Origin: Coriobacteriia bacterium
Lineage (GTDB): Bacteria; Actinomycetota; Coriobacteriia; Coriobacteriales; UBA8131
Direction: 5' to 3'
DNA length: 64,000 bases
Assembly: GCA_009783085.1 (NCBI GenBank)
Contig: WRHU01000001.1
Span: 1-64,000, forward strand
Shown here piece after piece: positions 1 to 64,000 of this stretch. The notes below the pieces were generated by a model, which was given only the letters and a program-made list of their open reading frames with translations, was not told the DNA's origin and did not search any database. A program made the translations under genes and the position numbers. Position 1 is the stretch's first letter. Each line of letters begins with the position of its first letter.

Positions 1-316
1 TGGCACCGTTAACAAGGCCGTTGCGGTTAAGGTAAACCAAAAACTTGTTAAACCTACTATTACGGGTGGCAAGTCAAAAGTTACTTTAAAGAAGAACTAT
101 AAAAAGACCACCATTGCCTTTAAGGTCAACGGTTTTCCTGCTCCAAAACTTACGATAAAAGCACCTAAGAGCATTGCCAAAAAGATTTCGATTTCCAAAA
201 CAGGCAAGCTCACTATCAAAAAGGGTATTAAGCCGGGAACCTATAAGATAACCATTACCGCAAAGAACTCGCAAGGTAAGGCAACAAAGACCATAACCAT
301 CAAGGTTAAGAAATAG
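1..316 (+). CDS. C-terminal fragment of a basic repeat-type surface protein (5' end outside window)
   Basis: The frame opening at base 2 reads through to a TAG at 314-316 and gives about 104 residues. The peptide is lysine-, threonine- and isoleucine-rich and ends in short beta-strand-like repeats (TYKITITAKNSQGKATKTI, then TIKVKK). This resembles the last Ig-like or cadherin-like module of an actinobacterial surface protein. There is no membrane anchor or LPXTG motif at the end. A strong terminator follows directly. The family cannot be fixed from the fragment; the fold class is inferred from the alternating pattern only. Confidence 0.6.
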   Translation, partial: GTVNKAVAVKVNQKLVKPTITGGKSKVTLKKNYKKTTIAFKVNGFPAPKLTIKAPKSIAKKISISKTGKLTIKKGIKPGTYKITITAKNSQGKATKTITIKVKK

Positions 317-333
317 AGCTCTGCTCGTGTGCA

Positions 334-373
334 AGACCCCCTGCCTCGGCGAAGCCGAAGCAGGGGGTCTTTT
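334..373 (+). terminator. Rho-independent terminator after the surface-protein fragment
   Basis: The arms AGACCCCCTGC and GCAGGGGGTCT form a GC-rich stem of 11 bp around a loop that can itself pair (CTCGGC/GCCGAA), followed by TTTT. It lies 18 bp after the stop codon and separates this gene from alaS. Confidence 0.85.
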
Positions 374-446
374 GTCTATTGGTTACACAGCAACGTTCGC
401 CACTGCGTACTTCAAGCGAAACTCGCAAAGACGGGGCTCGGTAGTT

Positions 447-452
447 TATAAT
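447..452 (+). promoter_or_regulatory. Candidate -10 element for alaS
   Basis: A perfect TATAAT lies 36 bp upstream of the chosen alaS start. No good -35 is seen at the usual spacing. The leader would be only about 30 nt, leaving no room for a T-box. Confidence 0.45.
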
Positions 453-487
453 GAAAACATTCGTTTTTGATTATCGAGGAGATGTAC

Positions 488-3391
488 ATGAAAAGCTCGG
501 AGTTGCGAGAAAAATACCTTGCATTCTTTGAATCCAAGGGCAGCAAGCGCATGCCCTCATCGTCACTTATACCTGACGACCCCTCGCTGCTGCTTACCAG
601 TGCGGGCATGGTGCAGTTTAAGCCCTATTTCTTGCAGCAAAAACAGCTCGAGGCTCCTTTTAATGGCACTACCACCGTGCAAAAATGCGTTCGCACCACC
701 GACATCGACATTATCGGCACTACCGGGCGGCATTTGAGCTTTTTTGAGATGCTGGGCAACTTTAGTTTTGGGAGCTATTTCAAAGAGGAAATGTGCGCCT
801 GGGCCTACGAGTTTTCTGTCGACGTGCTGGGTTTTGACCCCGAGCGGCTCTATTTTACCGTCTATCTTGACGATGATGAAACGGTTGAGATTTGGAAAAA
901 ACTTGGTGTGCCCGATGACCATATTCGTCGCCTCGACGAGAAAGATAATTTTTGGCGTGCAGGACCAACGGGGCCGTGTGGGCCGTGTTCTGAGCTCTAT
1001 TATGACCAAGGTGTTGAGTTTGGTTGTGATAATCCTGATTGTGGGCCGGGCTGTGAGTGCGCGCGCTTTTTAGAGTATTGGAATTGCGTGTTTACTCAGT
1101 TTGATGCCCAAGAAGACGGAACGCTTGCGCCCTTGCCTAAGAAAAATATTGACACCGGCATGGGCCTTGAGCGCACCGCTGCGATTTTGCAGGGCGTGCA
1201 GTCCAACTATGAAACTGACATTTTGCGCGGGCTTATAGCGGTGGGCGAGCGCCTGAGTGGCCTTACCTATCAAGGGGAGTTTGACGCAAAGGGTACGACT
1301 GCCAAAAGCGACCTTTCGCTCCGCATTGTTGCCGACCACGCACGTGCCGTTACCTTTATGATTGCCGATGGTATTTTGCCCTCCAACGAGGGTCGTGGTT
1401 TTGTGCTGCGGCGACTGCTTAGGCGTGCCATGCGTCACGGACAGCTCTTGGGTATTGAGCCGCCGTTTTTGGGTGAGTTCATTACCGCTGTTATTGACGA
1501 GATGGGCAGCGTGTATCCTGAGCTTGCGGAAAACAGCGGGCTTATTTTGCGTATTGTAACTACCGAGGAGGAGCGTTTTGCTCAGACCCTGCGTCAAGGG
1601 CAGCTCTACCTTGACCAGCATCTTGCTGCGCTCACGGCGGCGGCTGGCAATAAAACCGATAATAAAGCTGACAACGAAAGTCCTGTGTTGGACGGAGCAT
1701 CTGCTTTTGAGCTGCACGACCGCTTTGGTTTTCCGCTTGATTTGACCATTGAAATAGCTGCCGAGCAAGGCATTGGCGTTGATCGCAAGGGGTTTGAGAA
1801 GCACATGAGCTCGCAGCGCGAGCGTGCCCGTGCGCATGCCAAAGATGATGCGTGGGGCACCTTTGTTGCCGTGTACAACGAGATTTTGCACGAGCAGGGT
1901 GCTACTCAGTTTGTGGGTTATGAGCATCTTGAGCACACTGCGCAGGTGCACGCCCTCATTGTTGACGGTGAGCAAGTGTCCATGATAAGCGACGGGCAAA
2001 AAGCTCAAGTTATTTTGGACGCTACACCTTTTTATGGTGAGATGGGCGGACAGCTGGGCGATGCGGGGGAGCTGCTAGTAATTGAAAACGGCAAGAACTC
2101 AGATGCACAGGAAACCGCACAAGAAGCTGCAAAAAAAAGCTCACAAGAAACACCCAACATTTTTATCGTTGAGGACACCAAGGTTTTTGAAAAGGCCATC
2201 TTTGCGCACGTGGGGCACATAACGGGAAAGCTCAGCGTGGGCGATACGGTGCACGCGCGCATCGACATCAATCGTCGTGAGCGCATCGAGCGCAATCACA
2301 CCGCAACCCATCTGTTGCACTATGCGCTCCAGCAGGTCCTGGGCGAGCACGTCAAGCAAGCAGGCTCGCTGGTAGCGCCTGACCACCTCCGCTTTGATTT
2401 TACTCATTTTGAGGCGGTAAGCCGCACGCAGCTTACGCAGGTTGAGGAGCTGGTTAATAACCTTATTATGAAAAACAGTGCGGTTACTTCTTATGAAACC
2501 TCGCTGGACGATGCTCGTGCAAAGGGCGTTACTGCGCTTTTTGGTGAGAAGTACGCCGAGCAGGTGCGTGTTTTGGAGGCAGGTGCGGAGTCTTGCGAAC
2601 TGTGCGGAGGCACGCACGTAAGCCACACCGCCCAGATTGGTTTTCTCAAGATTTTGGGTGAATCGAGTGTGGGTGCCAATATGCGTCGTATTGAGGCGGT
2701 TACGAGTTTTGATGCGCTTGCGCACGTAAGCAATGAGGAGGAGCAGCTACGTGCTGCTGCAGCCTTGGTTAAGGCAGCCCCCGCAGAGCTTACCGCCAAG
2801 CTTGAAGCACTGCTTGCTCACAATAAAGAATTGGAACAGGAGCTTTCTTTGTTTAGAAAAGCTGCTCGTGCCGAGGACAGCAGTTCGCTTGCTGCAACGG
2901 CAGTTACGGTGGGCGCTGCTGATGCAGATGCTGCTGGTGCAGGTGGCACTGGAGCAGACGCTGAGGGCCAAGCAGGCGGATACCAGCTGGTGTGCGCTCG
3001 CATTGACGGTCTTGAAGTTGATGATTTGCGCTCAACGTGGGATAGCTTGCGTGAGGCTTTGGGAGATGCTGCCGCAGCCGTCTTAGCAACAAAACGCCTA
3101 GAGGGCTCGCCTCTTATTTTGGCCGCCGCCACCGCCCGGGCGGTAGAAGGTGGCTTTGATGCAGGAGCCGTTATTAAGCACGCTGCGCCCTTGATAAAGG
3201 GCGGTGGCGGCGGCAAACCAACTATGGCGCAAGCGGGTGGCAAAGATGCAGCCGGGCTTGACGCAGCACTTGACGCTGCGCGCGCCTTGCTTGGTGTTGC
3301 CCCTGGCGACGTTGCTACCCCAACTGCCTCGGCTGCGGTTGACGCTTCGACTGCGGTTGACGCCTCAAACGCCAAAGAGGCGAACAAATAA
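488..3391 (+). CDS. alaS: Alanyl-tRNA synthetase
   Basis: Class II synthetase that charges tRNA-Ala, cytoplasmic. The N-terminal catalytic core is clear (SKRMPSSSLIPDDPSLLLTS, then the GRHLSFFEMLGNFSFG region). The editing domain has the zinc ligands HTATH (His604/His608) and CGGTH (Cys706/His710). The C-Ala domain has a Gly-rich GGGGGKPTMAQAGG segment. An in-frame ATG lies at 467, but GAGGAG at 476-481 is 6 nt from the ATG at 488, giving the usual MKSSELREKY start and 967 residues. Two low-complexity segments stand out: an Asp/Ala/Gly insertion between the coiled coil and C-Ala, and a tail with repeated VDAST/VDAS units. ruvX starts 2 nt after the stop, so the two are probably co-transcribed. 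Confidence 0.97.
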   Translation: MKSSELREKYLAFFESKGSKRMPSSSLIPDDPSLLLTSAGMVQFKPYFLQQKQLEAPFNGTTTVQKCVRTTDIDIIGTTGRHLSFFEMLGNFSFGSYFKEEMCAWAYEFSVDVLGFDPERLYFTVYLDDDETVEIWKKLGVPDDHIRRLDEKDNFWRAGPTGPCGPCSELYYDQGVEFGCDNPDCGPGCECARFLEYWNCVFTQFDAQEDGTLAPLPKKNIDTGMGLERTAAILQGVQSNYETDILRGLIAVGERLSGLTYQGEFDAKGTTAKSDLSLRIVADHARAVTFMIADGILPSNEGRGFVLRRLLRRAMRHGQLLGIEPPFLGEFITAVIDEMGSVYPELAENSGLILRIVTTEEERFAQTLRQGQLYLDQHLAALTAAAGNKTDNKADNESPVLDGASAFELHDRFGFPLDLTIEIAAEQGIGVDRKGFEKHMSSQRERARAHAKDDAWGTFVAVYNEILHEQGATQFVGYEHLEHTAQVHALIVDGEQVSMISDGQKAQVILDATPFYGEMGGQLGDAGELLVIENGKNSDAQETAQEAAKKSSQETPNIFIVEDTKVFEKAIFAHVGHITGKLSVGDTVHARIDINRRERIERNHTATHLLHYALQQVLGEHVKQAGSLVAPDHLRFDFTHFEAVSRTQLTQVEELVNNLIMKNSAVTSYETSLDDARAKGVTALFGEKYAEQVRVLEAGAESCELCGGTHVSHTAQIGFLKILGESSVGANMRRIEAVTSFDALAHVSNEEEQLRAAAALVKAAPAELTAKLEALLAHNKELEQELSLFRKAARAEDSSSLAATAVTVGAADADAAGAGGTGADAEGQAGGYQLVCARIDGLEVDDLRSTWDSLREALGDAAAAVLATKRLEGSPLILAAATARAVEGGFDAGAVIKHAAPLIKGGGGGKPTMAQAGGKDAAGLDAALDAARALLGVAPGDVATPTASAAVDASTAVDASNAKEANK

Positions 3392-3393
3392 TA

Positions 3394-3825
3394 ATGCGTA
3401 TCCTCGCACTTGACATAGGCGAAAAACGTTGCGGCATTGCGGTTTCAGACGCTGCCCAAAAAATTGCTTTTCCAATAAGCACTTTATCAACCCAAGAAGT
3501 AATGGACAACCACCCAAGCTTCAAGCGTATTCTTGAGGATTACGAACCAGAGCTTTTATTGTGTGGCTTGCCTGTTTCGCTCGATGGCACAGAGCATAGC
3601 CAGGCAAAGCGCATTCGCACGCAGGCACAGCACATTTCTGAGCAAACAGAAATCCCGCTTGCTTTTACCGACGAGCGCCTGAGCAGTGCGCAGGCTCGCC
3701 GTGCGCTCAAAGAGGCAGGACAAAACGAGCGGCTCATGCGTGGCAAAATCGACATGGTGGCAGCGAGTTTATTTCTCCAAAGCTACCTTGATTGTGCTAC
3801 ACTAACGGCTCGCAAGGAGGTATAG
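3394..3825 (+). CDS. ruvX: RuvX/YqgF-family putative pre-16S rRNA nuclease
   Basis: 143 residues, the normal family length. The RNase H-like fold starts MRILALDIGEKRCGIAVSD with the first catalytic Asp at residue 7. FTDERLSS supplies the conserved glutamate region, and KIDMVAASLFLQ the late Asp. Members mature the 16S rRNA 5' end; the older label is Holliday-junction resolvase-like. The gene lies directly between alaS and mltG, the alaS-yqgF-mltG order common in Gram-positive genomes. Its stop codon abuts the mltG ATG, and the mltG ribosome-binding site (AAGGAGG) lies within its last codons. Confidence 0.93.
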   Translation: MRILALDIGEKRCGIAVSDAAQKIAFPISTLSTQEVMDNHPSFKRILEDYEPELLLCGLPVSLDGTEHSQAKRIRTQAQHISEQTEIPLAFTDERLSSAQARRALKEAGQNERLMRGKIDMVAASLFLQSYLDCATLTARKEV

Positions 3826-5268
3826 ATGACCGAGAATAGACGTGAGCAAAAAACGGGGCAAGAAGCCGACGCACCTTATGTTCCTAAGAGGGCACGTCCT
3901 TCGTCTGCACCTTCAGAGTATCAGCGCGGCGCAACGCCAAGCCCTGAGCGCCCGTACCGCTCCGAACGTTTTGAGCGTTCGCAGCGTCTTTCGCGCTCTG
4001 AGGACACCGCTGGTTCTTCCGCTAACCCGCCCGCCAATCCTCCCAGCAATCGCTCTGGCAAACGCTCAGCCAATCTCCCAAACAACCGCTCGAGCAACCG
4101 CTCGAACAATCGCTCAGCTGAGCCCTTTGCCGCCAGAGAGTTTTCTGGTGGCACTCCCACCGTGCATGCGGTTAAAGCTCTCGATGACATGAGCGGCGAT
4201 GGCAACCATACCAAGCACAGAATTGTTGCATTTATCGCCGTGCTTTTAGTTGCTGCCGTTCTTGTTGGCGGCGGACTGTATCTCTACGATATGTTTAACA
4301 AACCGCAGTCAACTGTTGAGCCCGGGCTACCGGTTACGGTGACTATAAACGCGGGCGCTTCCACCAAAGACATTGCAAAAACTCTTAAAAGCAAGGGCGT
4401 TATCGCCGACGAAAAAGAGTTTAGAAACGCGGTGGTTCAGCGCAATGCGGAGTCCTCGTTGAAGCCGGGAACCTATGAGCTTACCACGGGTATGGACCTC
4501 GACCTCCTCATTACTCTGCTCGAAAATGGGCCAGAAATTAACACCAATCCGCTTACCTTGCCCGAGGGCATTACCGTCGAACAAACCGCTGCGCTTGTTG
4601 AGCAAGCCTGCGGAGTTCCTGCTGCTGAGTTTCTTGCGCTCGTTTATTCGGCTGACAAATACGTCAACGATTATCCCTTCCTCAAAGAAATGGCTCCGGA
4701 GATTTACAACAACTCGCTTGAGGGATTTTTGTATCCCAAGACTTATCACATAGCTGAGGGTGCAAGCGCAGACGATATTGTCCGCACCCTGTTGAGCCAG
4801 TTTTCAACGGAGGCGGGGCAGCTCGACTTAACCTATGCGACGGAACACAATCTGAGCTTTTATGATGTTGTTATCATTGCCTCGCTTATCGAAAAGGAAA
4901 CGGCTGCTACCGAGGAGCGACCGATTGTTTCGTCAGTTATTTACAATCGTTTGCATGAGGGCATGCGCTTGCAAATTGACGCAACGGTGGTGTATGCGCT
5001 TGGACCCACGTATGATGGGCACCCGCTGTTGTTCACTGACCTAGAGGTCAATAGTCCGTACAACACCTATCAGGTTGACCAGTTGCCATCAGGCCCCATC
5101 TGTTCTCCGCAGCTGGCGTCTTTGGCTGCTGCTGCCCAGCCCGATAAAACCAAATATCTTTATTACGTGCTTACGTCCAAAGAGGGCTTCCATACCTTCT
5201 GCAAAACCTTAGATGAGTTTGAGGAAGCAAAAGCCGTGTATCGTGAGGTCTTTGGCATTTCTGAGTAG
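3826..5268 (+). CDS. mltG: Endolytic murein transglycosylase MltG (YceG-like)
   Basis: Membrane-bound lytic transglycosylase that cuts nascent glycan strands and so ends peptidoglycan polymerisation. A hydrophilic cytoplasmic N-terminus of about 130 residues is rich in Ser, Asn and Arg, with repeats such as NRSSNRSNNRS. One transmembrane helix (about 131-156) precedes a LysM-like domain and the YceG domain. The catalytic Glu is probably Glu356 in SLIEKET, followed by SVIYNRLHEGMRLQID and the NTYQVDQLPSGPICSP signature. At 480 residues it is longer than the usual 340-380, and the excess is the N-terminal tail. The start abuts the ruvX stop. Confidence 0.94.
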   Translation: MTENRREQKTGQEADAPYVPKRARPSSAPSEYQRGATPSPERPYRSERFERSQRLSRSEDTAGSSANPPANPPSNRSGKRSANLPNNRSSNRSNNRSAEPFAAREFSGGTPTVHAVKALDDMSGDGNHTKHRIVAFIAVLLVAAVLVGGGLYLYDMFNKPQSTVEPGLPVTVTINAGASTKDIAKTLKSKGVIADEKEFRNAVVQRNAESSLKPGTYELTTGMDLDLLITLLENGPEINTNPLTLPEGITVEQTAALVEQACGVPAAEFLALVYSADKYVNDYPFLKEMAPEIYNNSLEGFLYPKTYHIAEGASADDIVRTLLSQFSTEAGQLDLTYATEHNLSFYDVVIIASLIEKETAATEERPIVSSVIYNRLHEGMRLQIDATVVYALGPTYDGHPLLFTDLEVNSPYNTYQVDQLPSGPICSPQLASLAAAAQPDKTKYLYYVLTSKEGFHTFCKTLDEFEEAKAVYREVFGISE

Positions 5269-5364
5269 GCTGTTGTGGGTCTGTTGTAGCTCTGCTGTAG
5301 GCTTGTCGTAGTCCTGCTTTAGTTCGAGTAGCCCTGTTGTAGTCCTGCTATTGCGAGGAGAACC
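5269..5364 (+). repeat. Degenerate short tandem repeat between mltG and yqeG
   Basis: Loosely repeated 9-12 bp units of the type CTGTTGTAG/CCTGCTGTAG fill the gap. They carry no open frame and no hairpin. The ribosome-binding site of the next gene (GAGGAG, 5355-5360) follows at once. Confidence 0.4.
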
Positions 5365-5913
5365 GTGTCCTTTTTTAAGCCCGACGAGTTTTTGAGTTCG
5401 GTTGAAGTGATAAACCCTGCTGAGCTAGTGGAGCAGGGGATAACTACCGTGCTTCTTGATATTGACAATACGCTTGTTCCGCGCGGAACCGCAGCGCCTC
5501 CTGCCGCTGTTGTTACTTGGGTTACTGCGCTTAAGGAGCAGGGTTTGCAGATTTGTCTTATTTCTAACAACTGGCATAAGGTAGTGTTTGACCACGCTAA
5601 AACCTTTGGGCTCCCGCTGGTGTATAAGGCGATGAAACCTGCCCCCTTTGCGTTTTTGCGTGCCTTGAGAAAAGCACAGGGTTCATCTGATATGCCTCGT
5701 CCACACAGCTCGCGCTGGTCCCTCTGGTCGCGTGCTGCGCGTCGAAACACCGTGGTTATCGGCGACCAACTGCTTACCGACATATTTGGCGCTCGCTTGC
5801 TCGGTATGCGGGCGATTATGGTTTTACCGCAGGCCAAAAAGGATTTGAAGCACACGCTTATTTTGCGTCGCATTGAAAAGTTGTTTCTCGGCGACATGAA
5901 ACCTGAGAGATAA
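5365..5913 (+). CDS. yqeG: YqeG-family HAD IIIA-type phosphatase
   Basis: 182 residues, cytoplasmic. HAD motif I is DIDNTLVPRG with Asp32/Asp34, motif II is LISNNW, and motif III is GDQLLTDIFGA with Asp134/Asp139. This is the YqeG-type arrangement. The substrate of the family is not established; a phosphatidylglycerophosphate-phosphatase-like role has been proposed for relatives. The start is GTG at 5365, supported by GAGGAG 4 nt upstream. aroE starts 2 nt after the stop. A basic linker of about 20 residues (HSSRWSLWSRAARRN) sits between motifs II and III. In many Firmicutes yqeG also sits beside aroE. Confidence 0.88.
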   Translation: MSFFKPDEFLSSVEVINPAELVEQGITTVLLDIDNTLVPRGTAAPPAAVVTWVTALKEQGLQICLISNNWHKVVFDHAKTFGLPLVYKAMKPAPFAFLRALRKAQGSSDMPRPHSSRWSLWSRAARRNTVVIGDQLLTDIFGARLLGMRAIMVLPQAKKDLKHTLILRRIEKLFLGDMKPER

Positions 5914-5915
5914 CT

Positions 5916-6851
5916 ATGGAAAACTTGGACATTCCTAACGGATGGAAGCAGCACACGCGCGTTGGCTTGGTGGGTTATCCTATCGACCATTCGCTTTCTC
6001 CTGTGATACATACTGCTGCGTATGAGGCGTTGGGGCTTGACTGGGAGTATGGTTTGTATCCGTGCGAGAATGCTGCAGTTTTTGAAGCCTTTGTTGCAGA
6101 AGCTGTCAAACGCACCGGCAAAGAGAATGGTTTTCTCGGCTTAAACGTGACCATGCCTTATAAGTCCGAGGCCTTTGCTTGTTCCAACGAGGTGTTTGCA
6201 GGTGTGGCGGGTCAAGCGGCGCATACCGCTCGTGCTGCCAATGTTTTGAGCTTTGAGGCTGGCTCTGAATTGGAAGCGGCTCAGCCACTGATACGCAGCG
6301 CCAATACCGATGGCGCAGGGATTTGCAGATTTTTGGAGCGTGAGGCGTCCCTCGATTTGCAGGGGATTTCGGCGATAGTGTGCGGAACCGGCCCTACCTC
6401 AGCGGCAGCAGCCTTTGAGTTAGAGCAAGCCGGTGCAGCTTCGGTGGTAGTGCTTAGTAGAAACGCCAAAGGGGACGGTACGATTTTGTCACATTTCCCC
6501 GTAGCAAGTTATGAAGACCGCGATGTTCTTGAGCAGCTGTGTGCTGAGTCTTCGCTTATTATTGACGCCACTCCGGTAGGAATGAAGGCGGGGGATGGTT
6601 CGGTTATCCCTCCTGAGCTTATTTTGCCGCACCACACGGTTTTAGATGTTGTATATGGCCATGGCGAAACAGAGATTTTGAAAGCCGCGCGCGCCAAAGG
6701 CGCGCGCGGCTTCGACGGCCTTGGAATGCTCATCGAACAAGCAGCGCTCACCATTGAGCTGTGGGCAACCACCTTAAACCTCAAGGTAACAGCTCCCCGC
6801 GAGATCATGCTTCAAGCTGCACAAGCAGAACTCCGCCGCCGCTCTCACTAG
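5916..6851 (+). CDS. aroE: Shikimate dehydrogenase (NADP+)
   Basis: Reduces 3-dehydroshikimate to shikimate, the fourth step of the shikimate pathway. The N-terminal substrate domain has the hallmark GLVGYPIDHSLSPVIH. The catalytic pair is Lys83 in NVTMPYKSEA and Asp132 in ANTDGAG. The Rossmann half has VCGTGPTSAAAAFELEQAG, a slightly unusual dinucleotide loop (GTGPTS rather than GAGGAA). GMLIEQAALTIELW near the end is the conserved C-terminal shikimate-binding segment. At 311 residues it is slightly longer than the usual 270-290. It opens the aromatic run, but a gap of about 190 bp with its own promoter-like element separates it from aroC. Confidence 0.95.
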   Translation: MENLDIPNGWKQHTRVGLVGYPIDHSLSPVIHTAAYEALGLDWEYGLYPCENAAVFEAFVAEAVKRTGKENGFLGLNVTMPYKSEAFACSNEVFAGVAGQAAHTARAANVLSFEAGSELEAAQPLIRSANTDGAGICRFLEREASLDLQGISAIVCGTGPTSAAAAFELEQAGAASVVVLSRNAKGDGTILSHFPVASYEDRDVLEQLCAESSLIIDATPVGMKAGDGSVIPPELILPHHTVLDVVYGHGETEILKAARAKGARGFDGLGMLIEQAALTIELWATTLNLKVTAPREIMLQAAQAELRRRSH

Positions 6852-6914
6852 CCACTACATTCCTGTAGGGCGAAAAATATGGTATTTCTTACTTGGCGAT
6901 TAAGTGCGGGCTAC

Positions 6915-6943
6915 TTCGCAAAGTACGCAAGTTCCTGTACAAT
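6915..6943 (+). promoter_or_regulatory. Candidate promoter for the aroC-aroK-aroB run
   Basis: TTCGCA (6915-6920) and TACAAT (6938-6943) are separated by 17 bp. The start of transcription would lie about 95 bp before aroC. Between them, GTACTACGC occurs at 6984 and again at 7004, and TACTAC-gct-GTAGTA (7005-7019) can fold just before the aroC ribosome-binding site. Confidence 0.45.
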
Positions 6944-7044
6944 CAAATGAGCACCACCTTGGAGCAAATCCAGCGATTATGCGGTACTACGCCGTAATGC
7001 GTCGTACTACGCTGTAGTATGCGGTAGCAAAGTGAGGAAAACAC

Positions 7045-8220
7045 ATGGATTACATAACTGCTGGTGAATCTCACGGCCCGAGCCTTATTGCTGTGGTATC
7101 TGGCGTGCCTGCTGGCGTAACCATAAGCACCACCACCATTAACGCCGACCTTGCGCGTCGCCAAAGTGGTTACGGACGCGGTGGTCGTATGGCTATAGAA
7201 ACAGACACCGTTACGATAAAAAGTGGCGTGCGCTTTGGCAAAACGCTGGGTTCACCATTGGCCCTTGAAATAGAGAACAAAGACTGGGAAAACTGGAAAG
7301 AGCGCATGGCTGCTGAGGGTGCGCCGCCAGCAGACCTCACGCTTGAGCATTCACCACGCCCCGGACACGCCGATTTGGTGGGTGCGCTCAAAACAGACAC
7401 CACCGATTGTCGCAATATTCTTGAGCGTGCCAGCGCGCGCGAAACAGCAGCACGGGTTGCTGCAGGAGCGGTGGCTAAGGCCGTTTTAGCCCAGCTTGGC
7501 GTAGAAATTAGCTCCTATGTTACGCGCATTGGCAGCGTGGAACTTCCGCAAAAAGAAATAGAGCGCAAGTCTGCTGTGTTTTCAAAAGAGCGTATTGAAT
7601 CCTCGCCCGTGCGCTGTCCGCACGAGGAAACCTCATTAGCTATGGTTGCCGCCATTGAAAATGCGTGCGAAGCAGGCACAAGTTTGGGAGGCTGGTTTAC
7701 GGTAGCCGCAACAGGTCTGGTTCCGGGCATAGGTGGCTATGCCGAGCCTTCAAAACGCCTTACCAGCAGCATTGGTGCTGCCATTCTGAGTATTCCTGCG
7801 ATAAAAGGTGTGGAGTTTGGCTTGGGGTTTGCATCGGGCACGCTGCAAGGCAACGAAGTCCACGACGCAATTATTTGTTCTGACGATGCAACGGGCAAAA
7901 TCCAGCCCGTGCGCGCCACCAACTTTGCAGGAGGGCTTGAGGGTGGCATGACTACAGGCGAAACGCTGATAGCCCACGCCGTTATGAAGCCTATTCCTAC
8001 GATGACCTCACCGCTTGGCACTGTTAACCTTATCACGCATAAGCCCGTTGCCGCCTCAAAGGAGCGAAGCGACGTTTGTGCCGTTCCCGCTGCCGCAGTA
8101 GTGGCGGAAGCAGAGCTTGCTTTGGTGTTGGCAGATGCCTATCTCGATAAGTTTGGGCACGACACCATGAGCGACATTATCGCCGCCTTTGAACACTATG
8201 TTGCGAGGGTCACAAAATGA
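7045..8220 (+). CDS. aroC: Chorismate synthase
   Basis: Last step of the shikimate pathway: EPSP to chorismate with reduced FMN. The N-terminus MDYITAGESHGPS contains the conserved His10. Family signatures follow: RRQSGYGRGGRM, RPGHADLVGALK (FMN-binding region), ERASARETAARVAAGAVAK, and the C-terminal catalytic segment DAIICSDDATGKIQPVRATN with GGLEGGMTTGE. At 391 residues the length is normal. The ribosome-binding site GTGAGGA precedes the ATG. The stop overlaps the aroK start (ATGA), implying translational coupling. Its substrate-making enzyme, EPSP synthase, is not in this window. Confidence 0.97.
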   Translation: MDYITAGESHGPSLIAVVSGVPAGVTISTTTINADLARRQSGYGRGGRMAIETDTVTIKSGVRFGKTLGSPLALEIENKDWENWKERMAAEGAPPADLTLEHSPRPGHADLVGALKTDTTDCRNILERASARETAARVAAGAVAKAVLAQLGVEISSYVTRIGSVELPQKEIERKSAVFSKERIESSPVRCPHEETSLAMVAAIENACEAGTSLGGWFTVAATGLVPGIGGYAEPSKRLTSSIGAAILSIPAIKGVEFGLGFASGTLQGNEVHDAIICSDDATGKIQPVRATNFAGGLEGGMTTGETLIAHAVMKPIPTMTSPLGTVNLITHKPVAASKERSDVCAVPAAAVVAEAELALVLADAYLDKFGHDTMSDIIAAFEHYVARVTK

Positions 8221-8819
8221 GCAACTCAGGCAGCCCTGCTAATTCGGCTGTTCAATCCAGCCCTTCAAAAACAGCTGTTGCTCAAAGCCCTACGAACGCC
8301 CCCAGTCCTGCCAGCCACCTCATTTTTATTGGCTTCATGGGCTCAGGGAAATCAACCATAGCCAGAAAACTCGCGCGTCGTCTTGAAATGCCGTGCCTTG
8401 ATGCAGACAAGATTATCGCTGGCGAAGCAAATATGCCCATTTCGCAGATTTTCAAAACGGAAGGGGAGCAGGGCTTTCGCAAACGTGAGCATGAGTTTCT
8501 TAAAAGCATGAAAGACCATGAACGTTGTATTCTTTCTTGCGGAGGAGGCGTGGTTTTACTTGCGGAAAATCGCTCGCTGCTCAAAGAGCTGGGTACGGTT
8601 ATCTATCTTGAAGTGGGTGCCGCCGAGGCGGTTGGTCGCATTTCTCGTCCAGAAACTCGTCCGCTCCTCCAAGGCACAACACCGCCTGCCGAGCTTCTTG
8701 AACAACGCCGTGCACTCTACGAAGAATCCGCCACACTTACCTTCAACACGAGCGGCTTATCTATTGGGCAGGTTACCAACCAACTACACCGGCTTCTCAA
8801 AAAGAAAGGCATTTTGTGA
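8217..8819 (+). CDS. aroK: Shikimate kinase
   Basis: Phosphorylates shikimate at the 3-hydroxyl using ATP. The P-loop is GFMGSGKST (residues 39-47). DADK follows as the DxD-like shikimate/Mg region, then FRKREHEFL and the CGGGVVL shikimate-binding loop. RPETRPLLQG is the lid/adenine region. The first 33 residues are a Ser/Pro/Ala/Asn-rich extension not found in standard kinases of about 170 residues. The start overlaps the aroC stop by 4 bp, and the stop overlaps the aroB GTG start, so all three are coupled. Confidence 0.95.
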   Translation: MSNSGSPANSAVQSSPSKTAVAQSPTNAPSPASHLIFIGFMGSGKSTIARKLARRLEMPCLDADKIIAGEANMPISQIFKTEGEQGFRKREHEFLKSMKDHERCILSCGGGVVLLAENRSLLKELGTVIYLEVGAAEAVGRISRPETRPLLQGTTPPAELLEQRRALYEESATLTFNTSGLSIGQVTNQLHRLLKKKGIL

Positions 8820-10060
8820 GTACCCACTGCTTAGAAATAGCGTTTAATCAGGCGGTGTCCGCTGGCGCCACTGGCACTGCTACTACTACTGGTACTGCTG
8901 CCGCCACCGGCACTGCTACCGCCACCGGCAGCACCTCCACCCCTGCCCGTGGATACCGCATCTATGTGGGCACGGGTTTGCTTGCAGGGCTCGGGTCACA
9001 GCTTGCAAAGCCCACCAAGGGCTCTCATGCCTGCATAATCTCGGACAGCAATGTTGCCCCTTTGTATCTCAAAACGGTGCGCTCCAGTATGGAACAGGCA
9101 GGTTTTACCGTTTGCGAAGCGGTGATTCCAGCAGGCGAGCAGAGTAAAAGTTTTGAACAGGCCCAGACACTTTGGGAAGAACTTGCCGCACAAGGCATGG
9201 GTCGAGATGGCGTGGTGGTAGCCCTTGGTGGTGGCGTGGTTGGCGACCTTGCCGCCTTTGTTGCCTCCACGTATATGCGCGGTGTTTCTTGCGTGCAGAT
9301 TCCCACCTCGCTGCTTGCTATGGTAGACTCGTCGATTGGTGGCAAAACCGCCGTTAATATACCAGCGGGCAAAAACCTTGTGGGCACCTTTGCTCAGCCT
9401 GTCCTCGTGGCGATTGACCTCGATACGCTTAACACCTTACCAAGTGAGGAGTGGGACAACGGCTACGCTGAGATTGCAAAATCTGCGCTGGTTGAAGGTG
9501 GCTCATTTTTTGAATGGCTTGCCAAAAACGTCGCCGCCCTGCGCGCTCAGGATACAAAAACAGTGCAAGAGGCGATTATTCGCTCGCTGACGTTTAAGGG
9601 CAGGGTGGTTGCCGCAGACGAGAAAGAAACCGGCGAGCGCCTGTGCTTGAATTACGGACACACTTTTGCCCATGCCCTTGAAGCGGTTGCAGGTTATGGC
9701 ACAATCTCGCACGGTAGGGCAGTGGCAGAAGGCATGCGCTTTGCGGCTGCTTTGGCTCCTGAGGCACTGGAGGCTTGCCAAGATCCTAAAGCCCCCCAGC
9801 CCTCCTCACAAACAGAAGCGCTCAAAACTTTTCAAGCAACCCAGAACACCTTGCTTGATGCCCTCGGTCTGAGCGAACTCAAAGAGAGTTATCCTGTCGA
9901 TGAACTGTTTGGCCGCATGCTCAACGATAAGAAAAATCGCGCGGGCGAACTCAACTTTGTGTTCGTAACCTCGCCGGGCAACTGGCAAGCAGTCGCCGTT
10001 GATCCAGACCTCGTAAAAATACATCTTATCCTGTGGGCGCAGAGCAGGCTTGAGCTCTGA
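8816..10060 (+). CDS. aroB: 3-Dehydroquinate synthase
   Basis: Converts DAHP to 3-dehydroquinate with NAD+ and a divalent metal. The NAD-binding loop is ALGGGVVGDLAAF, then QIPTSLLAMVDSSIGGKTAV and GKNLVGTFAQP; NYGHTFAHALE supplies metal ligands. The start is GTG at 8816 in a GTGA overlap with aroK. After 14 ordinary residues comes a repeat of about 28 residues rich in Gly-Thr-Ala (TGTA units), encoded by near-tandem ACTGGCACTGCT-type DNA. It sits before the first beta strand (YRIYVGTGLL). A second short insert rich in Ala, Pro and Gln lies near residue 325. At 414 residues it exceeds the usual 350-370 because of these inserts. Confidence 0.95.
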   Translation: MSTHCLEIAFNQAVSAGATGTATTTGTAAATGTATATGSTSTPARGYRIYVGTGLLAGLGSQLAKPTKGSHACIISDSNVAPLYLKTVRSSMEQAGFTVCEAVIPAGEQSKSFEQAQTLWEELAAQGMGRDGVVVALGGGVVGDLAAFVASTYMRGVSCVQIPTSLLAMVDSSIGGKTAVNIPAGKNLVGTFAQPVLVAIDLDTLNTLPSEEWDNGYAEIAKSALVEGGSFFEWLAKNVAALRAQDTKTVQEAIIRSLTFKGRVVAADEKETGERLCLNYGHTFAHALEAVAGYGTISHGRAVAEGMRFAAALAPEALEACQDPKAPQPSSQTEALKTFQATQNTLLDALGLSELKESYPVDELFGRMLNDKKNRAGELNFVFVTSPGNWQAVAVDPDLVKIHLILWAQSRLEL

Positions 10061-10105
10061 GCGTTTTGAGAACCTTATCCGCTGTGCCCCAGAAAGGAAC
10101 AAACC

Positions 10106-10576
10106 ATGAAACTACTCGTTCTTAACGGCCCTAACCTCAACCTTTTAGGCTGGCGTGAACCAGAGGTGTATGGCTGCGCGAGCCTTAACGCTCTCGAAAA
10201 ATCTATACGGCAGTTTGTTGATGAAACGTACAATGAGCCTCGTGGCGACAAAAACGCCATCGAATTAAAGTTTTATCAGAGCAACCACGAAGGACATCTT
10301 ATCAACGCACTCCACAATGCTTACCGAAGCTGCCACGGAGTTGTGTACAATCCTGCAGCGCACACGCATTACTCCTATGCCCTGCGCGATGCCATTGCTG
10401 CCATTTCTATTCCTGTGATTGAGGTTCATTTGAGCGACATAGATGCGCGCGAGGAGTTTCGTAAAAAATCGGTTATGTCCGAGGTATGTCTTGCGCAATT
10501 CAAGGGAGAAGGTGCCACGAGCTATCACAAGGCAGTTGCCTATCTTATTGAACACCTTGAGGGGGCGCAGTTATGA
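10106..10576 (+). CDS. aroQ: 3-Dehydroquinate dehydratase, type II
   Basis: Dehydrates 3-dehydroquinate to 3-dehydroshikimate; small flavodoxin-like enzyme, usually a dodecamer. MKLLVLNGPNLNLLG opens the protein. The mobile lid holds catalytic Arg17 and Tyr22 (GWREPEVYG), with Trp16 where Thr, Arg or Lys is usual. QSNHEGHLI, NPAAHTHYSYALRDA and IEVHLSDIDAREEFR follow; the latter carries the catalytic His. In NPAAHTH a His replaces the more common Tyr. At 156 residues it is near normal length (about 145). It follows aroB after 45 bp and overlaps the next gene by 4 bp. Confidence 0.94.
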   Translation: MKLLVLNGPNLNLLGWREPEVYGCASLNALEKSIRQFVDETYNEPRGDKNAIELKFYQSNHEGHLINALHNAYRSCHGVVYNPAAHTHYSYALRDAIAAISIPVIEVHLSDIDAREEFRKKSVMSEVCLAQFKGEGATSYHKAVAYLIEHLEGAQL

Positions 10577-11706
10577 CGCAGACTCTTAAACAATTGCGCG
10601 AAACGCTCCAGGAGCACAATTTTGACGCTTGCGTGGTTACGCACACCTCAGATCTGCGTTGGCTTACGGGCTGGGAGCTGGTTTTTGACAGTGAGCGAGC
10701 GCATACGGCTCTTATTACGAGCCTCGGTGCTGCTCTTCATACCGACGGACGCTATTCTGGTATCATGCGCGAGCGCGACCCAAAAGAGGAGTGGCTCATC
10801 GATGACACCCTTCTCGCGCACAGTGAGTTTGTGGCGCGCGAACTTGAAAACTACGCAAAAGCGTGGGCAAAACCTCCAAAGCCCCTCCGGGTTGCCATAG
10901 AAAATGACCTTCCGCTCAATCGCTTTAGGGCACTTGAAAAAGCACTCGGAGAAAAAGGCTTCACCGAGCTGGAACTCGTAGAAACCGAGGAGTTTATTAC
11001 CAAGTTGCGTGCGGTAAAAACTCCTGCCGAACTTAAACTTCTCAAAAAAGCTCAAGAAATAAGCGATGCAGCTTTTTATAAGCTGTTCGAATGGTTGCGC
11101 CCCGGCCTTACCGAGATTGAAATTGCCGCTGAACTGGAGCATATTATGCGCGCGCAGGGTGCAGAGGGCATTGCGTTTCCCACCATTGTTGCCTCTGGGC
11201 CAAACACTGCCAACCCGCATGCGGTGCCAACGAACCGTGCTGTGCAAAAGGGCGACTTTTTACTCCTCGATTACGGCGTGCGGTACCGCGACTATTGTTC
11301 TGATACTACCCGCACGCTTTTCATGGACGTACCTAACAGCAAACAAGACGCCCTATACCATGTTGTTCTCGCTGCTTTTGAAGCTGCTCGAGACATCATT
11401 AAACCGGGAATTACTGGTGAACAGGTACACGAATGTGCGGCAAACGTTCTTAAAAAACACGGGTACGCAAAACAATTCCTGCACTCTTTAGGGCACGGCG
11501 TTGGTATAAAAGTACATGAGCTGCCCCGCCTTGCTCCTAAAGCAGATGCAAAGTTGGTTGTGGGCAACGTAGTTACCGTTGAGCCAGGGGTCTATCTGCC
11601 CGGTTTTGGCGGTATTCGTATTGAAGACTGCGGCGTTGTTACTGAGTCTGGCTTTGAGTCTTTTACCGTCCTGCCAATCGATCCTTTAGTTATTGCGCCA
11701 GCCTAG
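10573..11706 (+). CDS. M24 family Xaa-Pro peptidase
   Basis: Probable aminopeptidase P or prolidase type enzyme: a creatinase-like N-terminal domain, then the pita-bread M24 domain. The dinuclear-metal ligands are visible in order: the Asp pair in LLDYGVRYRDYCSDTTRT, His in HSLGHGVGIKVHE, and the Glu residues in VEPGVYLPG and GIRIEDCGVV. At 377 residues it has the size of PepQ/PapA-type enzymes. In many Gram-positives this gene follows aroQ and precedes efp; here a chorismate mutase follows after 200 bp instead. It overlaps aroQ (ATGA) and is probably co-translated with it. Dipeptidase versus aminopeptidase specificity cannot be told from sequence. Confidence 0.9.
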   Translation: MTQTLKQLRETLQEHNFDACVVTHTSDLRWLTGWELVFDSERAHTALITSLGAALHTDGRYSGIMRERDPKEEWLIDDTLLAHSEFVARELENYAKAWAKPPKPLRVAIENDLPLNRFRALEKALGEKGFTELELVETEEFITKLRAVKTPAELKLLKKAQEISDAAFYKLFEWLRPGLTEIEIAAELEHIMRAQGAEGIAFPTIVASGPNTANPHAVPTNRAVQKGDFLLLDYGVRYRDYCSDTTRTLFMDVPNSKQDALYHVVLAAFEAARDIIKPGITGEQVHECAANVLKKHGYAKQFLHSLGHGVGIKVHELPRLAPKADAKLVVGNVVTVEPGVYLPGFGGIRIEDCGVVTESGFESFTVLPIDPLVIAPA

Positions 11707-11780
11707 CCTAGCAGAGCGGTAAAACCTGCCCTACACTTTTTCCACACACGTACGCAACCTGCACTTCGACACCAAACCAT

Positions 11781-11811
11781 TACACAAGCGCTTGTGTATA
11801 TGTGCTATTCT
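11781..11811 (+). promoter_or_regulatory. Palindromic operator and extended -10 before chorismate mutase/DAHP synthase
   Basis: TACACAAGCGCTTGTGTA (11781-11798) is a perfect 18-bp palindrome. It is followed by TGCTATTCT (11803-11811), which fits an extended -10. No T-run follows, so a terminator is unlikely. The position, over the -35 region, suggests a repressor site controlling entry into the aromatic pathway. The binding protein is unknown. Confidence 0.5.
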
Positions 11812-11908
11812 GTAAAGAACGCTGATGCAGAAGCACTCTGGTGGCGCTTACCTTAAAAGGCGCGCAAAACCAGATGGCGCAAATGCAGTCACTATGAAAG
11901 GAAAAACT

Positions 11909-12196
11909 ATGTGTGCTATGGATTTTGACAAAGATGCCCTTTTGGCTATCGAAGAACACCGTGCAACCATTGACGAGATTGACGAGCAAGTTGTTGCTTT
12001 GCTCAATGCCCGCGCCATGTTGTCACTTGCTATTCGAAGCCTCAAACCGCAGGCTCAGCTGGGCTTGTACGACCCGCGCCGCGAGGAAGAGATATTTGAG
12101 CGCATTACGAGCTTCAACGACGGCCCACTCTTCAACGACGACCTGCGTACTATTTATTCCGTAATCCTCAAGGTGAGCAAGGAGATGCACGCATGA
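11909..12196 (+). CDS. Chorismate mutase, AroQ class
   Basis: Rearranges chorismate to prephenate for Phe and Tyr. The 95-residue all-helical domain has the AroQ pattern: HRATIDEIDEQVVALLNARA in helix 1 (active-site Arg, Asp), then IRSLKP, then YDPRREEEIFERI, then a C-terminal helix. The open frame extends up to 11825. I chose the ATG at 11909 because AAAGGA lies 7 nt upstream and the domain starts soon after. The stop overlaps the start of the DAHP synthase gene (ATGA), so the first committed enzyme and the branch-point enzyme are coupled. In several bacteria such mutases regulate DAHP synthase allosterically. Confidence 0.88.
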   Translation: MCAMDFDKDALLAIEEHRATIDEIDEQVVALLNARAMLSLAIRSLKPQAQLGLYDPRREEEIFERITSFNDGPLFNDDLRTIYSVILKVSKEMHA

Positions 12197-12972
12197 GTTA
12201 CGTTCCTTATCACCAAAAAGACACCATAACTATGCTCGCTGGCCCGTGTTCCATTGAAGATGCCGAGCAGATGGAGCAAGTTGCCGCTTGCCTCGAAAAA
12301 AACAAGCTTAGCTGGATTCGCGGCGGTGCATTTAAGCCCCGCACGAGCCCGTATTCTTTTCAAGGTTTGGGCGAGGAGGGCTTAAGCCTCATGGCGCAGG
12401 TGGGCAAGCGTCACAATCTCAAAACGCTAACCGAAGTAGTTGATACGCAGCACATCGACATGACCATAAATTACGTTGATGGCCTACAAATTGGCACGCG
12501 CAATATGGCAAACTTTGAGTTGCTTAAGGCTGTTGGCTTGGCGACCTCAGAAAATCATAAGCCCGTTTTGTTCAAGCGTGGTATGGCGGCGACTATCGAC
12601 GAGTGGCTTGCTGCTGCTGAGTATCTAACCATGGGCGGCAATCCTAATATCATGCTGTGCGAGCGTGGCTTGCGTACCTTTGAAAACGCAACACGTTTTA
12701 CGCTTGATATTGCTGCAGTGCCCGTTATCCACAAGCGTTCTTTGCTCCCTATATGCGTTGATGTTTCACACCCTGCCGGTCAAGTTGACCTTGTTCCTGC
12801 CTTGGCTAAGGCTGCAGTGGCAGCGGGTTGCGACTCGCTTATGATAGAGGTTCACCCTAACCCCGCACAGGCTAAATCAGACGGACCTCAGCAGCTGACT
12901 ATTGCTCAGTTTGACGAGTTGCTCGAAGAGCTTCGCGCTCTTGCTGCGGTGCTTGGCAAGTCGATAGTTTAA
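12193..12972 (+). CDS. DAHP synthase, type I-beta (KDOPS-like)
   Basis: 3-Deoxy-7-phosphoheptulonate synthase: condenses PEP and erythrose 4-phosphate, the first step of the shikimate pathway. Signatures are AGPCSIED near residue 16, [16 protein letters not shown] (the KPRTSP phosphate/PEP site), [17 protein letters not shown] and [17 protein letters not shown] with the metal-binding His. At 259 residues it lacks an N-terminal ferredoxin-like (ACT-type) regulatory domain. Feedback control may therefore come through the separately encoded chorismate mutase that overlaps its start (inference). pcrA follows 23 bp later. Confidence 0.93.
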
Positions 12973-12995
12973 TTGCTCAGGAGCTACGCGCAGCT

Positions 12996-15362
12996 ATGTC
13001 TTTTAATCTGGCGAACCTTAATGCCGAGCAGCGGCTGGCGGCAGAAACAACCCAAGGCCCTCTACTGTTGCTGGCAGGTGCGGGCACGGGTAAAACACGG
13101 GTGCTTACCTATCGCATTGCTCATCTCATAAACGATCTGCACGTGTCGCCCTACCAGATACTGGCTATTACCTTTACCAATAAGGCTGCCAACGAGATGC
13201 GCGAGCGTCTTGCTGGCTTGCTCGGAGGGCAGCTACGCGGTATGTGGGTGGCGACCTTCCATGCGATGTGCGTGCGTATTTTGCGTGCCGATGCCGAGAA
13301 AATTGGCTTTACGCGAGATTTTAGTATTGTTGACGAGAGCGATGCCAAGCGTTTATTCAAAGAGCTGTACGCCACGCTTAACATTGACGATAAAACCTTT
13401 CCCATCAATGGTATTCGCGCCCGCATTTCTAACGCAAAAAATGAGCTTATTGCTCCTGATGAACTTAAAGAACAAGCCAACAACGGCTACGACCGTCTTG
13501 CCGCTCAAGTATATGCTGTGTATCAGGAGCGTCTTTTGCGCGCAAACGCCATGGATTTTGATGACCTACTGTTTAATGCTCATCGGCTGCTTGCGCAAAA
13601 CCCTGCGGTGCTTGATGCCTATCAAGAGCGTTTTCGCTATTTGCTCATTGACGAGTATCAAGACACCAATCATGCCCAGTATTCCATTAGTCAGCTATTA
13701 GCTGCGAAGTATCGCAATATTATGGTGGTGGGCGATGACGACCAGTCCATTTACTCGTGGCGTGGGGCTGACATTCGCAACATTCTCGAGTTTGAGCATG
13801 ACTACCCTGAGGCTTCGGTGCAAAAGCTGGAGCGCAACTATCGCTCAACCTCTACCATTCTTGAGGCGGCAAATGCCGTTATTGCCAACAACGAGAAGCG
13901 CAAAAAAAAGGAGCTTTTTACCGAGGACGTGCGGGGAGAAAAGATAGCTCTTTATCAGGCTTCTGATGAACGAGATGAGGGTCGCTGGATAGCGTCTGAG
14001 ATTGAAAAATTACACTGTGCTAATCGCCCTTACGCAGATTTTGCGGTGTTTTATCGTACCAACGCTCAGTCGCGTACTTTGGAGGATATGCTGCTTCGCG
14101 CTGGTGTGCCGTATCGCATAGTGGGCGGCACCCGCTTTTTTGACCGCGCGGAGATACGCGACGTGATGGCGTATCTTAAATGCGTGATTAACCCCGCCGA
14201 TGACATTTCTGCCAAGCGCATTATCAACACGCCACGCCGGGGTATTGGTAAAACAACGGTGGCAAAAATTGAGGACATTGTTGCGCGGGAGGGCTGCACC
14301 TTTCTTGAAGCCGTTGCGCTTGCACTGGTGGAAGACGGCATCGGGGCAAGCGCCAAGAACGCTTTGGCGGAGTTTATGCAGCTACTCAAAGACGCAGGGC
14401 AATACTCTGGCGAACTGAGAAACATAGTTGAAATGATTGTGGAGCGCAGTGGACTTGAGGCTGCCTTAGAGGCTGAGCGAACTGACGAAGCAAAAGGTAG
14501 GCTCGAAAATATCCGAGAGTTTTTTGGTGTTGCCCAAGAGTTTGATGAGGGCCATCAAGACGAGTTTGACGATGAGTTTGAGGAGTTTGGCGCTGAGCTC
14601 GATGGGTTTGGTGCTGAACTTGAGAAGTTTGACTCTGAGCCGCTCGCAGACGAAAACGAAAAACGTGACAAAATCGTACCGTCCCCTTTGGCGCAGCTCG
14701 GGCGCTTTATGGAGTGGTTGGCACTCCGCTCAGATTTGGATAGTCTTATTGAGGGCGAGTCTTTTGTTACGCTTATGACGGTTCACTCTGCAAAAGGACT
14801 TGAGTTCCCCGTTGTGTTCATTGCTGGGTTAGAGGAGAGCATTTTTCCTCATATTGCTTCGGTGCTTGAAAGCGAAGGAGATGCCGAGGAGGAGCGCCGG
14901 TTGGCGTACGTTGCCATAACCCGCGCGCGCGAACTTTTGCATATAACGCACGCTCAGGTACGCTCGCTCTTTGGTTCAACGCAGGCAAATCCTCGTTCGC
15001 GTTTTGTTGCTGAAATCCCTACCGAGCTTTTGAGCTTGAGTGGTGTTGGGTCGCAGGGTTATTTGGGCACCGGCTGGGAAAAACGGGGAGATAGGCGCGG
15101 CATTTTTGGTTCGGGCAGCTCTGGCTCGCTGGCGACGGCAAAAACGGCAAGTCGTTTTGAAAATCAGCCCGTCAGCTACCACAGCATCAACGCCGCCGAA
15201 ATACCCGATTTCAAAATTGGTGATGAGGTTGACCACAAGGTCTTTGGACGAGGTGTGGTTGAGGCTCTTGAGGGCGATGCCATTTCGATACGCTTCAATA
15301 AGCTTAATGCCACCAAAAAGCTCTTGTTAGGGTATGCCCCTATCGTAAAGCTGAACAGGTAA
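12996..15362 (+). CDS. pcrA: UvrD/PcrA-type superfamily 1 DNA helicase
   Basis: ATP-dependent 3'-5' helicase for nucleotide-excision repair and replication-fork maintenance. Motifs appear in order: Q motif region LNAEQRLAA; Walker A AGAGTGKTR; Ia ITFTNKAANEM; II LLIDEYQDTN; III VGDDDQSIYSWRGAD; IV LERNYRST; V VTLMTVHSAKGLEFPVVFIAGLEE; VI EERRLAYVAITRARE. The C-terminus (DEVDHKVFGRGVVEAL) is the PcrA/UvrD Tudor-like RNA-polymerase-interaction module. An acidic Phe/Glu/Asp insert of about 40 residues (DEFDDEFEEFGAELDGFG) lies before motif V. At 788 residues it is otherwise normal. Its role beside the aro genes is unexplained. Confidence 0.96.
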   Translation: MSFNLANLNAEQRLAAETTQGPLLLLAGAGTGKTRVLTYRIAHLINDLHVSPYQILAITFTNKAANEMRERLAGLLGGQLRGMWVATFHAMCVRILRADAEKIGFTRDFSIVDESDAKRLFKELYATLNIDDKTFPINGIRARISNAKNELIAPDELKEQANNGYDRLAAQVYAVYQERLLRANAMDFDDLLFNAHRLLAQNPAVLDAYQERFRYLLIDEYQDTNHAQYSISQLLAAKYRNIMVVGDDDQSIYSWRGADIRNILEFEHDYPEASVQKLERNYRSTSTILEAANAVIANNEKRKKKELFTEDVRGEKIALYQASDERDEGRWIASEIEKLHCANRPYADFAVFYRTNAQSRTLEDMLLRAGVPYRIVGGTRFFDRAEIRDVMAYLKCVINPADDISAKRIINTPRRGIGKTTVAKIEDIVAREGCTFLEAVALALVEDGIGASAKNALAEFMQLLKDAGQYSGELRNIVEMIVERSGLEAALEAERTDEAKGRLENIREFFGVAQEFDEGHQDEFDDEFEEFGAELDGFGAELEKFDSEPLADENEKRDKIVPSPLAQLGRFMEWLALRSDLDSLIEGESFVTLMTVHSAKGLEFPVVFIAGLEESIFPHIASVLESEGDAEEERRLAYVAITRARELLHITHAQVRSLFGSTQANPRSRFVAEIPTELLSLSGVGSQGYLGTGWEKRGDRRGIFGSGSSGSLATAKTASRFENQPVSYHSINAAEIPDFKIGDEVDHKVFGRGVVEALEGDAISIRFNKLNATKKLLLGYAPIVKLNR

Positions 15363-15405
15363 GGTACACTATAGAGCAGTAATCTTAAGTATTTGTGAGG
15401 ACACT

Positions 15406-16566
15406 ATGACTAACGAAACCCATACTCCGCAGGAACAACCTGCTTTGAATCAGCCGCTCAGCCCGCAGCCGCCTGCACAACCGCCTTATGACGTGCAGCA
15501 ACCCTATGGCGCACAGCTGCCCCAGCAACCTTATGGCGCGCAGCAGTTTCAGCAACCGCCTGTTCCTCCACAAAACTTTGTACCTTTTCCCTCGCATACC
15601 TCACTCAGGCGTGACATTATGTCTACCTGCCTTACTGTTTTGGCGTTTATTCTCACCATACAACTAGGTGCGGGTGTTCTTGGCGCAATTCTCATGCTGG
15701 CAGCTGAGGGGCCAAGCAACTTTCTCAATGAAACTGATGTAACCAGTTTGATTGGTAAGCACATTGACCTTATCATGATCGCTCAGCTTATTGCCATGAC
15801 GTGTGGCTTGGCGTGGTTTTTCCTTATTCGTGGCAAGAAATTTTTGACCACGGATATTACCAAACGCAACGCAAGCCCACGAGCCTCTGGCATTTTTGAG
15901 CTTATTGCGCTCATGTTTGGCATTCAGTTTTCAACGGTTCTTTTGGCTATGCTTGCAGAAACTATCCTGAGGCCCGCAGGGCTTTCGGCAACGGACTCAA
16001 TGGATAGCTCGGTTATGATGATGCTCTCCTCACCGCTGGGCATACTCTACGTGGTGCTTATTGGTCCTATTATTGAAGAGCTTGCCTTTCGCGGGGCTGT
16101 TATGCGTAAGCTTGAGCCCTATGGTGCTAACTTTGCGATTGTTACTTCGTCGATTCTTTTTGGGTTGTACCATCTCATACTGTTTCAGGCGGTGTTCGCC
16201 TTTTTTGCCGGTCTGATATTTGCCTACGCCGCTGGTCGTTATTCGCTTAAGTGGGCCTTGCTGCTTCACATACTTAACAATCTCCTTGCCACGCTCACGG
16301 TTTTGCTTCCGCGCGCGCTGACAATGCTTCCTCAAGACGCTGCTGAGGAAATTGTTGGAATGGGATTTATTGCCCTCTATTTTGTGGGATTTGTAGTAGC
16401 CATAGTGTTGCTTGTGGTCAAGCGAGATAGCTTTAAGGCACAAAAAGTCGCCGGAGCCCCTGTGCTGCCGCGGGTCTTTAAGACTGCCTACTCCCATCCA
16501 GCCTTTATCGTCTATGTTTCTTTGACGGTTCTCTTTGGGCTTGTTTCGGTCGCTGTTGGCCTGTGA
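15406..16566 (+). CDS. CPBP family intramembrane metalloprotease
   Basis: Multi-pass membrane protein (about 8 helices) with a Pro/Gln-rich N-terminal cytoplasmic tail of about 60 residues containing repeated QQPYGAQ units. The CPBP (Abi/Rce1-like) motifs are IIEELAFRG (EExxxR), [10 protein letters not shown] (FxxxH) and LLHILNN (HxxxN). Members cleave or process prenylated or leader-type peptides, but the substrate here is unknown. The stop overlaps the GTG start of the ABC-F gene (GTGA), so the two are coupled. Confidence 0.88.
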
Positions 16567-18680
16567 TTGTTTCTCTTGATAACGTCAGCAAGTCTTTTGG
16601 CTCACGCGTTTTGTTTAGCAACGCGCAGCTGCTTATTAACGAGCGCGACCGCATAGCCCTCGTTGGCGCAAATGGTACGGGAAAAACCACGCTCCTTAAC
16701 GTCATCGCCCGCCGCATAAGCCCCGATACTGGTGCGGTTGTTATGGCAAACAAAACACGCATTGGCTATCTTGAGCAAGAAACCATTGAGCAGGCAGACG
16801 AAACCAAGGTGCTTGATGTGGTGCTTTCTGCTGCGGCAGAGGTGCTTAAAATGGGGGAGCGTCTTACCGAGCTCGAGCACAAAATAACCGAAAGTGCCAC
16901 GGCGCACGATACAGCCAAAGCGCACGATACAGCTACGGCGCACGATACAGCCAAAGCGCACGATACAGCACTTCACGAAAAATACCTTGAGGAATATGGA
17001 CGGCTTTCTGACACCTTTGAACTGCAGGGTGGTTACACGCTTGAACCCTTGGCCAGAAGCGTTTTGTTTGGTCTTGGTTTTAAGGAAGCCGACCTTACAC
17101 GCCCCGCTCAGGAGTTTAGTGGGGGTTGGCAGATGCGGATTGCTTTGGCGCGCTTATTGCTCTCGAAGCCAGATTTGCTGCTCCTCGATGAACCCACCAA
17201 CCATCTTGATTTGGAAAGCGTGCGCTGGCTCGAAGGCTTTTTGCGCTCGTATGAAGGAGCGGTTGTGGTGGTAAGCCATGACCGGGCTTTTATGGATGGT
17301 ATGGTTGATGTGATAGTTGAAATCGACGAAGGCGCACTCTTGCGCTACAAAGGCAGCTATACGCAGTATGAAAAACAACGTGCCGAGCGAATTGAACGTC
17401 AGCGTGAGGCATACGAGGCACAGCAGGCAGAAATTGCACGCACTGAGGCGTTTATTGAGCGGTTTCGTTACAAGGCAACCAAGGCAAAGCAGGTTCAAGA
17501 CCGTGTGCGCAAACTTGAAAAGTTGGAACGTCTCACGCTGCCGCAAGCTACGCAAAAAGTTACGTTTCGCTTTAGACAGCCCCCGCGCACGGGAGATATG
17601 GTAATAAAACTTGAGGGCGTGCAGAAATCATTTGGTTCAAATGTAGTGTATGGCGCAGACGGCTCGGGCATAGATTTGAGCTTGTATCGTGGTGAGAAAA
17701 TTGCGCTGGTAGGCCCTAACGGTGCAGGAAAGTCAACGCTCCTCAAAATGCTTGCAGGCGCACTTGAGCCCGATGCAGGCAAGCGTACGCTGGGGGTTCA
17801 TGTAGAAGTTGACTACTACGCGCAGCACCAACTTGAGGGGCTCAATCGAAACAACACCGTTTTTACCGAGCTTGATGAGGTTGCGCCCGGCTGGACTATT
17901 GCTGAGGTGCGCGGTTTGCTCGGTGCCTTTTTGTTTACGGGTGATGAGGTAGAAAAAAAGGTGAGCGTGCTGAGCGGTGGCGAAAAAAGCCGTCTTGCGC
18001 TGGCAAAAATGTTGGTTCAGCCTACGCCCTTGCTCTGCCTTGACGAGCCCACCAATCACCTTGACATTGCAAGTTCAAACATTCTTGAGGCAGCACTCGA
18101 TGCCTTTGAGGGCACTCTGGTGCTCATCACGCACGATCGGCATCTTATCCGTGCTATTGCCAACCGTATTATTGAAGTCAAAGATGGACGCATTGTGAGC
18201 TACGATGGCGACTATGACTACTATCTCTATAAAACTGAGGGAGAAGGTGCGCCAAGTGCAACGGCTGAACGTGCTGCCCCAAAAGGTGCAGCGCTGGAAA
18301 AAGGAACTACAGGAGGCGGCGAGTCTTCTGCGCGCTCCTCGGCTAAGACTACCGCTACTACTGCAACAGAAGCTACCTCAGGCCCCAAAACCAAAGAACA
18401 AAAGCGGCTTGAGGCTGAGGCACGCAATAAAGCCTATGGCCTTTTGAAGCACGAGCGCTCACGCTTGCCTGAGCTCGAGGCCGAGCTTGATGAGGTGCAG
18501 GCTCGTCATGATGAACTGATGAAGCTCATGGCAGACGAGAGTTTGTATCAGGACAAAGAAGCGTTTAATGCGGCCCTTATGGAATATAACGAGCTGCGTC
18601 GTCGCATTCCCGTCTTGGAAAAGGAATGGCTTGAGCTTACGCACACCATAGAGAGCGTGCTTGAAGGTGCTGGTGCATAG
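16563..18680 (+). CDS. ABC-F family ribosome-associated ATPase
   Basis: Two ABC domains in one chain without membrane segments, the ABC-F layout; such proteins act at the ribosomal E site in translation or antibiotic protection. Domain 1: Walker [10 protein letters not shown], signature [15 protein letters not shown], Walker [13 protein letters not shown]. The arginine/glutamate-rich P-site tRNA linker follows ([18 protein letters not shown]). Domain 2: [37 protein letters not shown]. The C-terminal coiled coil begins after an Ala/Thr-rich stretch. The start is GTG at 16563. An in-frame fourfold AHDTAK repeat interrupts domain 1 (see repeat at 16902). 705 residues against the usual 520-650. 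Confidence 0.93.
16902..16970 (+). repeat. 18-bp in-frame tandem repeat in the ABC-F gene
   Basis: Four units begin at 16902, 16920, 16938 and 16956, each starting GCGCACGATACAGC (the last is partial). The repeats are near identical and encode [12 protein letters not shown]. The 18-bp unit keeps frame whatever the copy number. The position is the helical insertion region of the first ABC domain. Confidence 0.9.
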
Positions 18681-18894
18681 GGTGGGTGCTTGCTGGTGTT
18701 GGTGCACAGGTTGATGCTTCTGGCGTTAGTGCAGAGGGTGAGCTTTGAGTCGAGGCAAGAGCCGTGTGCTGAGCAACCGGTAGGGGCAGGTGCATAAGAG
18801 GGCTTTATACGGTATCATTCTTTAGGTTGATTTTGATTATTATTTTGCGCCTGGGCTGCTTTTTTGGGCTGCGTGTGCGCACCGAGCAAATTGT
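18681..18894. other. Gene-free spacer between ABC-F and M50 protease
   Basis: The first 80 bp repeat degenerate GGTGCTGGTGCA-like units that echo the end of the ABC-F gene (GGTGCTGGTGCA at its stop). The rest has no open frame. TTTATACGGTATCAT near 18808 may be part of a promoter, but no convincing -35 is seen. Confidence 0.4.
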
Positions 18895-19599
18895 TTGAAA
18901 CGAGGACCTGTGGACGGAATGCTTTTTGGAATACTACCTGTGTATGCAGTTATAGCTTTTTTGTGCTTTATTCCTGCCATTGTTATTCACGAGGTATCGC
19001 ACGGTTTTGTTGCGCATCTCCTCGGCGACCCAACGGCAAAAAAGCAGGGGCGTCTTTCGCTCAATCCTCTCTCTCACATCGACCCATTTGGAACGGTTGT
19101 CCTACCGCTGATACTTGCTTTTGTGGGTGGCCCCGTTTTTGGCTACGCAAAGCCGGTTCCCTATAATCCTTCTCATTTTAAGAACGTGCGGGTAGGGGAG
19201 CTTCTTACCGGGCTCGCAGGGCCTGCCTCCAACATTATTATGGCGGCTCTTACGGTTGTGATAGCGTATCTGGTGGCGACCTTTGCTCCGCAAGCACCTT
19301 TTTGGCTCTTTACGGTGTTTTATTATTTCATTTTCATAAATCTGGTGCTGGCGTTCTTTAATCTCATACCGCTGCCGCCTTTGGACGGCGCAAGCATTAT
19401 TGCCCTGTTCTTGCCTGACAAAGCACTGCGTCAGTATTATCAAATACAGCAGTACGCCTTGCCGATACTGCTCATACTTATGTTTATGGGGCCGTATATA
19501 TTTGGCTTTAATCCCATTTCTGTCTACCTTGGGGCAACGGCGGGAAACCTTGCCGACTGGGCATTTAGTTTGGTGCCACTTCCCGGGCCGTTACTCTGA
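18895..19599 (+). CDS. Site-2 protease-like M50 membrane metallopeptidase
   Basis: Intramembrane zinc protease of the short, PDZ-less M50 group. The zinc site is VIHEVSHG (HExxH) in the first helix; a second ligand is the Asp of NLIPLPPLDG. GRLSLNPLSHIDPFGTVVLP is the family signature after the first helix. Five to six membrane segments; 234 residues. The start is uncertain: TTG 18895, GTG 18910 and ATG 18919 are all in frame, and GAGGA at 18902-18906 lies between them. The substrate is unknown. The trpS promoter lies at its 3' end. Confidence 0.88.
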   Translation: MKRGPVDGMLFGILPVYAVIAFLCFIPAIVIHEVSHGFVAHLLGDPTAKKQGRLSLNPLSHIDPFGTVVLPLILAFVGGPVFGYAKPVPYNPSHFKNVRVGELLTGLAGPASNIIMAALTVVIAYLVATFAPQAPFWLFTVFYYFIFINLVLAFFNLIPLPPLDGASIIALFLPDKALRQYYQIQQYALPILLILMFMGPYIFGFNPISVYLGATAGNLADWAFSLVPLPGPLL

Positions 19600-19608
19600 T
19601 GCCCCTAA

Positions 19609-20670
<1,062 letters not shown>

Positions 20671-20713
20671 CGTGTTCAGGTATTTAGGTGATTTTGCTGA
20701 TGATAGGTGATAG

Positions 20714-21943
20714 ATGTCGTATCGGGTAAAAATAGAATCCTTTGAAGGTCCCTTTCAGCTGCTGCTTGCTTTGGTAAGCGAGCAGAAGGTTGACATTGGC
20801 GCAGTTTCAGTCACCGAGGTTGCCGACCAATACCTTGCCTACCTTGATACCATGCACGATCTTGACATGGACGTTGCAAGTGACTTTTTGGTGGTTGCTT
20901 CCACCTTGTTAGCGATAAAAGCCTCCTCTCTGCTGCCAAGCGATAATCCGGTGGACTATGACGAGGAGTTTGAGGATTTTTCGCCGAGCGAAGCGCGCGA
21001 CATACTTATTGCCCGTTTGATTGCCTATAAGCAGTTCAAAAATGTTGCTGCGTCCTTTGGTTCTCGCCTTGAGTCCGAAAGTCGCATGCACGCACGACAA
21101 GCTGGTCTTGAGGCTTCATTTGTAGGGCTTTTGCCCGATTATCTTGAGGGCGTTACGCTTCGAGGCCTTGCGGTGATATGCGCTGATTTGGCGGCGCGCC
21201 GTAAGACCTTCTTGCTTGACGCAGCGCATATCACCGCAAGACCTATCCCTGTAGAGGAGCGTCTTGAGGTAATGGCTCGACGTCTTGCTGCACATCGAAA
21301 AATGACCTTTGCTCAGCTAATTGAAAACTCGACTGACCCTATGCAGATTGTGGTGAGTTTTCTCGCTGTTTTGGAAATGTATCACCAGGGCATGATTGAC
21401 TTGGAACAAACCGAGCATCAGGGTGTTATCGACATTGTGTATCGGGATAAAGACGATTGGGCACCAGCCCCTGATGTTGAGGAACCCGATGACGTGGTGG
21501 TTGAATACTTAGAAACCTTGGTCGATGATGAGGATAGCGAACAAGACGATATGGCTCACAACGTGGCCGAGCAGGACGACGAAGCTGAGGACGACGACGA
21601 AGCCGACGAAGCTGAGGACGATGACGCCGACGAAGCCGACGAAGCTGAGGACGACGACGCAGAGCAAGACGATGATGCAGAACTAGACGATATAGCTCAC
21701 AATGAGGAGCATTTGTCAGACCTTGATGCCTCTGATGCGTTTGACGCTCTCAATACGCTGTATGAAGCCGATGAGATTTCCGCGCCCGATGAACCTGTTG
21801 AGCTTGATGCAGCTTTTGCGCCTGACGAATCTTTTGAGTTCGACGAATCTCATGAGTTTGATGAGCCCTATGAAGCCGAGGAGCCCGAGCTGCGTGGTAG
21901 AAAGGCTAAGCGAGCCAGAAAGAAACGAGGGAGAATACTATGA
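20714..21943 (+). CDS. scpA: Segregation and condensation protein A with acidic C-terminal tail
   Basis: Kleisin subunit of the SMC-ScpAB condensin. The N-terminal SMC-neck-binding domain is typical (YRVKIESFEGPFQLLLALV, then DLDMDVASDFLVVASTLLAIKA with LLP). The winged-helix C-domain ends near residue 245 (VSFLAVLEMYHQGMIDLEQ). A further tail of about 160 residues is almost pure Asp/Glu/Ala, with tandem EDDDEADEA units, then a Phe/Asp/Glu part and a basic end (RGRKAKRARKKRGR). Standard ScpA has about 250 residues, so the tail is unusual. The scpB ATG overlaps the stop by 4 bp. Confidence 0.92.
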   Translation: MSYRVKIESFEGPFQLLLALVSEQKVDIGAVSVTEVADQYLAYLDTMHDLDMDVASDFLVVASTLLAIKASSLLPSDNPVDYDEEFEDFSPSEARDILIARLIAYKQFKNVAASFGSRLESESRMHARQAGLEASFVGLLPDYLEGVTLRGLAVICADLAARRKTFLLDAAHITARPIPVEERLEVMARRLAAHRKMTFAQLIENSTDPMQIVVSFLAVLEMYHQGMIDLEQTEHQGVIDIVYRDKDDWAPAPDVEEPDDVVVEYLETLVDDEDSEQDDMAHNVAEQDDEAEDDDEADEAEDDDADEADEAEDDDAEQDDDAELDDIAHNEEHLSDLDASDAFDALNTLYEADEISAPDEPVELDAAFAPDESFEFDESHEFDEPYEAEEPELRGRKAKRARKKRGRIL

Positions 21944-22866
21944 GTGAAGGCAAGCGCGACACCAAAAACAAGGACAAGGATAAAGACGTGGAAAAAGACA
22001 TCGAAAAAGATGTAGATAAAGATACGGTACAACGCCATGAGCCGCGCCACGTACGTGATGAGAGCGGCGAGCCTGCTGCCCTGCACGGTGCGATTGAAGC
22101 GCTCTTGTTTGTTTCAGATGAGCCCGTAAGTGCCGCTGTACTTTCAAAGGTCCTCGAGAAAACTCCCTCACAGGTTGACGAAGCGCTCACCACGCTTGCA
22201 CAGCGTTTTGAGGACGAGGACAGAGGTATCCAGCTGCGAGAAATTGCCGGGGGCTGGCGTTTTTATTCTCACCCGGCCTTCCATGAACTTATTGAGCAGT
22301 ACGTTCTTTCTTGGGATACCCGCTCGCTTTCGCAGGCTGCCCTTGAAGCACTTGCGGTAGTTGCTTATCACCAACCTGCTACCCGTGCTGCCGTCAACAG
22401 CGTTCGTGGTGTTAACTCAGAAGGTGTTATTTCCTCGCTTATTGACAAAGGACTGGTGCGCGAAATGGGGCGTGATTCTGGCCCCGGCAACGCCATTTTG
22501 TATGGCACAACGCACACCTTCCTCGAAAAGTTTGGCCTTAAAACTCTCAAAGAATTGCCACCGCTTGAGGATTTTGCCCCCGACGAGGAGAGCAAGGCAT
22601 TTATCCGTGAGCGTCTTTCTGCCCATGCGCCCGCTCTTGAGGAGTTTGACGAGGACGACAACGAACGTGACGTATCGCTGGAACAAGCCGAGCTTGACGA
22701 GCAAGCCGAGCTAGAGGAGCAGGACGAGCAGAACGAGCAGGACGAGGACGACAACGAACGTGACATATCGCTGGAACAAGTTGAGCTTGCGGAACCAGAC
22801 GAGCTAGACGAACAGGACGAAACCGATGACGTATCCGATGCGCCTTCAGAAGTTTCTCGCTCGTAG
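21940..22866 (+). CDS. scpB: Segregation and condensation protein B with charged tails
   Basis: Winged-helix dimer that binds the middle of ScpA. The core runs from about residue 45 to 215: ALHGAIEALLFVSDEPVSAAVL, LREIAGGWRFYSHP, LSQAALEALAVVAYHQPATRA and the VRGVNSEGVISSLIDKGLV turn. The N-terminus is a Lys/Asp repeat (KDKDKDVEKDIEKDVDKD) and the C-terminus an acidic Glu/Gln/Asp repeat with two copies of DDNERDxSLEQ. Standard ScpB has about 190 residues, against 308 here. The last 41 bp are read again, in another frame, as the start of the pseudouridine synthase gene. Confidence 0.91.
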   Translation: MSEGKRDTKNKDKDKDVEKDIEKDVDKDTVQRHEPRHVRDESGEPAALHGAIEALLFVSDEPVSAAVLSKVLEKTPSQVDEALTTLAQRFEDEDRGIQLREIAGGWRFYSHPAFHELIEQYVLSWDTRSLSQAALEALAVVAYHQPATRAAVNSVRGVNSEGVISSLIDKGLVREMGRDSGPGNAILYGTTHTFLEKFGLKTLKELPPLEDFAPDEESKAFIRERLSAHAPALEEFDEDDNERDVSLEQAELDEQAELEEQDEQNEQDEDDNERDISLEQVELAEPDELDEQDETDDVSDAPSEVSRS

Positions 22867-23686
22867 CGGAGCTGCCTCACGCCGCAAATCTGAGGACTTG
22901 ATGACCGCCGGGCGTGTAAGCGTCAATGATGTCATTGTCACCGAACTAGGAACAAAAGTAAATCCTGCCGTTGACACCGTAAAGGTCGACGGTTTGCCCA
23001 TCACCCTCAATACGGGACATACCTATCTCATGCTCAATAAGCCTGTCGGTTACCTTACCACGATGGATGATCCGCACGGGCGCTCAACGGTCAAGGAGCT
23101 TGTTTGCAGCGAGGAGCATCCGGGGTTGTTTCCGGTGGGGCGGCTGGACTATGACACAACGGGGTTATTGCTCTTTACCACCAACGGCGAACTTGCCCAT
23201 CGCTTGTTGCACCCCCGCCACCACGTAACTAAACAGTATCTTGCACGGGTGGACGGTGTTCTTACTGAGGAGGACGCAGTACAGCTGAGAGAGGGCATTT
23301 TGCTCAACGACGGTTTGACCCTGCCCGCAGAAGTAACCATTCTTACCCCCAATCAAGATCCAGAGCTCAATAAGCATCATCTCAAACACTACAAAAAGCT
23401 CAATACCAATGAGCGCTACGAATTAGCAAAAGGCACGTTGCCAGTGGTTACCACCGAGCTCAGTATTGCTTTGCGAGAGGGGCGTAAACGACAGATTAAA
23501 CGCATGTGTGCGGAGGTTGGTCACCCTGTTTTAGAGCTGCACCGTTCGTCTTTTGGACCGCTTGAATTGGGAGAACTTGAAGTAGGCAGCTGGCGCTATC
23601 TCAGCTGCGAGGAACAAGAACTCCTAGAACAAGCTGTTGGCTACGAGAATGAGATGGCAAACGCAAGCGAGCAAACACCAAGCTAA
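22826..23686 (+). CDS. rluB: RluB/RsuA-family rRNA pseudouridine synthase
   Basis: Modifies 23S (RluB) or 16S (RsuA) rRNA. The S4 RNA-binding domain opens with MRLQKFLARSGAASRRKSE; the catalytic Asp lies in GRLDYDTTGLLLFTTNGE. KQYLARVDG and LREGRKRQIKRMCAEVGHPV complete the family signature. AGGA at 22814-22817 is 8 nt before the ATG at 22826, supporting a start inside scpB; ATG 22838 is the alternative. The usual scpA-scpB-rluB order is kept. The stop overlaps the convergent MFS stop by 3 bp with no terminator between. Confidence 0.93.
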   Translation: MTYPMRLQKFLARSGAASRRKSEDLMTAGRVSVNDVIVTELGTKVNPAVDTVKVDGLPITLNTGHTYLMLNKPVGYLTTMDDPHGRSTVKELVCSEEHPGLFPVGRLDYDTTGLLLFTTNGELAHRLLHPRHHVTKQYLARVDGVLTEEDAVQLREGILLNDGLTLPAEVTILTPNQDPELNKHHLKHYKKLNTNERYELAKGTLPVVTTELSIALREGRKRQIKRMCAEVGHPVLELHRSSFGPLELGELEVGSWRYLSCEEQELLEQAVGYENEMANASEQTPS

Positions 23687-25194
23687 GATTTTTCTGGCTC
23701 ACCTAGAGTTTCTTGAGCCTTTTGCGCCCGCCTCAGGTAGAGAAAAATACTCAACGAAATAAGCGAGAATATCAGAGAAACAGCAACGATGCATCTAAAG
23801 GCAAGCAGATAGGTGTCGCCTGCCGTAAAGCTCGGCGCAAAAAGACCCGTAAACAAACCAAAAAGCCCAGCCGAAGCACCCGTTCCCAAACAAAAGGCAA
23901 GGTTTCTGTTGGTTCCCACAAAACCGCTTGCATAACTTGAGAACTTTCTGCCAGCAGCCGTCATAATCTCACTGTTGTTGGGCGTATTGAGCAAGCCCAT
24001 TCCCAGACCAATAAGTGCGAGATACCCAATAACAAAAATGACGTTTTGCTCGGCAGGAATAAAAAATGCCAAACAGAACGCAGCGATAATCAAAGACAGG
24101 GCAATCGGCATAACACGCATGGCTCCTAGATGGTCAGACAAAAAGCCTGCCACTGGCCCCATCAAACCCATGGCTATGGCAGAAACCATCAGCACAAGAC
24201 CTGCGTTGGCAACGGGCATATTCCAAAGATTTTGCAAAAAGAACGGCAGCTGAAAGGCAATCATGATGTTTGCAGCATAGGTAAAAAAGGCGATTAAATT
24301 TCCGAGAGAAAAGCGCTGATTGCGCAGTAAGCTTATTTCGAGCAAGGGTTGTTTTTGCCTGCGCTCGACGTACAAAAAGAGTGGCACCAGCAAGATGAGT
24401 GCTCCGAGGAACCAATGACTCCCTGTAAAGCTTCCGCTTATACCTAAGATAAGCGTTGAGATAATGCCGGCAAGTAAAAGTGCCCCAAACTTGTCGAGTG
24501 GGGGAGCGTCAACTTGTTTGGGCACGGGGGAGCGCAAAAAGAGCGCGGCGAGCAAAGCGGTAATGCACATAAAGGGAACGTTGATAAAAAAGAGGAGGTG
24601 CCACGGCGCAACAGAAAGTACCAGACCGCCGAGCGATGGCCCTAAAAGATTGCCAATGCCAACCATGAGAACGGTAACACCGAGCGCCCTGCCTCGTTGC
24701 TTTTGCGGAAAGAGTGTTACCACCAGTCCCATACTCGTAGCCATCATCAGCGCACCACCAAGAGCCTGCACGGCACGGGCACCTAAAAGAAACTCAAACC
24801 CGGGAGAAAACCCACAGAGGAGCGAGCCGGTCGCAAAAACCCATGCTCCGGTGATATAAATACGATGGCTTCCTATGCGGTCGCCAATGCGACCGGCGAG
24901 CAGCATAAAAGAACCCAAGACAATGAGATAAATAGTGGTTACCCACTGTACTTGCCCCATAGAAATACCAAACTCAGATGCAAGTATTGGATTGGCTATG
25001 TGGATACTGCTGGCATTAAGCGTTGACATTAGGGTACCAATAGAGGTTATCGAGAGTGCGAGCCATTTATTGGTGTGTTTAGCGGGAGGTTTCTCGCTCT
25101 GATTAGTGAGCGAATGAGCGAGTGGTTGCGCATCTTGCTTATTGAGTGGTGCAGTGCTTTGTTGAGAGGACGGTTTTGAGCTAGCTGGGTTCAT
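23683..25194 (-). CDS. MFS transporter, DHA2-like
   Basis: About 14 predicted membrane helices, the size of drug:H+ antiporter family 2 members. The motif A loop is LLAGRIGDRIGSHR; NASSIHIANPILASEFGI is the motif D-like first helix. A Ser/Gln/Pro-rich cytoplasmic N-terminus of about 45 residues precedes helix 1. The frame is open up to 25368, but the ATG at 25194 overlaps the end of the upstream transporter gene by 14 bp, which gives a natural coupled start and 503 residues. It is the last gene of the hydrogenase/transporter run. Substrate unknown; export of a toxic compound or metabolite is a family-level guess. Confidence 0.85.
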   Translation of the reverse strand: MNPASSKPSSQQSTAPLNKQDAQPLAHSLTNQSEKPPAKHTNKWLALSITSIGTLMSTLNASSIHIANPILASEFGISMGQVQWVTTIYLIVLGSFMLLAGRIGDRIGSHRIYITGAWVFATGSLLCGFSPGFEFLLGARAVQALGGALMMATSMGLVVTLFPQKQRGRALGVTVLMVGIGNLLGPSLGGLVLSVAPWHLLFFINVPFMCITALLAALFLRSPVPKQVDAPPLDKFGALLLAGIISTLILGISGSFTGSHWFLGALILLVPLFLYVERRQKQPLLEISLLRNQRFSLGNLIAFFTYAANIMIAFQLPFFLQNLWNMPVANAGLVLMVSAIAMGLMGPVAGFLSDHLGAMRVMPIALSLIIAAFCLAFFIPAEQNVIFVIGYLALIGLGMGLLNTPNNSEIMTAAGRKFSSYASGFVGTNRNLAFCLGTGASAGLFGLFTGLFAPSFTAGDTYLLAFRCIVAVSLIFSLISLSIFLYLRRAQKAQETLGEPEKS

Positions 25195-26608
25195 GAGTTC
25201 TCGTTTCTGCAAGTTTAATAATCTCTGTGTTAAGTGCTCGTGCGTCATTCTCATCGTGGCTTGCCATGATAAGGATACGCCCACCAAGCTCTTGGTTGAT
25301 AAAATCGTATGCTTGTTGGCAGCTTTTTGCGTCGAGTCCTGCAAAAGGCTCATCGAGCAACACAACATCGGAGCTTACGGCTAAAGCTCGGCAAAGCTCA
25401 AGTCGCCTTCGCATACCACCAGAAAGCTGCGAGGCGGGAAGATCAAGTGAGGCCTCGGGCAAAAGGCGTGCCAACAAAGTACGGATTTCTTTGTTGCTTC
25501 GCTCAAGCCCTGCGACCAACTGAACATTTTCAACTGCCGAGCGCTGTTCAAAAAGTCGTGCTTCTTGAAACACCATGGTAGTTTTTCCGGCGTTTTCTAT
25601 CTGCCCGCTGCTGGGGGCAAGAAGTTTTGCAAGCATCAGAAGCAGCGTTGTTTTGCCTCCGCCTGACGCCGATTTAATCATGGTGCGACTGCTTGGCTTG
25701 AAGTCAAAATAAAAATTATCAACAACCGTTTTGCTCTCAAAGGATTTGCTTACCCCATGCGCCAAAAGCCTTTGCTTGAGCCTCTGGTCAGAGTCCTGTC
25801 CAGAAACTCCCTGCGCTTTGGCTAAGGCCTTAGGTTTGGGTAAAGCGGCTTTCCAGAGCCAGTTTCCACTTGCACTCAGCAGACGCAAAAAGCCCTTCTC
25901 ACATAATAGGGCGGCAATAACTATCACGATAGTCCAGGCAAATAACTCAGCGGAGCTGAGAAGTATTTTTGACTGATAGATGCGCTCACCAATACTTCCC
26001 AGCGGCAGACCAATAAGCTCGGCAGCAATGCCCGACTTCCAGCTCATGCCAACACCAACACGTGAGCCAGCTACCAAAAACGGCAGCATGGTTTGCCAGT
26101 GGAAGGCAAGAAGTTTTCTGCCAAAGGGAACGTTAAAAATACGGAGCATCTGCTCAAGTTTTGGATCGTGTGAGCGCAGACCCTCCACCATGGAAGAATA
26201 CATAAGGGGAAAGGCAACGAGAAAAACCGCTATCGCACCTACATAAGGCGAACCAAACCATAAGAGCAGTAAAACGATAAAACAAACAATGGGCACACTC
26301 TTGATAATCGTTACTGCGGGCACTAAAAAGGTTTCAAAGAGTTTGAAACGCCAGCTCAGCATTGCGAGTATAAAACCAACCAAAAGTGCAGCAAAAAATC
26401 CAGCGAGTATGCGCACGAGGGTATAAAGAATGGTACTCCAAAAGGCAAGTTTGCCAATGTTTGTAGCCAGTGTTTGCAAAACAGCGAGGGGCGAGCAGAG
26501 CAAAATCTCATTATTAACGCCGAGGCTTATCAGGTGCCAAATCAGCAGCCAGATAAGCCCAACGATTGTGTAGGTAAGCGGTTTTGGTATGTTATTGAGC
26601 GTTCGCAT
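25181..26608 (-). CDS. ABC transporter permease-ATPase fusion, SsuC/SsuB (TauC/TauB) type
   Basis: One 475-residue chain joins a permease to an ATPase that are normally separate. Residues 1 to about 255 form a BPD_transp_1-type permease with six helices and the EAA-like loop (EGLRSHDPKLEQMLRIFNVP). From about 285 it is an ATPase of the nitrate/sulfonate/taurine group: Walker A SASGGGKTT (the first Gly of GxxxxGKT is Ser), signature LSGGMRRRLELCRAL, Walker B VVLLDEPFAGLD, and H-loop ASHDEND. It lies 54 bp after the binding-protein gene and overlaps the MFS start by 14 bp. Substrate unknown; relatives import alkanesulfonates, nitrate or pyrimidine precursors of thiamine. Confidence 0.88.
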   Translation of the reverse strand: MRTLNNIPKPLTYTIVGLIWLLIWHLISLGVNNEILLCSPLAVLQTLATNIGKLAFWSTILYTLVRILAGFFAALLVGFILAMLSWRFKLFETFLVPAVTIIKSVPIVCFIVLLLLWFGSPYVGAIAVFLVAFPLMYSSMVEGLRSHDPKLEQMLRIFNVPFGRKLLAFHWQTMLPFLVAGSRVGVGMSWKSGIAAELIGLPLGSIGERIYQSKILLSSAELFAWTIVIVIAALLCEKGFLRLLSASGNWLWKAALPKPKALAKAQGVSGQDSDQRLKQRLLAHGVSKSFESKTVVDNFYFDFKPSSRTMIKSASGGGKTTLLLMLAKLLAPSSGQIENAGKTTMVFQEARLFEQRSAVENVQLVAGLERSNKEIRTLLARLLPEASLDLPASQLSGGMRRRLELCRALAVSSDVVLLDEPFAGLDAKSCQQAYDFINQELGGRILIMASHDENDARALNTEIIKLAETRTHEPS

Positions 26609-26662
26609 TGCCGTTTGTGTAAAGCCTCATTCCCACCTCGTTTGAGTGTTGTGCTGCTGCGG

Positions 26663-27802
26663 TTAGTCTTTCAGATAATAAAAATCATCCGTTGGCAGCG
26701 CACCGCCTATGGAATCAGGGTTTTGGGCATACAAAACCTGCAAGTAACCCTCCAGTGCCTCTTTCATTTCTGTTCCTGTCAAACAAACAAGATTGCAGCG
26801 TGGTATTGCTTTTTCGGCGATGGCAGCGTTGTCAATTATCTGCATGGTTTCAACCAAGCGTCCACTGCGTGCCGGATTATTATTAACAGCTTCAACCGAT
26901 GCACGTTGGTGGGCGATAAACTCAGCAACCACCTCAGGGTGTGCTTCGGCAAACTCAGTACGAACCACCGTAACACCGGTAACCAAAAGGCTTTCGCCCG
27001 GAACAAACTCATTCCATGCCTCAGTTAAAGAAATGCGTGCGGCAAGGTTTGGATTTTTAGTAGTAACCGCCGTAACGTAGGGCTCGGGCAAAACAGCAAG
27101 AGCGGTGGGGTCAGAGCTGATAACAGCGGCAAGCTCGGTAGCCTCTGAGCGATACTCAAGATTGACATTCTTAGCACCACTGGCCTCAAGCAAGGCGTTC
27201 ATAACGTATTCCGGTGTAGTGCCTTTGCCAACCATCAAAACGGTGCGATTGCTCAAATCCTTAAGGCTCGTAAGAGAGTCATCGGCAGAAACTACATACA
27301 AAACTCCGAGGTTGTTAATGTTGAGAACCTGAACGCCACCTTTCGTTTTTTGGTGAAGCACAGCGGCAACATTGGCGGGAAGCACCGCAATGTCTATCTC
27401 GCCGGTGGTTAAGGCAGGCAAAATCTCATCGGCTGTTCCGTAGATGTTAAAGGCATAGCTATTTTTAGGCCCCTCAGGAAAGACTGGTTTTTCAGGGTTC
27501 TCAGGGTTTTCAGAGGCCTCGGCAGTATCCTCGTCTGGGAGATAAATCTGGCCAGCCTCCTCAAAAAAGTAAGCCAGTCCGATTGACGTCGGGCCTTTCA
27601 AAGAAGCAACTCGTACAACAATAGACTCCTCGCCCTCATTGTGGGGAAGCGTGTTGTTGCAACTGGTCAAAACGGCAGCACCGGCAAGGGTGGCAGTAAC
27701 GCAAATAGTCACAAGGGCAGAGAGTATAAACGACCTTGCGTGTTTTGGTAGCTGGATACGATTTTTAAGCTTTTGTAACGTGATGTGCGACTTACTCCTC
27801 AT
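26663..27802 (-). CDS. ABC substrate-binding lipoprotein, SsuA/NMT1-like
   Basis: Extracytoplasmic binding protein for the permease-ATPase fusion downstream. A basic N-terminus and hydrophobic stretch end in the lipobox VLTSC (Cys48), giving a lipid-anchored protein. TTGEIDIAVLPANVAAVL and GKGTTPEYVMNALLEASG are typical of the nitrate/sulfonate/thiamine-precursor group. A Pro/Glu-rich insert of about 25 residues (ASENPENPEKPVFPEGPK) interrupts domain 1. The frame is open up to 27880. I choose ATG 27802, which lies within the last codons of the hydrogenase gene with GGAG 8 nt upstream, so translation is coupled to the hydrogenase (11-bp overlap). Confidence 0.87.
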   Translation of the reverse strand: MRSKSHITLQKLKNRIQLPKHARSFILSALVTICVTATLAGAAVLTSCNNTLPHNEGEESIVVRVASLKGPTSIGLAYFFEEAGQIYLPDEDTAEASENPENPEKPVFPEGPKNSYAFNIYGTADEILPALTTGEIDIAVLPANVAAVLHQKTKGGVQVLNINNLGVLYVVSADDSLTSLKDLSNRTVLMVGKGTTPEYVMNALLEASGAKNVNLEYRSEATELAAVISSDPTALAVLPEPYVTAVTTKNPNLAARISLTEAWNEFVPGESLLVTGVTVVRTEFAEAHPEVVAEFIAHQRASVEAVNNNPARSGRLVETMQIIDNAAIAEKAIPRCNLVCLTGTEMKEALEGYLQVLYAQNPDSIGGALPTDDFYYLKD

Positions 27803-29627
27803 TGGGCATTCTCCATTCTTGATGATTGGTGTGCAAAAGATGATGTGATTTCTCGGAAAGTGGTTTTTCAAAGAACTCATCGTATACTTTGATTATTGCT
27901 GGATTCTCATGGGAGAAGCGGTAGGTATTATTGCTGTCTAGGTCGTAGAGGACCTTGCTGCGCTTGGCACGAATGCTCAAATCACTGCTGATAGGCTGTC
28001 CGCCGCCGCCAACACAACCGCCCGGGCATGCCATAATCTCAACAAAATCATAGGCGACTTCTCCGGCTTCGATGGCATCAAGCAGTTTTTCTGCATTACT
28101 GAGTCCAGAGGCAATGGCGATGCGCACTGAAGCTCCGTCAAGGTCAAAGGTAGCCTCTTTCCAGCTTTCTGGGCCACGTACCTCAGCAAAGGCATCGGGG
28201 TCGGGGTTAGAGCCCGTTACGTAGTAGTAGCCACTGCGCAACGCAGCCTCCATAACACCACCGGTTGCGCCAAATATCTCGCCCGCACCTGAGCCAATGC
28301 CAAGCGGCTCGTCAAAGTCCTCCTCGGCAAGGTTTTCAAAGTCAATAAAGTCCGAGCAAATAAGACGGTCAATTTCGCGCACCGTCAAGGCGATGTCAAC
28401 ATCTTGCCCGCTCCCAGCATCGTTCATGGTAGGCAAGGCGCACTCATGTTTTTTGGCAAGGCAGGGCATAACCGACATAGAAACAATGCGGCTGGGATCA
28501 ACTCCTAAAATCTCAGCGTAATAGCTTTTTGCCGTTGCGCCAAACATTTGCTGAGGCGATTTTGCCGTTGAGAGTCGGTCGACCATTTCGGGGCGGTGTG
28601 CCTTAATCCAACGCACCCACGCAGGGCAACAGGAGGTAAACATGGGCCAATTGTAGTCATCGGCGTGAGTAAAGCGCTCAACAAACTCGCTTGCCTCCTC
28701 GGTGATGGTCAAATCTGCCGAGAAGTCGGTATCAAAAATGTAGTCGATACCAATGGCGCGCAGCGCTGCAACCAAACGCTGGACGGTTGCTTTTTCGCGC
28801 GGAAGCCCCAAGGTTTCGCCCCATGAAGTACGCACAGAAGGAGCAATCTGGATAAGCGTAATTTTTTCGGGGTCGGCAATGGCATCTAAAACCTTGCTGA
28901 GGTCGTCACGTTCTTTGAGGGCGGCGGTAGGGCAGTGTGTTATGCATTGCCCGCAAACGGTGCATGAAGACTGCTCAATGGGCTGAGCATTTACTACGCC
29001 AACACCCGTGTGCGTGGCGCGGTTTTTTGCCGTCCAGATGTTAGAAGCCTGATTTTTGTCGCAAACTTGCAGGCATCGCCAGCAGGCAATGCACTTGCTT
29101 GCGTCACGAATAAGCGGGAAGTCTCGGTTCCAAACGGGTTTCTTTTCGGTCTTTTTGAAGCGAACCTCTGAGATGTTAAGGTTGTTTGCCAGTTCTCTGA
29201 GCTCGCAATTTCCTCCACGTAAGCAGCTGGTGCATTGAACATTGTGCTGGGAGAGCATAAGCTCAACATTAAGCTTGCGAGCCTTGCGCACCTTGGCAGT
29301 GTTGGTTTTGATAGCCATGCCCTCATACACCTTGTTGTTGCAGGCGGCAACCAGTTGTTCTGAACCCTCAACCTCAACGGAACAAACTCGGCAGGCACCG
29401 GCATCATTGAGACCCCAATAAAAGCACAGGGTAGGTATCTTGACACCAGCCATTGCTGCAGCCGCAAGAATGGTCATATCCTCAAAGGCTTCTATCTGTT
29501 TGCCGTTGATGCTTACATTGACACGCTTTTTGCCTGCGGTAGGCGTATTGGCTTGCCCGGCTTGCTGTTGTTCTGCTTGCTGTTCTGCCTGTTGCTCTGC
29601 TTGCTGCTGCGTTTCTTTTGCTACCAT
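27792..29627 (-). CDS. [FeFe] hydrogenase catalytic subunit
   Basis: Cytoplasmic hydrogenase of 611 residues. Modules in order: a Gln/Ala/Glu repeat tail (about 1-30); a [2Fe-2S] domain (CFYWGLNDAGACRVC); a His-Cys [4Fe-4S] site (HNVQCTSCLRGGNC); two [4Fe-4S] clusters (CIACWRCLQVC, CTVCGQCITHC); then the H-cluster domain. All three H-cluster motifs are intact: TSCCPAW (about 330), MPCLAKKHE (about 388) and EIMACPGGCVGGGGQP (about 533). It starts inside the last codons of the NuoF/GltD-like gene (7-bp overlap). The partner suggests NAD(P)H-linked H2 turnover, as in the glutamate-synthase-linked group A hydrogenases. Maturases HydE, HydF and HydG are not in the window. Confidence 0.95.
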   Translation of the reverse strand: MVAKETQQQAEQQAEQQAEQQQAGQANTPTAGKKRVNVSINGKQIEAFEDMTILAAAAMAGVKIPTLCFYWGLNDAGACRVCSVEVEGSEQLVAACNNKVYEGMAIKTNTAKVRKARKLNVELMLSQHNVQCTSCLRGGNCELRELANNLNISEVRFKKTEKKPVWNRDFPLIRDASKCIACWRCLQVCDKNQASNIWTAKNRATHTGVGVVNAQPIEQSSCTVCGQCITHCPTAALKERDDLSKVLDAIADPEKITLIQIAPSVRTSWGETLGLPREKATVQRLVAALRAIGIDYIFDTDFSADLTITEEASEFVERFTHADDYNWPMFTSCCPAWVRWIKAHRPEMVDRLSTAKSPQQMFGATAKSYYAEILGVDPSRIVSMSVMPCLAKKHECALPTMNDAGSGQDVDIALTVREIDRLICSDFIDFENLAEEDFDEPLGIGSGAGEIFGATGGVMEAALRSGYYYVTGSNPDPDAFAEVRGPESWKEATFDLDGASVRIAIASGLSNAEKLLDAIEAGEVAYDFVEIMACPGGCVGGGGQPISSDLSIRAKRSKVLYDLDSNNTYRFSHENPAIIKVYDEFFEKPLSEKSHHLLHTNHQEWRMPNEE

Positions 29628-31501
29628 GACGTGTGCCTCCCTCCACGCAAAGCGCCTAATCCAAAGTGGTCACAGCGCAAGCAGCGTGCGGCTTCCTGCG
29701 CTAGCTCATCGGGATAAAGCCCTTCCTCAACAAGTTCAAAATTGCCCGGCAGCTCCTCACCAAGCATCTCACGCATATTGGAACGTGCGCAGTGAACCCT
29801 GCCCTTAAAGAAGGGGGTGGGGATCTCAGGCTCAAAGCTAATGATATTTTCAAAGCCAAGGTAGGTGTCGATGGCGCGAGCTGCAACCTTGCCATCTGCA
29901 ACCGCACGAATAACCGTTGTGGGGCCAGCAGCACAGTCGCCGCCAGCAAAAACACCCGGCTTGTCGGGCAAGCTTGTGTCGCTGGTTGTTACGAGGCGTG
30001 CGCGATTGGTTGTAACGCCAGCTTTTTCAAAGGCAGCGGAGTCAATTTGTTGTCCAATGGCAACAAGGACAATGTCGCAGGCAAGAGTAATCTCATCTGT
30101 TTTGGCAGCCTGCGGAAGCGCGCGTCCGTTTTCAATGGTAGAAATCATTTGGGGTTGTAGGTTGATGCCACAAACAGCATCACCCTTTGTTTGAATACTT
30201 GCCGGAGCGTGGAGTTCAAGCAGCTCGCAGCCCTCAGCAATGGCAGCTTCTATTTCGGCAGCTTGAGCAGTCATATCTTGTTTGCGTCTGCGGTAGGCAA
30301 CCGTGACCTTGCCTGCACCAAGGCGGAGCGCCGTGCGAGCAACGTCCATAGCTACATTGCCACCACCAACCACCACGACGTTTTTGCCTGCGAAATCAGG
30401 TGCATCTGCATCGCCAATGCTGCGCAAAAGCCCAACAGCGGAGATAACACCCTGTGCCGTTTCTCCCTCAATGCCAAGCATTGCCGCAGCGTGTGCGCCA
30501 ATGCTCAGATAAACGGCATCATAATCTGAGCGCAGCTCGTCAAGACTGAGATCTTTTCCAACCGCAACTCCCGTTTTGACGTTTATGCCATGGGCGAGTA
30601 GGTAGTCAATCTCAGCGTCAAGAGCAGTGCGGGGGAGGCGATAGGCAGGAATGCCGTAGCGCAACATACCGCCGAGCTGCTCACGTTGTTCATAGACAAC
30701 AACCTTATGTCCCATGCAGGTGAGGTAAAACGCTGCCGTAAGCCCAGCGGGGCCTCCGCCAACAACAGCAATTTTTTTATTGGTGCTTTCCTCGTTTTGC
30801 GCAAAAAGCTGTAAGGGCTCGGTATTGGTCATGCCATTTTGGGCACGGTCGGCGGCAAAACGCTTAATGCCGCGAATGTTAATAGGGTCGTCAACCATGC
30901 CTCTGCGACACTGCAACTCGCAGGGGTGCTCGCAAATAAGCGCGCAGGCAACGGCAAAGGGATTATCTTTTCTCACCAACATAAGAGCGTCATCAAAACG
31001 CCCAGCAGAGGTAAGGGCAAGATAGCCGGGAACATCAACACCGGCGGGGCACCCCGACACGCAGGGCACCGGCGCAAAACGCTCTGCCATGCAATCGTTG
31101 TGTTCGATGTGATAGCAAAAGTCCTCGGCAAACGCCTTGGCAGCAGTATGGGCAACCGCAGCCCCCTCATAACCAATGGCGCAGTCTGCGGAGAGATAGA
31201 TGCTTTCCGCAAGTTCTGTAATAAGTTTGAGGCGGTTGTCGCACGCTGCAGCTGCACCGGTAGCTCCGGTGGCAATGGTTCCCTCCAAAACCTCGTCAAT
31301 AAGGGTTCCCAATTTTGCAAGACCAATGCGGCAAGGGACACATTTGCCGCAGCTTTGCGCAGCAGCCATCTTAACAAAGGCAGCAGTAAGCTCGATAGGG
31401 CAGGTGGTTTTTGCGCCTACTTGCTCACGTTCGCTCAGTTTTTGATAGATGTCCTCAATGCTTTTTTGTGCCGCACTTTTTTCGTACACGCTTAAGGGCA
31501 T
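29621..31501 (-). CDS. NuoF-type iron-sulfur / GltD-like NAD(P)H flavoprotein, hydrogenase partner
   Basis: 626-residue electron-transfer subunit. Residues 1 to about 145 match the C-terminal iron-sulfur part of NuoF/HydB (SCGKCVPCRIGLAKLG, then a later Cys in LSADCAIG). Next is a GltD/Fer4_20 domain with cysteines in CVSGCPAGVD and CEHPCELQCRRG. Two dinucleotide folds follow: VVGGGPAGLTAAFYL (FAD) and VVVVGGGNVAMDVART (NAD(P)H). AGGDCAAGPTTVIRAVADGK is the FAD-closing motif. The open frame reaches 31855 but the start is the ATG at 31501, preceded by AAGGAGG. It likely passes electrons between NAD(P)H and the overlapping hydrogenase. The NuoF flavin/NADH domain is absent. Confidence 0.88.
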   Translation of the reverse strand: MPLSVYEKSAAQKSIEDIYQKLSEREQVGAKTTCPIELTAAFVKMAAAQSCGKCVPCRIGLAKLGTLIDEVLEGTIATGATGAAAACDNRLKLITELAESIYLSADCAIGYEGAAVAHTAAKAFAEDFCYHIEHNDCMAERFAPVPCVSGCPAGVDVPGYLALTSAGRFDDALMLVRKDNPFAVACALICEHPCELQCRRGMVDDPINIRGIKRFAADRAQNGMTNTEPLQLFAQNEESTNKKIAVVGGGPAGLTAAFYLTCMGHKVVVYEQREQLGGMLRYGIPAYRLPRTALDAEIDYLLAHGINVKTGVAVGKDLSLDELRSDYDAVYLSIGAHAAAMLGIEGETAQGVISAVGLLRSIGDADAPDFAGKNVVVVGGGNVAMDVARTALRLGAGKVTVAYRRRKQDMTAQAAEIEAAIAEGCELLELHAPASIQTKGDAVCGINLQPQMISTIENGRALPQAAKTDEITLACDIVLVAIGQQIDSAAFEKAGVTTNRARLVTTSDTSLPDKPGVFAGGDCAAGPTTVIRAVADGKVAARAIDTYLGFENIISFEPEIPTPFFKGRVHCARSNMREMLGEELPGNFELVEEGLYPDELAQEAARCLRCDHFGLGALRGGRHTSW

Positions 31502-31565
31502 TTTTTCCTCCTTTTGCCAAAGCCGCTGAGGCTGGCGAAATGACCCATTGTAATTGCTGATTTGC

Positions 31566-31600
31566 TGATAGATCTCTATCAACGGTAACTTATCATTATA
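31566..31600 (-). promoter_or_regulatory. Promoter and palindromic operator of the hydrogenase run
   Basis: On the minus strand TATAAT lies at 31600-31595, with no clear -35. A perfect palindrome TGATAGATCTCTATCA (31566-31581) sits just past the predicted start of transcription, where a repressor could act. The leader to the ATG is about 85 nt. Confidence 0.5.
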
Positions 31601-31652
31601 CCTATTATGCGGGTGTTTCTGGTCTATACTCAGGGAAAAATACCATCCTCTT

Positions 31653-31745
31653 GTCCCGTTCGACGGGAGAGTGCTCGGGATAATTGTCCCGCTCGACGGG
31701 AGAGTGCTCGGGATATTTATCCCGTTTGACGGGAGAGTGCTGAGC
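31653..31745. repeat. Three 33-bp direct repeats with internal dyads
   Basis: Units begin at 31653, 31686 and 31719, exactly 33 bp apart. Each holds a 15-bp dyad, TCCCG-N5-CGGGA (31654-31668, 31687-31701, 31720-31734), followed by GAGTGCT. They lie between the divergent hydrogenase run and the nucleotidase gene. The 33-bp unit translates in frame in the long upstream frame, but the ribosome-binding site at 31501 makes the block non-coding. Confidence 0.9.
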
Positions 31746-31859
31746 CTAATTTTGACAAGTGTTGCAGGGGAGGCACCTTGCAAGCTCAGCAAAACGTTGA
31801 TAAGAGAACACATGATAGAATGATATTTGACGTTGTATTCTCGGTTTGGAGGCACTGTG

Positions 31860-33905
31860 ATGAACCTGCAAAAAATCTCTCTGAAAACAAAAACATCTTT
31901 TCTGCTTGCCTTAATCCTCGTTGTTAGCTTAGTGCCCCTGCCGCTCGTTTCTGCCCCTGCTAGCGCTGCAACATCTGCAACCGCTGCTGCACTGGCAACC
32001 GCTGCAACACCGGCAAGCGCTGCAATACCGGCAACCGCCGCTACGCCAGAACAAGAGGTATCCCTGCTCTTTACTCACGATATGCATTCGCATTTTGACC
32101 CTGAAAACACCAACGAGAATGGCAGTGCTGTAGAGCGGGGAGGTTTTGCACGCCTTCAAACGGCGATTAACGAGGTCAAGCGCGACTTTCCTGATTCCTT
32201 CTTGTTCGATGCCGGCGATTTTTCTATGGGAACGCCGTATCAAACGGTCTTTTCTAGCGCGGCTGCCGAGCTACGCATGATGGGTCAGCTTGGTTACGAT
32301 GCTACTACGCTCGGCAATCATGAATACGATTATCGTACGCAAGGCCTAACGGATATGCTGGGTGCGGCGCTTGCTAGCGGTGATACGCTGCCAGCGTTGA
32401 CTGCCGCCAATATTGACTGGGAAACCACCCTTGCAGATGCAGATTTGCGAGAAAACGCCCAGGCTCTCAAAACTGCCTTGGATACCTACGGCAATGCGGA
32501 CTACGTGGTGATTGAACGAGGCGGCATCAAGCTTGCGGTCTTTGGTCTTATTGGCGAGAGCGCTGGTAGCTATGCCCCGCTGGCTGGGTTGTATTTCAAA
32601 GACATCATCGAAACGGCTCAAACCGTGGTTGCTCAAATAAAGGCAGAAGCAAATCCCGACATCATAGTGTGCCTCTCGCACAGTGGAACGTATGAAGATC
32701 CTAAAAAATCTGAGGACGAACACTTGGCAAAAGCGGTCCCAGACATCGACGTTATTATCAGCGGACATACGCACGTAACGCTTGAACAGCCGATAACTAT
32801 TGGCAACACGTTTATAGTTTCTGGCGGAGCGTACACGCAAAACCTCGGTCACCTAACGCTTAAGCGCGACGGAGAGAGGTACAAGCTGGCGAACTATCAG
32901 CTGATACCTATACGTGAGAACCTGCCAAAAGATGCGGAAACAGAAAAGGCCCTCGGTGCGTATCGAACGTTGGTGAACGAACAATATCTTGCGCTTTTTG
33001 GCTATGAGTTTGACCAGGTTCTGGCGTATTCTCCGTATGATTTTACTCCGATTGAGGAGTTTGGACTTGTTCAAGGTGAGGATACGCTAGGAAACCTCAT
33101 CGCCGATTCTTATCGTGATGCCGTCAAGCAGGCGGAAGGTGCTGCGTACCGCGAAGTAGACGTGACAGTTGTTCCCAATGGCGTTATCAGAGGCTCATTT
33201 TCAAAAGGGCCCATTACCGTTGCCGATGCCTATAATGCGAGCAGTTTAGGAATAGGCCCAGACGGCGTGCCGGGCTATCCGCTGGTGAGCATTTACCTTA
33301 CGGGCGAGGAACTAAAAACCATGGCAGAGGTAGACATTTCTGTTTCTACCATGATGATTGAGGCGCGCCTGTACGTGTCGGGGCTTTCGTATACCTATAA
33401 TCCTTCTCGCCTGATTCTCAACCGAGTTACCGATGTGCAGCTTATGGACCTCGACGGTACGCTCACGGAGCTGGATAACAACAAACTGTATCGTGTTATT
33501 GGTGGCCTGTATTCCTGTCAAATGCTTGGCGAGGTTGAGTCGCGTTCATTTGGACTTTTGAAGGTGAACCCCAAGGATAGGGAAGGCAACGCGATTGTTG
33601 ACTTTGAGCAACATATTGTTCGTGCCAACGGGCAAGAGCTAAAGGAATGGGTCGCACTTGCAAACTACCTTGCTTCTTTTGAGGCTGTTTATGGTACGCC
33701 GCAGATTCCTGATTATTACAACCAGCTGCACCAGCGGAAAATCGAGAATAACAGCATGTCGCCCATTGAGCTTCTTAAAAACCCGAATAAGATTTTCTTT
33801 ATAGTGCTTGCCGTGGTTTTGGTGCTTCTTGCGCTCGTTGTTCTTGTTGTTTTGTTGGTGGCACGCAGAGTGCGCCGGGCGAGACGGCGCAGGCGAGAAA
33901 ACTAG
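31860..33905 (+). CDS. Membrane-anchored 5'-nucleotidase / metallophosphatase (UshA-like)
   Basis: Cell-surface enzyme that probably dephosphorylates nucleotides outside the cell. After a signal peptide there is an Ala/Thr repeat (ATAATPASAAIPATAATP). The metallophosphatase domain has the metal ligands in THDMHSHFD, DAGDFSMGTP, TLGNHEYDY, CLSHSGTYEDP and IISGHTHV. The C-terminal nucleotidase domain carries VVPNGVIRGSF and ITVADAYNASSLG. One transmembrane helix near residues 645-668 is followed by an Arg-rich tail (RRVRRARRRR). ATG 31860 is chosen over 31827 because GGAGG at 31848-31852 is 7 nt upstream. A terminator follows. Confidence 0.92.
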   Translation: MNLQKISLKTKTSFLLALILVVSLVPLPLVSAPASAATSATAAALATAATPASAAIPATAATPEQEVSLLFTHDMHSHFDPENTNENGSAVERGGFARLQTAINEVKRDFPDSFLFDAGDFSMGTPYQTVFSSAAAELRMMGQLGYDATTLGNHEYDYRTQGLTDMLGAALASGDTLPALTAANIDWETTLADADLRENAQALKTALDTYGNADYVVIERGGIKLAVFGLIGESAGSYAPLAGLYFKDIIETAQTVVAQIKAEANPDIIVCLSHSGTYEDPKKSEDEHLAKAVPDIDVIISGHTHVTLEQPITIGNTFIVSGGAYTQNLGHLTLKRDGERYKLANYQLIPIRENLPKDAETEKALGAYRTLVNEQYLALFGYEFDQVLAYSPYDFTPIEEFGLVQGEDTLGNLIADSYRDAVKQAEGAAYREVDVTVVPNGVIRGSFSKGPITVADAYNASSLGIGPDGVPGYPLVSIYLTGEELKTMAEVDISVSTMMIEARLYVSGLSYTYNPSRLILNRVTDVQLMDLDGTLTELDNNKLYRVIGGLYSCQMLGEVESRSFGLLKVNPKDREGNAIVDFEQHIVRANGQELKEWVALANYLASFEAVYGTPQIPDYYNQLHQRKIENNSMSPIELLKNPNKIFFIVLAVVLVLLALVVLVVLLVARRVRRARRRRREN

Positions 33906-33940
33906 CGGGGCCTTGAGGCCTATAGGGGCTTATAGGACAA

Positions 33941-33974
33941 AAAGGAACCGCCATGAGGGGGTTCCTTTGTTTTT
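33941..33974 (+). terminator. Rho-independent terminator after the nucleotidase gene
   Basis: AAAGGAACC and GGTTCCTTT form a 9-bp stem around a GC-rich loop, followed by a T-rich stretch (TTTGTTTTT). It sits between the convergent nucleotidase and HipA-like genes and could serve both strands, since A's also precede the stem. Confidence 0.75.
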
Positions 33975-33982
33975 AAGGGTTT

Positions 33983-35266
33983 TTATCTACCAAGATTGGG
34001 GTTCTTTGGAACTTTATTTGGTTTTTGCGCCTGACTACTTTTCTCTGCACTGTTAAGCCTATCGCCAAGTGAGCGAGATTGTTGTTTGATAGAAACTTGC
34101 GTCTTTTGTGGAGATTTTTGTGCCTCAATCATATTTACAAACTTATCTACTCTTGCGGCAAAGGCAGAAACAAGAAGTTCTTTTCGTTCGCTTGATATGC
34201 GCGAGGATTGAGATAGAGTTTCATCAAAAATCCGCTCTACTCCCTTTAGTTTTTCAAGATCAAAAGAATCAAAAGACGACACCAGCTCAAGTTGTTTTGA
34301 AGGTAACTCATGAAAAGGCTTTGTCTTAAAATCTGGCGTTAAAGAAATATCTTTCTCTAGCGAGTTGTACCAAAGACTTGATCCGCTATCAAATATCGGA
34401 GCTACTCCAACAAACTTAAGCGTATTCACATCTCGAATAACCCCAAAATTACCATAGTGCCTGTCTTCATTCATAATTAGGCTGTCAAAAGCAAGCATGG
34501 TATCAAGATGTTCTTTCATTCCGCTAATACCAAGAACACTACATTGATTTAATAGATGATCGTAATTTGAAATATGATTTGGCTTTTTAGCAGAAAGCAT
34601 TATTTGGTTGGCAGTTACAAGCTCCGTATCAGGAGTTATAAAGTTTTCACAAACACTATAAGGCTTATCGTCAATAACTAAAAAGCTGTAATTGACGTAT
34701 GAAACATTGTTGCAACGGGATAATATTTCTGAAGCAAAAACTTCATTAACAGGTTCTTGAACAAAAGGATCACTACCGCCTTTTATAAGGCAACGTTTCT
34801 CATCGATTATCTGCCATCGTTTTTTTAGCCACCCGTCTGAAGTATTATCTGGTGACATAAAGTTGATGTTTTCTTTATTGGCTACAGGTTTTCCAAAAAA
34901 AATATCACCAATATCATCAGAAAATGAATTATCAAAAAAGTTTACGTCTTTCCACTCAAGCTCTCCATTGGGGTTTATCCAATACTGATCCGAAAGAGAT
35001 AAGGCCATGCTTTTTACTAATAAACAATCAATATCAGATATATCGATTGCCTCTAAAGCATTGCGTAAGTCTTGACGACTTGCTGGAATTGCTCTGTTTT
35101 TGAACCATTTATTTAAGTCTTTACGCAAGCGATCCTTGTGTATTCCAACACCTATCGGAAGATACTCTGGATTTTCCATGTTATTTATACGAGAAATAAC
35201 ATTAGTGTCCGAGTCTATCACGCACGCTAGAATTGGTGTGTTTTTGTTCATTAGTGTGTAGTTCAT
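33983..35266 (-). CDS. HipA-like protein kinase, orphan
   Basis: 427 residues with a HipA-type kinase core: LDTMLAFDSLIMNEDRHYGN holds the catalytic Asp-Arg-His...Asn motif, and APIFDSGSSLW is the metal-binding (DFG-like) segment. The N-terminal 125 residues resemble the Gram-positive HipA-like proteins often annotated as excisionase. The Ser/Gln/Lys-rich C-terminus is disordered. Classical HipA phosphorylates GltX and pairs with a DNA-binding HipB; no HipB-like gene lies on either side. The gene is clearly richer in A+T than its neighbours and sits beside a tRNA pair, signs of horizontal acquisition. AAAGG lies 6 nt before the ATG. Confidence 0.78.
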   Translation of the reverse strand: MNYTLMNKNTPILACVIDSDTNVISRINNMENPEYLPIGVGIHKDRLRKDLNKWFKNRAIPASRQDLRNALEAIDISDIDCLLVKSMALSLSDQYWINPNGELEWKDVNFFDNSFSDDIGDIFFGKPVANKENINFMSPDNTSDGWLKKRWQIIDEKRCLIKGGSDPFVQEPVNEVFASEILSRCNNVSYVNYSFLVIDDKPYSVCENFITPDTELVTANQIMLSAKKPNHISNYDHLLNQCSVLGISGMKEHLDTMLAFDSLIMNEDRHYGNFGVIRDVNTLKFVGVAPIFDSGSSLWYNSLEKDISLTPDFKTKPFHELPSKQLELVSSFDSFDLEKLKGVERIFDETLSQSSRISSERKELLVSAFAARVDKFVNMIEAQKSPQKTQVSIKQQSRSLGDRLNSAEKSSQAQKPNKVPKNPNLGR

Positions 35267-35286
35267 GCTGCTGCCTTTGTGTAATT

Positions 35287-35312
35287 AGTAAAGATTTACT
35301 TAGGCTATTATA
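35287..35312 (-). promoter_or_regulatory. Promoter and palindrome of the HipA-like gene
   Basis: On the minus strand TATAAT (35312-35307) is followed at the likely transcription start by a perfect palindrome AGTAAAGATTTACT (35287-35300). This is a plausible autoregulatory operator. Confidence 0.45.
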
Positions 35313-35329
35313 TCTCATTTACCAGCAAA

Positions 35330-35373
35330 GGTGTCGCCTGTTAGCTCGGGGCACGTGAGCTTTGGGCGACACC
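35330..35373. repeat. Nested inverted repeat (potential cruciform)
   Basis: GGTGTCGCC (35330-35338) pairs with GGCGACACC (35365-35373), and AGCTC (35343-35347) with GAGCT (35357-35361) inside. No T-run follows on either strand. It lies upstream of the HipA-like gene in an otherwise gene-free, AT-rich stretch. About 200 bp further, AGTCTGGCACA is repeated directly (near 35550). Origin unknown; it may be the scar of a mobile element. Confidence 0.6.
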
Positions 35374-35657
35374 GATTCGTTCTGCTTTTCTTATGTTTTA
35401 AGACTTAAAGATTTATGGTGATATTTAAAAGGCTGTTTTATGGGGAAAAACCAGCCAAAACACACAGATTTACCAACACGTTTTGTCCTATAAGCCAATA
35501 TCTTGAAAAGCAAATAAGTTGTCGCACTTTGATAGTTAGTTTTCGAAAGTCTGGCACAAGTCTGGCACATCTTTATTCTTGAGTTAGATAATTAGAAACA
35601 GGTCAAAGAAAAAAATGACCTCTGACCATAAGATTGTCACCATCCCCTCCGGCAAGA
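35374..35657. other. AT-rich gene-free stretch between HipA-like gene and tRNAs
   Basis: I see no gene. It holds the paired TCTGGCACA direct repeat (35551-35570) and short AT-rich tracts. It resembles decayed DNA at a tRNA-side integration site; no integrase fragment can be read. Confidence 0.35.
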
Positions 35658-35686
35658 ATCAAAAAAAGACCCCTTGCGGGGTCTTT
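35658..35686 (-). terminator. Terminator of the tRNA-Gln/tRNA-Glu transcript
   Basis: AAAGACCCC (35665-35673), loop TTGC and GGGGTCTTT (35678-35686) form a 9-bp stem. On the minus strand it is followed by a T-run. It lies 7 bp after the tRNA-Glu CCA end. Confidence 0.88.
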
Positions 35687-35693
35687 GAAAAGT

Positions 35694-35770
35694 TGGTAGC
35701 CCGTACGGGATTCGAACCCGTGACCTCCGCCTTGAGAGGGCGGTGTCCTAAACCGCTAGACGAACGGGCC
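35694..35770 (-). tRNA. tRNA-Glu (CUC)
   Basis: 77 nt including an encoded CCA. On the minus strand it starts GGCCCGTTCGTCTAGCGG. The anticodon stem CCGCC/GGCGG holds the loop CTCTCAA, giving anticodon CTC (codon GAG). The T arm is CGGGTTCGAATCCCG, and the acceptor closes GGCCCGT with ACGGGCT. It is the second gene of a two-tRNA transcript. Confidence 0.95.
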
Positions 35771-35803
35771 ATAAAGGCTGCGCTTAGGCAAACATCAAGC
35801 TAA

Positions 35804-35877
35804 TGGCTGGGATGGAAGGAGTTGAACCCTCACTTACGGAACCAGAATCCGCTGTCCTACCATTAGACGACATCCCA
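35804..35877 (-). tRNA. tRNA-Gln (CUG)
   Basis: 74 nt including CCA. On the minus strand it starts TGGGATGTCGTCTAATGG. The anticodon loop TTCTGGT gives anticodon CTG (codon CAG). The acceptor TGGGATG pairs with CATCCCA, and the T arm is AGGGTTCAACTCCTT. It lies 33 bp upstream of tRNA-Glu. Confidence 0.95.
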
Positions 35878-35925
35878 GTGCGCGTGTACATCACGTATCG
35901 CACGCCCTTGAAAGCGCGATTGTAT

Positions 35926-35954
35926 ATCTTAGAGGGTATAACGCGTATAGTCAA
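35926..35954 (-). promoter_or_regulatory. Promoter of the tRNA pair
   Basis: On the minus strand TTGACT (35954-35949) and TAAGAT (35931-35926) are separated by 17 bp. Transcription would start about 40 bp before tRNA-Gln. Confidence 0.6.
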
Positions 35955-36089
35955 CTGAGATTTTGATTTTTACTTGAAACTTGCGTGCCTATTTTACTTT
36001 TTTTTGTTTGTCAATGTTATTCTTGTAGTGAAAACAGTTAATCGAAGCAACAAAAAAAATAATGTTGGACAGAGTGTAGTGAGGAAAAT

Positions 36090-36623
36090 ATGAAGCGAAC
36101 GCACAGAGTAACGGTCACGGTAATGTTGGTGCTTTTAGCCTCTGTACTTTTTGTAACGCCCGCGTATGCTAACTCGTCATGGCACTGGCTAACCCCACTT
36201 CGCCCTCATTGGCTGCTTCCGTGCGTGATAGTTAGCACTCTGGCTATCGAATACTTCTCACTGATCACTCTTTGCAACATAAAACTTGCAGTCGACCGGC
36301 TCAAAGCCTTAGCAGTTGTAGGTCTTGCTAACCTTATGTCATTTCTTGCCCCATTTTTATTCTTTGTGTTCTCTTGGTTGCGCGACGTGCAGGCTGGCAT
36401 AACCTCCTCGTTTGGACAGTTTGCCGATAAGATGCCTTGCTCATTTGTTGGGCTTGGCTATCTTGTCTTAACCCTAGTTGTTGAAGTTCCCCTCGTGTAC
36501 TTTTTCCTGAAAAACCGTGTGTCAAACAAAAAGAAGTTGCTCCTTGTTGTGGTGCTGGCAAACATAGCCACAACGTTACTGGTAGCAGTAGTTCAGCATC
36601 TTTTTCTCCCTGGCACGTGGTGA
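36090..36623 (+). CDS. Small multi-pass membrane protein, function unknown
   Basis: 177 residues. A signal-peptide-like start (VTVMLVLLASVLFVTPAYA, with an AYA-N cleavage site) precedes four hydrophobic segments near 42-62, 70-95, 118-138 and 150-172. There are no recognisable catalytic motifs and I do not recognise the family. GAGGA lies a few nucleotides before the ATG, so it is likely translated. It stands alone between the tRNA pair and the pyr leader, is A+T-rich, and may belong to the same acquired patch as the HipA-like gene. Confidence 0.6.
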   Translation: MKRTHRVTVTVMLVLLASVLFVTPAYANSSWHWLTPLRPHWLLPCVIVSTLAIEYFSLITLCNIKLAVDRLKALAVVGLANLMSFLAPFLFFVFSWLRDVQAGITSSFGQFADKMPCSFVGLGYLVLTLVVEVPLVYFFLKNRVSNKKKLLLVVVLANIATTLLVAVVQHLFLPGTW

Positions 36624-36752
36624 AAACTTCGCACCCCCAAAAAAACAGCCTTGCATCCACAAGCAAGCCATGTAACTACGATGTCGATTATTCTTAAAAA
36701 AGTTCAGCACAAAAAATCCTTAAATCTCATGGCACACAAAGAAAAAGTAGTG

Positions 36753-36938
36753 TATAGTAAGCACAACCTTTAAGAGCGGTACTGAGAGACCGACAAGGGA
36801 TACAGACGAATACCATTGCTGTGCGGAGCGTGCAAGCGTATATGCAGATGCATGAGCGAACGTGCGGCAAACTGTGTGAACCTACACTCGCGTGTTTGTT
36901 GGTCGCCCTTGTCGAAACATCGACGAGGGTACTTTTTT
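36753..36938 (+). promoter_or_regulatory. pyr operon promoter and PyrR-type attenuation leader
   Basis: TATAGT (36753-36758) is a likely -10. The RNA then has a candidate PyrR-binding loop, GGTACTGAGAGACC (36778-36791), whose CTGAGA fits the CNGNGA loop of known sites. CGACAAGGG (36791-36799) is perfectly complementary to the 5' arm of the downstream terminator, CCCTTGTCG (36906-36914). Pairing the two would form an antiterminator; PyrR binding the upstream loop would free the terminator. The mechanism is inferred by analogy with Bacillus PyrR. Confidence 0.7.
36906..36938 (+). terminator. Attenuator terminator before pyrR
   Basis: CCCTTGTCG, loop AAACAT, CGACGAGGG, then AC and six T's. The stem has one G-U pair. 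It lies 30 bp upstream of the pyrR start, in front of all the pyr genes. Confidence 0.82.
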
Positions 36939-36968
36939 GCCAAAGACACGGGAGCGAGGTAAGGTACT

Positions 36969-38153
36969 ATGCAAGGTACACAACAAAGGCGCGGTCCGTA
37001 TAAGCCACGAGTGCTTATGGAAACTCCTGTTATCGACCGAGCTTTATCCCGCATAACTCACCAGATTCTAGAAACTAACAAAGGCCCAGAAAACATTGCG
37101 CTTATTGGCATTGTTACCCGCGGCGACATTCTCGCCCACGATATTGCGCTTCGCGTTTGGGAGATAACGGGCGTTAACGTGCCCGTAGGTACCCTCGATA
37201 TTAGCTTTTACCGCGACGATGTGGCATTTCGCATCGCACCGGAGATTCACACCACCAATATTCCTTTTTCCATGGACGGCAAAGCGGTGATACTCGTGGA
37301 CGATATTTTGTTTACGGGACGCACGGTGCGAGCCGCCCTTGATGCCATCATGGACTATGGCCGTCCGGCTGCCATTCAGCTTGCAGTTTTGGTCGATAGA
37401 GGGCACCGAGAACTGCCTATACGCGCCGACTACGTGGGCAAGAACATACCCTCGTCGCGCGAGGAGCAAGTACGTCTGTTTCTTGAGGAGGTAGATGGAC
37501 GAACCACCGTTGAAGTGTGGAAGCGTCTTGAAGGGGAACGTGCCAGTGCAGCACCGCTTGGCGACGTTCCGCGCAGCCCGATGCCCGCAGAGGCATCGTC
37601 AGCTGGAGGACTTTTTGGCGACGTTCACTTTGGTGGCGAGCATTTTATGGGCAAACACGCTGCTGGGTACACTGCTGGTAGCCCCACTACGGGCACGCCT
37701 CCGGTGGGCAATCCTGCAGCTGGTGAGTCATCGGTTGTAGAAATCCCTCCCGTCCAAGCTCCGCCGAGAACTACCGTGCTTGAGGACGTAGTGTTTGACG
37801 AGGCTCCAGAAAGCGAGATACCTCTGGGAGAAACCCCTTTAGGCGAAGCACCTCTTGAGGCAATACCTCTCGGCTCGGCGATTGTGGGGGCGTCACCAGT
37901 GCAGGTAGTGGTACAGCGTGGCTCTGCGAAAAGCGCACCAGTTGTTACTCCCTTTCCCGGGTTTTCAACAAGCGCGCGGGCTACCAAAACGCCAACCAAC
38001 CAAAAAACCGCTGTAAAAAATACCGACAAGAAATCTATAAACATATTTGCCGACGACCCTCCCGATGCCTCGTCTGAAGGCTCCCAAGAAACGCTTGAGC
38101 TCGATCTTGACGTACCCTCAGACGAACCCTCCTACGGAGGTGAGAGCCAGTGA
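36969..38153 (+). CDS. pyrR: PyrR regulator/uracil phosphoribosyltransferase with long C-terminal extension
   Basis: The N-terminal 180 residues are a standard Pyr[26 protein letters not shown], and the PRPP loop [20 protein letters not shown], then [20 protein letters not shown]. PyrR binds the pyr leader RNA when UMP is high and has weak UPRTase activity. Residues from about 185 to 394 are an added Pro/Gly/Ser/Glu-rich tail with short repeats ([34 protein letters not shown]). No other PyrR I know carries this; normal length is about 180. The tail has no membrane segment and ends acidic ([13 protein letters not shown]). The stop overlaps the pyrB GTG start. Confidence 0.93.
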
Positions 38154-39109
38154 GCAGTCTTTCCACCCAGCACGTTTTGGCTCTTCACGACTTAAACGTC
38201 AGCGACATTAACCTCATTTTGGATACCGCTCGTTCTTTTAAGGAAATCAACGAGCGCCCCATCAAAAAGCTTCCTACTTTGCGAGGACGCACCATTGTCA
38301 ATTTCTTTTTGGAGCCTTCGACGCGCACCCGAGTTTCTTTTGAAATCGCGGCAAAGCGGCTTTCTGCAGACGGCATAAACTTCAGTAGTTCGGGCAGCGC
38401 AACGAGCAAAGGTGAGTCGCTCATAGACACAGCAAAAACGCTCGACGCAATGAACTGCGACTTAGTAATTATTCGCCACAAATACGCGGGCTCGCCCTAT
38501 ATTCTTACGCAAAATATGCGCGCACCTGTTATCAACGGTGGCGACGGCAAGCATCAGCACCCAACGCAAGCCCTCCTCGATCTCTACACCATGCGCGAGC
38601 ATTTTGGCTCGATTGAAGGGCTTAAGGTGGGTATTGTGGGCGACATTGCGCACTCGCGGGTCTGTGGCTCGCTCATTGAGGGGCTTAGCATGCTCGGCGC
38701 CCAAGTTACGCTCATCGCTCCGCCAACGCTTCTGCCCGTTGCGCCTGAGGTACTGGGTTATCCTGGTGGCACACCAGTAACCTGCACGAGCGATTTGGAG
38801 TCAGTGCTGCCTGAGCTTGATGTGGCATATATGCTGCGCATTCAGCTTGAGCGCATCGAAAAGGCACCATTTCCGAGCTTGCGTGAGTACGCACGGCTCT
38901 TTGGCATTAACACCAAACGTATGGCGATGATGAAACCCGATGCCATTATCATGCACCCTGGACCAGTAAATAGGGGAGTTGAGCTTTCGAGCGAGGCGGT
39001 TGATACGGCAAAAAATCTCTTGCTCTATCAGGTTAATGCGGGAGTTGCTGTGCGCATGGCTTTGATGTATCTCTTATTGGGAGGCGATGCAGATGGCACG
39101 GTTTCCTAA
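38150..39109 (+). CDS. pyrB: Aspartate carbamoyltransferase catalytic subunit
   Basis: Joins carbamoyl phosphate and aspartate to N-carbamoylaspartate. The carbamoyl-phosphate loop is [13 protein letters not shown], followed by the [17 protein letters not shown] loop, [11 protein letters not shown] and the C-terminal [11 protein letters not shown]. At 319 residues it is a normal catalytic chain. No pyrI regulatory subunit is present, so activity is likely not allosteric in the enteric sense. The start is GTG in a 4-bp overlap with pyrR. A 68-bp spacer with a clean ribosome-binding site leads to pyrC. Confidence 0.97.
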
Positions 39110-39177
39110 TAAGCTGCCGCGCGAACTGCAACGCAAGACGGGTTTGTTGTTAGAAGTAGCACGGGGAGGAGATACAA

Positions 39178-40479
39178 ATGGCGCTGTTGCTTAAGGGTGG
39201 ACGACTGATAGACCCTGCCTGCAAACTTGATCGAGTGACAGATATTGTTATTCGAGATGGCAAAATAGTAGAGCTCGGTGCAAAAGGCAAAAAACTCTCC
39301 ATCCCCAAAGGTACTGAGATAGACTGCACGGGCTGCATTATTACTCCCGGCTTGGTTGATATGCATGTGCATCTGCGCGACCCGGGCTACGAATATAAAG
39401 AGGATTTGGCCTCAGGCGGTGCAGCTGCGGCAAAGGGCGGTTTTACAGCAGTGCTTGGTATGCCTAACACCAAGCCAATAATCGACACTGGTTCTCGCGT
39501 ACGGGCCGTCAATGAAAAAGCGCGCGAAGCAACACGCACCAAAATCCTCGTTTCTGGCTCACTTACCTCAGGCTTAAAAGGGGAGGCCCTCAGCGAGATG
39601 GGCGATATGCATGCTGCGGGCGCGGTTGCTTTTACCGACGATGGGCGCGGCGTGCAAGACAATAGCCTCATGCTTCGTGCGATGGAGTATGTCAAGCAGT
39701 TTGGGGCTCCCGTGCTTACTCACTGTCAAGATGAGGAGCTGGTGGCAGACGGCGTTGTCAATGAGGGTGCGGTTTCTACACGCCTTGGTTTAGCGGGCTG
39801 GCCTGCACTTGGCGAGGAGCTCGAAATTGCTCGCGACATTGCGCTGTGCGAGCTTACTGGCTGCCCGTTGCACATTCAGCACATCTCTACCAAACGTGGT
39901 GTTGAGTTGGTCGCAAGCGCAAAAGAAAAAGGACTTCCCGTTACCTGCGAGGTTACCCCTCACCATCTCTTTTTGAGTGAGGAAAATCTTGACGAAACCT
40001 ACAATACTAACTTCAAAATGAATCCACCTCTGCGCACCGAAGCCGATCGTAATTTTCTTGTTGATGCGCTTGTAAAGGGAACTATTGACTGCGTTGCCAC
40101 CGATCATGCCCCGCACGCTCGGCATGAAAAATCTCTTGAGTTTGAGCTTGCTCCCTTTGGTACTACTGGTCTTGAAACTGCTTTGAGCCTCATGGTCACT
40201 CACCTTGTTGACAAGGATTTACTTGACTGGGACGTTTTGGTTGAGCGCATGGCACATGCACCGCGCCGCATACTGGCACTTGAGGCCGCAAAGCTCAAAG
40301 TTGGCGCAACGGCGGATCTAACGGTCATTGACCCTGAGATTATCTGGACGGTTACACCCGATTGTTTTGAGTCTAAATCTAATAACTCTGCCTTTATTGG
40401 TGCTGAGCTTAAGGGCAGGGCGCGCCATGTTTTTGTTGATGGCTACGCAACGCTTGAGAACGGAAAGGTTGTTGCCTGA
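39178..40479 (+). CDS. pyrC: Dihydroorotase, class I
   Basis: Cyclises carbamoyl aspartate to dihydroorotate. The zinc site is DMHVHLRDPGYEYKED (HxH); further ligands are in LTHCQDE and HIQHIS, and the catalytic Asp is in ATDHAPHARHEK. At 433 residues it is the long bacterial type found in Bacillus and actinobacteria. GGGGAGGAG precedes the ATG. Its last codons (AACGGAAAGGTTGTTG) recur exactly in the spacer just before carA. Confidence 0.96.
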   Translation: MALLLKGGRLIDPACKLDRVTDIVIRDGKIVELGAKGKKLSIPKGTEIDCTGCIITPGLVDMHVHLRDPGYEYKEDLASGGAAAAKGGFTAVLGMPNTKPIIDTGSRVRAVNEKAREATRTKILVSGSLTSGLKGEALSEMGDMHAAGAVAFTDDGRGVQDNSLMLRAMEYVKQFGAPVLTHCQDEELVADGVVNEGAVSTRLGLAGWPALGEELEIARDIALCELTGCPLHIQHISTKRGVELVASAKEKGLPVTCEVTPHHLFLSEENLDETYNTNFKMNPPLRTEADRNFLVDALVKGTIDCVATDHAPHARHEKSLEFELAPFGTTGLETALSLMVTHLVDKDLLDWDVLVERMAHAPRRILALEAAKLKVGATADLTVIDPEIIWTVTPDCFESKSNNSAFIGAELKGRARHVFVDGYATLENGKVVA

Positions 40480-40549
40480 GGGCACGAAAAATGATGGCAA
40501 GAGAGGCCTAAAGCAAAAAGACGATAGAGAGAAAACGGAAAGGTTGTTG
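40459..40549 (+). repeat. 16-bp direct repeat around the pyrC stop
   Basis: AACGGAAAGGTTGTTG occurs at 40459-40474, in the end of pyrC, and again at 40534-40549, just before the carA start, 75 bp apart. The second copy provides the GGAAAGG ribosome-binding site of carA. Confidence 0.85.
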
Positions 40550-40553
40550 ATAG

Positions 40554-41804
40554 ATGAAAACGGAAAACACAACGGCGCAACATAAGGCACCTGCGCTGCT
40601 CATGCTTGAGGACGGAACCTGTTTTGAAGGTGTTTCTTGCGGAGCAACGGGTGAGGTCTTTGGAGAGGTCTGTTTTAACACCGCGGTTGTGGGGTATCTT
40701 GAGATTATCAGTGACCCAAGTTACACCGGGCAAATCCTGGTTATGACCTATCCGCAAATTGGAAACTACGGTGTTGCCCGAGCCGACCTTCAGTCTGAGA
40801 AGCTTGGCCTGCGGGGGCTGGTGGCACACGATATAAACGAAACACCCTCTAACTTTCGCTCAGAAATGAGTCTGCCAGAGTTTCTTGCAACAGAGGGCGT
40901 GGTTGCTATTTCACAGGTTGACACCCGTGCACTTACACAACATATTCGCGATAACGGTTCCTTGCGTGCGGTTATCTCAACTAGCGATTTAGACAGGGCT
41001 TCACTTTTGAAAAAGGTGCAGGCTTCTACCCCGCTTTCTGAGCAAAACGTAACGCAAGAAGTAAGCTGCAAAAGGGCGTTTGAATATCTTGATAAAAACG
41101 AAGCATACGATTTTATTTTGAAGCCCGCAGCGCCTGCGCAGCACAAAGTTGTTGTCTATGACTGTGGTGTTACAGCGAGTCTTTTGCGCAACGTGCAGCG
41201 TGCTGGCTGCGCGGTTACGGTGGCTCCGTGGAATACTCCTGCGCAAGATATTCTCACGGTTAAGCCAGACGGTGTTATTTTCTCAAATGGCCCCGGCAAC
41301 CCAGAGCAAGCTCAAGAAACCATTGCGGCAGCTGCGGAGCTGCTGGGAAAGATCCCCGTTTTGGGCGTTGGCTTTGGCATGCAAATTATGGCACTGGCAG
41401 CTGGAGCGGAGATAGAAAGGCTGAAGTTTGGCCATCACGGCTGCAATATCCCCGTTAAGAATCTCACTACGGGTTCTACCGAGATAACTACGCAACACCA
41501 CAACTTTGGTGTGGTGTTTGCAAGTCTTGGCACTGCTCTTGCACAAGAGGGAGCGGACGCAAAGGCCGCTTTAGACAACGCTTCAGGCAACGCTTTGGAC
41601 AACGACGCCCCCGTAGTCAAAAACGAACGCTTTGGGCCCATTGCCCTCACGCACACTAATCTCAACGACCAAACGCCCGAGGGCATCAGTTTCCTTGACA
41701 TACCAGCGTTTGGTGTTCAGCATCACCCCGACGAAGCATCGGGCTCAGATGAGAGCCATTACGTTTTCACCGACTTTATCAAGCTTATGGACGCCAAGAA
41801 CTAA
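40554..41804 (+). CDS. carA: Carbamoyl-phosphate synthase small subunit with inactivated glutaminase site
   Basis: The N-terminal CPSase small-chain domain is intact (EDGTCFEGVSCGATGEVFGE, FNTAVVGYLEIISDPSYTGQI). The C-terminal half aligns with class I amidotransferases: SNGPGNPEQAQ, FGHHGCNIPVKNL, ITTQHHNFGV. The nucleophile motif, GICLGHQ in E. coli, is here GVGFGMQ. Cys is replaced by Gly273 (codon 41370-41372) and His by Met. The His-Pro-Glu motif is HHPDEA (390-395), with Asp where the catalytic Glu belongs. Glutamine hydrolysis should be lost. With CarB the complex would use free ammonia, as human CPS1 does. At 416 residues the length is otherwise slightly above normal, with an Ala/Asn/Asp insert near 335. 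Confidence 0.92.
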   Translation: MKTENTTAQHKAPALLMLEDGTCFEGVSCGATGEVFGEVCFNTAVVGYLEIISDPSYTGQILVMTYPQIGNYGVARADLQSEKLGLRGLVAHDINETPSNFRSEMSLPEFLATEGVVAISQVDTRALTQHIRDNGSLRAVISTSDLDRASLLKKVQASTPLSEQNVTQEVSCKRAFEYLDKNEAYDFILKPAAPAQHKVVVYDCGVTASLLRNVQRAGCAVTVAPWNTPAQDILTVKPDGVIFSNGPGNPEQAQETIAAAAELLGKIPVLGVGFGMQIMALAAGAEIERLKFGHHGCNIPVKNLTTGSTEITTQHHNFGVVFASLGTALAQEGADAKAALDNASGNALDNDAPVVKNERFGPIALTHTNLNDQTPEGISFLDIPAFGVQHHPDEASGSDESHYVFTDFIKLMDAKN

Positions 41805-41885
41805 GAGAACGAGAGAAAGAACCAGCAAAACCAATACAACTATACAGAGCAACAACAGAGTAAATATTGAACAGGGAGGACAACC

Positions 41886-44800
41886 GTGCCGCGTAGAACA
41901 GACATAAACCGCGTACTTATCATAGGCTCAGGCCCCATTGTTATTGGGCAGGCGTGCGAGTTTGATTATTCAGGCGCGCAGGCGTGTAAGGTGCTTAAGG
42001 AGGACGGTTTTGAGGTTATCTTAGTCAACTCTAATCCTGCCACCATTATGACCGATCCTGCTATGGCAACCCGCACCTATGTTGAGCCTATAACCGTCGA
42101 TTCGCTGGAACGTATTATTGCCCGCGAACGCCCCGATGCTTTGCTCCCAACACTGGGTGGGCAAACGGGGCTTAATTGCGCCGTTGATTTGGCAAAGGCG
42201 GGAGTTTTAGAAAAATACAATGTTGAAGTCATTGGCTGCGATGTTGAGGCTATCGAGCGGGGAGAGGATCGCAAGCTCTTTGCTGAGGCCATGGCTGAGA
42301 TTGGGCTTGAGTGCGCAAAAAGCGGCTATGCTTATGGCATAGAGGATGCCGAGAAGCTCGCCGATGAAATGGGTTTTCCGTTAGTGTTGCGTCCTTCATT
42401 TACGCTCGGTGGTGCTGGTGGCGGCATTGCTCACAACATTAAAGAGTTGCGCGAAATTGTTGCGCAAGGACTTGACCTTTCTCCAGCAGGAGAGGTTTTG
42501 GTTGAGGAAAGCGTTCTTGGTTGGAAAGAAATTGAAATCGAGGCAATGCGCGATAAAAAAGGCAATGGCATTATTATCTGCTCGATTGAAAACTTTGATG
42601 CAATGGGCGTACATACGGGGGATTCCATTACGGTTGCTCCTGCTATGACGCTCAGTAAAATTGAGTATCAGCGGGTATGTACTGCTGCGCTCGACATTCT
42701 CAAAAAGGTTGGCGTGCAAAGCGGCGGCAGTAACGTGCAGTTTGCCATCAACCCCAAAGACGGACGTTTGATTGTTATTGAGATGAATCCGCGTGTATCG
42801 CGCTCGTCGGCTCTGGCCAGTAAAGCAACGGGATTTCCCATTGCCAAGTTTGCCGCCAAGCTTGCCGTGGGTTACACACTTGATGAGATGCCCAACGACA
42901 TGACGCGGGTTACTCCTGCTTGCTTTGAGCCCACCATTGACTACGTGGTGGTCAAGATTCCACGCTTTGCCTTTGAGAAGTTTAAGGGCACCGACACTAC
43001 GCTTACTACGCGCATGAAGGCGGTTGGCGAGGTTATGTCCATTGGGCGTACTTTTGAAGAGGCCTTGGGCAAAGCAGCGCGCTCGCTAGAAAATAATCGT
43101 GCGGGCATAGGCTTTGACGGCAAGGGCAACTTTGACGAGGAGCGCTTTGATGAACTTGTGGGCCTGCCCACCGAGGATAGACTTTTTTACATGGCTGAGG
43201 CTTTGCGCCGTGGCTGGAGCGTTGAAAAGGTTTCTGAGGCAAGCCAAATTGACCCGTGGTTTGTCAACCGCCTCAAAGCAATGGTTGATGAAACAGCGGC
43301 ACTTGAGGGCAAGAACCTTGAGGCTTTAAGCTACGATGAACTGTGGCGTGCCAAGACTTTTGGTGCAAGCGACATTCAAATTGCTCACCTTACCCAGACC
43401 ACTGAAGCGCAGGTGCGCACACGCCGTAAAGAGCTGGGGGTGGTACCTGCTTTTAAGCTGGTAGATACCTGTGCTGCAGAGTTTGCCAGCGATACAAGTT
43501 ATTACTACAAAACCTATGAAAAAACGGGCGACACCTTGCCCTCAGAAAAGCCAAAAGCTATGATTTTGGGCGCTGGTCCCAATCGCATTGGGCAGGGCAT
43601 AGAGTTTGATTACTGCTGCGTACACGCCTCGTACGCTTTGGCTGATATGGGTTATGAAACCATCATGGTCAACTGCAACCCCGAAACTGTTTCGACCGAC
43701 TATGACACCTCAGACCGCTTGTATTTTGAGCCCTTGACCTATGAGGACGTCATGGACATTGTAGATGCTGAGCAACCTGCTGGCGTGGTAGTAACGCTCG
43801 GTGGCCAAACTCCGCTCAAGCTTGCCAAGCCGCTTGAGGCGGCGGGTGTTCCTATAATGGGTACCAAGCCTGAGGCCATTGACCTTGCCGAGGACAGAGA
43901 GCGTTTTTCTCGTTTGCTTGACGAGCTGGGCATTGCCTATCCTGCTGCTGGTACAGCAGATTCCTTTGAGGAGGCCCTTGAGGTAGCAGACCGCTTGGGT
44001 TATCCCTTGCTGGTGCGCCCAAGTTATGTGTTGGGTGGGCGTGGCATGGTAATTGCCTATAACGCTGAGTATCTTGAGCGTTACATGAACGAGGCGACCC
44101 GTATTTCTCCCGACCATCCGGTCTATCTTGACAGCTTTTTAGAGGGTGCGGTTGAGCTTGATGTTGATGCCTTGTGTGACGGTAAAGAAGTGTATATTGG
44201 CGGACTGCTTGAGCATATTGAGGAGGCCGGTATTCACAGTGGAGATTCCTCGTGCTGTTTGCCGCCGTTCTCGCTTTCGCAAAGTATTATCGACCGCGTG
44301 CGCGAGCATACTGCCACGCTTGCTTTGGCAGTTGGCGTGCGGGGGCTTATTAACGTGCAGTTTGCGGTTAAGGACTCCGAAATTTATGTTATTGAGGTTA
44401 ATCCCCGAGCCTCTCGTACCGTGCCCTTTACGTCCAAGGCATCGGGTGTGCCTCTGGCAAAATGTGCCGCACGCATTATGGCGGGCGAAAGCATAGCGAG
44501 CCTCAACTTACCAAGCGATGCTCGCGAGCTGGGGCACTACAGCGTAAAAGAAGCGGTTATGCCCTTTGGGCGTTTTCCGGGTGCGGATATTTTGCTTGGC
44601 CCAGAAATGAAGTCTACGGGTGAGGTCATGGGCATTGGCGAGAGTTTTCCCATCGCCTATGCCAAAGCTGCTTTGTCAATTGACTATTCGCTGCCTTTGG
44701 GTGGGACGGTATTTATCTCGGTATGCGACCGCGACAAGCGCTCTATTGCTCCCATAGCGCACAGCCTGCACAACATTGGCTTTAAGATTGTGTCAACGGC

Positions 44801-45119
44801 GGGTACGGCTAGTACCTTGCGGGCGTCGGGTATTCCGGTTGAAGTGGTGCGCCGCGTGCAAGACGAGCAACCAAACATTGGCGACATGCTTGCCAATGGG
44901 GAAATAGACTTGGTGATAAATACGCCCTTTGGGCAAGAAACGCGCGGAGATGCCTATCGTATGAGAACCGCAGCGGTGCGCTACGGGATTTGCTATGCAA
45001 CTACTATCGCAGGCGCTGGTGCGCTGGTGCGCGCCATAGAAGTTGCCAAGCGTGATGCCGAGAGCAAGGATATTCTCGTGCCGCTGGCACTACAGGATTT
45101 GGAGCAGTGGAATGTGTGA
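41886..45119 (+). CDS. carB: Carbamoyl-phosphate synthase large subunit
   Basis: Makes carbamoyl phosphate from bicarbonate, ammonia and two ATP. It has two homologous ATP-grasp halves: [20 protein letters not shown] near the N-terminus and [20 protein letters not shown] in the second half, with NVQFAI and [22 protein letters not shown] at the ATP sites. The C-terminal MGS-like allosteric domain starts near residue 935 ([15 protein letters not shown]). At 1077 residues the length is normal. The start is GTG at 41886 after GGGAGGA. It appears fully functional, which makes the degenerate partner CarA striking. pyrK overlaps its end by 8 bp. Confidence 0.97.
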
Positions 45120-45951
45120 GGCTGTTGGCGCAAGGGAAAGCTTGAGTTGCCAAGCGGCTTCTGGTGTTTTGGAGCCTTGCGAGGTGCTTGATATAGGCTC
45201 TTGTGACAAAAACGGTGGTATCCGCAGGCTGGTTTTACGTGCGCCCCATGCGGCAATACACGCCCTGCCAGGGCAGTTTGTGCATTTACGTATCCCTCAC
45301 TTTGATGACCATCTTTTGAGACGGCCTTTTGGCTTGTATCGCTGCAATAGTGCTGCGGGCACCATAGAGCTGGTGTATCAGGTGCTTGGCGCAGGAACCC
45401 AGCAGATGACAAGCCTCAAAGTAGGGCAGAAGCTCGATATTATTGGCCCGGTGGGGCGTGGCTGGAGTTGTGCTCCTGAGGCGAAAAACGTTTTACTGAT
45501 TGCAGGTGGCATGGGGGCTGTTCCTCTGTATCCGCTTGCCGAGCAGCTTAAGGCACAGGGCAAACAGGTGCAGGTAGTTTTAGGCGCCCAGAATGCTGAC
45601 CTGCTCGTTTTCCAAAAAGACTTTGAAACCTTGCTCGGTGCAGAAAACATACCTATTTGTACCGATGACGGAAGTGCTGGGTTTCACGGTTTTACTACCG
45701 AGCGTGCTGCTGAGCTTTTGAAGAAAAGCAGTTTTGATGCCATTGCCACCTGTGGCCCACACCTCATGCAGCGTGGGGTTGCGTTGCTTGCGCGCAAAGC
45801 AGGCATACCCTGTGAAGTTTCGCTTGAGGAACGTATGGCGTGCGGCATTGGCGCTTGCCTGTCGTGTGTGGTTGAAACTACGGCAGGCAAAAAACGTGCT
45901 TGCGTGGACGGGCCGGTATTTAAGGCAGATGAGGTGATATGGAATGACTAA
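45112..45951 (+). CDS. pyrK: Dihydroorotate dehydrogenase electron-transfer subunit
   Basis: FAD and [2Fe-2S] protein that passes electrons from class 1B PyrD to NAD+. The FAD-binding RRPFGLY motif and [19 protein letters not shown] (NAD site) are clear. C-terminal cysteines [11 protein letters not shown] and a later RACVDGPVF bind the cluster. The frame is open from 45043, but ATG 45112 has GGAG 7 nt upstream and overlaps the carB stop by 8 bp, giving 279 residues. The stop overlaps pyrD by 8 bp. Confidence 0.94.
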
Positions 45952-46951
45952 GGCTCTCGACAAAAACTCTGGTGCCTCTGCTGTGAATCTTGCTGTCAAC
46001 GTAGGCGGCTTGTCCATGAAAAACCCCGTTACGGTTGCCTCGGGTACCTTTGCCTCGGGGCGCGAGTATGCCGAACTTTGGCAGGCAAGTGTTGGGGCTT
46101 CAAGCGAGCCTTCAAAAAACGTAAACCCTGCCACAGAGCTTGAGGCGCTCGGCGCACTGACCACCAAGGGTGTTTCCTTTGAGCCGTGGACAGGCAACGC
46201 CACCCCGCGCATTGCCGAAACACCAAGCGGCATGCTTAATGCAATAGGCTTGCAAAACAAGGGAGTTGAGGCCTTTTGTCAAGACGACTTAACATGGCTT
46301 GCCAAAAATGCTCCCGAGCTTCCGCTTGTGGTAAATGTGTGTGGACATACGGTTGACGAGTTTGCTCCCGTTATAGAGCGTCTTGAGCAAGAAACTGTGG
46401 TTGATGCCTATGAGATAAATATTTCCTGTCCTAATCTTGATTGTGGCGGCATGGCATTGGGCGTTGACCCAGAAGTTGCCGCAGCGGTAACACGCACGTG
46501 TAGAGCTGCTACCAAGCGACCACTTATCGTAAAGTTGACCCCTAACGTAACTGACATTACCGAGATTGCCAAAAGTGTTGAGGCTGCCGGTGCCGGCGCA
46601 CTCTCGCTCATCAACACGGTTGCGGGTATGGCCATCGACGCCAAATTGCGCAAGCCTTTGCTTGCTCGTGGCTCGGGTGGTCTTTCTGGTCCTGCTATAA
46701 AGCCGGTTGCCCTGCTTGCCGTGCATCGTTGCTATCAAGCGGTTTCTGTACCGCTTATAGGCATGGGAGGCATACGTAATGCCACCGATGCCATTGAGTT
46801 TATGCTTGCGGGTGCTACTGCTGTTGCGGTGGGCACGGCTAACTTTGCCGACCCTCTTGTTGCCCTGCGCCTTGCAGACGAGATGCAACTTTGGTGCGAG
46901 AGCCAAGGCGTAGAGGATATCAACGAGCTGATTGGAGGGCTTTTAGCATGA
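45944..46951 (+). CDS. pyrD: Dihydroorotate dehydrogenase, class 1B catalytic subunit
   Basis: FMN enzyme that oxidises dihydroorotate to orotate, paired with PyrK and NAD+. MKNPVTVASGTF opens the barrel, LTTKGVSFEPWTGN and GLQNKGVE bind substrate, and EINISCPNLDCGG holds the active-site Cys region of class 1 enzymes. KLTPNVTDI and GMGGIRNATDAIEFMLAGA (phosphate site) complete it. At 335 residues it is about 30 longer than usual, through an insert after REYAELW that is rich in Ser/Asn/Pro. It is coupled to pyrK and pyrF by overlaps. Confidence 0.95.
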   Translation: MTKALDKNSGASAVNLAVNVGGLSMKNPVTVASGTFASGREYAELWQASVGASSEPSKNVNPATELEALGALTTKGVSFEPWTGNATPRIAETPSGMLNAIGLQNKGVEAFCQDDLTWLAKNAPELPLVVNVCGHTVDEFAPVIERLEQETVVDAYEINISCPNLDCGGMALGVDPEVAAAVTRTCRAATKRPLIVKLTPNVTDITEIAKSVEAAGAGALSLINTVAGMAIDAKLRKPLLARGSGGLSGPAIKPVALLAVHRCYQAVSVPLIGMGGIRNATDAIEFMLAGATAVAVGTANFADPLVALRLADEMQLWCESQGVEDINELIGGLLA

Positions 46952-47718
46952 GCAGCAGAGAGAAAATGCCAACTGACTACAAGGCACTTGAGCCCGCCGA
47001 GCGCATTATTGTGGCGCTTGATTGCGGCAGGGAGCAAGCACACGCACTTGCCGCCCAGCTCGAAGGAGAGGTTGGCTGGCTTAAGGTGGGTATGACCTTG
47101 TTCTACCGAGAAGGTCCTCAAATTGTGCAGCTTTTTAAGGAGCGAGGTTTTAAGGTTTTTGTCGACCTCAAGCTTCATGATATTCCGCATCAAATACAGG
47201 GTGCGGCGCAAAGCGTGGTGGAATGTGGTGCAGATATGTTTAGCATTCACGCAAGCGGTGGTGCTGCCATGATGGAGGCGGCGTGTGCTGGTGGAGAGGC
47301 TGGTTACGCAGCATTACCGCCTGAGCAAAAAGGCGACAAGCCGCTCTCCGTAGGCATTACGGTACTTACCTCTACGGACGCAAATACCCTTGCTTCTATT
47401 GGTGTTGAGCAAAGCACGCAAGACCAAGTAAAACGCCTTGCCTTGCTGGCGCAAAACGCTGGGCTTTCGGGCGTGGTTGCTTCTCCGCAGGAGGCAGCTA
47501 TGCTCAGAGAAGTGTTGGGGCCAGAAGCACTTATTGTTACCCCAGGGGTTCGACCCGCTGGTGCCGAGCTGGGCGATCAACACAGAGTTGCAACTCCAGC
47601 AGCTGCCTTGGCGGCGGGTGCTAGTCATTTGGTTATTGGGCGTCCCATAACTGAGGCAGAAAACCCCAGCGAGGCACTTCATAAAATTATTTCTGAGATA
47701 AAGGAAGGCACATTATGA
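46948..47718 (+). CDS. pyrF: Orotidine 5'-phosphate decarboxylase
   Basis: Last step to UMP. The catalytic Asp-Lys-Asp array is in FVDLKLHDIPHQ; the phosphate loop includes TPGVRPAGAELGDQHRV and GASHLVIGRPI. At 256 residues it is normal for the type 1 family. The frame is open from 46891, but ATG 46948 overlaps the pyrD stop (ATGA) and GGAGGG lies 8 nt upstream. It is coupled to pyrE by another ATGA. Confidence 0.95.
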   Translation: MSSREKMPTDYKALEPAERIIVALDCGREQAHALAAQLEGEVGWLKVGMTLFYREGPQIVQLFKERGFKVFVDLKLHDIPHQIQGAAQSVVECGADMFSIHASGGAAMMEAACAGGEAGYAALPPEQKGDKPLSVGITVLTSTDANTLASIGVEQSTQDQVKRLALLAQNAGLSGVVASPQEAAMLREVLGPEALIVTPGVRPAGAELGDQHRVATPAAALAAGASHLVIGRPITEAENPSEALHKIISEIKEGTL

Positions 47719-48305
47719 GAATGGACGATGCAGCGGTTTTGACAGCACTTGAGCAAACCCAAGCAGTGCGCAAGGGACACTTCCAGCTCACCAGCGGGCG
47801 GCACTCAGATACCTATATCCAATGCGCGCGCGTGCTCGAACACCCCCGACTTACCAATCAACTGGCGGCAGAAACGGTTGCTCGCTTGCTTGAGGAAACT
47901 CAGAACACCAACATCGACCTCGTTATTTCTCCTGCCATCGGCGGCATACTTTTTGGTTTTGCGGTTGCCACGGCACTCGACAAACCTTTCTTGTTCACGG
48001 AGCGCAAAGAGGGCGTTATGCAGCTGCGCCGTTCTTTTGAAATACCGCCCACCGCTCAGGTGCTGGTTGCTGAGGACGTGGTTACTACGGGCGGCTCGGT
48101 CAAAGAGGTTTGCGACCTTGTTGAAGCGGCAGAGGCTACCGTGGTGGCAGTCGTTTCGCTCATAGACCGCGGGGGAGTGCCGGTATTCCAAGCACCCTTT
48201 TATCCGCTTTTGCGTTTTGAAACCCCCTCATGGGCTCCCGAGGACTGCAAATTATGTAAGCAAGGTATGCAAATGGACGCTCCGGGAAGCCGTAAAAGTA
48301 GCTAG
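47715..48305 (+). CDS. pyrE: Orotate phosphoribosyltransferase (3' end exchanged by an insertion)
   Basis: Attaches PRPP to orotate, the fifth step to UMP. The PRPP loop is VLVAEDVVTTGGSVKEV, and ISPAIGGILFGFAVA is the orotate region. The C-terminus has the Cys-containing tail CKLCKQG then APGSR common in this OPRTase group. 196 residues. The last 36 codons (48186-48292) are repeated perfectly at 50627-50733. After the repeat this copy ends RKSS-stop, while the downstream copy would end RLSVK-stop. The island therefore replaced the final residues without breaking the gene. Confidence 0.95.
   Translation: MRMDDAAVLTALEQTQAVRKGHFQLTSGRHSDTYIQCARVLEHPRLTNQLAAETVARLLEETQNTNIDLVISPAIGGILFGFAVATALDKPFLFTERKEGVMQLRRSFEIPPTAQVLVAEDVVTTGGSVKEVCDLVEAAEATVVAVVSLIDRGGVPVFQAPFYPLLRFETPSWAPEDCKLCKQGMQMDAPGSRKSS
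48186..48292 (+). repeat. 107-bp direct repeat, left copy (inside pyrE)
   Basis: Identical over 107 bp to 50627-50733, offset 2441 bp. Both flanks diverge at once (A versus T before, T versus C after). It covers the codons for the pyrE C-terminus. Confidence 0.97.
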
Positions 48306-48327
48306 GAAAATAGTGTCAGTCTCATAC

Positions 48328-48358
48328 TTGACCCCCCCCCCCTCGCCTTTGTTACAAT
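48328..48358 (+). promoter_or_regulatory. Candidate phase-variable promoter with 11-C spacer tract
   Basis: TTGACC (48328-48333) and TACAAT (48353-48358) each match consensus at five of six positions. The 19-bp spacer contains most of a run of 11 C's (48332-48342). Slippage at the run would change spacing: losing two C's gives the ideal 17 bp. A hairpin, CTGTGA and TCACAG (48364-48382), follows at the expected transcription start. Confidence 0.65.
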
Positions 48359-48513
48359 GTGGGCTGTGAGAAGTTGTCACAGTGCTTTCTGACGAGTTAG
48401 CACAAAGATCTCACTATGCAAGCTTGCCAGCCCAGTTATCAGAAAGAGGAGGGTTTATATCATAAATTACATCATATTCTTTTGTTATTTCTAACCGGTG
48501 GAAAGGATTATAT

Positions 48514-48933
48514 ATGGAGAAGAAAAACGTTTTTGATAGCTCTATGTTCAGAAAAGCTGTTCTTGCGCTGCTCTTATCGTTTGTTCTGGCACTTTCATTT
48601 TCGGCTATGGCAGAGGCTGGGACGATGTTTACCTACAACGGAAAAGGCATTGCAAATAAACCCTCCATCAAGACTTATAATCTGACTTCAGGAAAAACGT
48701 GCTATGTCCAACATTCGCAAAAAATCTCACCTGGAGGTTTTCCAAATCAGATTATGAAAGTTTCCATTCAAAGGAAGAAAATTGTAACATGGACCACAGT
48801 TGGGTCTAGAACTTTTAAGAATAATGTTTCTTTTCAAACATTTAGTGCATATTGTTCTTCAGGGAAATACCGTCTTTATTTTAGCGCGGCTGTAAATCAT
48901 AGGTTTGACATAAGCGGCCGGTTCTATTCGTAA
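48514..48933 (+). CDS. Small secreted protein of the pyrE island, function unknown
   Basis: 139 residues. The signal peptide has a basic start, then a hydrophobic core (AVLALLLSFVLALSF), and cleavage near AMA-EA or AEA-GT. The mature part is about 105 residues, basic, rich in Ser, Thr, Lys and aromatic residues in alternating beta-like order, with two cysteines (CYVQHS and AYCSSG) that could form a disulfide. I do not recognise the family. Size, secretion and a following membrane gene recall bacteriocin/immunity or secreted-effector pairs, but no known signature is present. A GGAAAGGA ribosome-binding site precedes the ATG. Confidence 0.7.
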   Translation: MEKKNVFDSSMFRKAVLALLLSFVLALSFSAMAEAGTMFTYNGKGIANKPSIKTYNLTSGKTCYVQHSQKISPGGFPNQIMKVSIQRKKIVTWTTVGSRTFKNNVSFQTFSAYCSSGKYRLYFSAAVNHRFDISGRFYS

Positions 48934-48985
48934 GAGCAGTAAGAGGTTAAAAACTTTTGTATGTTTTAACAAGAAAGAGACCTGT

Positions 48986-49015
48986 GTCGTGGACGGCTGT
49001 TCAAAAGTCCACGAC
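48986..49015 (+). promoter_or_regulatory. Strong stem-loop between the island genes
   Basis: GTCGTGGAC (48986-48994) and GTCCACGAC (49007-49015) form a perfect 9-bp stem with a 12-nt loop. No T-run follows, so it may slow readthrough, protect the upstream mRNA, or occlude translation of the next gene, 26 bp on. Confidence 0.6.
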
Positions 49016-49041
49016 TTGGCTGGCTAACAGTTAGGCGATGC

Positions 49042-50622
49042 ATGAACAAAGCAACAAGAATTATATTGTCCTTTTTGGCGTCAGCTTTACTCTTTTGTAG
49101 CCTTTTTATTGTAATGAACGGAAGCATGCTTGCAAGCGCACACGCCTTAGCTTTCTCGTTAGGGCTTGGTGGTAGCCAAGTTCCCTATTTTATTTGGGCC
49201 TTCACACTTTTTGTGAGCATAGTTTTGTTTTTCAATTTTTATCAGCTTTTAGGCAATAGGCTTTCTGTTTTGCTCCTACGTGCTGATGCGATTGGCTATT
49301 TGGTATTGTTGTTTGTAGTAGTTATGTTAAAAACCATTGGAATACAAGAATTAAACTTGAACATGTTTGATCTTTATACGCAGATTATCGAATACCCAGA
49401 ATCGGTCCTGTTCAATATTCTACTATTTGTTCCGCTTGGCGCACTTGCTTTTCGGTACATAAAATCAACGCTAATGGCGCTTGTCCTTGGGCTGACGCTT
49501 ATTCTTGCTATAGAGACAATGCAATATCTGCTCCATCTAGGAATAACTGACATAGTCGATGTTGTGGTATGCATGGCTGGGTTTGCAATAGGCTATTTTG
49601 TTGTTAGTCTATTATGGGATAGGGGCTTTCGTTTTGTTTCTGTGGGTGAGAAACATAGAGCCATAGCAAATGTTCAACAAGAGGCTATCATGCGAGATGT
49701 GTCGGTAGACTGCAAGGAAGAAGCAAGAAAAGAGAGCAATTTTAGTAATAAAAACCTTGCTTTATTCTTGTTGACGATTGGCCTCTCGGTTTTGTTTGTA
49801 ATAGGTTTTTTTCTTTATGAACCAGAAAAATATACACCTTGGGAACCTGAGCTTGAGATGACCTCTGATATAACTTTGAGATCTCTGCCAACACTTTCCC
49901 GTACACCTTCAGAAGTAAAAGAACTTGTTAATGCAATGAATCTATTCATGGTTGAAGGCGAAGCAAGTTCAAGAAATTGGGTTGACGTTGATGAGGCTGG
50001 AGTGCTTCGTTCTACTGGCGTCATAAACAATTACAGCTCCTGGCTAAGAGACGACAGCGTAGTGTGTCATGGGCTAACACTCAACATAAACGAGACGGTC
50101 AGGGGCATAACGGTAACTCATGGCATTCCGATTATTGTTACGCCAGAGACTGAACTAATCGTGAACGGTGAAAAAGTAGACAACGAGATGCTCGGATATA
50201 TGCTTGACGAACTATATTTTTACCAAACTGACGCAGCGTATACGCTACAAGATGAATGGTTTCGCGCAGAAAAGCTCACTTTTTCCTCGCGCAACCTTGA
50301 TGAAAGCGACTATTGGGCGAGCTTTGATTATGTGAACTTTAGCTTGGACTCTAAAGATCTAGTTAGTGCTCCAGATGGGTTTTGGTTCAAGATAAGTGAA
50401 AATAAGGCAAGCCAATTAATGTGCCGTGTCGACATTGTATCTGAGTTTACGGAAGCAGACAACTATATTACTGTGTGGGTTCCTGACAGACTGGGGGGTG
50501 CCTCAATTTGTCACGTGTTCAACATAAATGTGGAGGGTAGGGATTTTCAGACTACAAATAACGAAGATTTTTTGCGAGTAAAAATTGCCTTAGATGTTGG
50601 ACAGCTTGTTCTAAAAACATAA
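49042..50622 (+). CDS. VanZ-domain membrane protein with extracytoplasmic C-terminal domain
   Basis: 526 residues. Residues 1 to about 195 form five to six helices with the VanZ pattern: ESVLFNILLFVPLGALAF, then ETMQYLLHLGITDIVDVV and GFAIGYF. A charged loop of about 45 residues and one more helix (about 235-258) lead to a C-terminal domain of about 265 residues outside the membrane. That domain is beta-rich (GLTLNINETVRGITVTHGI, FISEN-type segments) and not recognised. VanZ proteins are linked to low-level teicoplanin resistance and envelope processes; most are under 200 residues. The gene ends 4 bp before the right 107-bp repeat. Confidence 0.75.
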   Translation: MNKATRIILSFLASALLFCSLFIVMNGSMLASAHALAFSLGLGGSQVPYFIWAFTLFVSIVLFFNFYQLLGNRLSVLLLRADAIGYLVLLFVVVMLKTIGIQELNLNMFDLYTQIIEYPESVLFNILLFVPLGALAFRYIKSTLMALVLGLTLILAIETMQYLLHLGITDIVDVVVCMAGFAIGYFVVSLLWDRGFRFVSVGEKHRAIANVQQEAIMRDVSVDCKEEARKESNFSNKNLALFLLTIGLSVLFVIGFFLYEPEKYTPWEPELEMTSDITLRSLPTLSRTPSEVKELVNAMNLFMVEGEASSRNWVDVDEAGVLRSTGVINNYSSWLRDDSVVCHGLTLNINETVRGITVTHGIPIIVTPETELIVNGEKVDNEMLGYMLDELYFYQTDAAYTLQDEWFRAEKLTFSSRNLDESDYWASFDYVNFSLDSKDLVSAPDGFWFKISENKASQLMCRVDIVSEFTEADNYITVWVPDRLGGASICHVFNINVEGRDFQTTNNEDFLRVKIALDVGQLVLKT

Positions 50623-50626
50623 TGCT

Positions 50627-50749
50627 TTCCAAGCACCCTTTTATCCGCTTTTGCGTTTTGAAACCCCCTCATGGGCTCCCGAGGACTGCAAATTATGTAA
50701 GCAAGGTATGCAAATGGACGCTCCGGGAAGCCGCTTATCTGTCAAATAA
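50627..50749 (+). pseudogene. pyrE 3' remnant (right copy of the 107-bp repeat)
   Basis: Bases 50627-50733 repeat 48186-48292 exactly. Reading on in the pyrE frame gives GSRLSVK and a TAA at 50747-50749. It has no start codon or promoter of its own. It is probably the original chromosomal end of pyrE, displaced by the island. Confidence 0.9.
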
Positions 50750-50780
50750 TCAACGTATCGAAGTTTTTATGGGTTTGCGC

Positions 50781-50809
50781 TTGTCAACTAAGAGCAGAAA
50801 CACTACAAT
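50781..50809 (+). promoter_or_regulatory. Promoter of mihF
   Basis: TTGTCA (50781-50786) and TACAAT (50804-50809) are separated by exactly 17 bp. The leader is about 25 nt to the mihF ATG, which has AAGGAG upstream. Confidence 0.75.
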
Positions 50810-50841
50810 CATGGTACTGTAACCTATCGTAAGGAGCGATT

Positions 50842-51150
50842 ATGCCATTGCCCCAATTGTCAGACGAAGCACGTAAAGAAGCACTCAAGAAGGCTGCCGA
50901 GGCACGTACGGCTCGCGCCGCACTGCGCGAGAAAGTCAAGACCGGCCAGCTCTCTATTGCTCAGGTGCTGGACAACGCTGACGATCCTGTAGTTGCAAAG
51001 ATTAAGGTTTCGACGCTGCTCGAATCTCTTCCTGGTTTTGGAAAAGCAAAAGTCCAAAAACTCATGGAGGATCTTGGCATTTCTGAAACCCGTCGTGTTA
51101 AAGGTCTGGGCGACAAGCAGAAGGCTGCTCTCCTCGAGTATCTCGACTAA
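50842..51150 (+). CDS. mihF: Actinobacterial integration host factor mIHF
   Basis: 102 residues, the size of mIHF. A basic helical N-terminus (EARKEALKKAAEARTARAALREKVK) is followed by the helix-two-turn-helix/S13-like DNA-binding part (VSTLLESLPGFGKAKVQKLMEDLGI). This nucleoid protein bends DNA non-specifically and is essential in mycobacteria. It precedes gmk and rpoZ, the order conserved in Actinobacteria, which is the best phylum marker in the window. It has its own promoter, just past the pyrE remnant. Confidence 0.95.
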   Translation: MPLPQLSDEARKEALKKAAEARTARAALREKVKTGQLSIAQVLDNADDPVVAKIKVSTLLESLPGFGKAKVQKLMEDLGISETRRVKGLGDKQKAALLEYLD

Positions 51151-51164
51151 GCACGTTAAGACGT

Positions 51165-51752
51165 ATGAATAAGGGTACCCTTTTTATTATCTCCGGTCCG
51201 TCCGGTGCAGGTAAAGGTACCCTTGTTTCATCTTTGCTTGAATGTGTTGAGGACATAGAACTCAGCGTTTCAGCAACTACGCGCGCCCCGCGACCCGGAG
51301 AGGTAGACGGGGCTGCATATCATTTTTTTTCCGATGAACAATTTGATAGTGCGCTTGACAAGCAAGACTTTGCTGAGTGGGCGTGTGTCTATGGCAATCG
51401 CTACGGAACGCTTGCCAGCGAAATCGACCGTGCTTTAGCGGCTGGCAAAGACCTTATCCTAGAAATAGACGTGCAAGGCGAGGCGCAGGTTAAAGAGCGC
51501 TACCCCGATGCCGTATCCATTTTTGTGCAACCGCCCTCTCTTGAGGAGCTAGAGCAACGCCTCCGCGAGCGCAAAACCGAAACAGAGGCAAGCATAAAAC
51601 GGCGGCTTGAAACGGCGCAGGTGGAATTAAACTGCAAAAACCGCTATAATGTCGTAATCACTAATGACAATCTTGACGCAGCCATAGAAAAGCTGGCTGA
51701 TGTTGTGCTGGGTTGTCGTGCTAAAAAAGTGATTGAGGAAACAAGAGAGTAA
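51165..51752 (+). CDS. gmk: Guanylate kinase
   Basis: Phosphorylates GMP to GDP. The P-loop is ISGPSGAGKGTL near residue 6. The GMP-binding region is SATTRAPRPGEVDGAAYHF, and the lid ends in RYGT. 195 residues, normal length. It starts 14 bp after mihF, whose promoter probably drives it. The ribosome-binding site is weak. rpoZ follows after 87 bp. Confidence 0.96.
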   Translation: MNKGTLFIISGPSGAGKGTLVSSLLECVEDIELSVSATTRAPRPGEVDGAAYHFFSDEQFDSALDKQDFAEWACVYGNRYGTLASEIDRALAAGKDLILEIDVQGEAQVKERYPDAVSIFVQPPSLEELEQRLRERKTETEASIKRRLETAQVELNCKNRYNVVITNDNLDAAIEKLADVVLGCRAKKVIEETRE

Positions 51753-51839
51753 CCATAGAGGGAGTTTTTGGCTGCTGAAAGAGAGAGCCGCAAAAGCAAC
51801 CAACAGGTGAAGTACGTAGAACGATTAAGGAGTGTTTGA

Positions 51840-52100
51840 ATGTCTTTGATGCAACCATCTATTGACGAGCTGCTTGAAAAAGCTGACAACGATAAGTATC
51901 TGTTGTGTGCCGTTGCCTCTGAGCGCGCGCGCGACATTAACGATATGATGCGTGGTCAACGCGACCGTGCCATCGCCCTTCAATCCGCCACCCAGATTGC
52001 CCAGCTTGCAGGTCGCAAGCCGCTTTCTTTGGCTATGGAAGAGATTGAGCGTGACGAAATAGGCTACGACCACGAGGCGTTTACTGCCGCAAAAATCTGA
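51840..52100 (+). CDS. rpoZ: RNA polymerase omega subunit
   Basis: 86 residues. QPSIDELLEKADNDKYLLCA and ASERARDINDMMRGQ form the conserved region that clamps the beta-prime C-terminus; KPLSLAMEEIERDEIGY completes the family pattern. It helps assemble the polymerase. AAGGAG lies 8 nt before the ATG. The gmk-rpoZ order is conserved widely. thiI follows after 15 bp. Confidence 0.93.
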   Translation: MSLMQPSIDELLEKADNDKYLLCAVASERARDINDMMRGQRDRAIALQSATQIAQLAGRKPLSLAMEEIERDEIGYDHEAFTAAKI

Positions 52101-52115
52101 TTTTCTTGATGCCCC

Positions 52116-53297
52116 ATGACGCGCTTTGTTTGTCTTGTCCACTACCATGAACTTGGGCTCAAAGGGCGCAACCGTTCTGTTTTTGAACGAAAACTCCGTG
52201 CCAACATAGCGCATGCTCTGCGCGAGATTGCTCCCTTAAGTAAGGTGAGCAAACTTGCTGGGCGCGAGCGCGTAACAGCAGATTCTTTTGAACAAGCACA
52301 AGAGATAGCTCAGCGGGTTTCGCTGATTCCCGGCGTGGTACGTGTTTCTTGCGCGCTGCAGTGCGAACGCGAACTTGAGATTATGTGCGAAACAGCACTT
52401 GCAGCTCTCGAGCTTGCTGAGCCCTATGAAACGTTTAAGGTAGACGCTCGGCGTGCAAATACTAATTTTCCCATCTCAAGTATGGAATTGAATCAACTCG
52501 TTGGTGCGTGGCTCTGTGAGAAGCTGCCGCAAAAACGTGTGCAGATGCGTGATATGGACGCCAAGGTGCATGTTGAAGTCATTGAAAACAATGTGTACGT
52601 GTATGTGCATTCTATCCGAGGCGTTGGCGGGCTTCCTGTTGGTTCGTCGGGCAGGGTCGTATGCTTGCTTTCTGCTGGTCTTGACTCTCCTGTTGCCGCA
52701 TGGCGTATGATGAGGCGTGGCGCACGGGTAACGGGATTGCATTTTTCAGGTGCGCCAGAAGTTCCTGACACTTCCTCGTATCTTGTGGGCGAACTGGCAC
52801 AGGTTTTGTCGCCGGCAGGTGGTTTAGATCGGCTTATTTGCGTTCCTTTTGGGAGCTATCAGCGAGAAATTTCACTTAACGTGCCCGACAAGCTGCGCGT
52901 GATATTTTACCGTCGTCTTATGGTTGCTGTTGCCAATGTGGTGGCTAAGCGCGAGAAGGCTGGTGCGCTGGTAACGGGCGAGTCGCTCGGGCAGGTTGCC
53001 TCACAAACGCTTGCCAATATACGTGCCGTTGATGAGGTTGCCACCTTGCCCATTTTGCGGCCGCTTATCGGTACCGACAAACAAGAAATTATTGACGAGG
53101 CTTTGCGTTTGGGAACCTACGAGCTCTCAACGCAAGACCACGATGACTGCTGCACGCTCTTTATGCCGCGCAACCCAGAAACCCATGCCAAACTTGATGA
53201 GGTTGCTGCTGCGTGGGAAACACTTCCCATCCAGCAGTGGGTTTCAGAAATTACAAGCGAACTGGTGGTTCGTGCTGTTGGGCAGGACGTGGAATAA
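52116..53297 (+). CDS. thiI: tRNA 4-thiouridine synthase ThiI
   Basis: Adenylates U8 of tRNA and transfers sulfur to form s4U; it can also serve thiamine synthesis. The NFLD-like N-terminus (LVHYHELGLKGRNRSVFERKL) precedes the THUMP domain. The PP-loop is LLSAGLDSPVAAWRMMRRG. TGESLGQVASQTLANIRAVD is conserved after it, and DDCCTLFMPRNPETHA holds the conserved cysteines. There is no C-terminal rhodanese domain, as in Bacillus, so sulfur likely comes from a dedicated desulfurase. 393 residues. Confidence 0.94.
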   Translation: MTRFVCLVHYHELGLKGRNRSVFERKLRANIAHALREIAPLSKVSKLAGRERVTADSFEQAQEIAQRVSLIPGVVRVSCALQCERELEIMCETALAALELAEPYETFKVDARRANTNFPISSMELNQLVGAWLCEKLPQKRVQMRDMDAKVHVEVIENNVYVYVHSIRGVGGLPVGSSGRVVCLLSAGLDSPVAAWRMMRRGARVTGLHFSGAPEVPDTSSYLVGELAQVLSPAGGLDRLICVPFGSYQREISLNVPDKLRVIFYRRLMVAVANVVAKREKAGALVTGESLGQVASQTLANIRAVDEVATLPILRPLIGTDKQEIIDEALRLGTYELSTQDHDDCCTLFMPRNPETHAKLDEVAAAWETLPIQQWVSEITSELVVRAVGQDVE

Positions 53298-53358
53298 ATG
53301 AAAAACGTGCTCTCTATTCTTGCATTGGTATGGACAACTTTTAATAGGGGAGATAGCT

Positions 53359-54507
53359 ATGCTGTCCGCTGAGGTTCGTACTATTACAACGCCCGACGAG
53401 CTTCTTGCCATCGACGCTTGTCCAAGTGGCAACTATGTCCTTGGCAGCGACATAGATGTGAGCAAGCTTTGCGAGGAAGCCTCTGGTTGGCAGGTGCTTT
53501 GTGGTAGCGCTCGTCAAGCGTTTGCGGGCACGCTTGATGGAAAGGGCTTTTCGATAACAGGTCTTACTACTACGGCCAAACAACAGTACGTTGCCCTGTT
53601 TGGTTTTGTGGGAAAAACAGGTACGGTAAAAAACCTGCGGCTCTCAGGGGTGAGCATTCAGCCGAGCGAATGCGACGCGGTTGGCGGCATAGCTATGAGC
53701 AACAGCGGTACGATTGAAAAATGTATTGTAAGCGGAACTATTGAGGCGTGTGGTTCGTATTGGCAAAGATATTCCGCGACAACCGATGTGTACGTGGGAG
53801 GGATTTGCGCTAAGAATATCGGAAATATTGTGCGGTGTTCTTTTGACGGAAACGTAAATGTTGAGTTGTCCGATACGGCAAACGCCAGTGTGGGAGGTAT
53901 TGTTGCCACGTCAAACGGCAGCATAGAGCGTTGTTATGCTGCGGGAAGCTTGCGTGTTGTTGGAGCCGAGGTGTACGGCGGCGGCATTGCTGGATATCTC
54001 TACGGTGGATATGTGGAGGACTGTGCGTCGCATGCGGGTATTTCTACGCGCTCGCACTCAGGAAGCAGCGACGCTGGAGGTATCTGCGGACGACTCGAGT
54101 GTGTTGACATAGACTCCTCGGGACGTATTGCGCGCTGCTTGGTAACTGGCTCTGTGGTAGCCAGCGGCTCACCCGCTGCTTCGGGTATTTGCGGGTACGC
54201 CAAAGGCAGGGGCAGCATTTCTGAGTGTGTCATTTTGAGTCCGAGCATTGTTGGAGTTCCTCCGGGGCTCTATGTGGCATACGTGGTTGGCGTTGACGAG
54301 GGCTATCGAGGAGATGACGCACTTTTTGTGTATGACGGAAACAATTATGCCCTTGCGGTGGAGGCAGGCGCACTTTTGCGGGAGGATGCCCTTATTATTA
54401 CGTCTGAAGTGGCTGAGAAACCGAGCTTTTATATCTCGCTTGGTTGGGACTTGGCGAGTGTTTGGGAGTTTGAGGGAATGGAAGGCTGCATTAAGCTGCG
54501 AGTTTGA
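53359..54507 (+). CDS. GLUG-repeat beta-helix-like protein without signal peptide
   Basis: 382 residues starting at ATG 53359 (GGGGAG 7 nt upstream; the frame is open from 53320). An N-terminal domain of about 95 residues (TPDELLAIDACPSGNYVLGSD; GTLDGKGFSITGL) is the usual lead-in of GLUG proteins. At least six repeats of about 40 residues follow, each with VGGI or AGGIC, then G-x-I-x-[RK]C (IEKCIVSGTI, IVRCSFDGNV, IERCYAAGSL, IARCLVTGSV). Such proteins are normally secreted and surface-attached. Here no signal peptide, anchor or membrane segment is visible. Role unknown. Confidence 0.75.
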   Translation: MLSAEVRTITTPDELLAIDACPSGNYVLGSDIDVSKLCEEASGWQVLCGSARQAFAGTLDGKGFSITGLTTTAKQQYVALFGFVGKTGTVKNLRLSGVSIQPSECDAVGGIAMSNSGTIEKCIVSGTIEACGSYWQRYSATTDVYVGGICAKNIGNIVRCSFDGNVNVELSDTANASVGGIVATSNGSIERCYAAGSLRVVGAEVYGGGIAGYLYGGYVEDCASHAGISTRSHSGSSDAGGICGRLECVDIDSSGRIARCLVTGSVVASGSPAASGICGYAKGRGSISECVILSPSIVGVPPGLYVAYVVGVDEGYRGDDALFVYDGNNYALAVEAGALLREDALIITSEVAEKPSFYISLGWDLASVWEFEGMEGCIKLRV

Positions 54508-54598
54508 TGTGAGCTTGATTTTGACCTAAGCGAACTCACCTAAGATTAATCGCCAAGTAAGAACCGGCTAATAAAAAAGTAAGAAAAAATATAGCGGG

Positions 54599-54643
54599 GG
54601 TACAGAAACGGTACAGAGCCGGTACAGAATTGCGTGCTACGAT
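54599..54643 (+). promoter_or_regulatory. comEA promoter with three 11-bp-phased GGTACAGA repeats
   Basis: GGTACAGA occurs at 54599, 54610 and 54621, exactly 11 bp apart. The last copy reaches the spacer of an extended -10, TGC-TACGAT (54635-54643). No normal -35 is seen, which suits activation by a protein bound to the repeats on one face of the helix. The start of transcription would lie about 35 bp before the comEA ATG. Confidence 0.6.
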
Positions 54644-54684
54644 GGCGCAGCTTTGTACCTATTCCTATCAAGAAAGGCTGTGCC

Positions 54685-55542
54685 ATGAACCCGTTTGAAT
54701 TGCCAACTCTGCAAGAATCTCTGCGAGAAAACCCTCAACCTCAACAGGACGCTTCCGAAGCAGAAGGTCGAGTCCCCCTCAAAGACCTCTGGGAATTGCT
54801 CAAGCGTAATGCGGTAGTGGTGTTAGTTGTTTGCGGCCTGCTGGGGCTTTTTGGGTTTAATGTGCTGCAGGAACACAACAGCTTCGCTATTTTGTCAGGC
54901 TCTGAAACGCTCGATGCCACTTCTCAGATTTCGGAGGGAAAAACGCCTGCCGCAGAGGACACAAATGCACAGACTGAAGGTGAGTCTGCGGCAGGCGAGG
55001 GGAGTGAAGCAGCAAGTAGTGGTGGCAGCACAGAGCCGTGCGTGGTCTATGTTACGGGTGCGGTTGCCTCGCCGGGACTTTTTACGCTTACCGCTTCAGC
55101 CCGCATTGGAGATGCTATCGAAGCAGCAGGGGGCTTTACAAAAGGAGCTGCCACCACAACTGTTAATCTTGCTGAGTTCGTAACGGACGGCATGCATATT
55201 CACATCTATACCACCAAGGAACTGGCAGATAACAAGGTAACGGTAGTGCCGCCGCCGCCCAGCAGCACTACCTCAGGTGGTTCTGGTGCAAACGCGGGCT
55301 CAGGCGCTGCGTCTGCTGGCTCAAACACAGGCGGGGCGGCGGCGGCACAGGGCAAGGTCAATATAAATACCGCCGATGCAACAACGCTTCAAACGCTCAA
55401 CGGGATTGGTCCGGCGCTTTCGCAAAGAATTATCGACTATCGCACCGCGCACGGTGCCTTCTCAAAAAAGGAGGATATTAAAAATGTTTCTGGCATTGGC
55501 GATAAAAAATATGAAGCCATTGCCGAATACATAACGGTATAG
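54685..55542 (+). CDS. comEA: Competence protein ComEA (DNA receptor)
   Basis: Membrane-anchored DNA-binding protein of the DNA-uptake machinery. One N-terminal helix (about 42-58, VVVLVVCGLLGLFGFNVL) anchors it. A Ser/Glu/Ala-rich spacer leads to an SLBB domain (CVVYVTGAVASPGLFTL, AIEAAGGFTKGA), then a Gly/Ser/Ala linker, and tandem helix-hairpin-helix motifs (VNINTADATTLQTLNGIGPA, IKNVSGIGDKKYEAI). The frame is open from 54634, but ATG 54685 follows AGAAAGG and gives 285 residues. comEC starts 15 bp on. Confidence 0.94.
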   Translation: MNPFELPTLQESLRENPQPQQDASEAEGRVPLKDLWELLKRNAVVVLVVCGLLGLFGFNVLQEHNSFAILSGSETLDATSQISEGKTPAAEDTNAQTEGESAAGEGSEAASSGGSTEPCVVYVTGAVASPGLFTLTASARIGDAIEAAGGFTKGAATTTVNLAEFVTDGMHIHIYTTKELADNKVTVVPPPPSSTTSGGSGANAGSGAASAGSNTGGAAAAQGKVNINTADATTLQTLNGIGPALSQRIIDYRTAHGAFSKKEDIKNVSGIGDKKYEAIAEYITV

Positions 55543-55557
55543 CACTTCGTTTATCAG

Positions 55558-58200
55558 ATGAAAAATCATCGCCATACGAATAAAACGCCCTTGCCAACTC
55601 GCGCCCTCAAAGCTCTCTTTGCTCAGCTCGACCACGGGGTTGTTGAGTTGCACGATGACGCTTGGCAAAGGGACAACAAGCAGCAGTCTGGCGTTGACCA
55701 TAATCAGGCAAACGCACACCGTAGAGCCAACTCAGGCAAGCCGCTGATTGCTGCAACACACCCTTTGCGTCCTTTGCTCCCGCTTCTTTTGCTGCCAGTG
55801 GCGTGTGCCTTTGTGGGTATTTTTCTCGCTGAGCAAACTATAGCAAGCACGATTTTTTGCTCTGAGAGCTGTCCTCCAAACTCTCTTACTTTTTTCTTAG
55901 ATGCAGCGCTTACCAAAAAGCCTCTGCTCGTAGTGCTGTTCCTGCTCTTACTTGCCTTGCTCCTTGGGCTGCATGCCATGCTCAAGGTAGAAACAACCGC
56001 AAAGCGCGTGGCCTGCCTAAGTCTTGCAGCCTTGCTGGTAGGCAGTGCGTTGGGGCTTCACTTTTGGGGAGGCGTGCAGGAGCAGGCTGACAGTTTGTCG
56101 CAAGCCGAGCAAAATGCTGCGTTTCTCACTATAACGAGCGATGCACGTACCGGTGCCTATGGCGCAACGTCTACAGCAAAGGTTGTGAGTGCAGATGGAC
56201 GCTTTGGTACCGTGCAGGTTTTATGGAAGCGCAATCAGGAAGCGCTACCCCAAGGAATGCAACTCAGCGCCAACATCAGTTTTTCAGCACTCAAAGAACG
56301 CAACCGTTCATTATTTGAACAAGGTATCTGCGGAACGGTAACCATCTCAGAAGTATCGGAGCCCTCACTACGACCAGATATCATCGGTGGTATTGACGGC
56401 TTTCGAGCGCACAACGTACAGCTCTTTGAAGAGATTGGTGGCGAGGGTGCGGCCTTGATGGCAGGTGTGTTGCTCGGATACCGAGAGATGCTCAGAGCAT
56501 CAAATACCGAGCAATCTTTTAGGGCAACGGGACTTTCTCATCTTATTGCTGTTTCTGGCAGTCATTTGGTGGTGGTGGCAGGCTTGCTTGGTTGGGTGCT
56601 TTCAAAACTTCCCGGACGACGCAGTTTAGAAATAGCACTGCTCATTATCGTTTTGGCTCTCTACGTTGTTCTCACAGGGCTTCAGCCCTCAGCAATTCGA
56701 GCGGCGGTTATGGGTGGAGTATCTGTCTGTGCCTTTTTTGCAAAACGTCGTGCTCATACGCCCTCTGCACTTGCGGCGGCTGCCTTGGCCATGCTGCTTG
56801 CCTATCCTCCGAATGCATTTTCGATAGGATTTTGGCTTTCGGTTTTTGCGGTATGCGGCATTTCCCTGTTTTGCTCGCTTGCGCAGTCTTGGCTTACGTC
56901 ACCAGTCCAAGCTCTTATTGCTCGTAGCACTTTTTTGCCTGCACGTACTCGCTTTGAAGCGCGCAAACACATACGAGAGCCCCTACAGGCTCTCGCCCTT
57001 ACCACCACGGCACAGGCAGCAACCTTACCCATAGCAGTACCTACCTTTTCAATTTTCCCTCTTATCTCGCCGCTTGCCAACCTGTTAGTTACTCCCTTGG
57101 TTACCTTGCTGGTGGGAGGCGGCATGATAGCCTTGTGTGTAGGAATAGTTTCTGAAACACTGGCTCGCATGATGCTGGAAGCCTTATGTCTTGTGGCGCA
57201 GTTTGCGTCATGGTTGGCGGGTGCGTTAGCACGTGTGCCGTTTGCTGCAATTCCCCTTAGCTTGGAGCTCGTGTTAGCTCTTGTGGTAGCTTTTGCAATC
57301 GCTGCATTACTCTATTGGAGATGGCCGCGCCCTCAGCCTAAAAAGGCCGTAACCCTCTTTTTGGCGGCAACCCTTTTTATTACGGTAAGCCTGACGGTTC
57401 TTCCGCAGCTTAATCCTCCTCAGCTTATTATGCTTGATGTTGGGCAAGGAGATGCGCTTTTGATACGAGAGGGGAATCACAGCATACTTATAGACACGGG
57501 CCCCAATGCTTCACGTCTTACGAGCGCTCTGGCGCGTTTTCATGTTACCAAGCTTGATGCGGTGGTAATTACGCATCTCCACGACGACCACTATGGTGGC
57601 TTACGTGCCCTCAAAGGGGTGGTGCAGGTCGATGCCGTTCTTTTTGCTGCTGACGTGCCTACTGCACAGGGAGAACATGAGGCCTTGGGAGCTGCGCACA
57701 CTTTGGTAGGAAATAATCAGGTGCGCGCGCTCAAGCTAAATGACACCATCTCTCTCAGCAGACATTTGAGGCTTGAAGTTGTTTCTCCTGCGTATCCTGT
57801 GGCAGAAAGCGGCAATGCAGAAAGCCTTTGCTTTTTGCTTTTTTATGACGTTGAGGGTGACGGCATAGCCGAACACACAACCTTACTTACGGGAGATGCA
57901 GAAAGCGCACAGGTTGCTCAGATGTTAAGCGAGCAGCTCATAAGCACCTGCGATGTTCTCAAGGTGGGACATCATGGAAGCAGAGTTTCTTTCAGCCCCG
58001 AGCAGGCCGAAGCCCTCGGCGTGCAGCTGGCGCTTATCAGTGTAGGGGAGAATAATCGCTACGGACACCCGAGCAAAGAGGTGATAGAGGCGCTTGACGG
58101 CGCTCAGGCCTCCGTCTTGCGAACCGACTACCACGGCGATGTAACGGTAACTTTTAGCGCACTTGCTCTCGATGTCCAGTGTGCTACTATGAACCTATGA
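55558..58200 (+). CDS. comEC: Competence channel protein ComEC/Rec2
   Basis: Polytopic protein proposed to carry single-stranded DNA across the membrane. A hydrophilic N-terminus of about 65 residues is unusual. The core competence domain has GLSHLIAVSGSHLVVVAGLL and SAIRAAVMGGVSV. The C-terminal metallo-beta-lactamase domain has MLDVGQGDALLI, THLHDDHYGGL (HxHxDH) and VLKVGHHGSRVSF. Fusion of the N-domain, channel and nuclease-like domain matches full-length ComEC; 880 residues. The stop overlaps holA by 4 bp. Confidence 0.94.
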   Translation: MKNHRHTNKTPLPTRALKALFAQLDHGVVELHDDAWQRDNKQQSGVDHNQANAHRRANSGKPLIAATHPLRPLLPLLLLPVACAFVGIFLAEQTIASTIFCSESCPPNSLTFFLDAALTKKPLLVVLFLLLLALLLGLHAMLKVETTAKRVACLSLAALLVGSALGLHFWGGVQEQADSLSQAEQNAAFLTITSDARTGAYGATSTAKVVSADGRFGTVQVLWKRNQEALPQGMQLSANISFSALKERNRSLFEQGICGTVTISEVSEPSLRPDIIGGIDGFRAHNVQLFEEIGGEGAALMAGVLLGYREMLRASNTEQSFRATGLSHLIAVSGSHLVVVAGLLGWVLSKLPGRRSLEIALLIIVLALYVVLTGLQPSAIRAAVMGGVSVCAFFAKRRAHTPSALAAAALAMLLAYPPNAFSIGFWLSVFAVCGISLFCSLAQSWLTSPVQALIARSTFLPARTRFEARKHIREPLQALALTTTAQAATLPIAVPTFSIFPLISPLANLLVTPLVTLLVGGGMIALCVGIVSETLARMMLEALCLVAQFASWLAGALARVPFAAIPLSLELVLALVVAFAIAALLYWRWPRPQPKKAVTLFLAATLFITVSLTVLPQLNPPQLIMLDVGQGDALLIREGNHSILIDTGPNASRLTSALARFHVTKLDAVVITHLHDDHYGGLRALKGVVQVDAVLFAADVPTAQGEHEALGAAHTLVGNNQVRALKLNDTISLSRHLRLEVVSPAYPVAESGNAESLCFLLFYDVEGDGIAEHTTLLTGDAESAQVAQMLSEQLISTCDVLKVGHHGSRVSFSPEQAEALGVQLALISVGENNRYGHPSKEVIEALDGAQASVLRTDYHGDVTVTFSALALDVQCATMNL

Positions 58201-59183
58201 GTGAAACAAAAGATACCAAAAAAGAACCAAAGCTGCTGAACGCATATTTGTTTGCGGGCTCTGATGACCTTAAGCGTGAGTCTTTGCTTAAGCGTCTGAT
58301 GAAGCGTCTTTCAAAAGATTGCGACCTTACGCTTAATGCACAGTTTTTTGATGCTGCGCAAGTAAAAGAGCCCAACGACGTCATAGATGCCTGCAACACC
58401 ATGCCCTTTCTCTCGCCCTTACGTTTGGTTGCGGTAAAAACGGCCGATAAAGCATCAAAGCCGCTTATGGACGCACTGGTCGCTTATCTGGCTGCTCCCT
58501 GCGAAACAACCGTGCTGGTGCTTGAGGCAGAAAAACTTGCCAAAAACTCTCGACTCATAACAGCGATAAAAAAGCTCGATGCCCACGCTTATATTGATTG
58601 CTCAGAGAAAAAGCGCAACGAGCTTCCTGCCCTTGTGCAGACCATGGCACGTGCACGAGGCACCGAACTTTCTTTAGATGTTGCCCGCCATCTTATCGAG
58701 CTCGTGGGAACATCAACGCTTGCACTTGATAAGGAACTTGAGAAGCTGGCAGCGTTTGTGGTCGCCCTTGGCCGCACCAACATTACGAGCAATGATCTTG
58801 CTGCAGTGGTGTCACGAAGCCTTGAGAGAAGTCCGTGGGATCTTGTTGATGCGTTTGCTAACCGGCAGGCGGGAGCGGCACTTGCGGCACTGAGTGAACT
58901 CAAAAATGAAACCCCTGTTGATTTGCTGCGGCTGTGTGTCATGCGTCTGCGCGAGCTGCTTACGGTCAAAGCACTTCAAGAGCGGGGGCTGAGCGGCGAA
59001 AGGGCTCTTGCGGAGGCAATGGGTCGTCCCGATTGGCAGGTGCGTCGTCTAACTCAGGCTGCCCGCAACTATTCAAGTGCTGAGCTGCGCGGGTTGCTGG
59101 TGCGGGCAGCCGATATGGACAAGAAAATGAAATCGGGCTTTGATGCCCATTTGCTTTTGTCACAGTTTTTGCTTGAGGCTTAA
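58197..59183 (+). CDS. holA: DNA polymerase III delta subunit
   Basis: Clamp-loader subunit that opens the beta clamp. It has the AAA+ fold without a functional P-loop (YLFAGSDDLKRESLLKRLM). DKELEKLAAFV and SRSLERSPWDLVDAFANRQ are conserved in the family, as is PVDLLRLCVMRLRELLTVK in the C-terminal collar. The frame is open from 58179, but ATG 58197 overlaps the comEC stop (ATGA) and gives 328 residues. comEC-holA adjacency is widespread in Gram-positives. Confidence 0.9.
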   Translation: MSETKDTKKEPKLLNAYLFAGSDDLKRESLLKRLMKRLSKDCDLTLNAQFFDAAQVKEPNDVIDACNTMPFLSPLRLVAVKTADKASKPLMDALVAYLAAPCETTVLVLEAEKLAKNSRLITAIKKLDAHAYIDCSEKKRNELPALVQTMARARGTELSLDVARHLIELVGTSTLALDKELEKLAAFVVALGRTNITSNDLAAVVSRSLERSPWDLVDAFANRQAGAALAALSELKNETPVDLLRLCVMRLRELLTVKALQERGLSGERALAEAMGRPDWQVRRLTQAARNYSSAELRGLLVRAADMDKKMKSGFDAHLLLSQFLLEA

Positions 59184-59267
59184 GTGCTTGAGAAAATTGA
59201 GACCGCAGTGTTTTGATGGCATTCTTAAAAGAGCTCGCCCAAAGGTGGGGTTTTAGGCAAAGCCGTT

Positions 59268-59963
59268 CTAAAAAAGAGCCTGAATAAAAAATTGTCCGGC
59301 AAACATTGCGACTACAACACCAATGCAAAGCGCCGGCGCAAAAGCGAAATGTTCTTTGCTCTCCTTTTTGCCACTGGTCAGAAAATAAATTCCTTGTACG
59401 CCGCCAATAAGTATGCCAATGCAGGCAGCAATAAGTATGCCTTCCCAGCCGAGAATAAGCCCGCAGGCAGCCATGAGTTTTACATCACCCATGCCAAAAG
59501 AGCCCGGTACAACAAGGGATAAAAGAAGAAAGGGGCCACCTCCGAGCAACAAGCCAATAAGACGAGAAAACGGTTCGATGGGAGGCCCAACAAAATAGGA
59601 AAGCACTCCGCAGCCCAAAAGACAAAGGCTCAAGATATTGGGTATGTGCTGGGTTTTTTGGTCGATAAAGGCAATCGCAACGAGCAGCACAACTATGAGG
59701 GCATAAAAGATAGCACACAAAAGATTGCTGGGTGTAAAGCCGGGAGCAAAACCAAAAGCACTGCTCAAAAACCCGCTGGGTGGCAAAAAGGCGAGGTAGG
59801 AGAGAGCACCGCCAGCAGCAGCAAGCACCTGCGCAAAACGGTTGGTGCTAAATAGTTCAACAACAGCCTGCACAGCTTGAGCGCCGGGGGTCATGTCATC
59901 AAATGGTTCGATTTCTGAGGTTTCATTTTCTGAGGGTTCGTTCTCGAGGGTTTTGTCTTCCAC
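59268..59963 (-). CDS. Prepilin peptidase, A24 family, without methylase domain
   Basis: Six to seven membrane helices. The aspartyl-protease motifs are AFIDQKTQHIPN (first Asp) and GSFGMGDVKLMAACGL (GxGD with the second Asp). The N-terminal cytoplasmic methyltransferase domain with its CxxC pairs is missing; instead there is an acidic tail of about 25 residues. It therefore resembles flp/tad-type or archaeal-like peptidases of 150-230 residues. GTG start at 59963 with AGGA upstream. It is convergent with holA and probably matures pseudopilins needed beside ComEA/ComEC. Confidence 0.85.
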   Translation of the reverse strand: MEDKTLENEPSENETSEIEPFDDMTPGAQAVQAVVELFSTNRFAQVLAAAGGALSYLAFLPPSGFLSSAFGFAPGFTPSNLLCAIFYALIVVLLVAIAFIDQKTQHIPNILSLCLLGCGVLSYFVGPPIEPFSRLIGLLLGGGPFLLLSLVVPGSFGMGDVKLMAACGLILGWEGILIAACIGILIGGVQGIYFLTSGKKESKEHFAFAPALCIGVVVAMFAGQFFIQALF

Positions 59964-60022
59964 GGGTGTGTCCTTTGTTGGGTTGCCTGCGTGCTTCTCC
60001 GTAAGTTTTGGATATAATGACG

Positions 60023-60028
60023 ATTATA
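60023..60028 (-). promoter_or_regulatory. -10 element of the prepilin peptidase gene
   Basis: Perfect TATAAT on the minus strand, with TTTAGT 17 bp upstream as a weak -35. The leader is about 50 nt. Confidence 0.45.
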
Positions 60029-60086
60029 CTAGCATAACTATATCACTAAAGGTAGGACACCGCCACGCATAATCATGCCCGTTTCT

Positions 60087-60095
60087 TGGTATATT
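60087..60095 (+). promoter_or_regulatory. Extended -10 promoter of the M42 peptidase gene
   Basis: TGGTATATT fits TGn-TATAAT. The leader of about 88 nt contains GGTGTT and AACACC, which can pair just before the ribosome-binding site GGAGG. Confidence 0.45.
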
Positions 60096-60189
60096 GGTAC
60101 AGAGCAATATTGCAAAAGTGTTTTGCGCCGCATAAACCATTCACTACGAGGTGTTGTGCAAGCGAGATAACACCACATACGGAGGAAAA

Positions 60190-61344
60190 ATGAACAAGAG
60201 AGATTTAGATTTTCTAAAAGCACTTACCGAGGCACCCTCGCCCTCTGGCTACGAGGCACCTGCAGCGGATATACTGCGCGCGCGCCTCAAAGGAGTTGCC
60301 GACACCATAGAAACCAACGTTTTGGGCAGTGTTCACGCAACGCTTACCGGTACGGCAGCAGAAACTGCCAAAGGCAAGGCACCGAGCGTGATGATTGCTG
60401 GACACCTTGATGAAGTTGGCATGATGGTCAAATACATCACCGACGATGGCTTTATCAGCTATGACCCCATTGGGGGAGTTGACGCTGCGGTTTTGCCTGG
60501 CATGCGGGTTAACGTGTACGCAACGGGTGAGGGTGCAACGACGCAAACAGCTGCATCAAAGGGTACGGCTGCTGAAAAGAAAGATGCCAGTCGCTCTCAT
60601 GAGATTATACGTGGCGTGGTGGGTCGTAAGCCCATTCACCTTATTGAGCCTGACGAGCGCAAAAGCGTTACACAAAATGACCGCCTTTTTATTGACGTGG
60701 GTCTTGACGGCAAGGAAGCCAAAAAGCGCATTAGAATTGGCGATGCTATAACCTACGGTGTAGGATTTGAGGAGTTTGGCGATGGTTTTGCCGTGGCACG
60801 TGCCTTTGACGACAAGCTTGGCGTGTGGATTGCCGCCCGTGTGTTAGAGGACGTCAAAAAGGCTGGCAGGGCACGCGGCGATGTTATTGCAGCGGGTACG
60901 GTGCAAGAAGAAATTGGCTTGCGCGGCGGAATTACCTCAGCATACGGCGTCAACCCCGTTATTGGCATTAGTGCCGAAGTTGGTCACGCCACCGACTACC
61001 CCGACATTGACAAGCGCAAATACGGTGAGTCCATCTGCGGTAAAGGCCCGCTTATTGCGCGTGGCCCCAACATAAATCCGGTTCTTTTTGAGCGCTTGAT
61101 TGACGCCGCCAAAAAGGCAAAGGTTGAGTATCAAATAGGGCCTGAGGCGCGTGCAACGGGCACGGATGCAAATGCCATTCAGCTCTCGCGCGGAGGCAAA
61201 GTGGCAGGGCTTATCTCCATACCGCTGCGCTATATGCACACGCCAACAGAGGTCTTAAAACTCAAAGACTTGGATGCCGCGGTAAAAATTCTTACCCGTT
61301 TTGTTCTTGATCTGGACGAGAAGGTGGACTTTACCCCGCGCTAA
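60190..61344 (+). CDS. M42 family glutamyl/aminopeptidase
   Basis: Cytoplasmic dinuclear-metal aminopeptidase, usually a dodecameric tetrahedron. Ligands and catalytic residues appear in order: GHLDEVGMMV, AFDDKLGVW (bridging Asp), TVQEEIGLRG (catalytic Glu pair), SAEVGHATDYP and YMHTPTEV (last His). It starts at ATG 60190 after GGAGG; the frame is open from 60151. An Ala/Thr/Lys insert of about 25 residues sits near 120 (GATTQTAASKGTAAEKK). 384 residues, otherwise typical. Confidence 0.92.
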   Translation: MNKRDLDFLKALTEAPSPSGYEAPAADILRARLKGVADTIETNVLGSVHATLTGTAAETAKGKAPSVMIAGHLDEVGMMVKYITDDGFISYDPIGGVDAAVLPGMRVNVYATGEGATTQTAASKGTAAEKKDASRSHEIIRGVVGRKPIHLIEPDERKSVTQNDRLFIDVGLDGKEAKKRIRIGDAITYGVGFEEFGDGFAVARAFDDKLGVWIAARVLEDVKKAGRARGDVIAAGTVQEEIGLRGGITSAYGVNPVIGISAEVGHATDYPDIDKRKYGESICGKGPLIARGPNINPVLFERLIDAAKKAKVEYQIGPEARATGTDANAIQLSRGGKVAGLISIPLRYMHTPTEVLKLKDLDAAVKILTRFVLDLDEKVDFTPR

Positions 61345-61378
61345 TGCTCTGGTTGGCATAGTGCGTAAGGCAAATATC

Positions 61379-61855
61379 ATGGCAAAGGACACCTCACAAA
61401 ACAAGCAGCTTGCTGTCAATCGAAAAGCACGCCACGAGTATTCTCTTGAGGAGATTTTTGAGGCGGGGCTCGTATTGACGGGTACGGAAGTGCGCTCTTT
61501 GCGTGAAGGGGGAGGGCAGCTTACTGACACCTTCGCCCTTGTGCGCAAGGGCGAGGCGTGGTTGCATGGTTTGCATATTCGTCCCTACAGCCACGGGAAC
61601 CGTTTTAATCAAGAGCCAGACCGGGTGCGCAAACTGCTGTTACACAAAAAGCAAATCCGCTACCTTGACCAAAAAGCATCGCAGGCTGGTTTTACTATTG
61701 TGCCTTTGTCTTTGTATTTTTCTCCTGAGGGAAAAGTTAAAGTAGAAATCGCGCTTGCCAAAGGTAAAAAAACCTATGACAAGCGCGATAGTATTGCTAA
61801 GCGCGACAGCGACCGTGAGGTGGCACGCGCCCTTAAGCAGCGTTCGCAGGAATAA
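61379..61855 (+). CDS. smpB: SsrA-binding protein SmpB
   Basis: Partner of tmRNA in rescue of stalled ribosomes. The OB-fold signature is NRKARHEYSLEEIFEAGLVL, then TEVRSLREGGGQLTDTFALV and PYSHGNRFNQEPDRVRKLLL. The basic C-terminus (KTYDKRDSIAKRDSDREVAR) enters the mRNA channel. The frame is open from 61301; ATG 61379 matches the family start and gives 158 residues. No ssrA gene is seen next to it. Confidence 0.96.
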   Translation: MAKDTSQNKQLAVNRKARHEYSLEEIFEAGLVLTGTEVRSLREGGGQLTDTFALVRKGEAWLHGLHIRPYSHGNRFNQEPDRVRKLLLHKKQIRYLDQKASQAGFTIVPLSLYFSPEGKVKVEIALAKGKKTYDKRDSIAKRDSDREVARALKQRSQE

Positions 61856-61876
61856 TACTTAATCCTTGCCGCAGCG

Positions 61877-62608
61877 CTAGTTCACCAAGCGCTCAAAATC
61901 TCCTACAATTTCTCCCACTTGCGCAGTGGGGTCAATAAAGAGTGTGCCACTACAATCAACCTTGTCAATCTTGCACTTGTGTCCGATGCGAATGTTTTGG
62001 CCGTTAACCACCTGAGCTCTTATGCGGTGAAGCTCAATGTTGGTTGCCTCGATAAGGTCAATTACTCCGAATTTGTTTCGCCAGATAAAAAAGAGTCGCG
62101 AGCGTACTTCGGAGCGAATGGTTACCTCATCGCCAACTATCTCGCGGGCAAATACTGCACCACGTGCTTTGACGGTGTCTGCTGATATTTCGTCTGCAAC
62201 GCGCAAAACTCCCTCACAGATAATGCTGGTTGTTTCGAGCTTGCCCTTGATGTCGGTAACACCTTCGACATTCATGGTTTTTGAGCGCACATCTCCTTTG
62301 ATGCTTGCGGTGCCCTCGCAATAAAAATCGTCGGCATCTATTGGACCGTCACAGTTGAAAATGCCTTCAACATCAAGCTTGTCCGCCTTGATAGGACCCT
62401 TGTTGTTGCAGATACCCTCAATATACATTTCCTTAAACTCGCCGCCAAAGATATTGGTTATACCTTCAACAAAATAGCTGCCCTCGTGCATCTCAAGGCT
62501 GCCGAGCCCGCCGTCACCTTTGGTGCGTGCTTTCATGCGTTTGCGCGCCTCTTTGCGCTCAGCCTTTGCTGCTTTTTTTATCTGCTTGAATTCCCTTTTG
62601 TCATTCAT
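61877..62608 (-). CDS. Bactofilin-like polymer-forming protein (YhbE/YhbF-like)
   Basis: 243 residues. After a Lys/Arg-rich tail (KKAAKAERKEARKRMKAR) the protein is made of short beta-helix turns of 15-18 residues such as VEGITNIFGGEF, IEGICNNKGPIKADKL and VEGVTDIKGKLETT, typical of bactofilin/DUF583 scaffolds. These self-assemble into filaments without nucleotide. No signal peptide or membrane helix. It is the second gene of a pair with the YhbD-like regulator, 12 bp upstream, the arrangement of the B. subtilis yhbD-yhbE-yhbF cluster. Confidence 0.82.
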   Translation of the reverse strand: MNDKREFKQIKKAAKAERKEARKRMKARTKGDGGLGSLEMHEGSYFVEGITNIFGGEFKEMYIEGICNNKGPIKADKLDVEGIFNCDGPIDADDFYCEGTASIKGDVRSKTMNVEGVTDIKGKLETTSIICEGVLRVADEISADTVKARGAVFAREIVGDEVTIRSEVRSRLFFIWRNKFGVIDLIEATNIELHRIRAQVVNGQNIRIGHKCKIDKVDCSGTLFIDPTAQVGEIVGDFERLVN

Positions 62609-62620
62609 GATAATTCCTCT

Positions 62621-63409
62621 CTACTGTTGAGCTGAGCCTGCGCTCGATGCTTGTTCTTGACGTTGTTTTAACGTGCGTTTAATGGCTGCCGAGGCTTCCT
62701 CGAGAGGAAGATTGGCAACGGCAATAATTTCTTTGCTGAATGCTGGCGGTTCGCCCTGTTTGTAGAGGATAAGGTGCCAGCTTGCAATAACCTTGCTGCT
62801 CTTTGTACTTTCGCTTTCGGACACCATCAAAACATCACAGTTCATGGTGTCGCCTGTCCACTGAGGCGCCAGCGCACGTGACTGAAGCGCAAGGCTTACA
62901 GCTGCAGGCGCAAAAAGTGTGCCTCTTTCAACCAGCGTACCCAGTGCAGCAACAAAGACCGCCTCGCTAAAACTGAGGTACTCGTTCGAGAGGTCTTCGC
63001 TGTTTTCGTTTGGCTTTGCGTTTGAGTCTGCGGCTGCCTTGCCCGCCTTGTCTGAGCTTCCTGTTTTAGCTGGACGCATCTGCGAGAGCTTTACGATGAC
63101 CTCGTCCAAATAATTTGCATCAGTTTTGATTATGCTTGCGAGTTCCTTGATGGCGAGAGCCGTACCCATCTGGGGGGAGAGTATGCCAGCTATCATCTCA
63201 AGGGAGTGGGTATCCTTAAGCTCCTTAATAGCACCGATGCGCTCGAGTACTTGCGTGCGTGGAAAAAAGGTTTCTTGCCCCGTGTAGGATGACTGTTTGA
63301 TGAACCAGTCCTCGGGGAGTAGGCGCTCGCGCTTCCAGCGGTAGAGCTGTCCGTAGGATATGCCTGTTTGTTCGAGCAGTTCCTTTTTGGATATGAGTTG
63401 GTTGTCCAT
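62621..63409 (-). CDS. YhbD-like (DUF4004) protein with MerR-type N-terminal domain
   Basis: 262 residues from ATG 63409, preceded by AGGAG; the frame is open from 63517. The N-terminus ([20 protein letters not shown], then [19 protein letters not shown]) is a MerR-like winged helix as in B. subtilis YhbD. The rest has a Lys/Ser/Asn linker and a mixed C-terminal domain without known ligand residues. It probably controls the bactofilin gene with which it is paired. The inverted repeats upstream are candidate self-operators. Confidence 0.8.
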
Positions 63410-63559
63410 CGGTTCTCCTTTCTCTTTCTTGTTGGTTCGTTTTGCTTGCGGATATTTGTTTTTGGCGAGCTTGCTTTCTATTGCTGTGGGTTCGACCATA
63501 CGTTGTCCGACCCACACGTTACCAACAGCTCGACCCGCAATCTTTCGGAAAAGATACGA

Positions 63560-63615
63560 AACAAAACAATGTTACGTCCTTTGTTGAAAGTATCGTAACA
63601 TAACATTGTTTTGTT
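63560..63615. promoter_or_regulatory. Nested inverted repeats upstream of the YhbD-like gene
   Basis: AACAAAACAATGTTA (63560-63574) and its perfect complement TAACATTGTTTTGTT (63601-63615) flank 26 bp. The left arm also pairs as ATGTTACG (63569-63576) with CGTAACAT (63594-63601). The right side carries two overlapping TAACAT half-sites. This is a likely operator, with alternative spacings, for the MerR-like regulator. Confidence 0.65.
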
Positions 63616-63713
63616 AGTCAAGCGAGAATTGAAAAGTTTTTCAGATTAGTTTTTATTGGACAATTTGGTGTGCTAGGCTTAAGAATGGGCTTGTGAGGAA
63701 GTCTGCAGCTAAG

Positions 63714-63746
63714 CAAAAGCGGCGCGAAGCTTTGCTTCGCGCCGCT
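63714..63746 (-). terminator. Terminator of gdhA
   Basis: AGCGGCGCGAAGC and GCTTCGCGCCGCT form a 13-bp stem with a TTT (AAA) loop, followed on the minus strand by TTTT. It lies 27 bp after the gdhA stop. Confidence 0.9.
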
Positions 63747-63772
63747 CGTTTACGTATTAATTGAGCGCCGTA

Positions 63773-64000
<228 letters not shown>

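Follow-up and report, generated by a model that had tools for sequence, protein, structure and literature searches.

The carA and carB genes of the pyrimidine operon in the window (the whole stretch of 64,000 nucleotides analyzed here) very probably encode a carbamoyl phosphate synthetase (CPSase) that depends on ammonia, in which CarA would serve as a structural subunit with a dead glutaminase, as part of a lineage-specific shift from glutamine to ammonia as nitrogen donor. We assign this reading, which is built on comparative sequence analysis, a probability of roughly 0.86. An earlier, sequence-only reading of the same DNA had already proposed the loss of the nucleophile, ammonia as donor and a structural CarA, and these proposals are now supported by repeated losses among relatives, deletion of carA, relaxation of the glutaminase half, co-variation of Arg265 in CarB and loss of the ammonium transporter Amt, from which we infer the use of ammonia.

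The operon (order pyrR-B-C-carA-carB-pyrK-D-F-E, 36969-48305) is complete and contiguous on a 257-kb contig of a 1.58-Mb genome, assembled in 19 contigs and 91% complete (Table 1). The carA and carB genes are separate, with a gap of about 80 bases, and the reading frame of carA is open along its 416 aa. CarA scores 399.4 bits against the whole-protein model TIGR01368 (cut-off 307.35) and harbors domains PF00988 and PF00117, which makes it a small subunit; the curated name of that model is glutamine-hydrolysing, despite Gly273 in this protein. CarB belongs to TIGR01369, with two ATP-grasp synthetase units followed by oligomerisation and MGS domains. No second carA was found in the assembly (91% complete), as the sequence-only reading required, nor any candidate for a substitute free-standing class I glutaminase in this genome. 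The PyrR of the operon is 394 aa long, with a phosphoribosyltransferase domain that stops near residue 161, after which come about 190 repetitive Pro/Gly-rich residues without counterpart in the relatives' matches.

Table 1. Coordinates of the pyr operon genes and of the CarA and CarB features discussed in the text (window positions).
Feature	Positions	Strand	Remarks
pyrR	36969..38153	+	PF00156; tblastn synteny
pyrB	38150..39109	+	homology and synteny across family operons
pyrC, immediately upstream of carA	39178..40479	+	synteny; abuts carB in G019 and G020
carA, CPSase small subunit, predicted glutaminase-dead	40554..41804	+	416 aa; TIGR01368, PF00988 and PF00117
Conserved N-terminal domain of CarA (CPSase_sm_chain; residues ~14-189)	40593..41120	+	0/35 near-invariant positions changed
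Nucleophile elbow GVGFGMQ instead of GICLGHQ	41364..41384	+	Gly273 = codon 41370-41372
His motif and tunnel loop QHHPDEASGSD	41718..41750	+	His391, Asp393, Ser398 (41745), Asp399 (41748)
carB, CPSase large subunit	41886..45119	+	1077 aa, GTG start; NF003671 1624 bits; catalytic domains complete
CarB Cys265 (TGT)	42678..42680	+	Arg265 in every Cys-linked CarB examined
pyrK, pyrD, pyrF, pyrE, remainder of operon	45043..48305	+	operon context

The replacement of the catalytic Cys by Gly273 was borne out: the elbow reads GGC GTT GGC TTT GGC ATG CAA (G-V-G-F-G-M-Q), and its gap-free alignment to GICLGHQ of E. coli sets Gly273, encoded by the third of these codons, on Cys269. In the His motif (Q-H-H-P-D-E-A) the catalytic His is retained (His391, corresponding to E. 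coli His353) and Asp393 aligns with Glu355, as had been read from the sequence; the accompanying statement that the Glu is lost is the softer half of that observation, because Glu394 directly adjoins Asp393. The Cys-His-Glu triad of type II (glutamine-hydrolysing) CPSases is thus reduced to its His, with Gly in place of Cys and Asp in place of Glu. In the tunnel loop, Pro360 and His361 (E. coli numbering) have become Ser398 and Asp399, and the NGPG of the oxyanion loop is retained.

These changes are concentrated in the glutaminase domain. Among near-invariant positions defined from 96 Cys-bearing CarAs, 12 of 60 in this domain are changed in the CarA of the window (Gly273 and 11 others, glutamine-pocket and tunnel positions among them) and none of 35 in the N-terminal domain, compared with 0-5 and 0-3 changes, respectively, in 16 Cys-bearing CarAs of the family. 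Of the two halves of CarA, conservation is usually higher in the glutaminase half (C-terminal minus N-terminal identity +0.04 to +0.14); in Cys-less genomes that half is equally or less conserved (-0.10 to 0.00), a reversal of the usual relation. Purifying selection nevertheless persists, with the Cys-less CarAs of the g16 genomes keeping open frames and a dN of about 0.36-0.40 versus a dS at or near saturation. Judging from the reversed conservation of the halves together with this persisting selection, what is maintained in the glutaminase domain of Cys-less CarA is the fold and not the enzymatic activity. An AlphaFold model of the protein predicts the fold confidently (pLDDT 88.8), with the ends, residues 396-399 (pLDDT < 50) and a stretch at about 332-350 as its weak parts; its best PDB match is E. 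coli CarA (1cs0), followed by human CPS1. The stretch at residues 332-350 (41547-41603), within the glutaminase domain, is rich in Ala, Asn and Asp.

To place this loss within the class, a motif pattern was searched across 400 Coriobacteriia genomes, a sample that omits several less complete Cys-less family members. The CarA elbow was found in at least 328 of them, and, among the matches listed, a non-Cys elbow in a real CarA was found only in the genome of the window, with a pattern blind to non-Cys codons that start with T, such as the TCN codons of Ser. Five further non-Cys matches were chance hits and not CarA. Within the family, where 33 genomes, most of the relatives being incomplete MAGs, were searched for CarA, Gly replaces Cys in G024, G025, G026, G027, G031 and G017; G027 and L033 (Coriobacteriales bacterium Spi319_bin26), a public record, carry one and the same carA. 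Two other genomes, G019 and G020, gave no CarA matches and carry a full carB; in both, pyrC is followed within a few bases by carB at the place where relatives have carA, in an otherwise intact operon. On the CarB tree four state changes are needed (the window's genome; G031 with g16; G017; G019 with G020), and a common origin for the losses of Cys or carA was rejected (AU test; p-value: 1e-4). The assembly of G017 is poor, with frame breaks in both carA and carB, so that three origins are firm and a fourth likely: Cys loss or carA deletion arose at least three times, and probably four, within the family. The alignment of CarA from related Coriobacteriia suggested as a check thus turned out in favor of the initial observation, with the Cys lost repeatedly and independently.

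The large subunit has co-varied with these losses. The expectation of an open carA frame and an intact CarB held in that the frame is open and CarB is of full length, but not in that CarB is wholly unchanged: it keeps 340 of 342 positions invariant among 22 CarBs of Cys genomes, the two changes being Arg265 to Cys and Thr279 to Ser. Arg265 is substituted in eight of nine glutaminase-less genomes, covering all three firm lineages (Cys in the window's genome and G031; Ala, Thr, Val and Val in g16; Val in G019; Tyr in G020), with G017 as the exception, which retains Arg265 despite its Cys-less CarA. It is Arg in all 15 Cys genomes of the family with data, in E. coli, and in 46 of 46 distant CarBs adjoining a Cys-bearing CarA, the sole exception in the distant set being the Cys-less L033; it is also changed, to Cys, in G028, a genome outside the Cys and glutaminase-less counts. 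Three further replacements (P345Q, A346E and T540K), at positions invariant in Cys genomes, are common to the CarBs of G019, G020 and G023, the contig of the last ending before the place of carA, and A253Q is found in G019 and G020. These replacements fit a release of the subunit interface, at which the sites would lie.

Arg265 of CarB and Pro360 and His361 of CarA, presumably the same sites as those mutated in E. coli laboratory work, are taken here to line the wall of the ammonia tunnel. The E. coli triple alanine mutant of Kim and Raushel (2004) reportedly leaks ammonia and cannot use glutamine, yet works with NH3. Blocking or perforating the tunnel leaves E. coli variants active with external ammonia (PMC4655335).

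Other amidotransferases of the family show parallel changes. The GuaA of the window's genome (G000:C2:90450-91739; L116, L210) has 442 aa, lacks the nucleophile and retains a degenerate first part of the glutaminase domain of about 110 aa, and in nine other genomes of the family GuaA lacks this domain altogether. In the GuaA tree the window genome's protein is basal to the glutaminase-free clade and that of G020 falls inside the full-length clade, so that there were at least two separate losses of the domain in the family. G018 has both kinds, full-length and glutaminase-free (L208, L168), which suggests replacement by transfer within the family. One of the two AsnBs of the window's genome (G000:C8:58830-59228; L234) starts with MSGF and not MCG, with Ser at the class II nucleophile Cys1, and the other (L221) keeps Cys1; a Met-Ser-Gly start is also found in G032, G024, G027, G031 and one AsnB of G017, and Leu-Ser-Gly in G025. 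The PyrG of G019 (L172, G019:C43), where carA is also deleted, reads GIGLGLQ, with Gly for Cys. On the other hand, the window's genome retains the Cys of PurF, PurQ, PyrG and GlmS and encodes a glutamine synthetase of the GSIII type, implying that glutamine would still be used elsewhere.

Our guess, set beforehand and then tested, was that plentiful ammonia would render the scavenger Amt dispensable. None of the nine glutaminase-less genomes has Amt, compared with 14 of the 17 Cys genomes (Fisher test; p-value: 7e-5, uncorrected for kinship and inflated by shared ancestry), and phylogenetically independent pairs all point in the same direction, being too few for significance. The Cys genomes without Amt are G010 (61% complete), G022 (72%) and G030; the last, which sits next to the G031-g16 clade and whose GuaA is already of the short form, looks like an intermediate. 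We consider it fairly likely that the family as a whole is shifting its nitrogen-donor economy to ammonia, through repeated losses of the CarA nucleophile and of CarB Arg265, then deletion of carA to leave a stand-alone ammonia-using CarB, together with the losses of GuaA, AsnB and PyrG glutaminases and of Amt. An unlikely, though serious, alternative accepts an ammonia-dependent CarAB and ascribes the Amt, GuaA and AsnB changes to coincidental genome erosion instead of one donor shift. The window's genome is indeed small and the independent contrasts behind the Fisher test are few; against erosion, however, the losses strike glutaminase parts while synthetase parts are kept, the GuaA glutaminase was lost separately in G020, and the Amt pattern had been guessed in advance.

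If CarAB were instead decaying, with carbamoyl phosphate or pyrimidines supplied by the arginine deiminase pathway or by salvage, the loss of Cys would be an early step of pseudogenisation. The relaxed selection on the glutaminase domain and the deletion of carA in two relatives would agree with this, but the near-complete conservation of invariant residues in CarB, the complete de novo pyr gene set around it, the constrained open frames of the g16 CarAs and the persistence of carB and the other operon genes where carA is gone make decay highly improbable. Less probable still is that CarA hydrolyses glutamine through another nucleophile, or that a different glutaminase feeds CarB: His391, NGPG and the predicted fold are kept, yet glutamine-pocket and tunnel residues are changed as well, the genome holds no spare class I GATase, Arg265 is lost in step with Cys, and two relatives manage without CarA. 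An error of sequencing, assembly or binning, conceivable for an assembly in 19 contigs with MAGs as relatives, has a negligible chance, since the same loss recurs in L033 and in several genomes that were assembled independently, the operon is contiguous, and several linked residues are changed, a point already argued from the joint change of the motif residues.

In an ammonia-dependent CarAB, CarA would be unable to hydrolyse glutamine, with its nucleophile gone and its glutamine-pocket and tunnel-loop residues altered, and cytosolic NH3 would reach the bicarbonate-phosphorylating site of CarB directly, along a path probably unsealed at the CarA-CarB interface by the loss of Arg265. The catalytic halves of CarB would work normally. 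CarA would be retained for stability because the N-terminal domain continues to bind CarB, and sister lineages would later have deleted it. CarA, GuaA, one AsnB and a relative's PyrG would have shifted together from glutamine to free ammonia, with the Amt scavenger no longer needed. The E. coli enzyme uses free ammonia only when ammonia is high (PMC6245113), so the present enzyme would need either abundant NH3 in the cytosol or a lower Km. We infer that NH3 is used in vivo, that its path is open and that the habitat is rich in ammonia.

The principle of an ammonia-using CPSase is already known from vertebrate CPS1, and the bacterial case would be new. In human CPS1, Ser294 replaces the nucleophile Cys, ammonia is the substrate and the ancestral tunnel is altered (PMC4655335). 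As in CPS1, the glutaminase domain of the window's enzyme is kept as a fold and predicted to be inactive through nucleophile loss. CPS1, however, is a single fused polypeptide, mitochondrial, activated by N-acetylglutamate and devoted to detoxification in the urea cycle, whereas the enzyme described here has two subunits encoded in a bacterial pyrimidine operon, carries Gly and not Ser at the Cys position, has CarB Arg265 altered and has lost a subunit in relatives. E. coli CarAB shares its fold and subunits, and the natural substitutions lie at or beside sites altered in engineered E. coli enzymes (C269S, structure 1c30; G359F, 1m6v; tunnel perforation), which are Cys269 and, presumably, Pro360 and His361 of CarA and Arg265 of CarB; unlike the engineered changes, they are fixed in several lineages and CarB has co-evolved with them. 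A synthetase without glutaminase that uses free ammonia in vivo, as proposed here, is known in single-domain NadE (PMC3376133), whose ammonia form is thought ancestral, whereas this family would have lost glutamine use.

A survey of about 600-800 genomes for each gene (PMC3376133, Table 1) lists no glutaminase-less carAB, guaA, asnB or pyrG, and a 2018 review (PMC6245113) gives glutamine as the physiological donor for the E. coli enzyme; on sequence grounds, the family contradicts the general statements of both. A search of the literature, mostly open-access papers, returned no report of a bacterial ammonia-only CarAB or of carB without carA. The graded natural series, from intact CarA through nucleophile loss to subunit deletion, mirrors how the urea-cycle enzyme of vertebrates arose and offers a test of how a channelled amidotransferase may be rewired for free ammonia and whether a single CarB residue gates the switch. 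The family also points to an ammonia-rich habitat that may be readable from genomes.

Elsewhere in the window, the frame at 33986-35266 (minus strand; 427 aa) gave no Pfam match at E 1e-4. A single frame (25184-26608, minus strand) joins ABC transporter permease and ATPase domains (PF00528 and PF00005) and adjoins a gene for an NMT1-like binding protein (26666-27880). Finally, 27795-31855 (minus strand) encodes an [FeFe] hydrogenase large subunit whose N-terminus resembles NuoG and, next to it, a flavoprotein that combines NuoF and GltD-like domains; this hydrogenase is perhaps NAD-linked or bifurcating.
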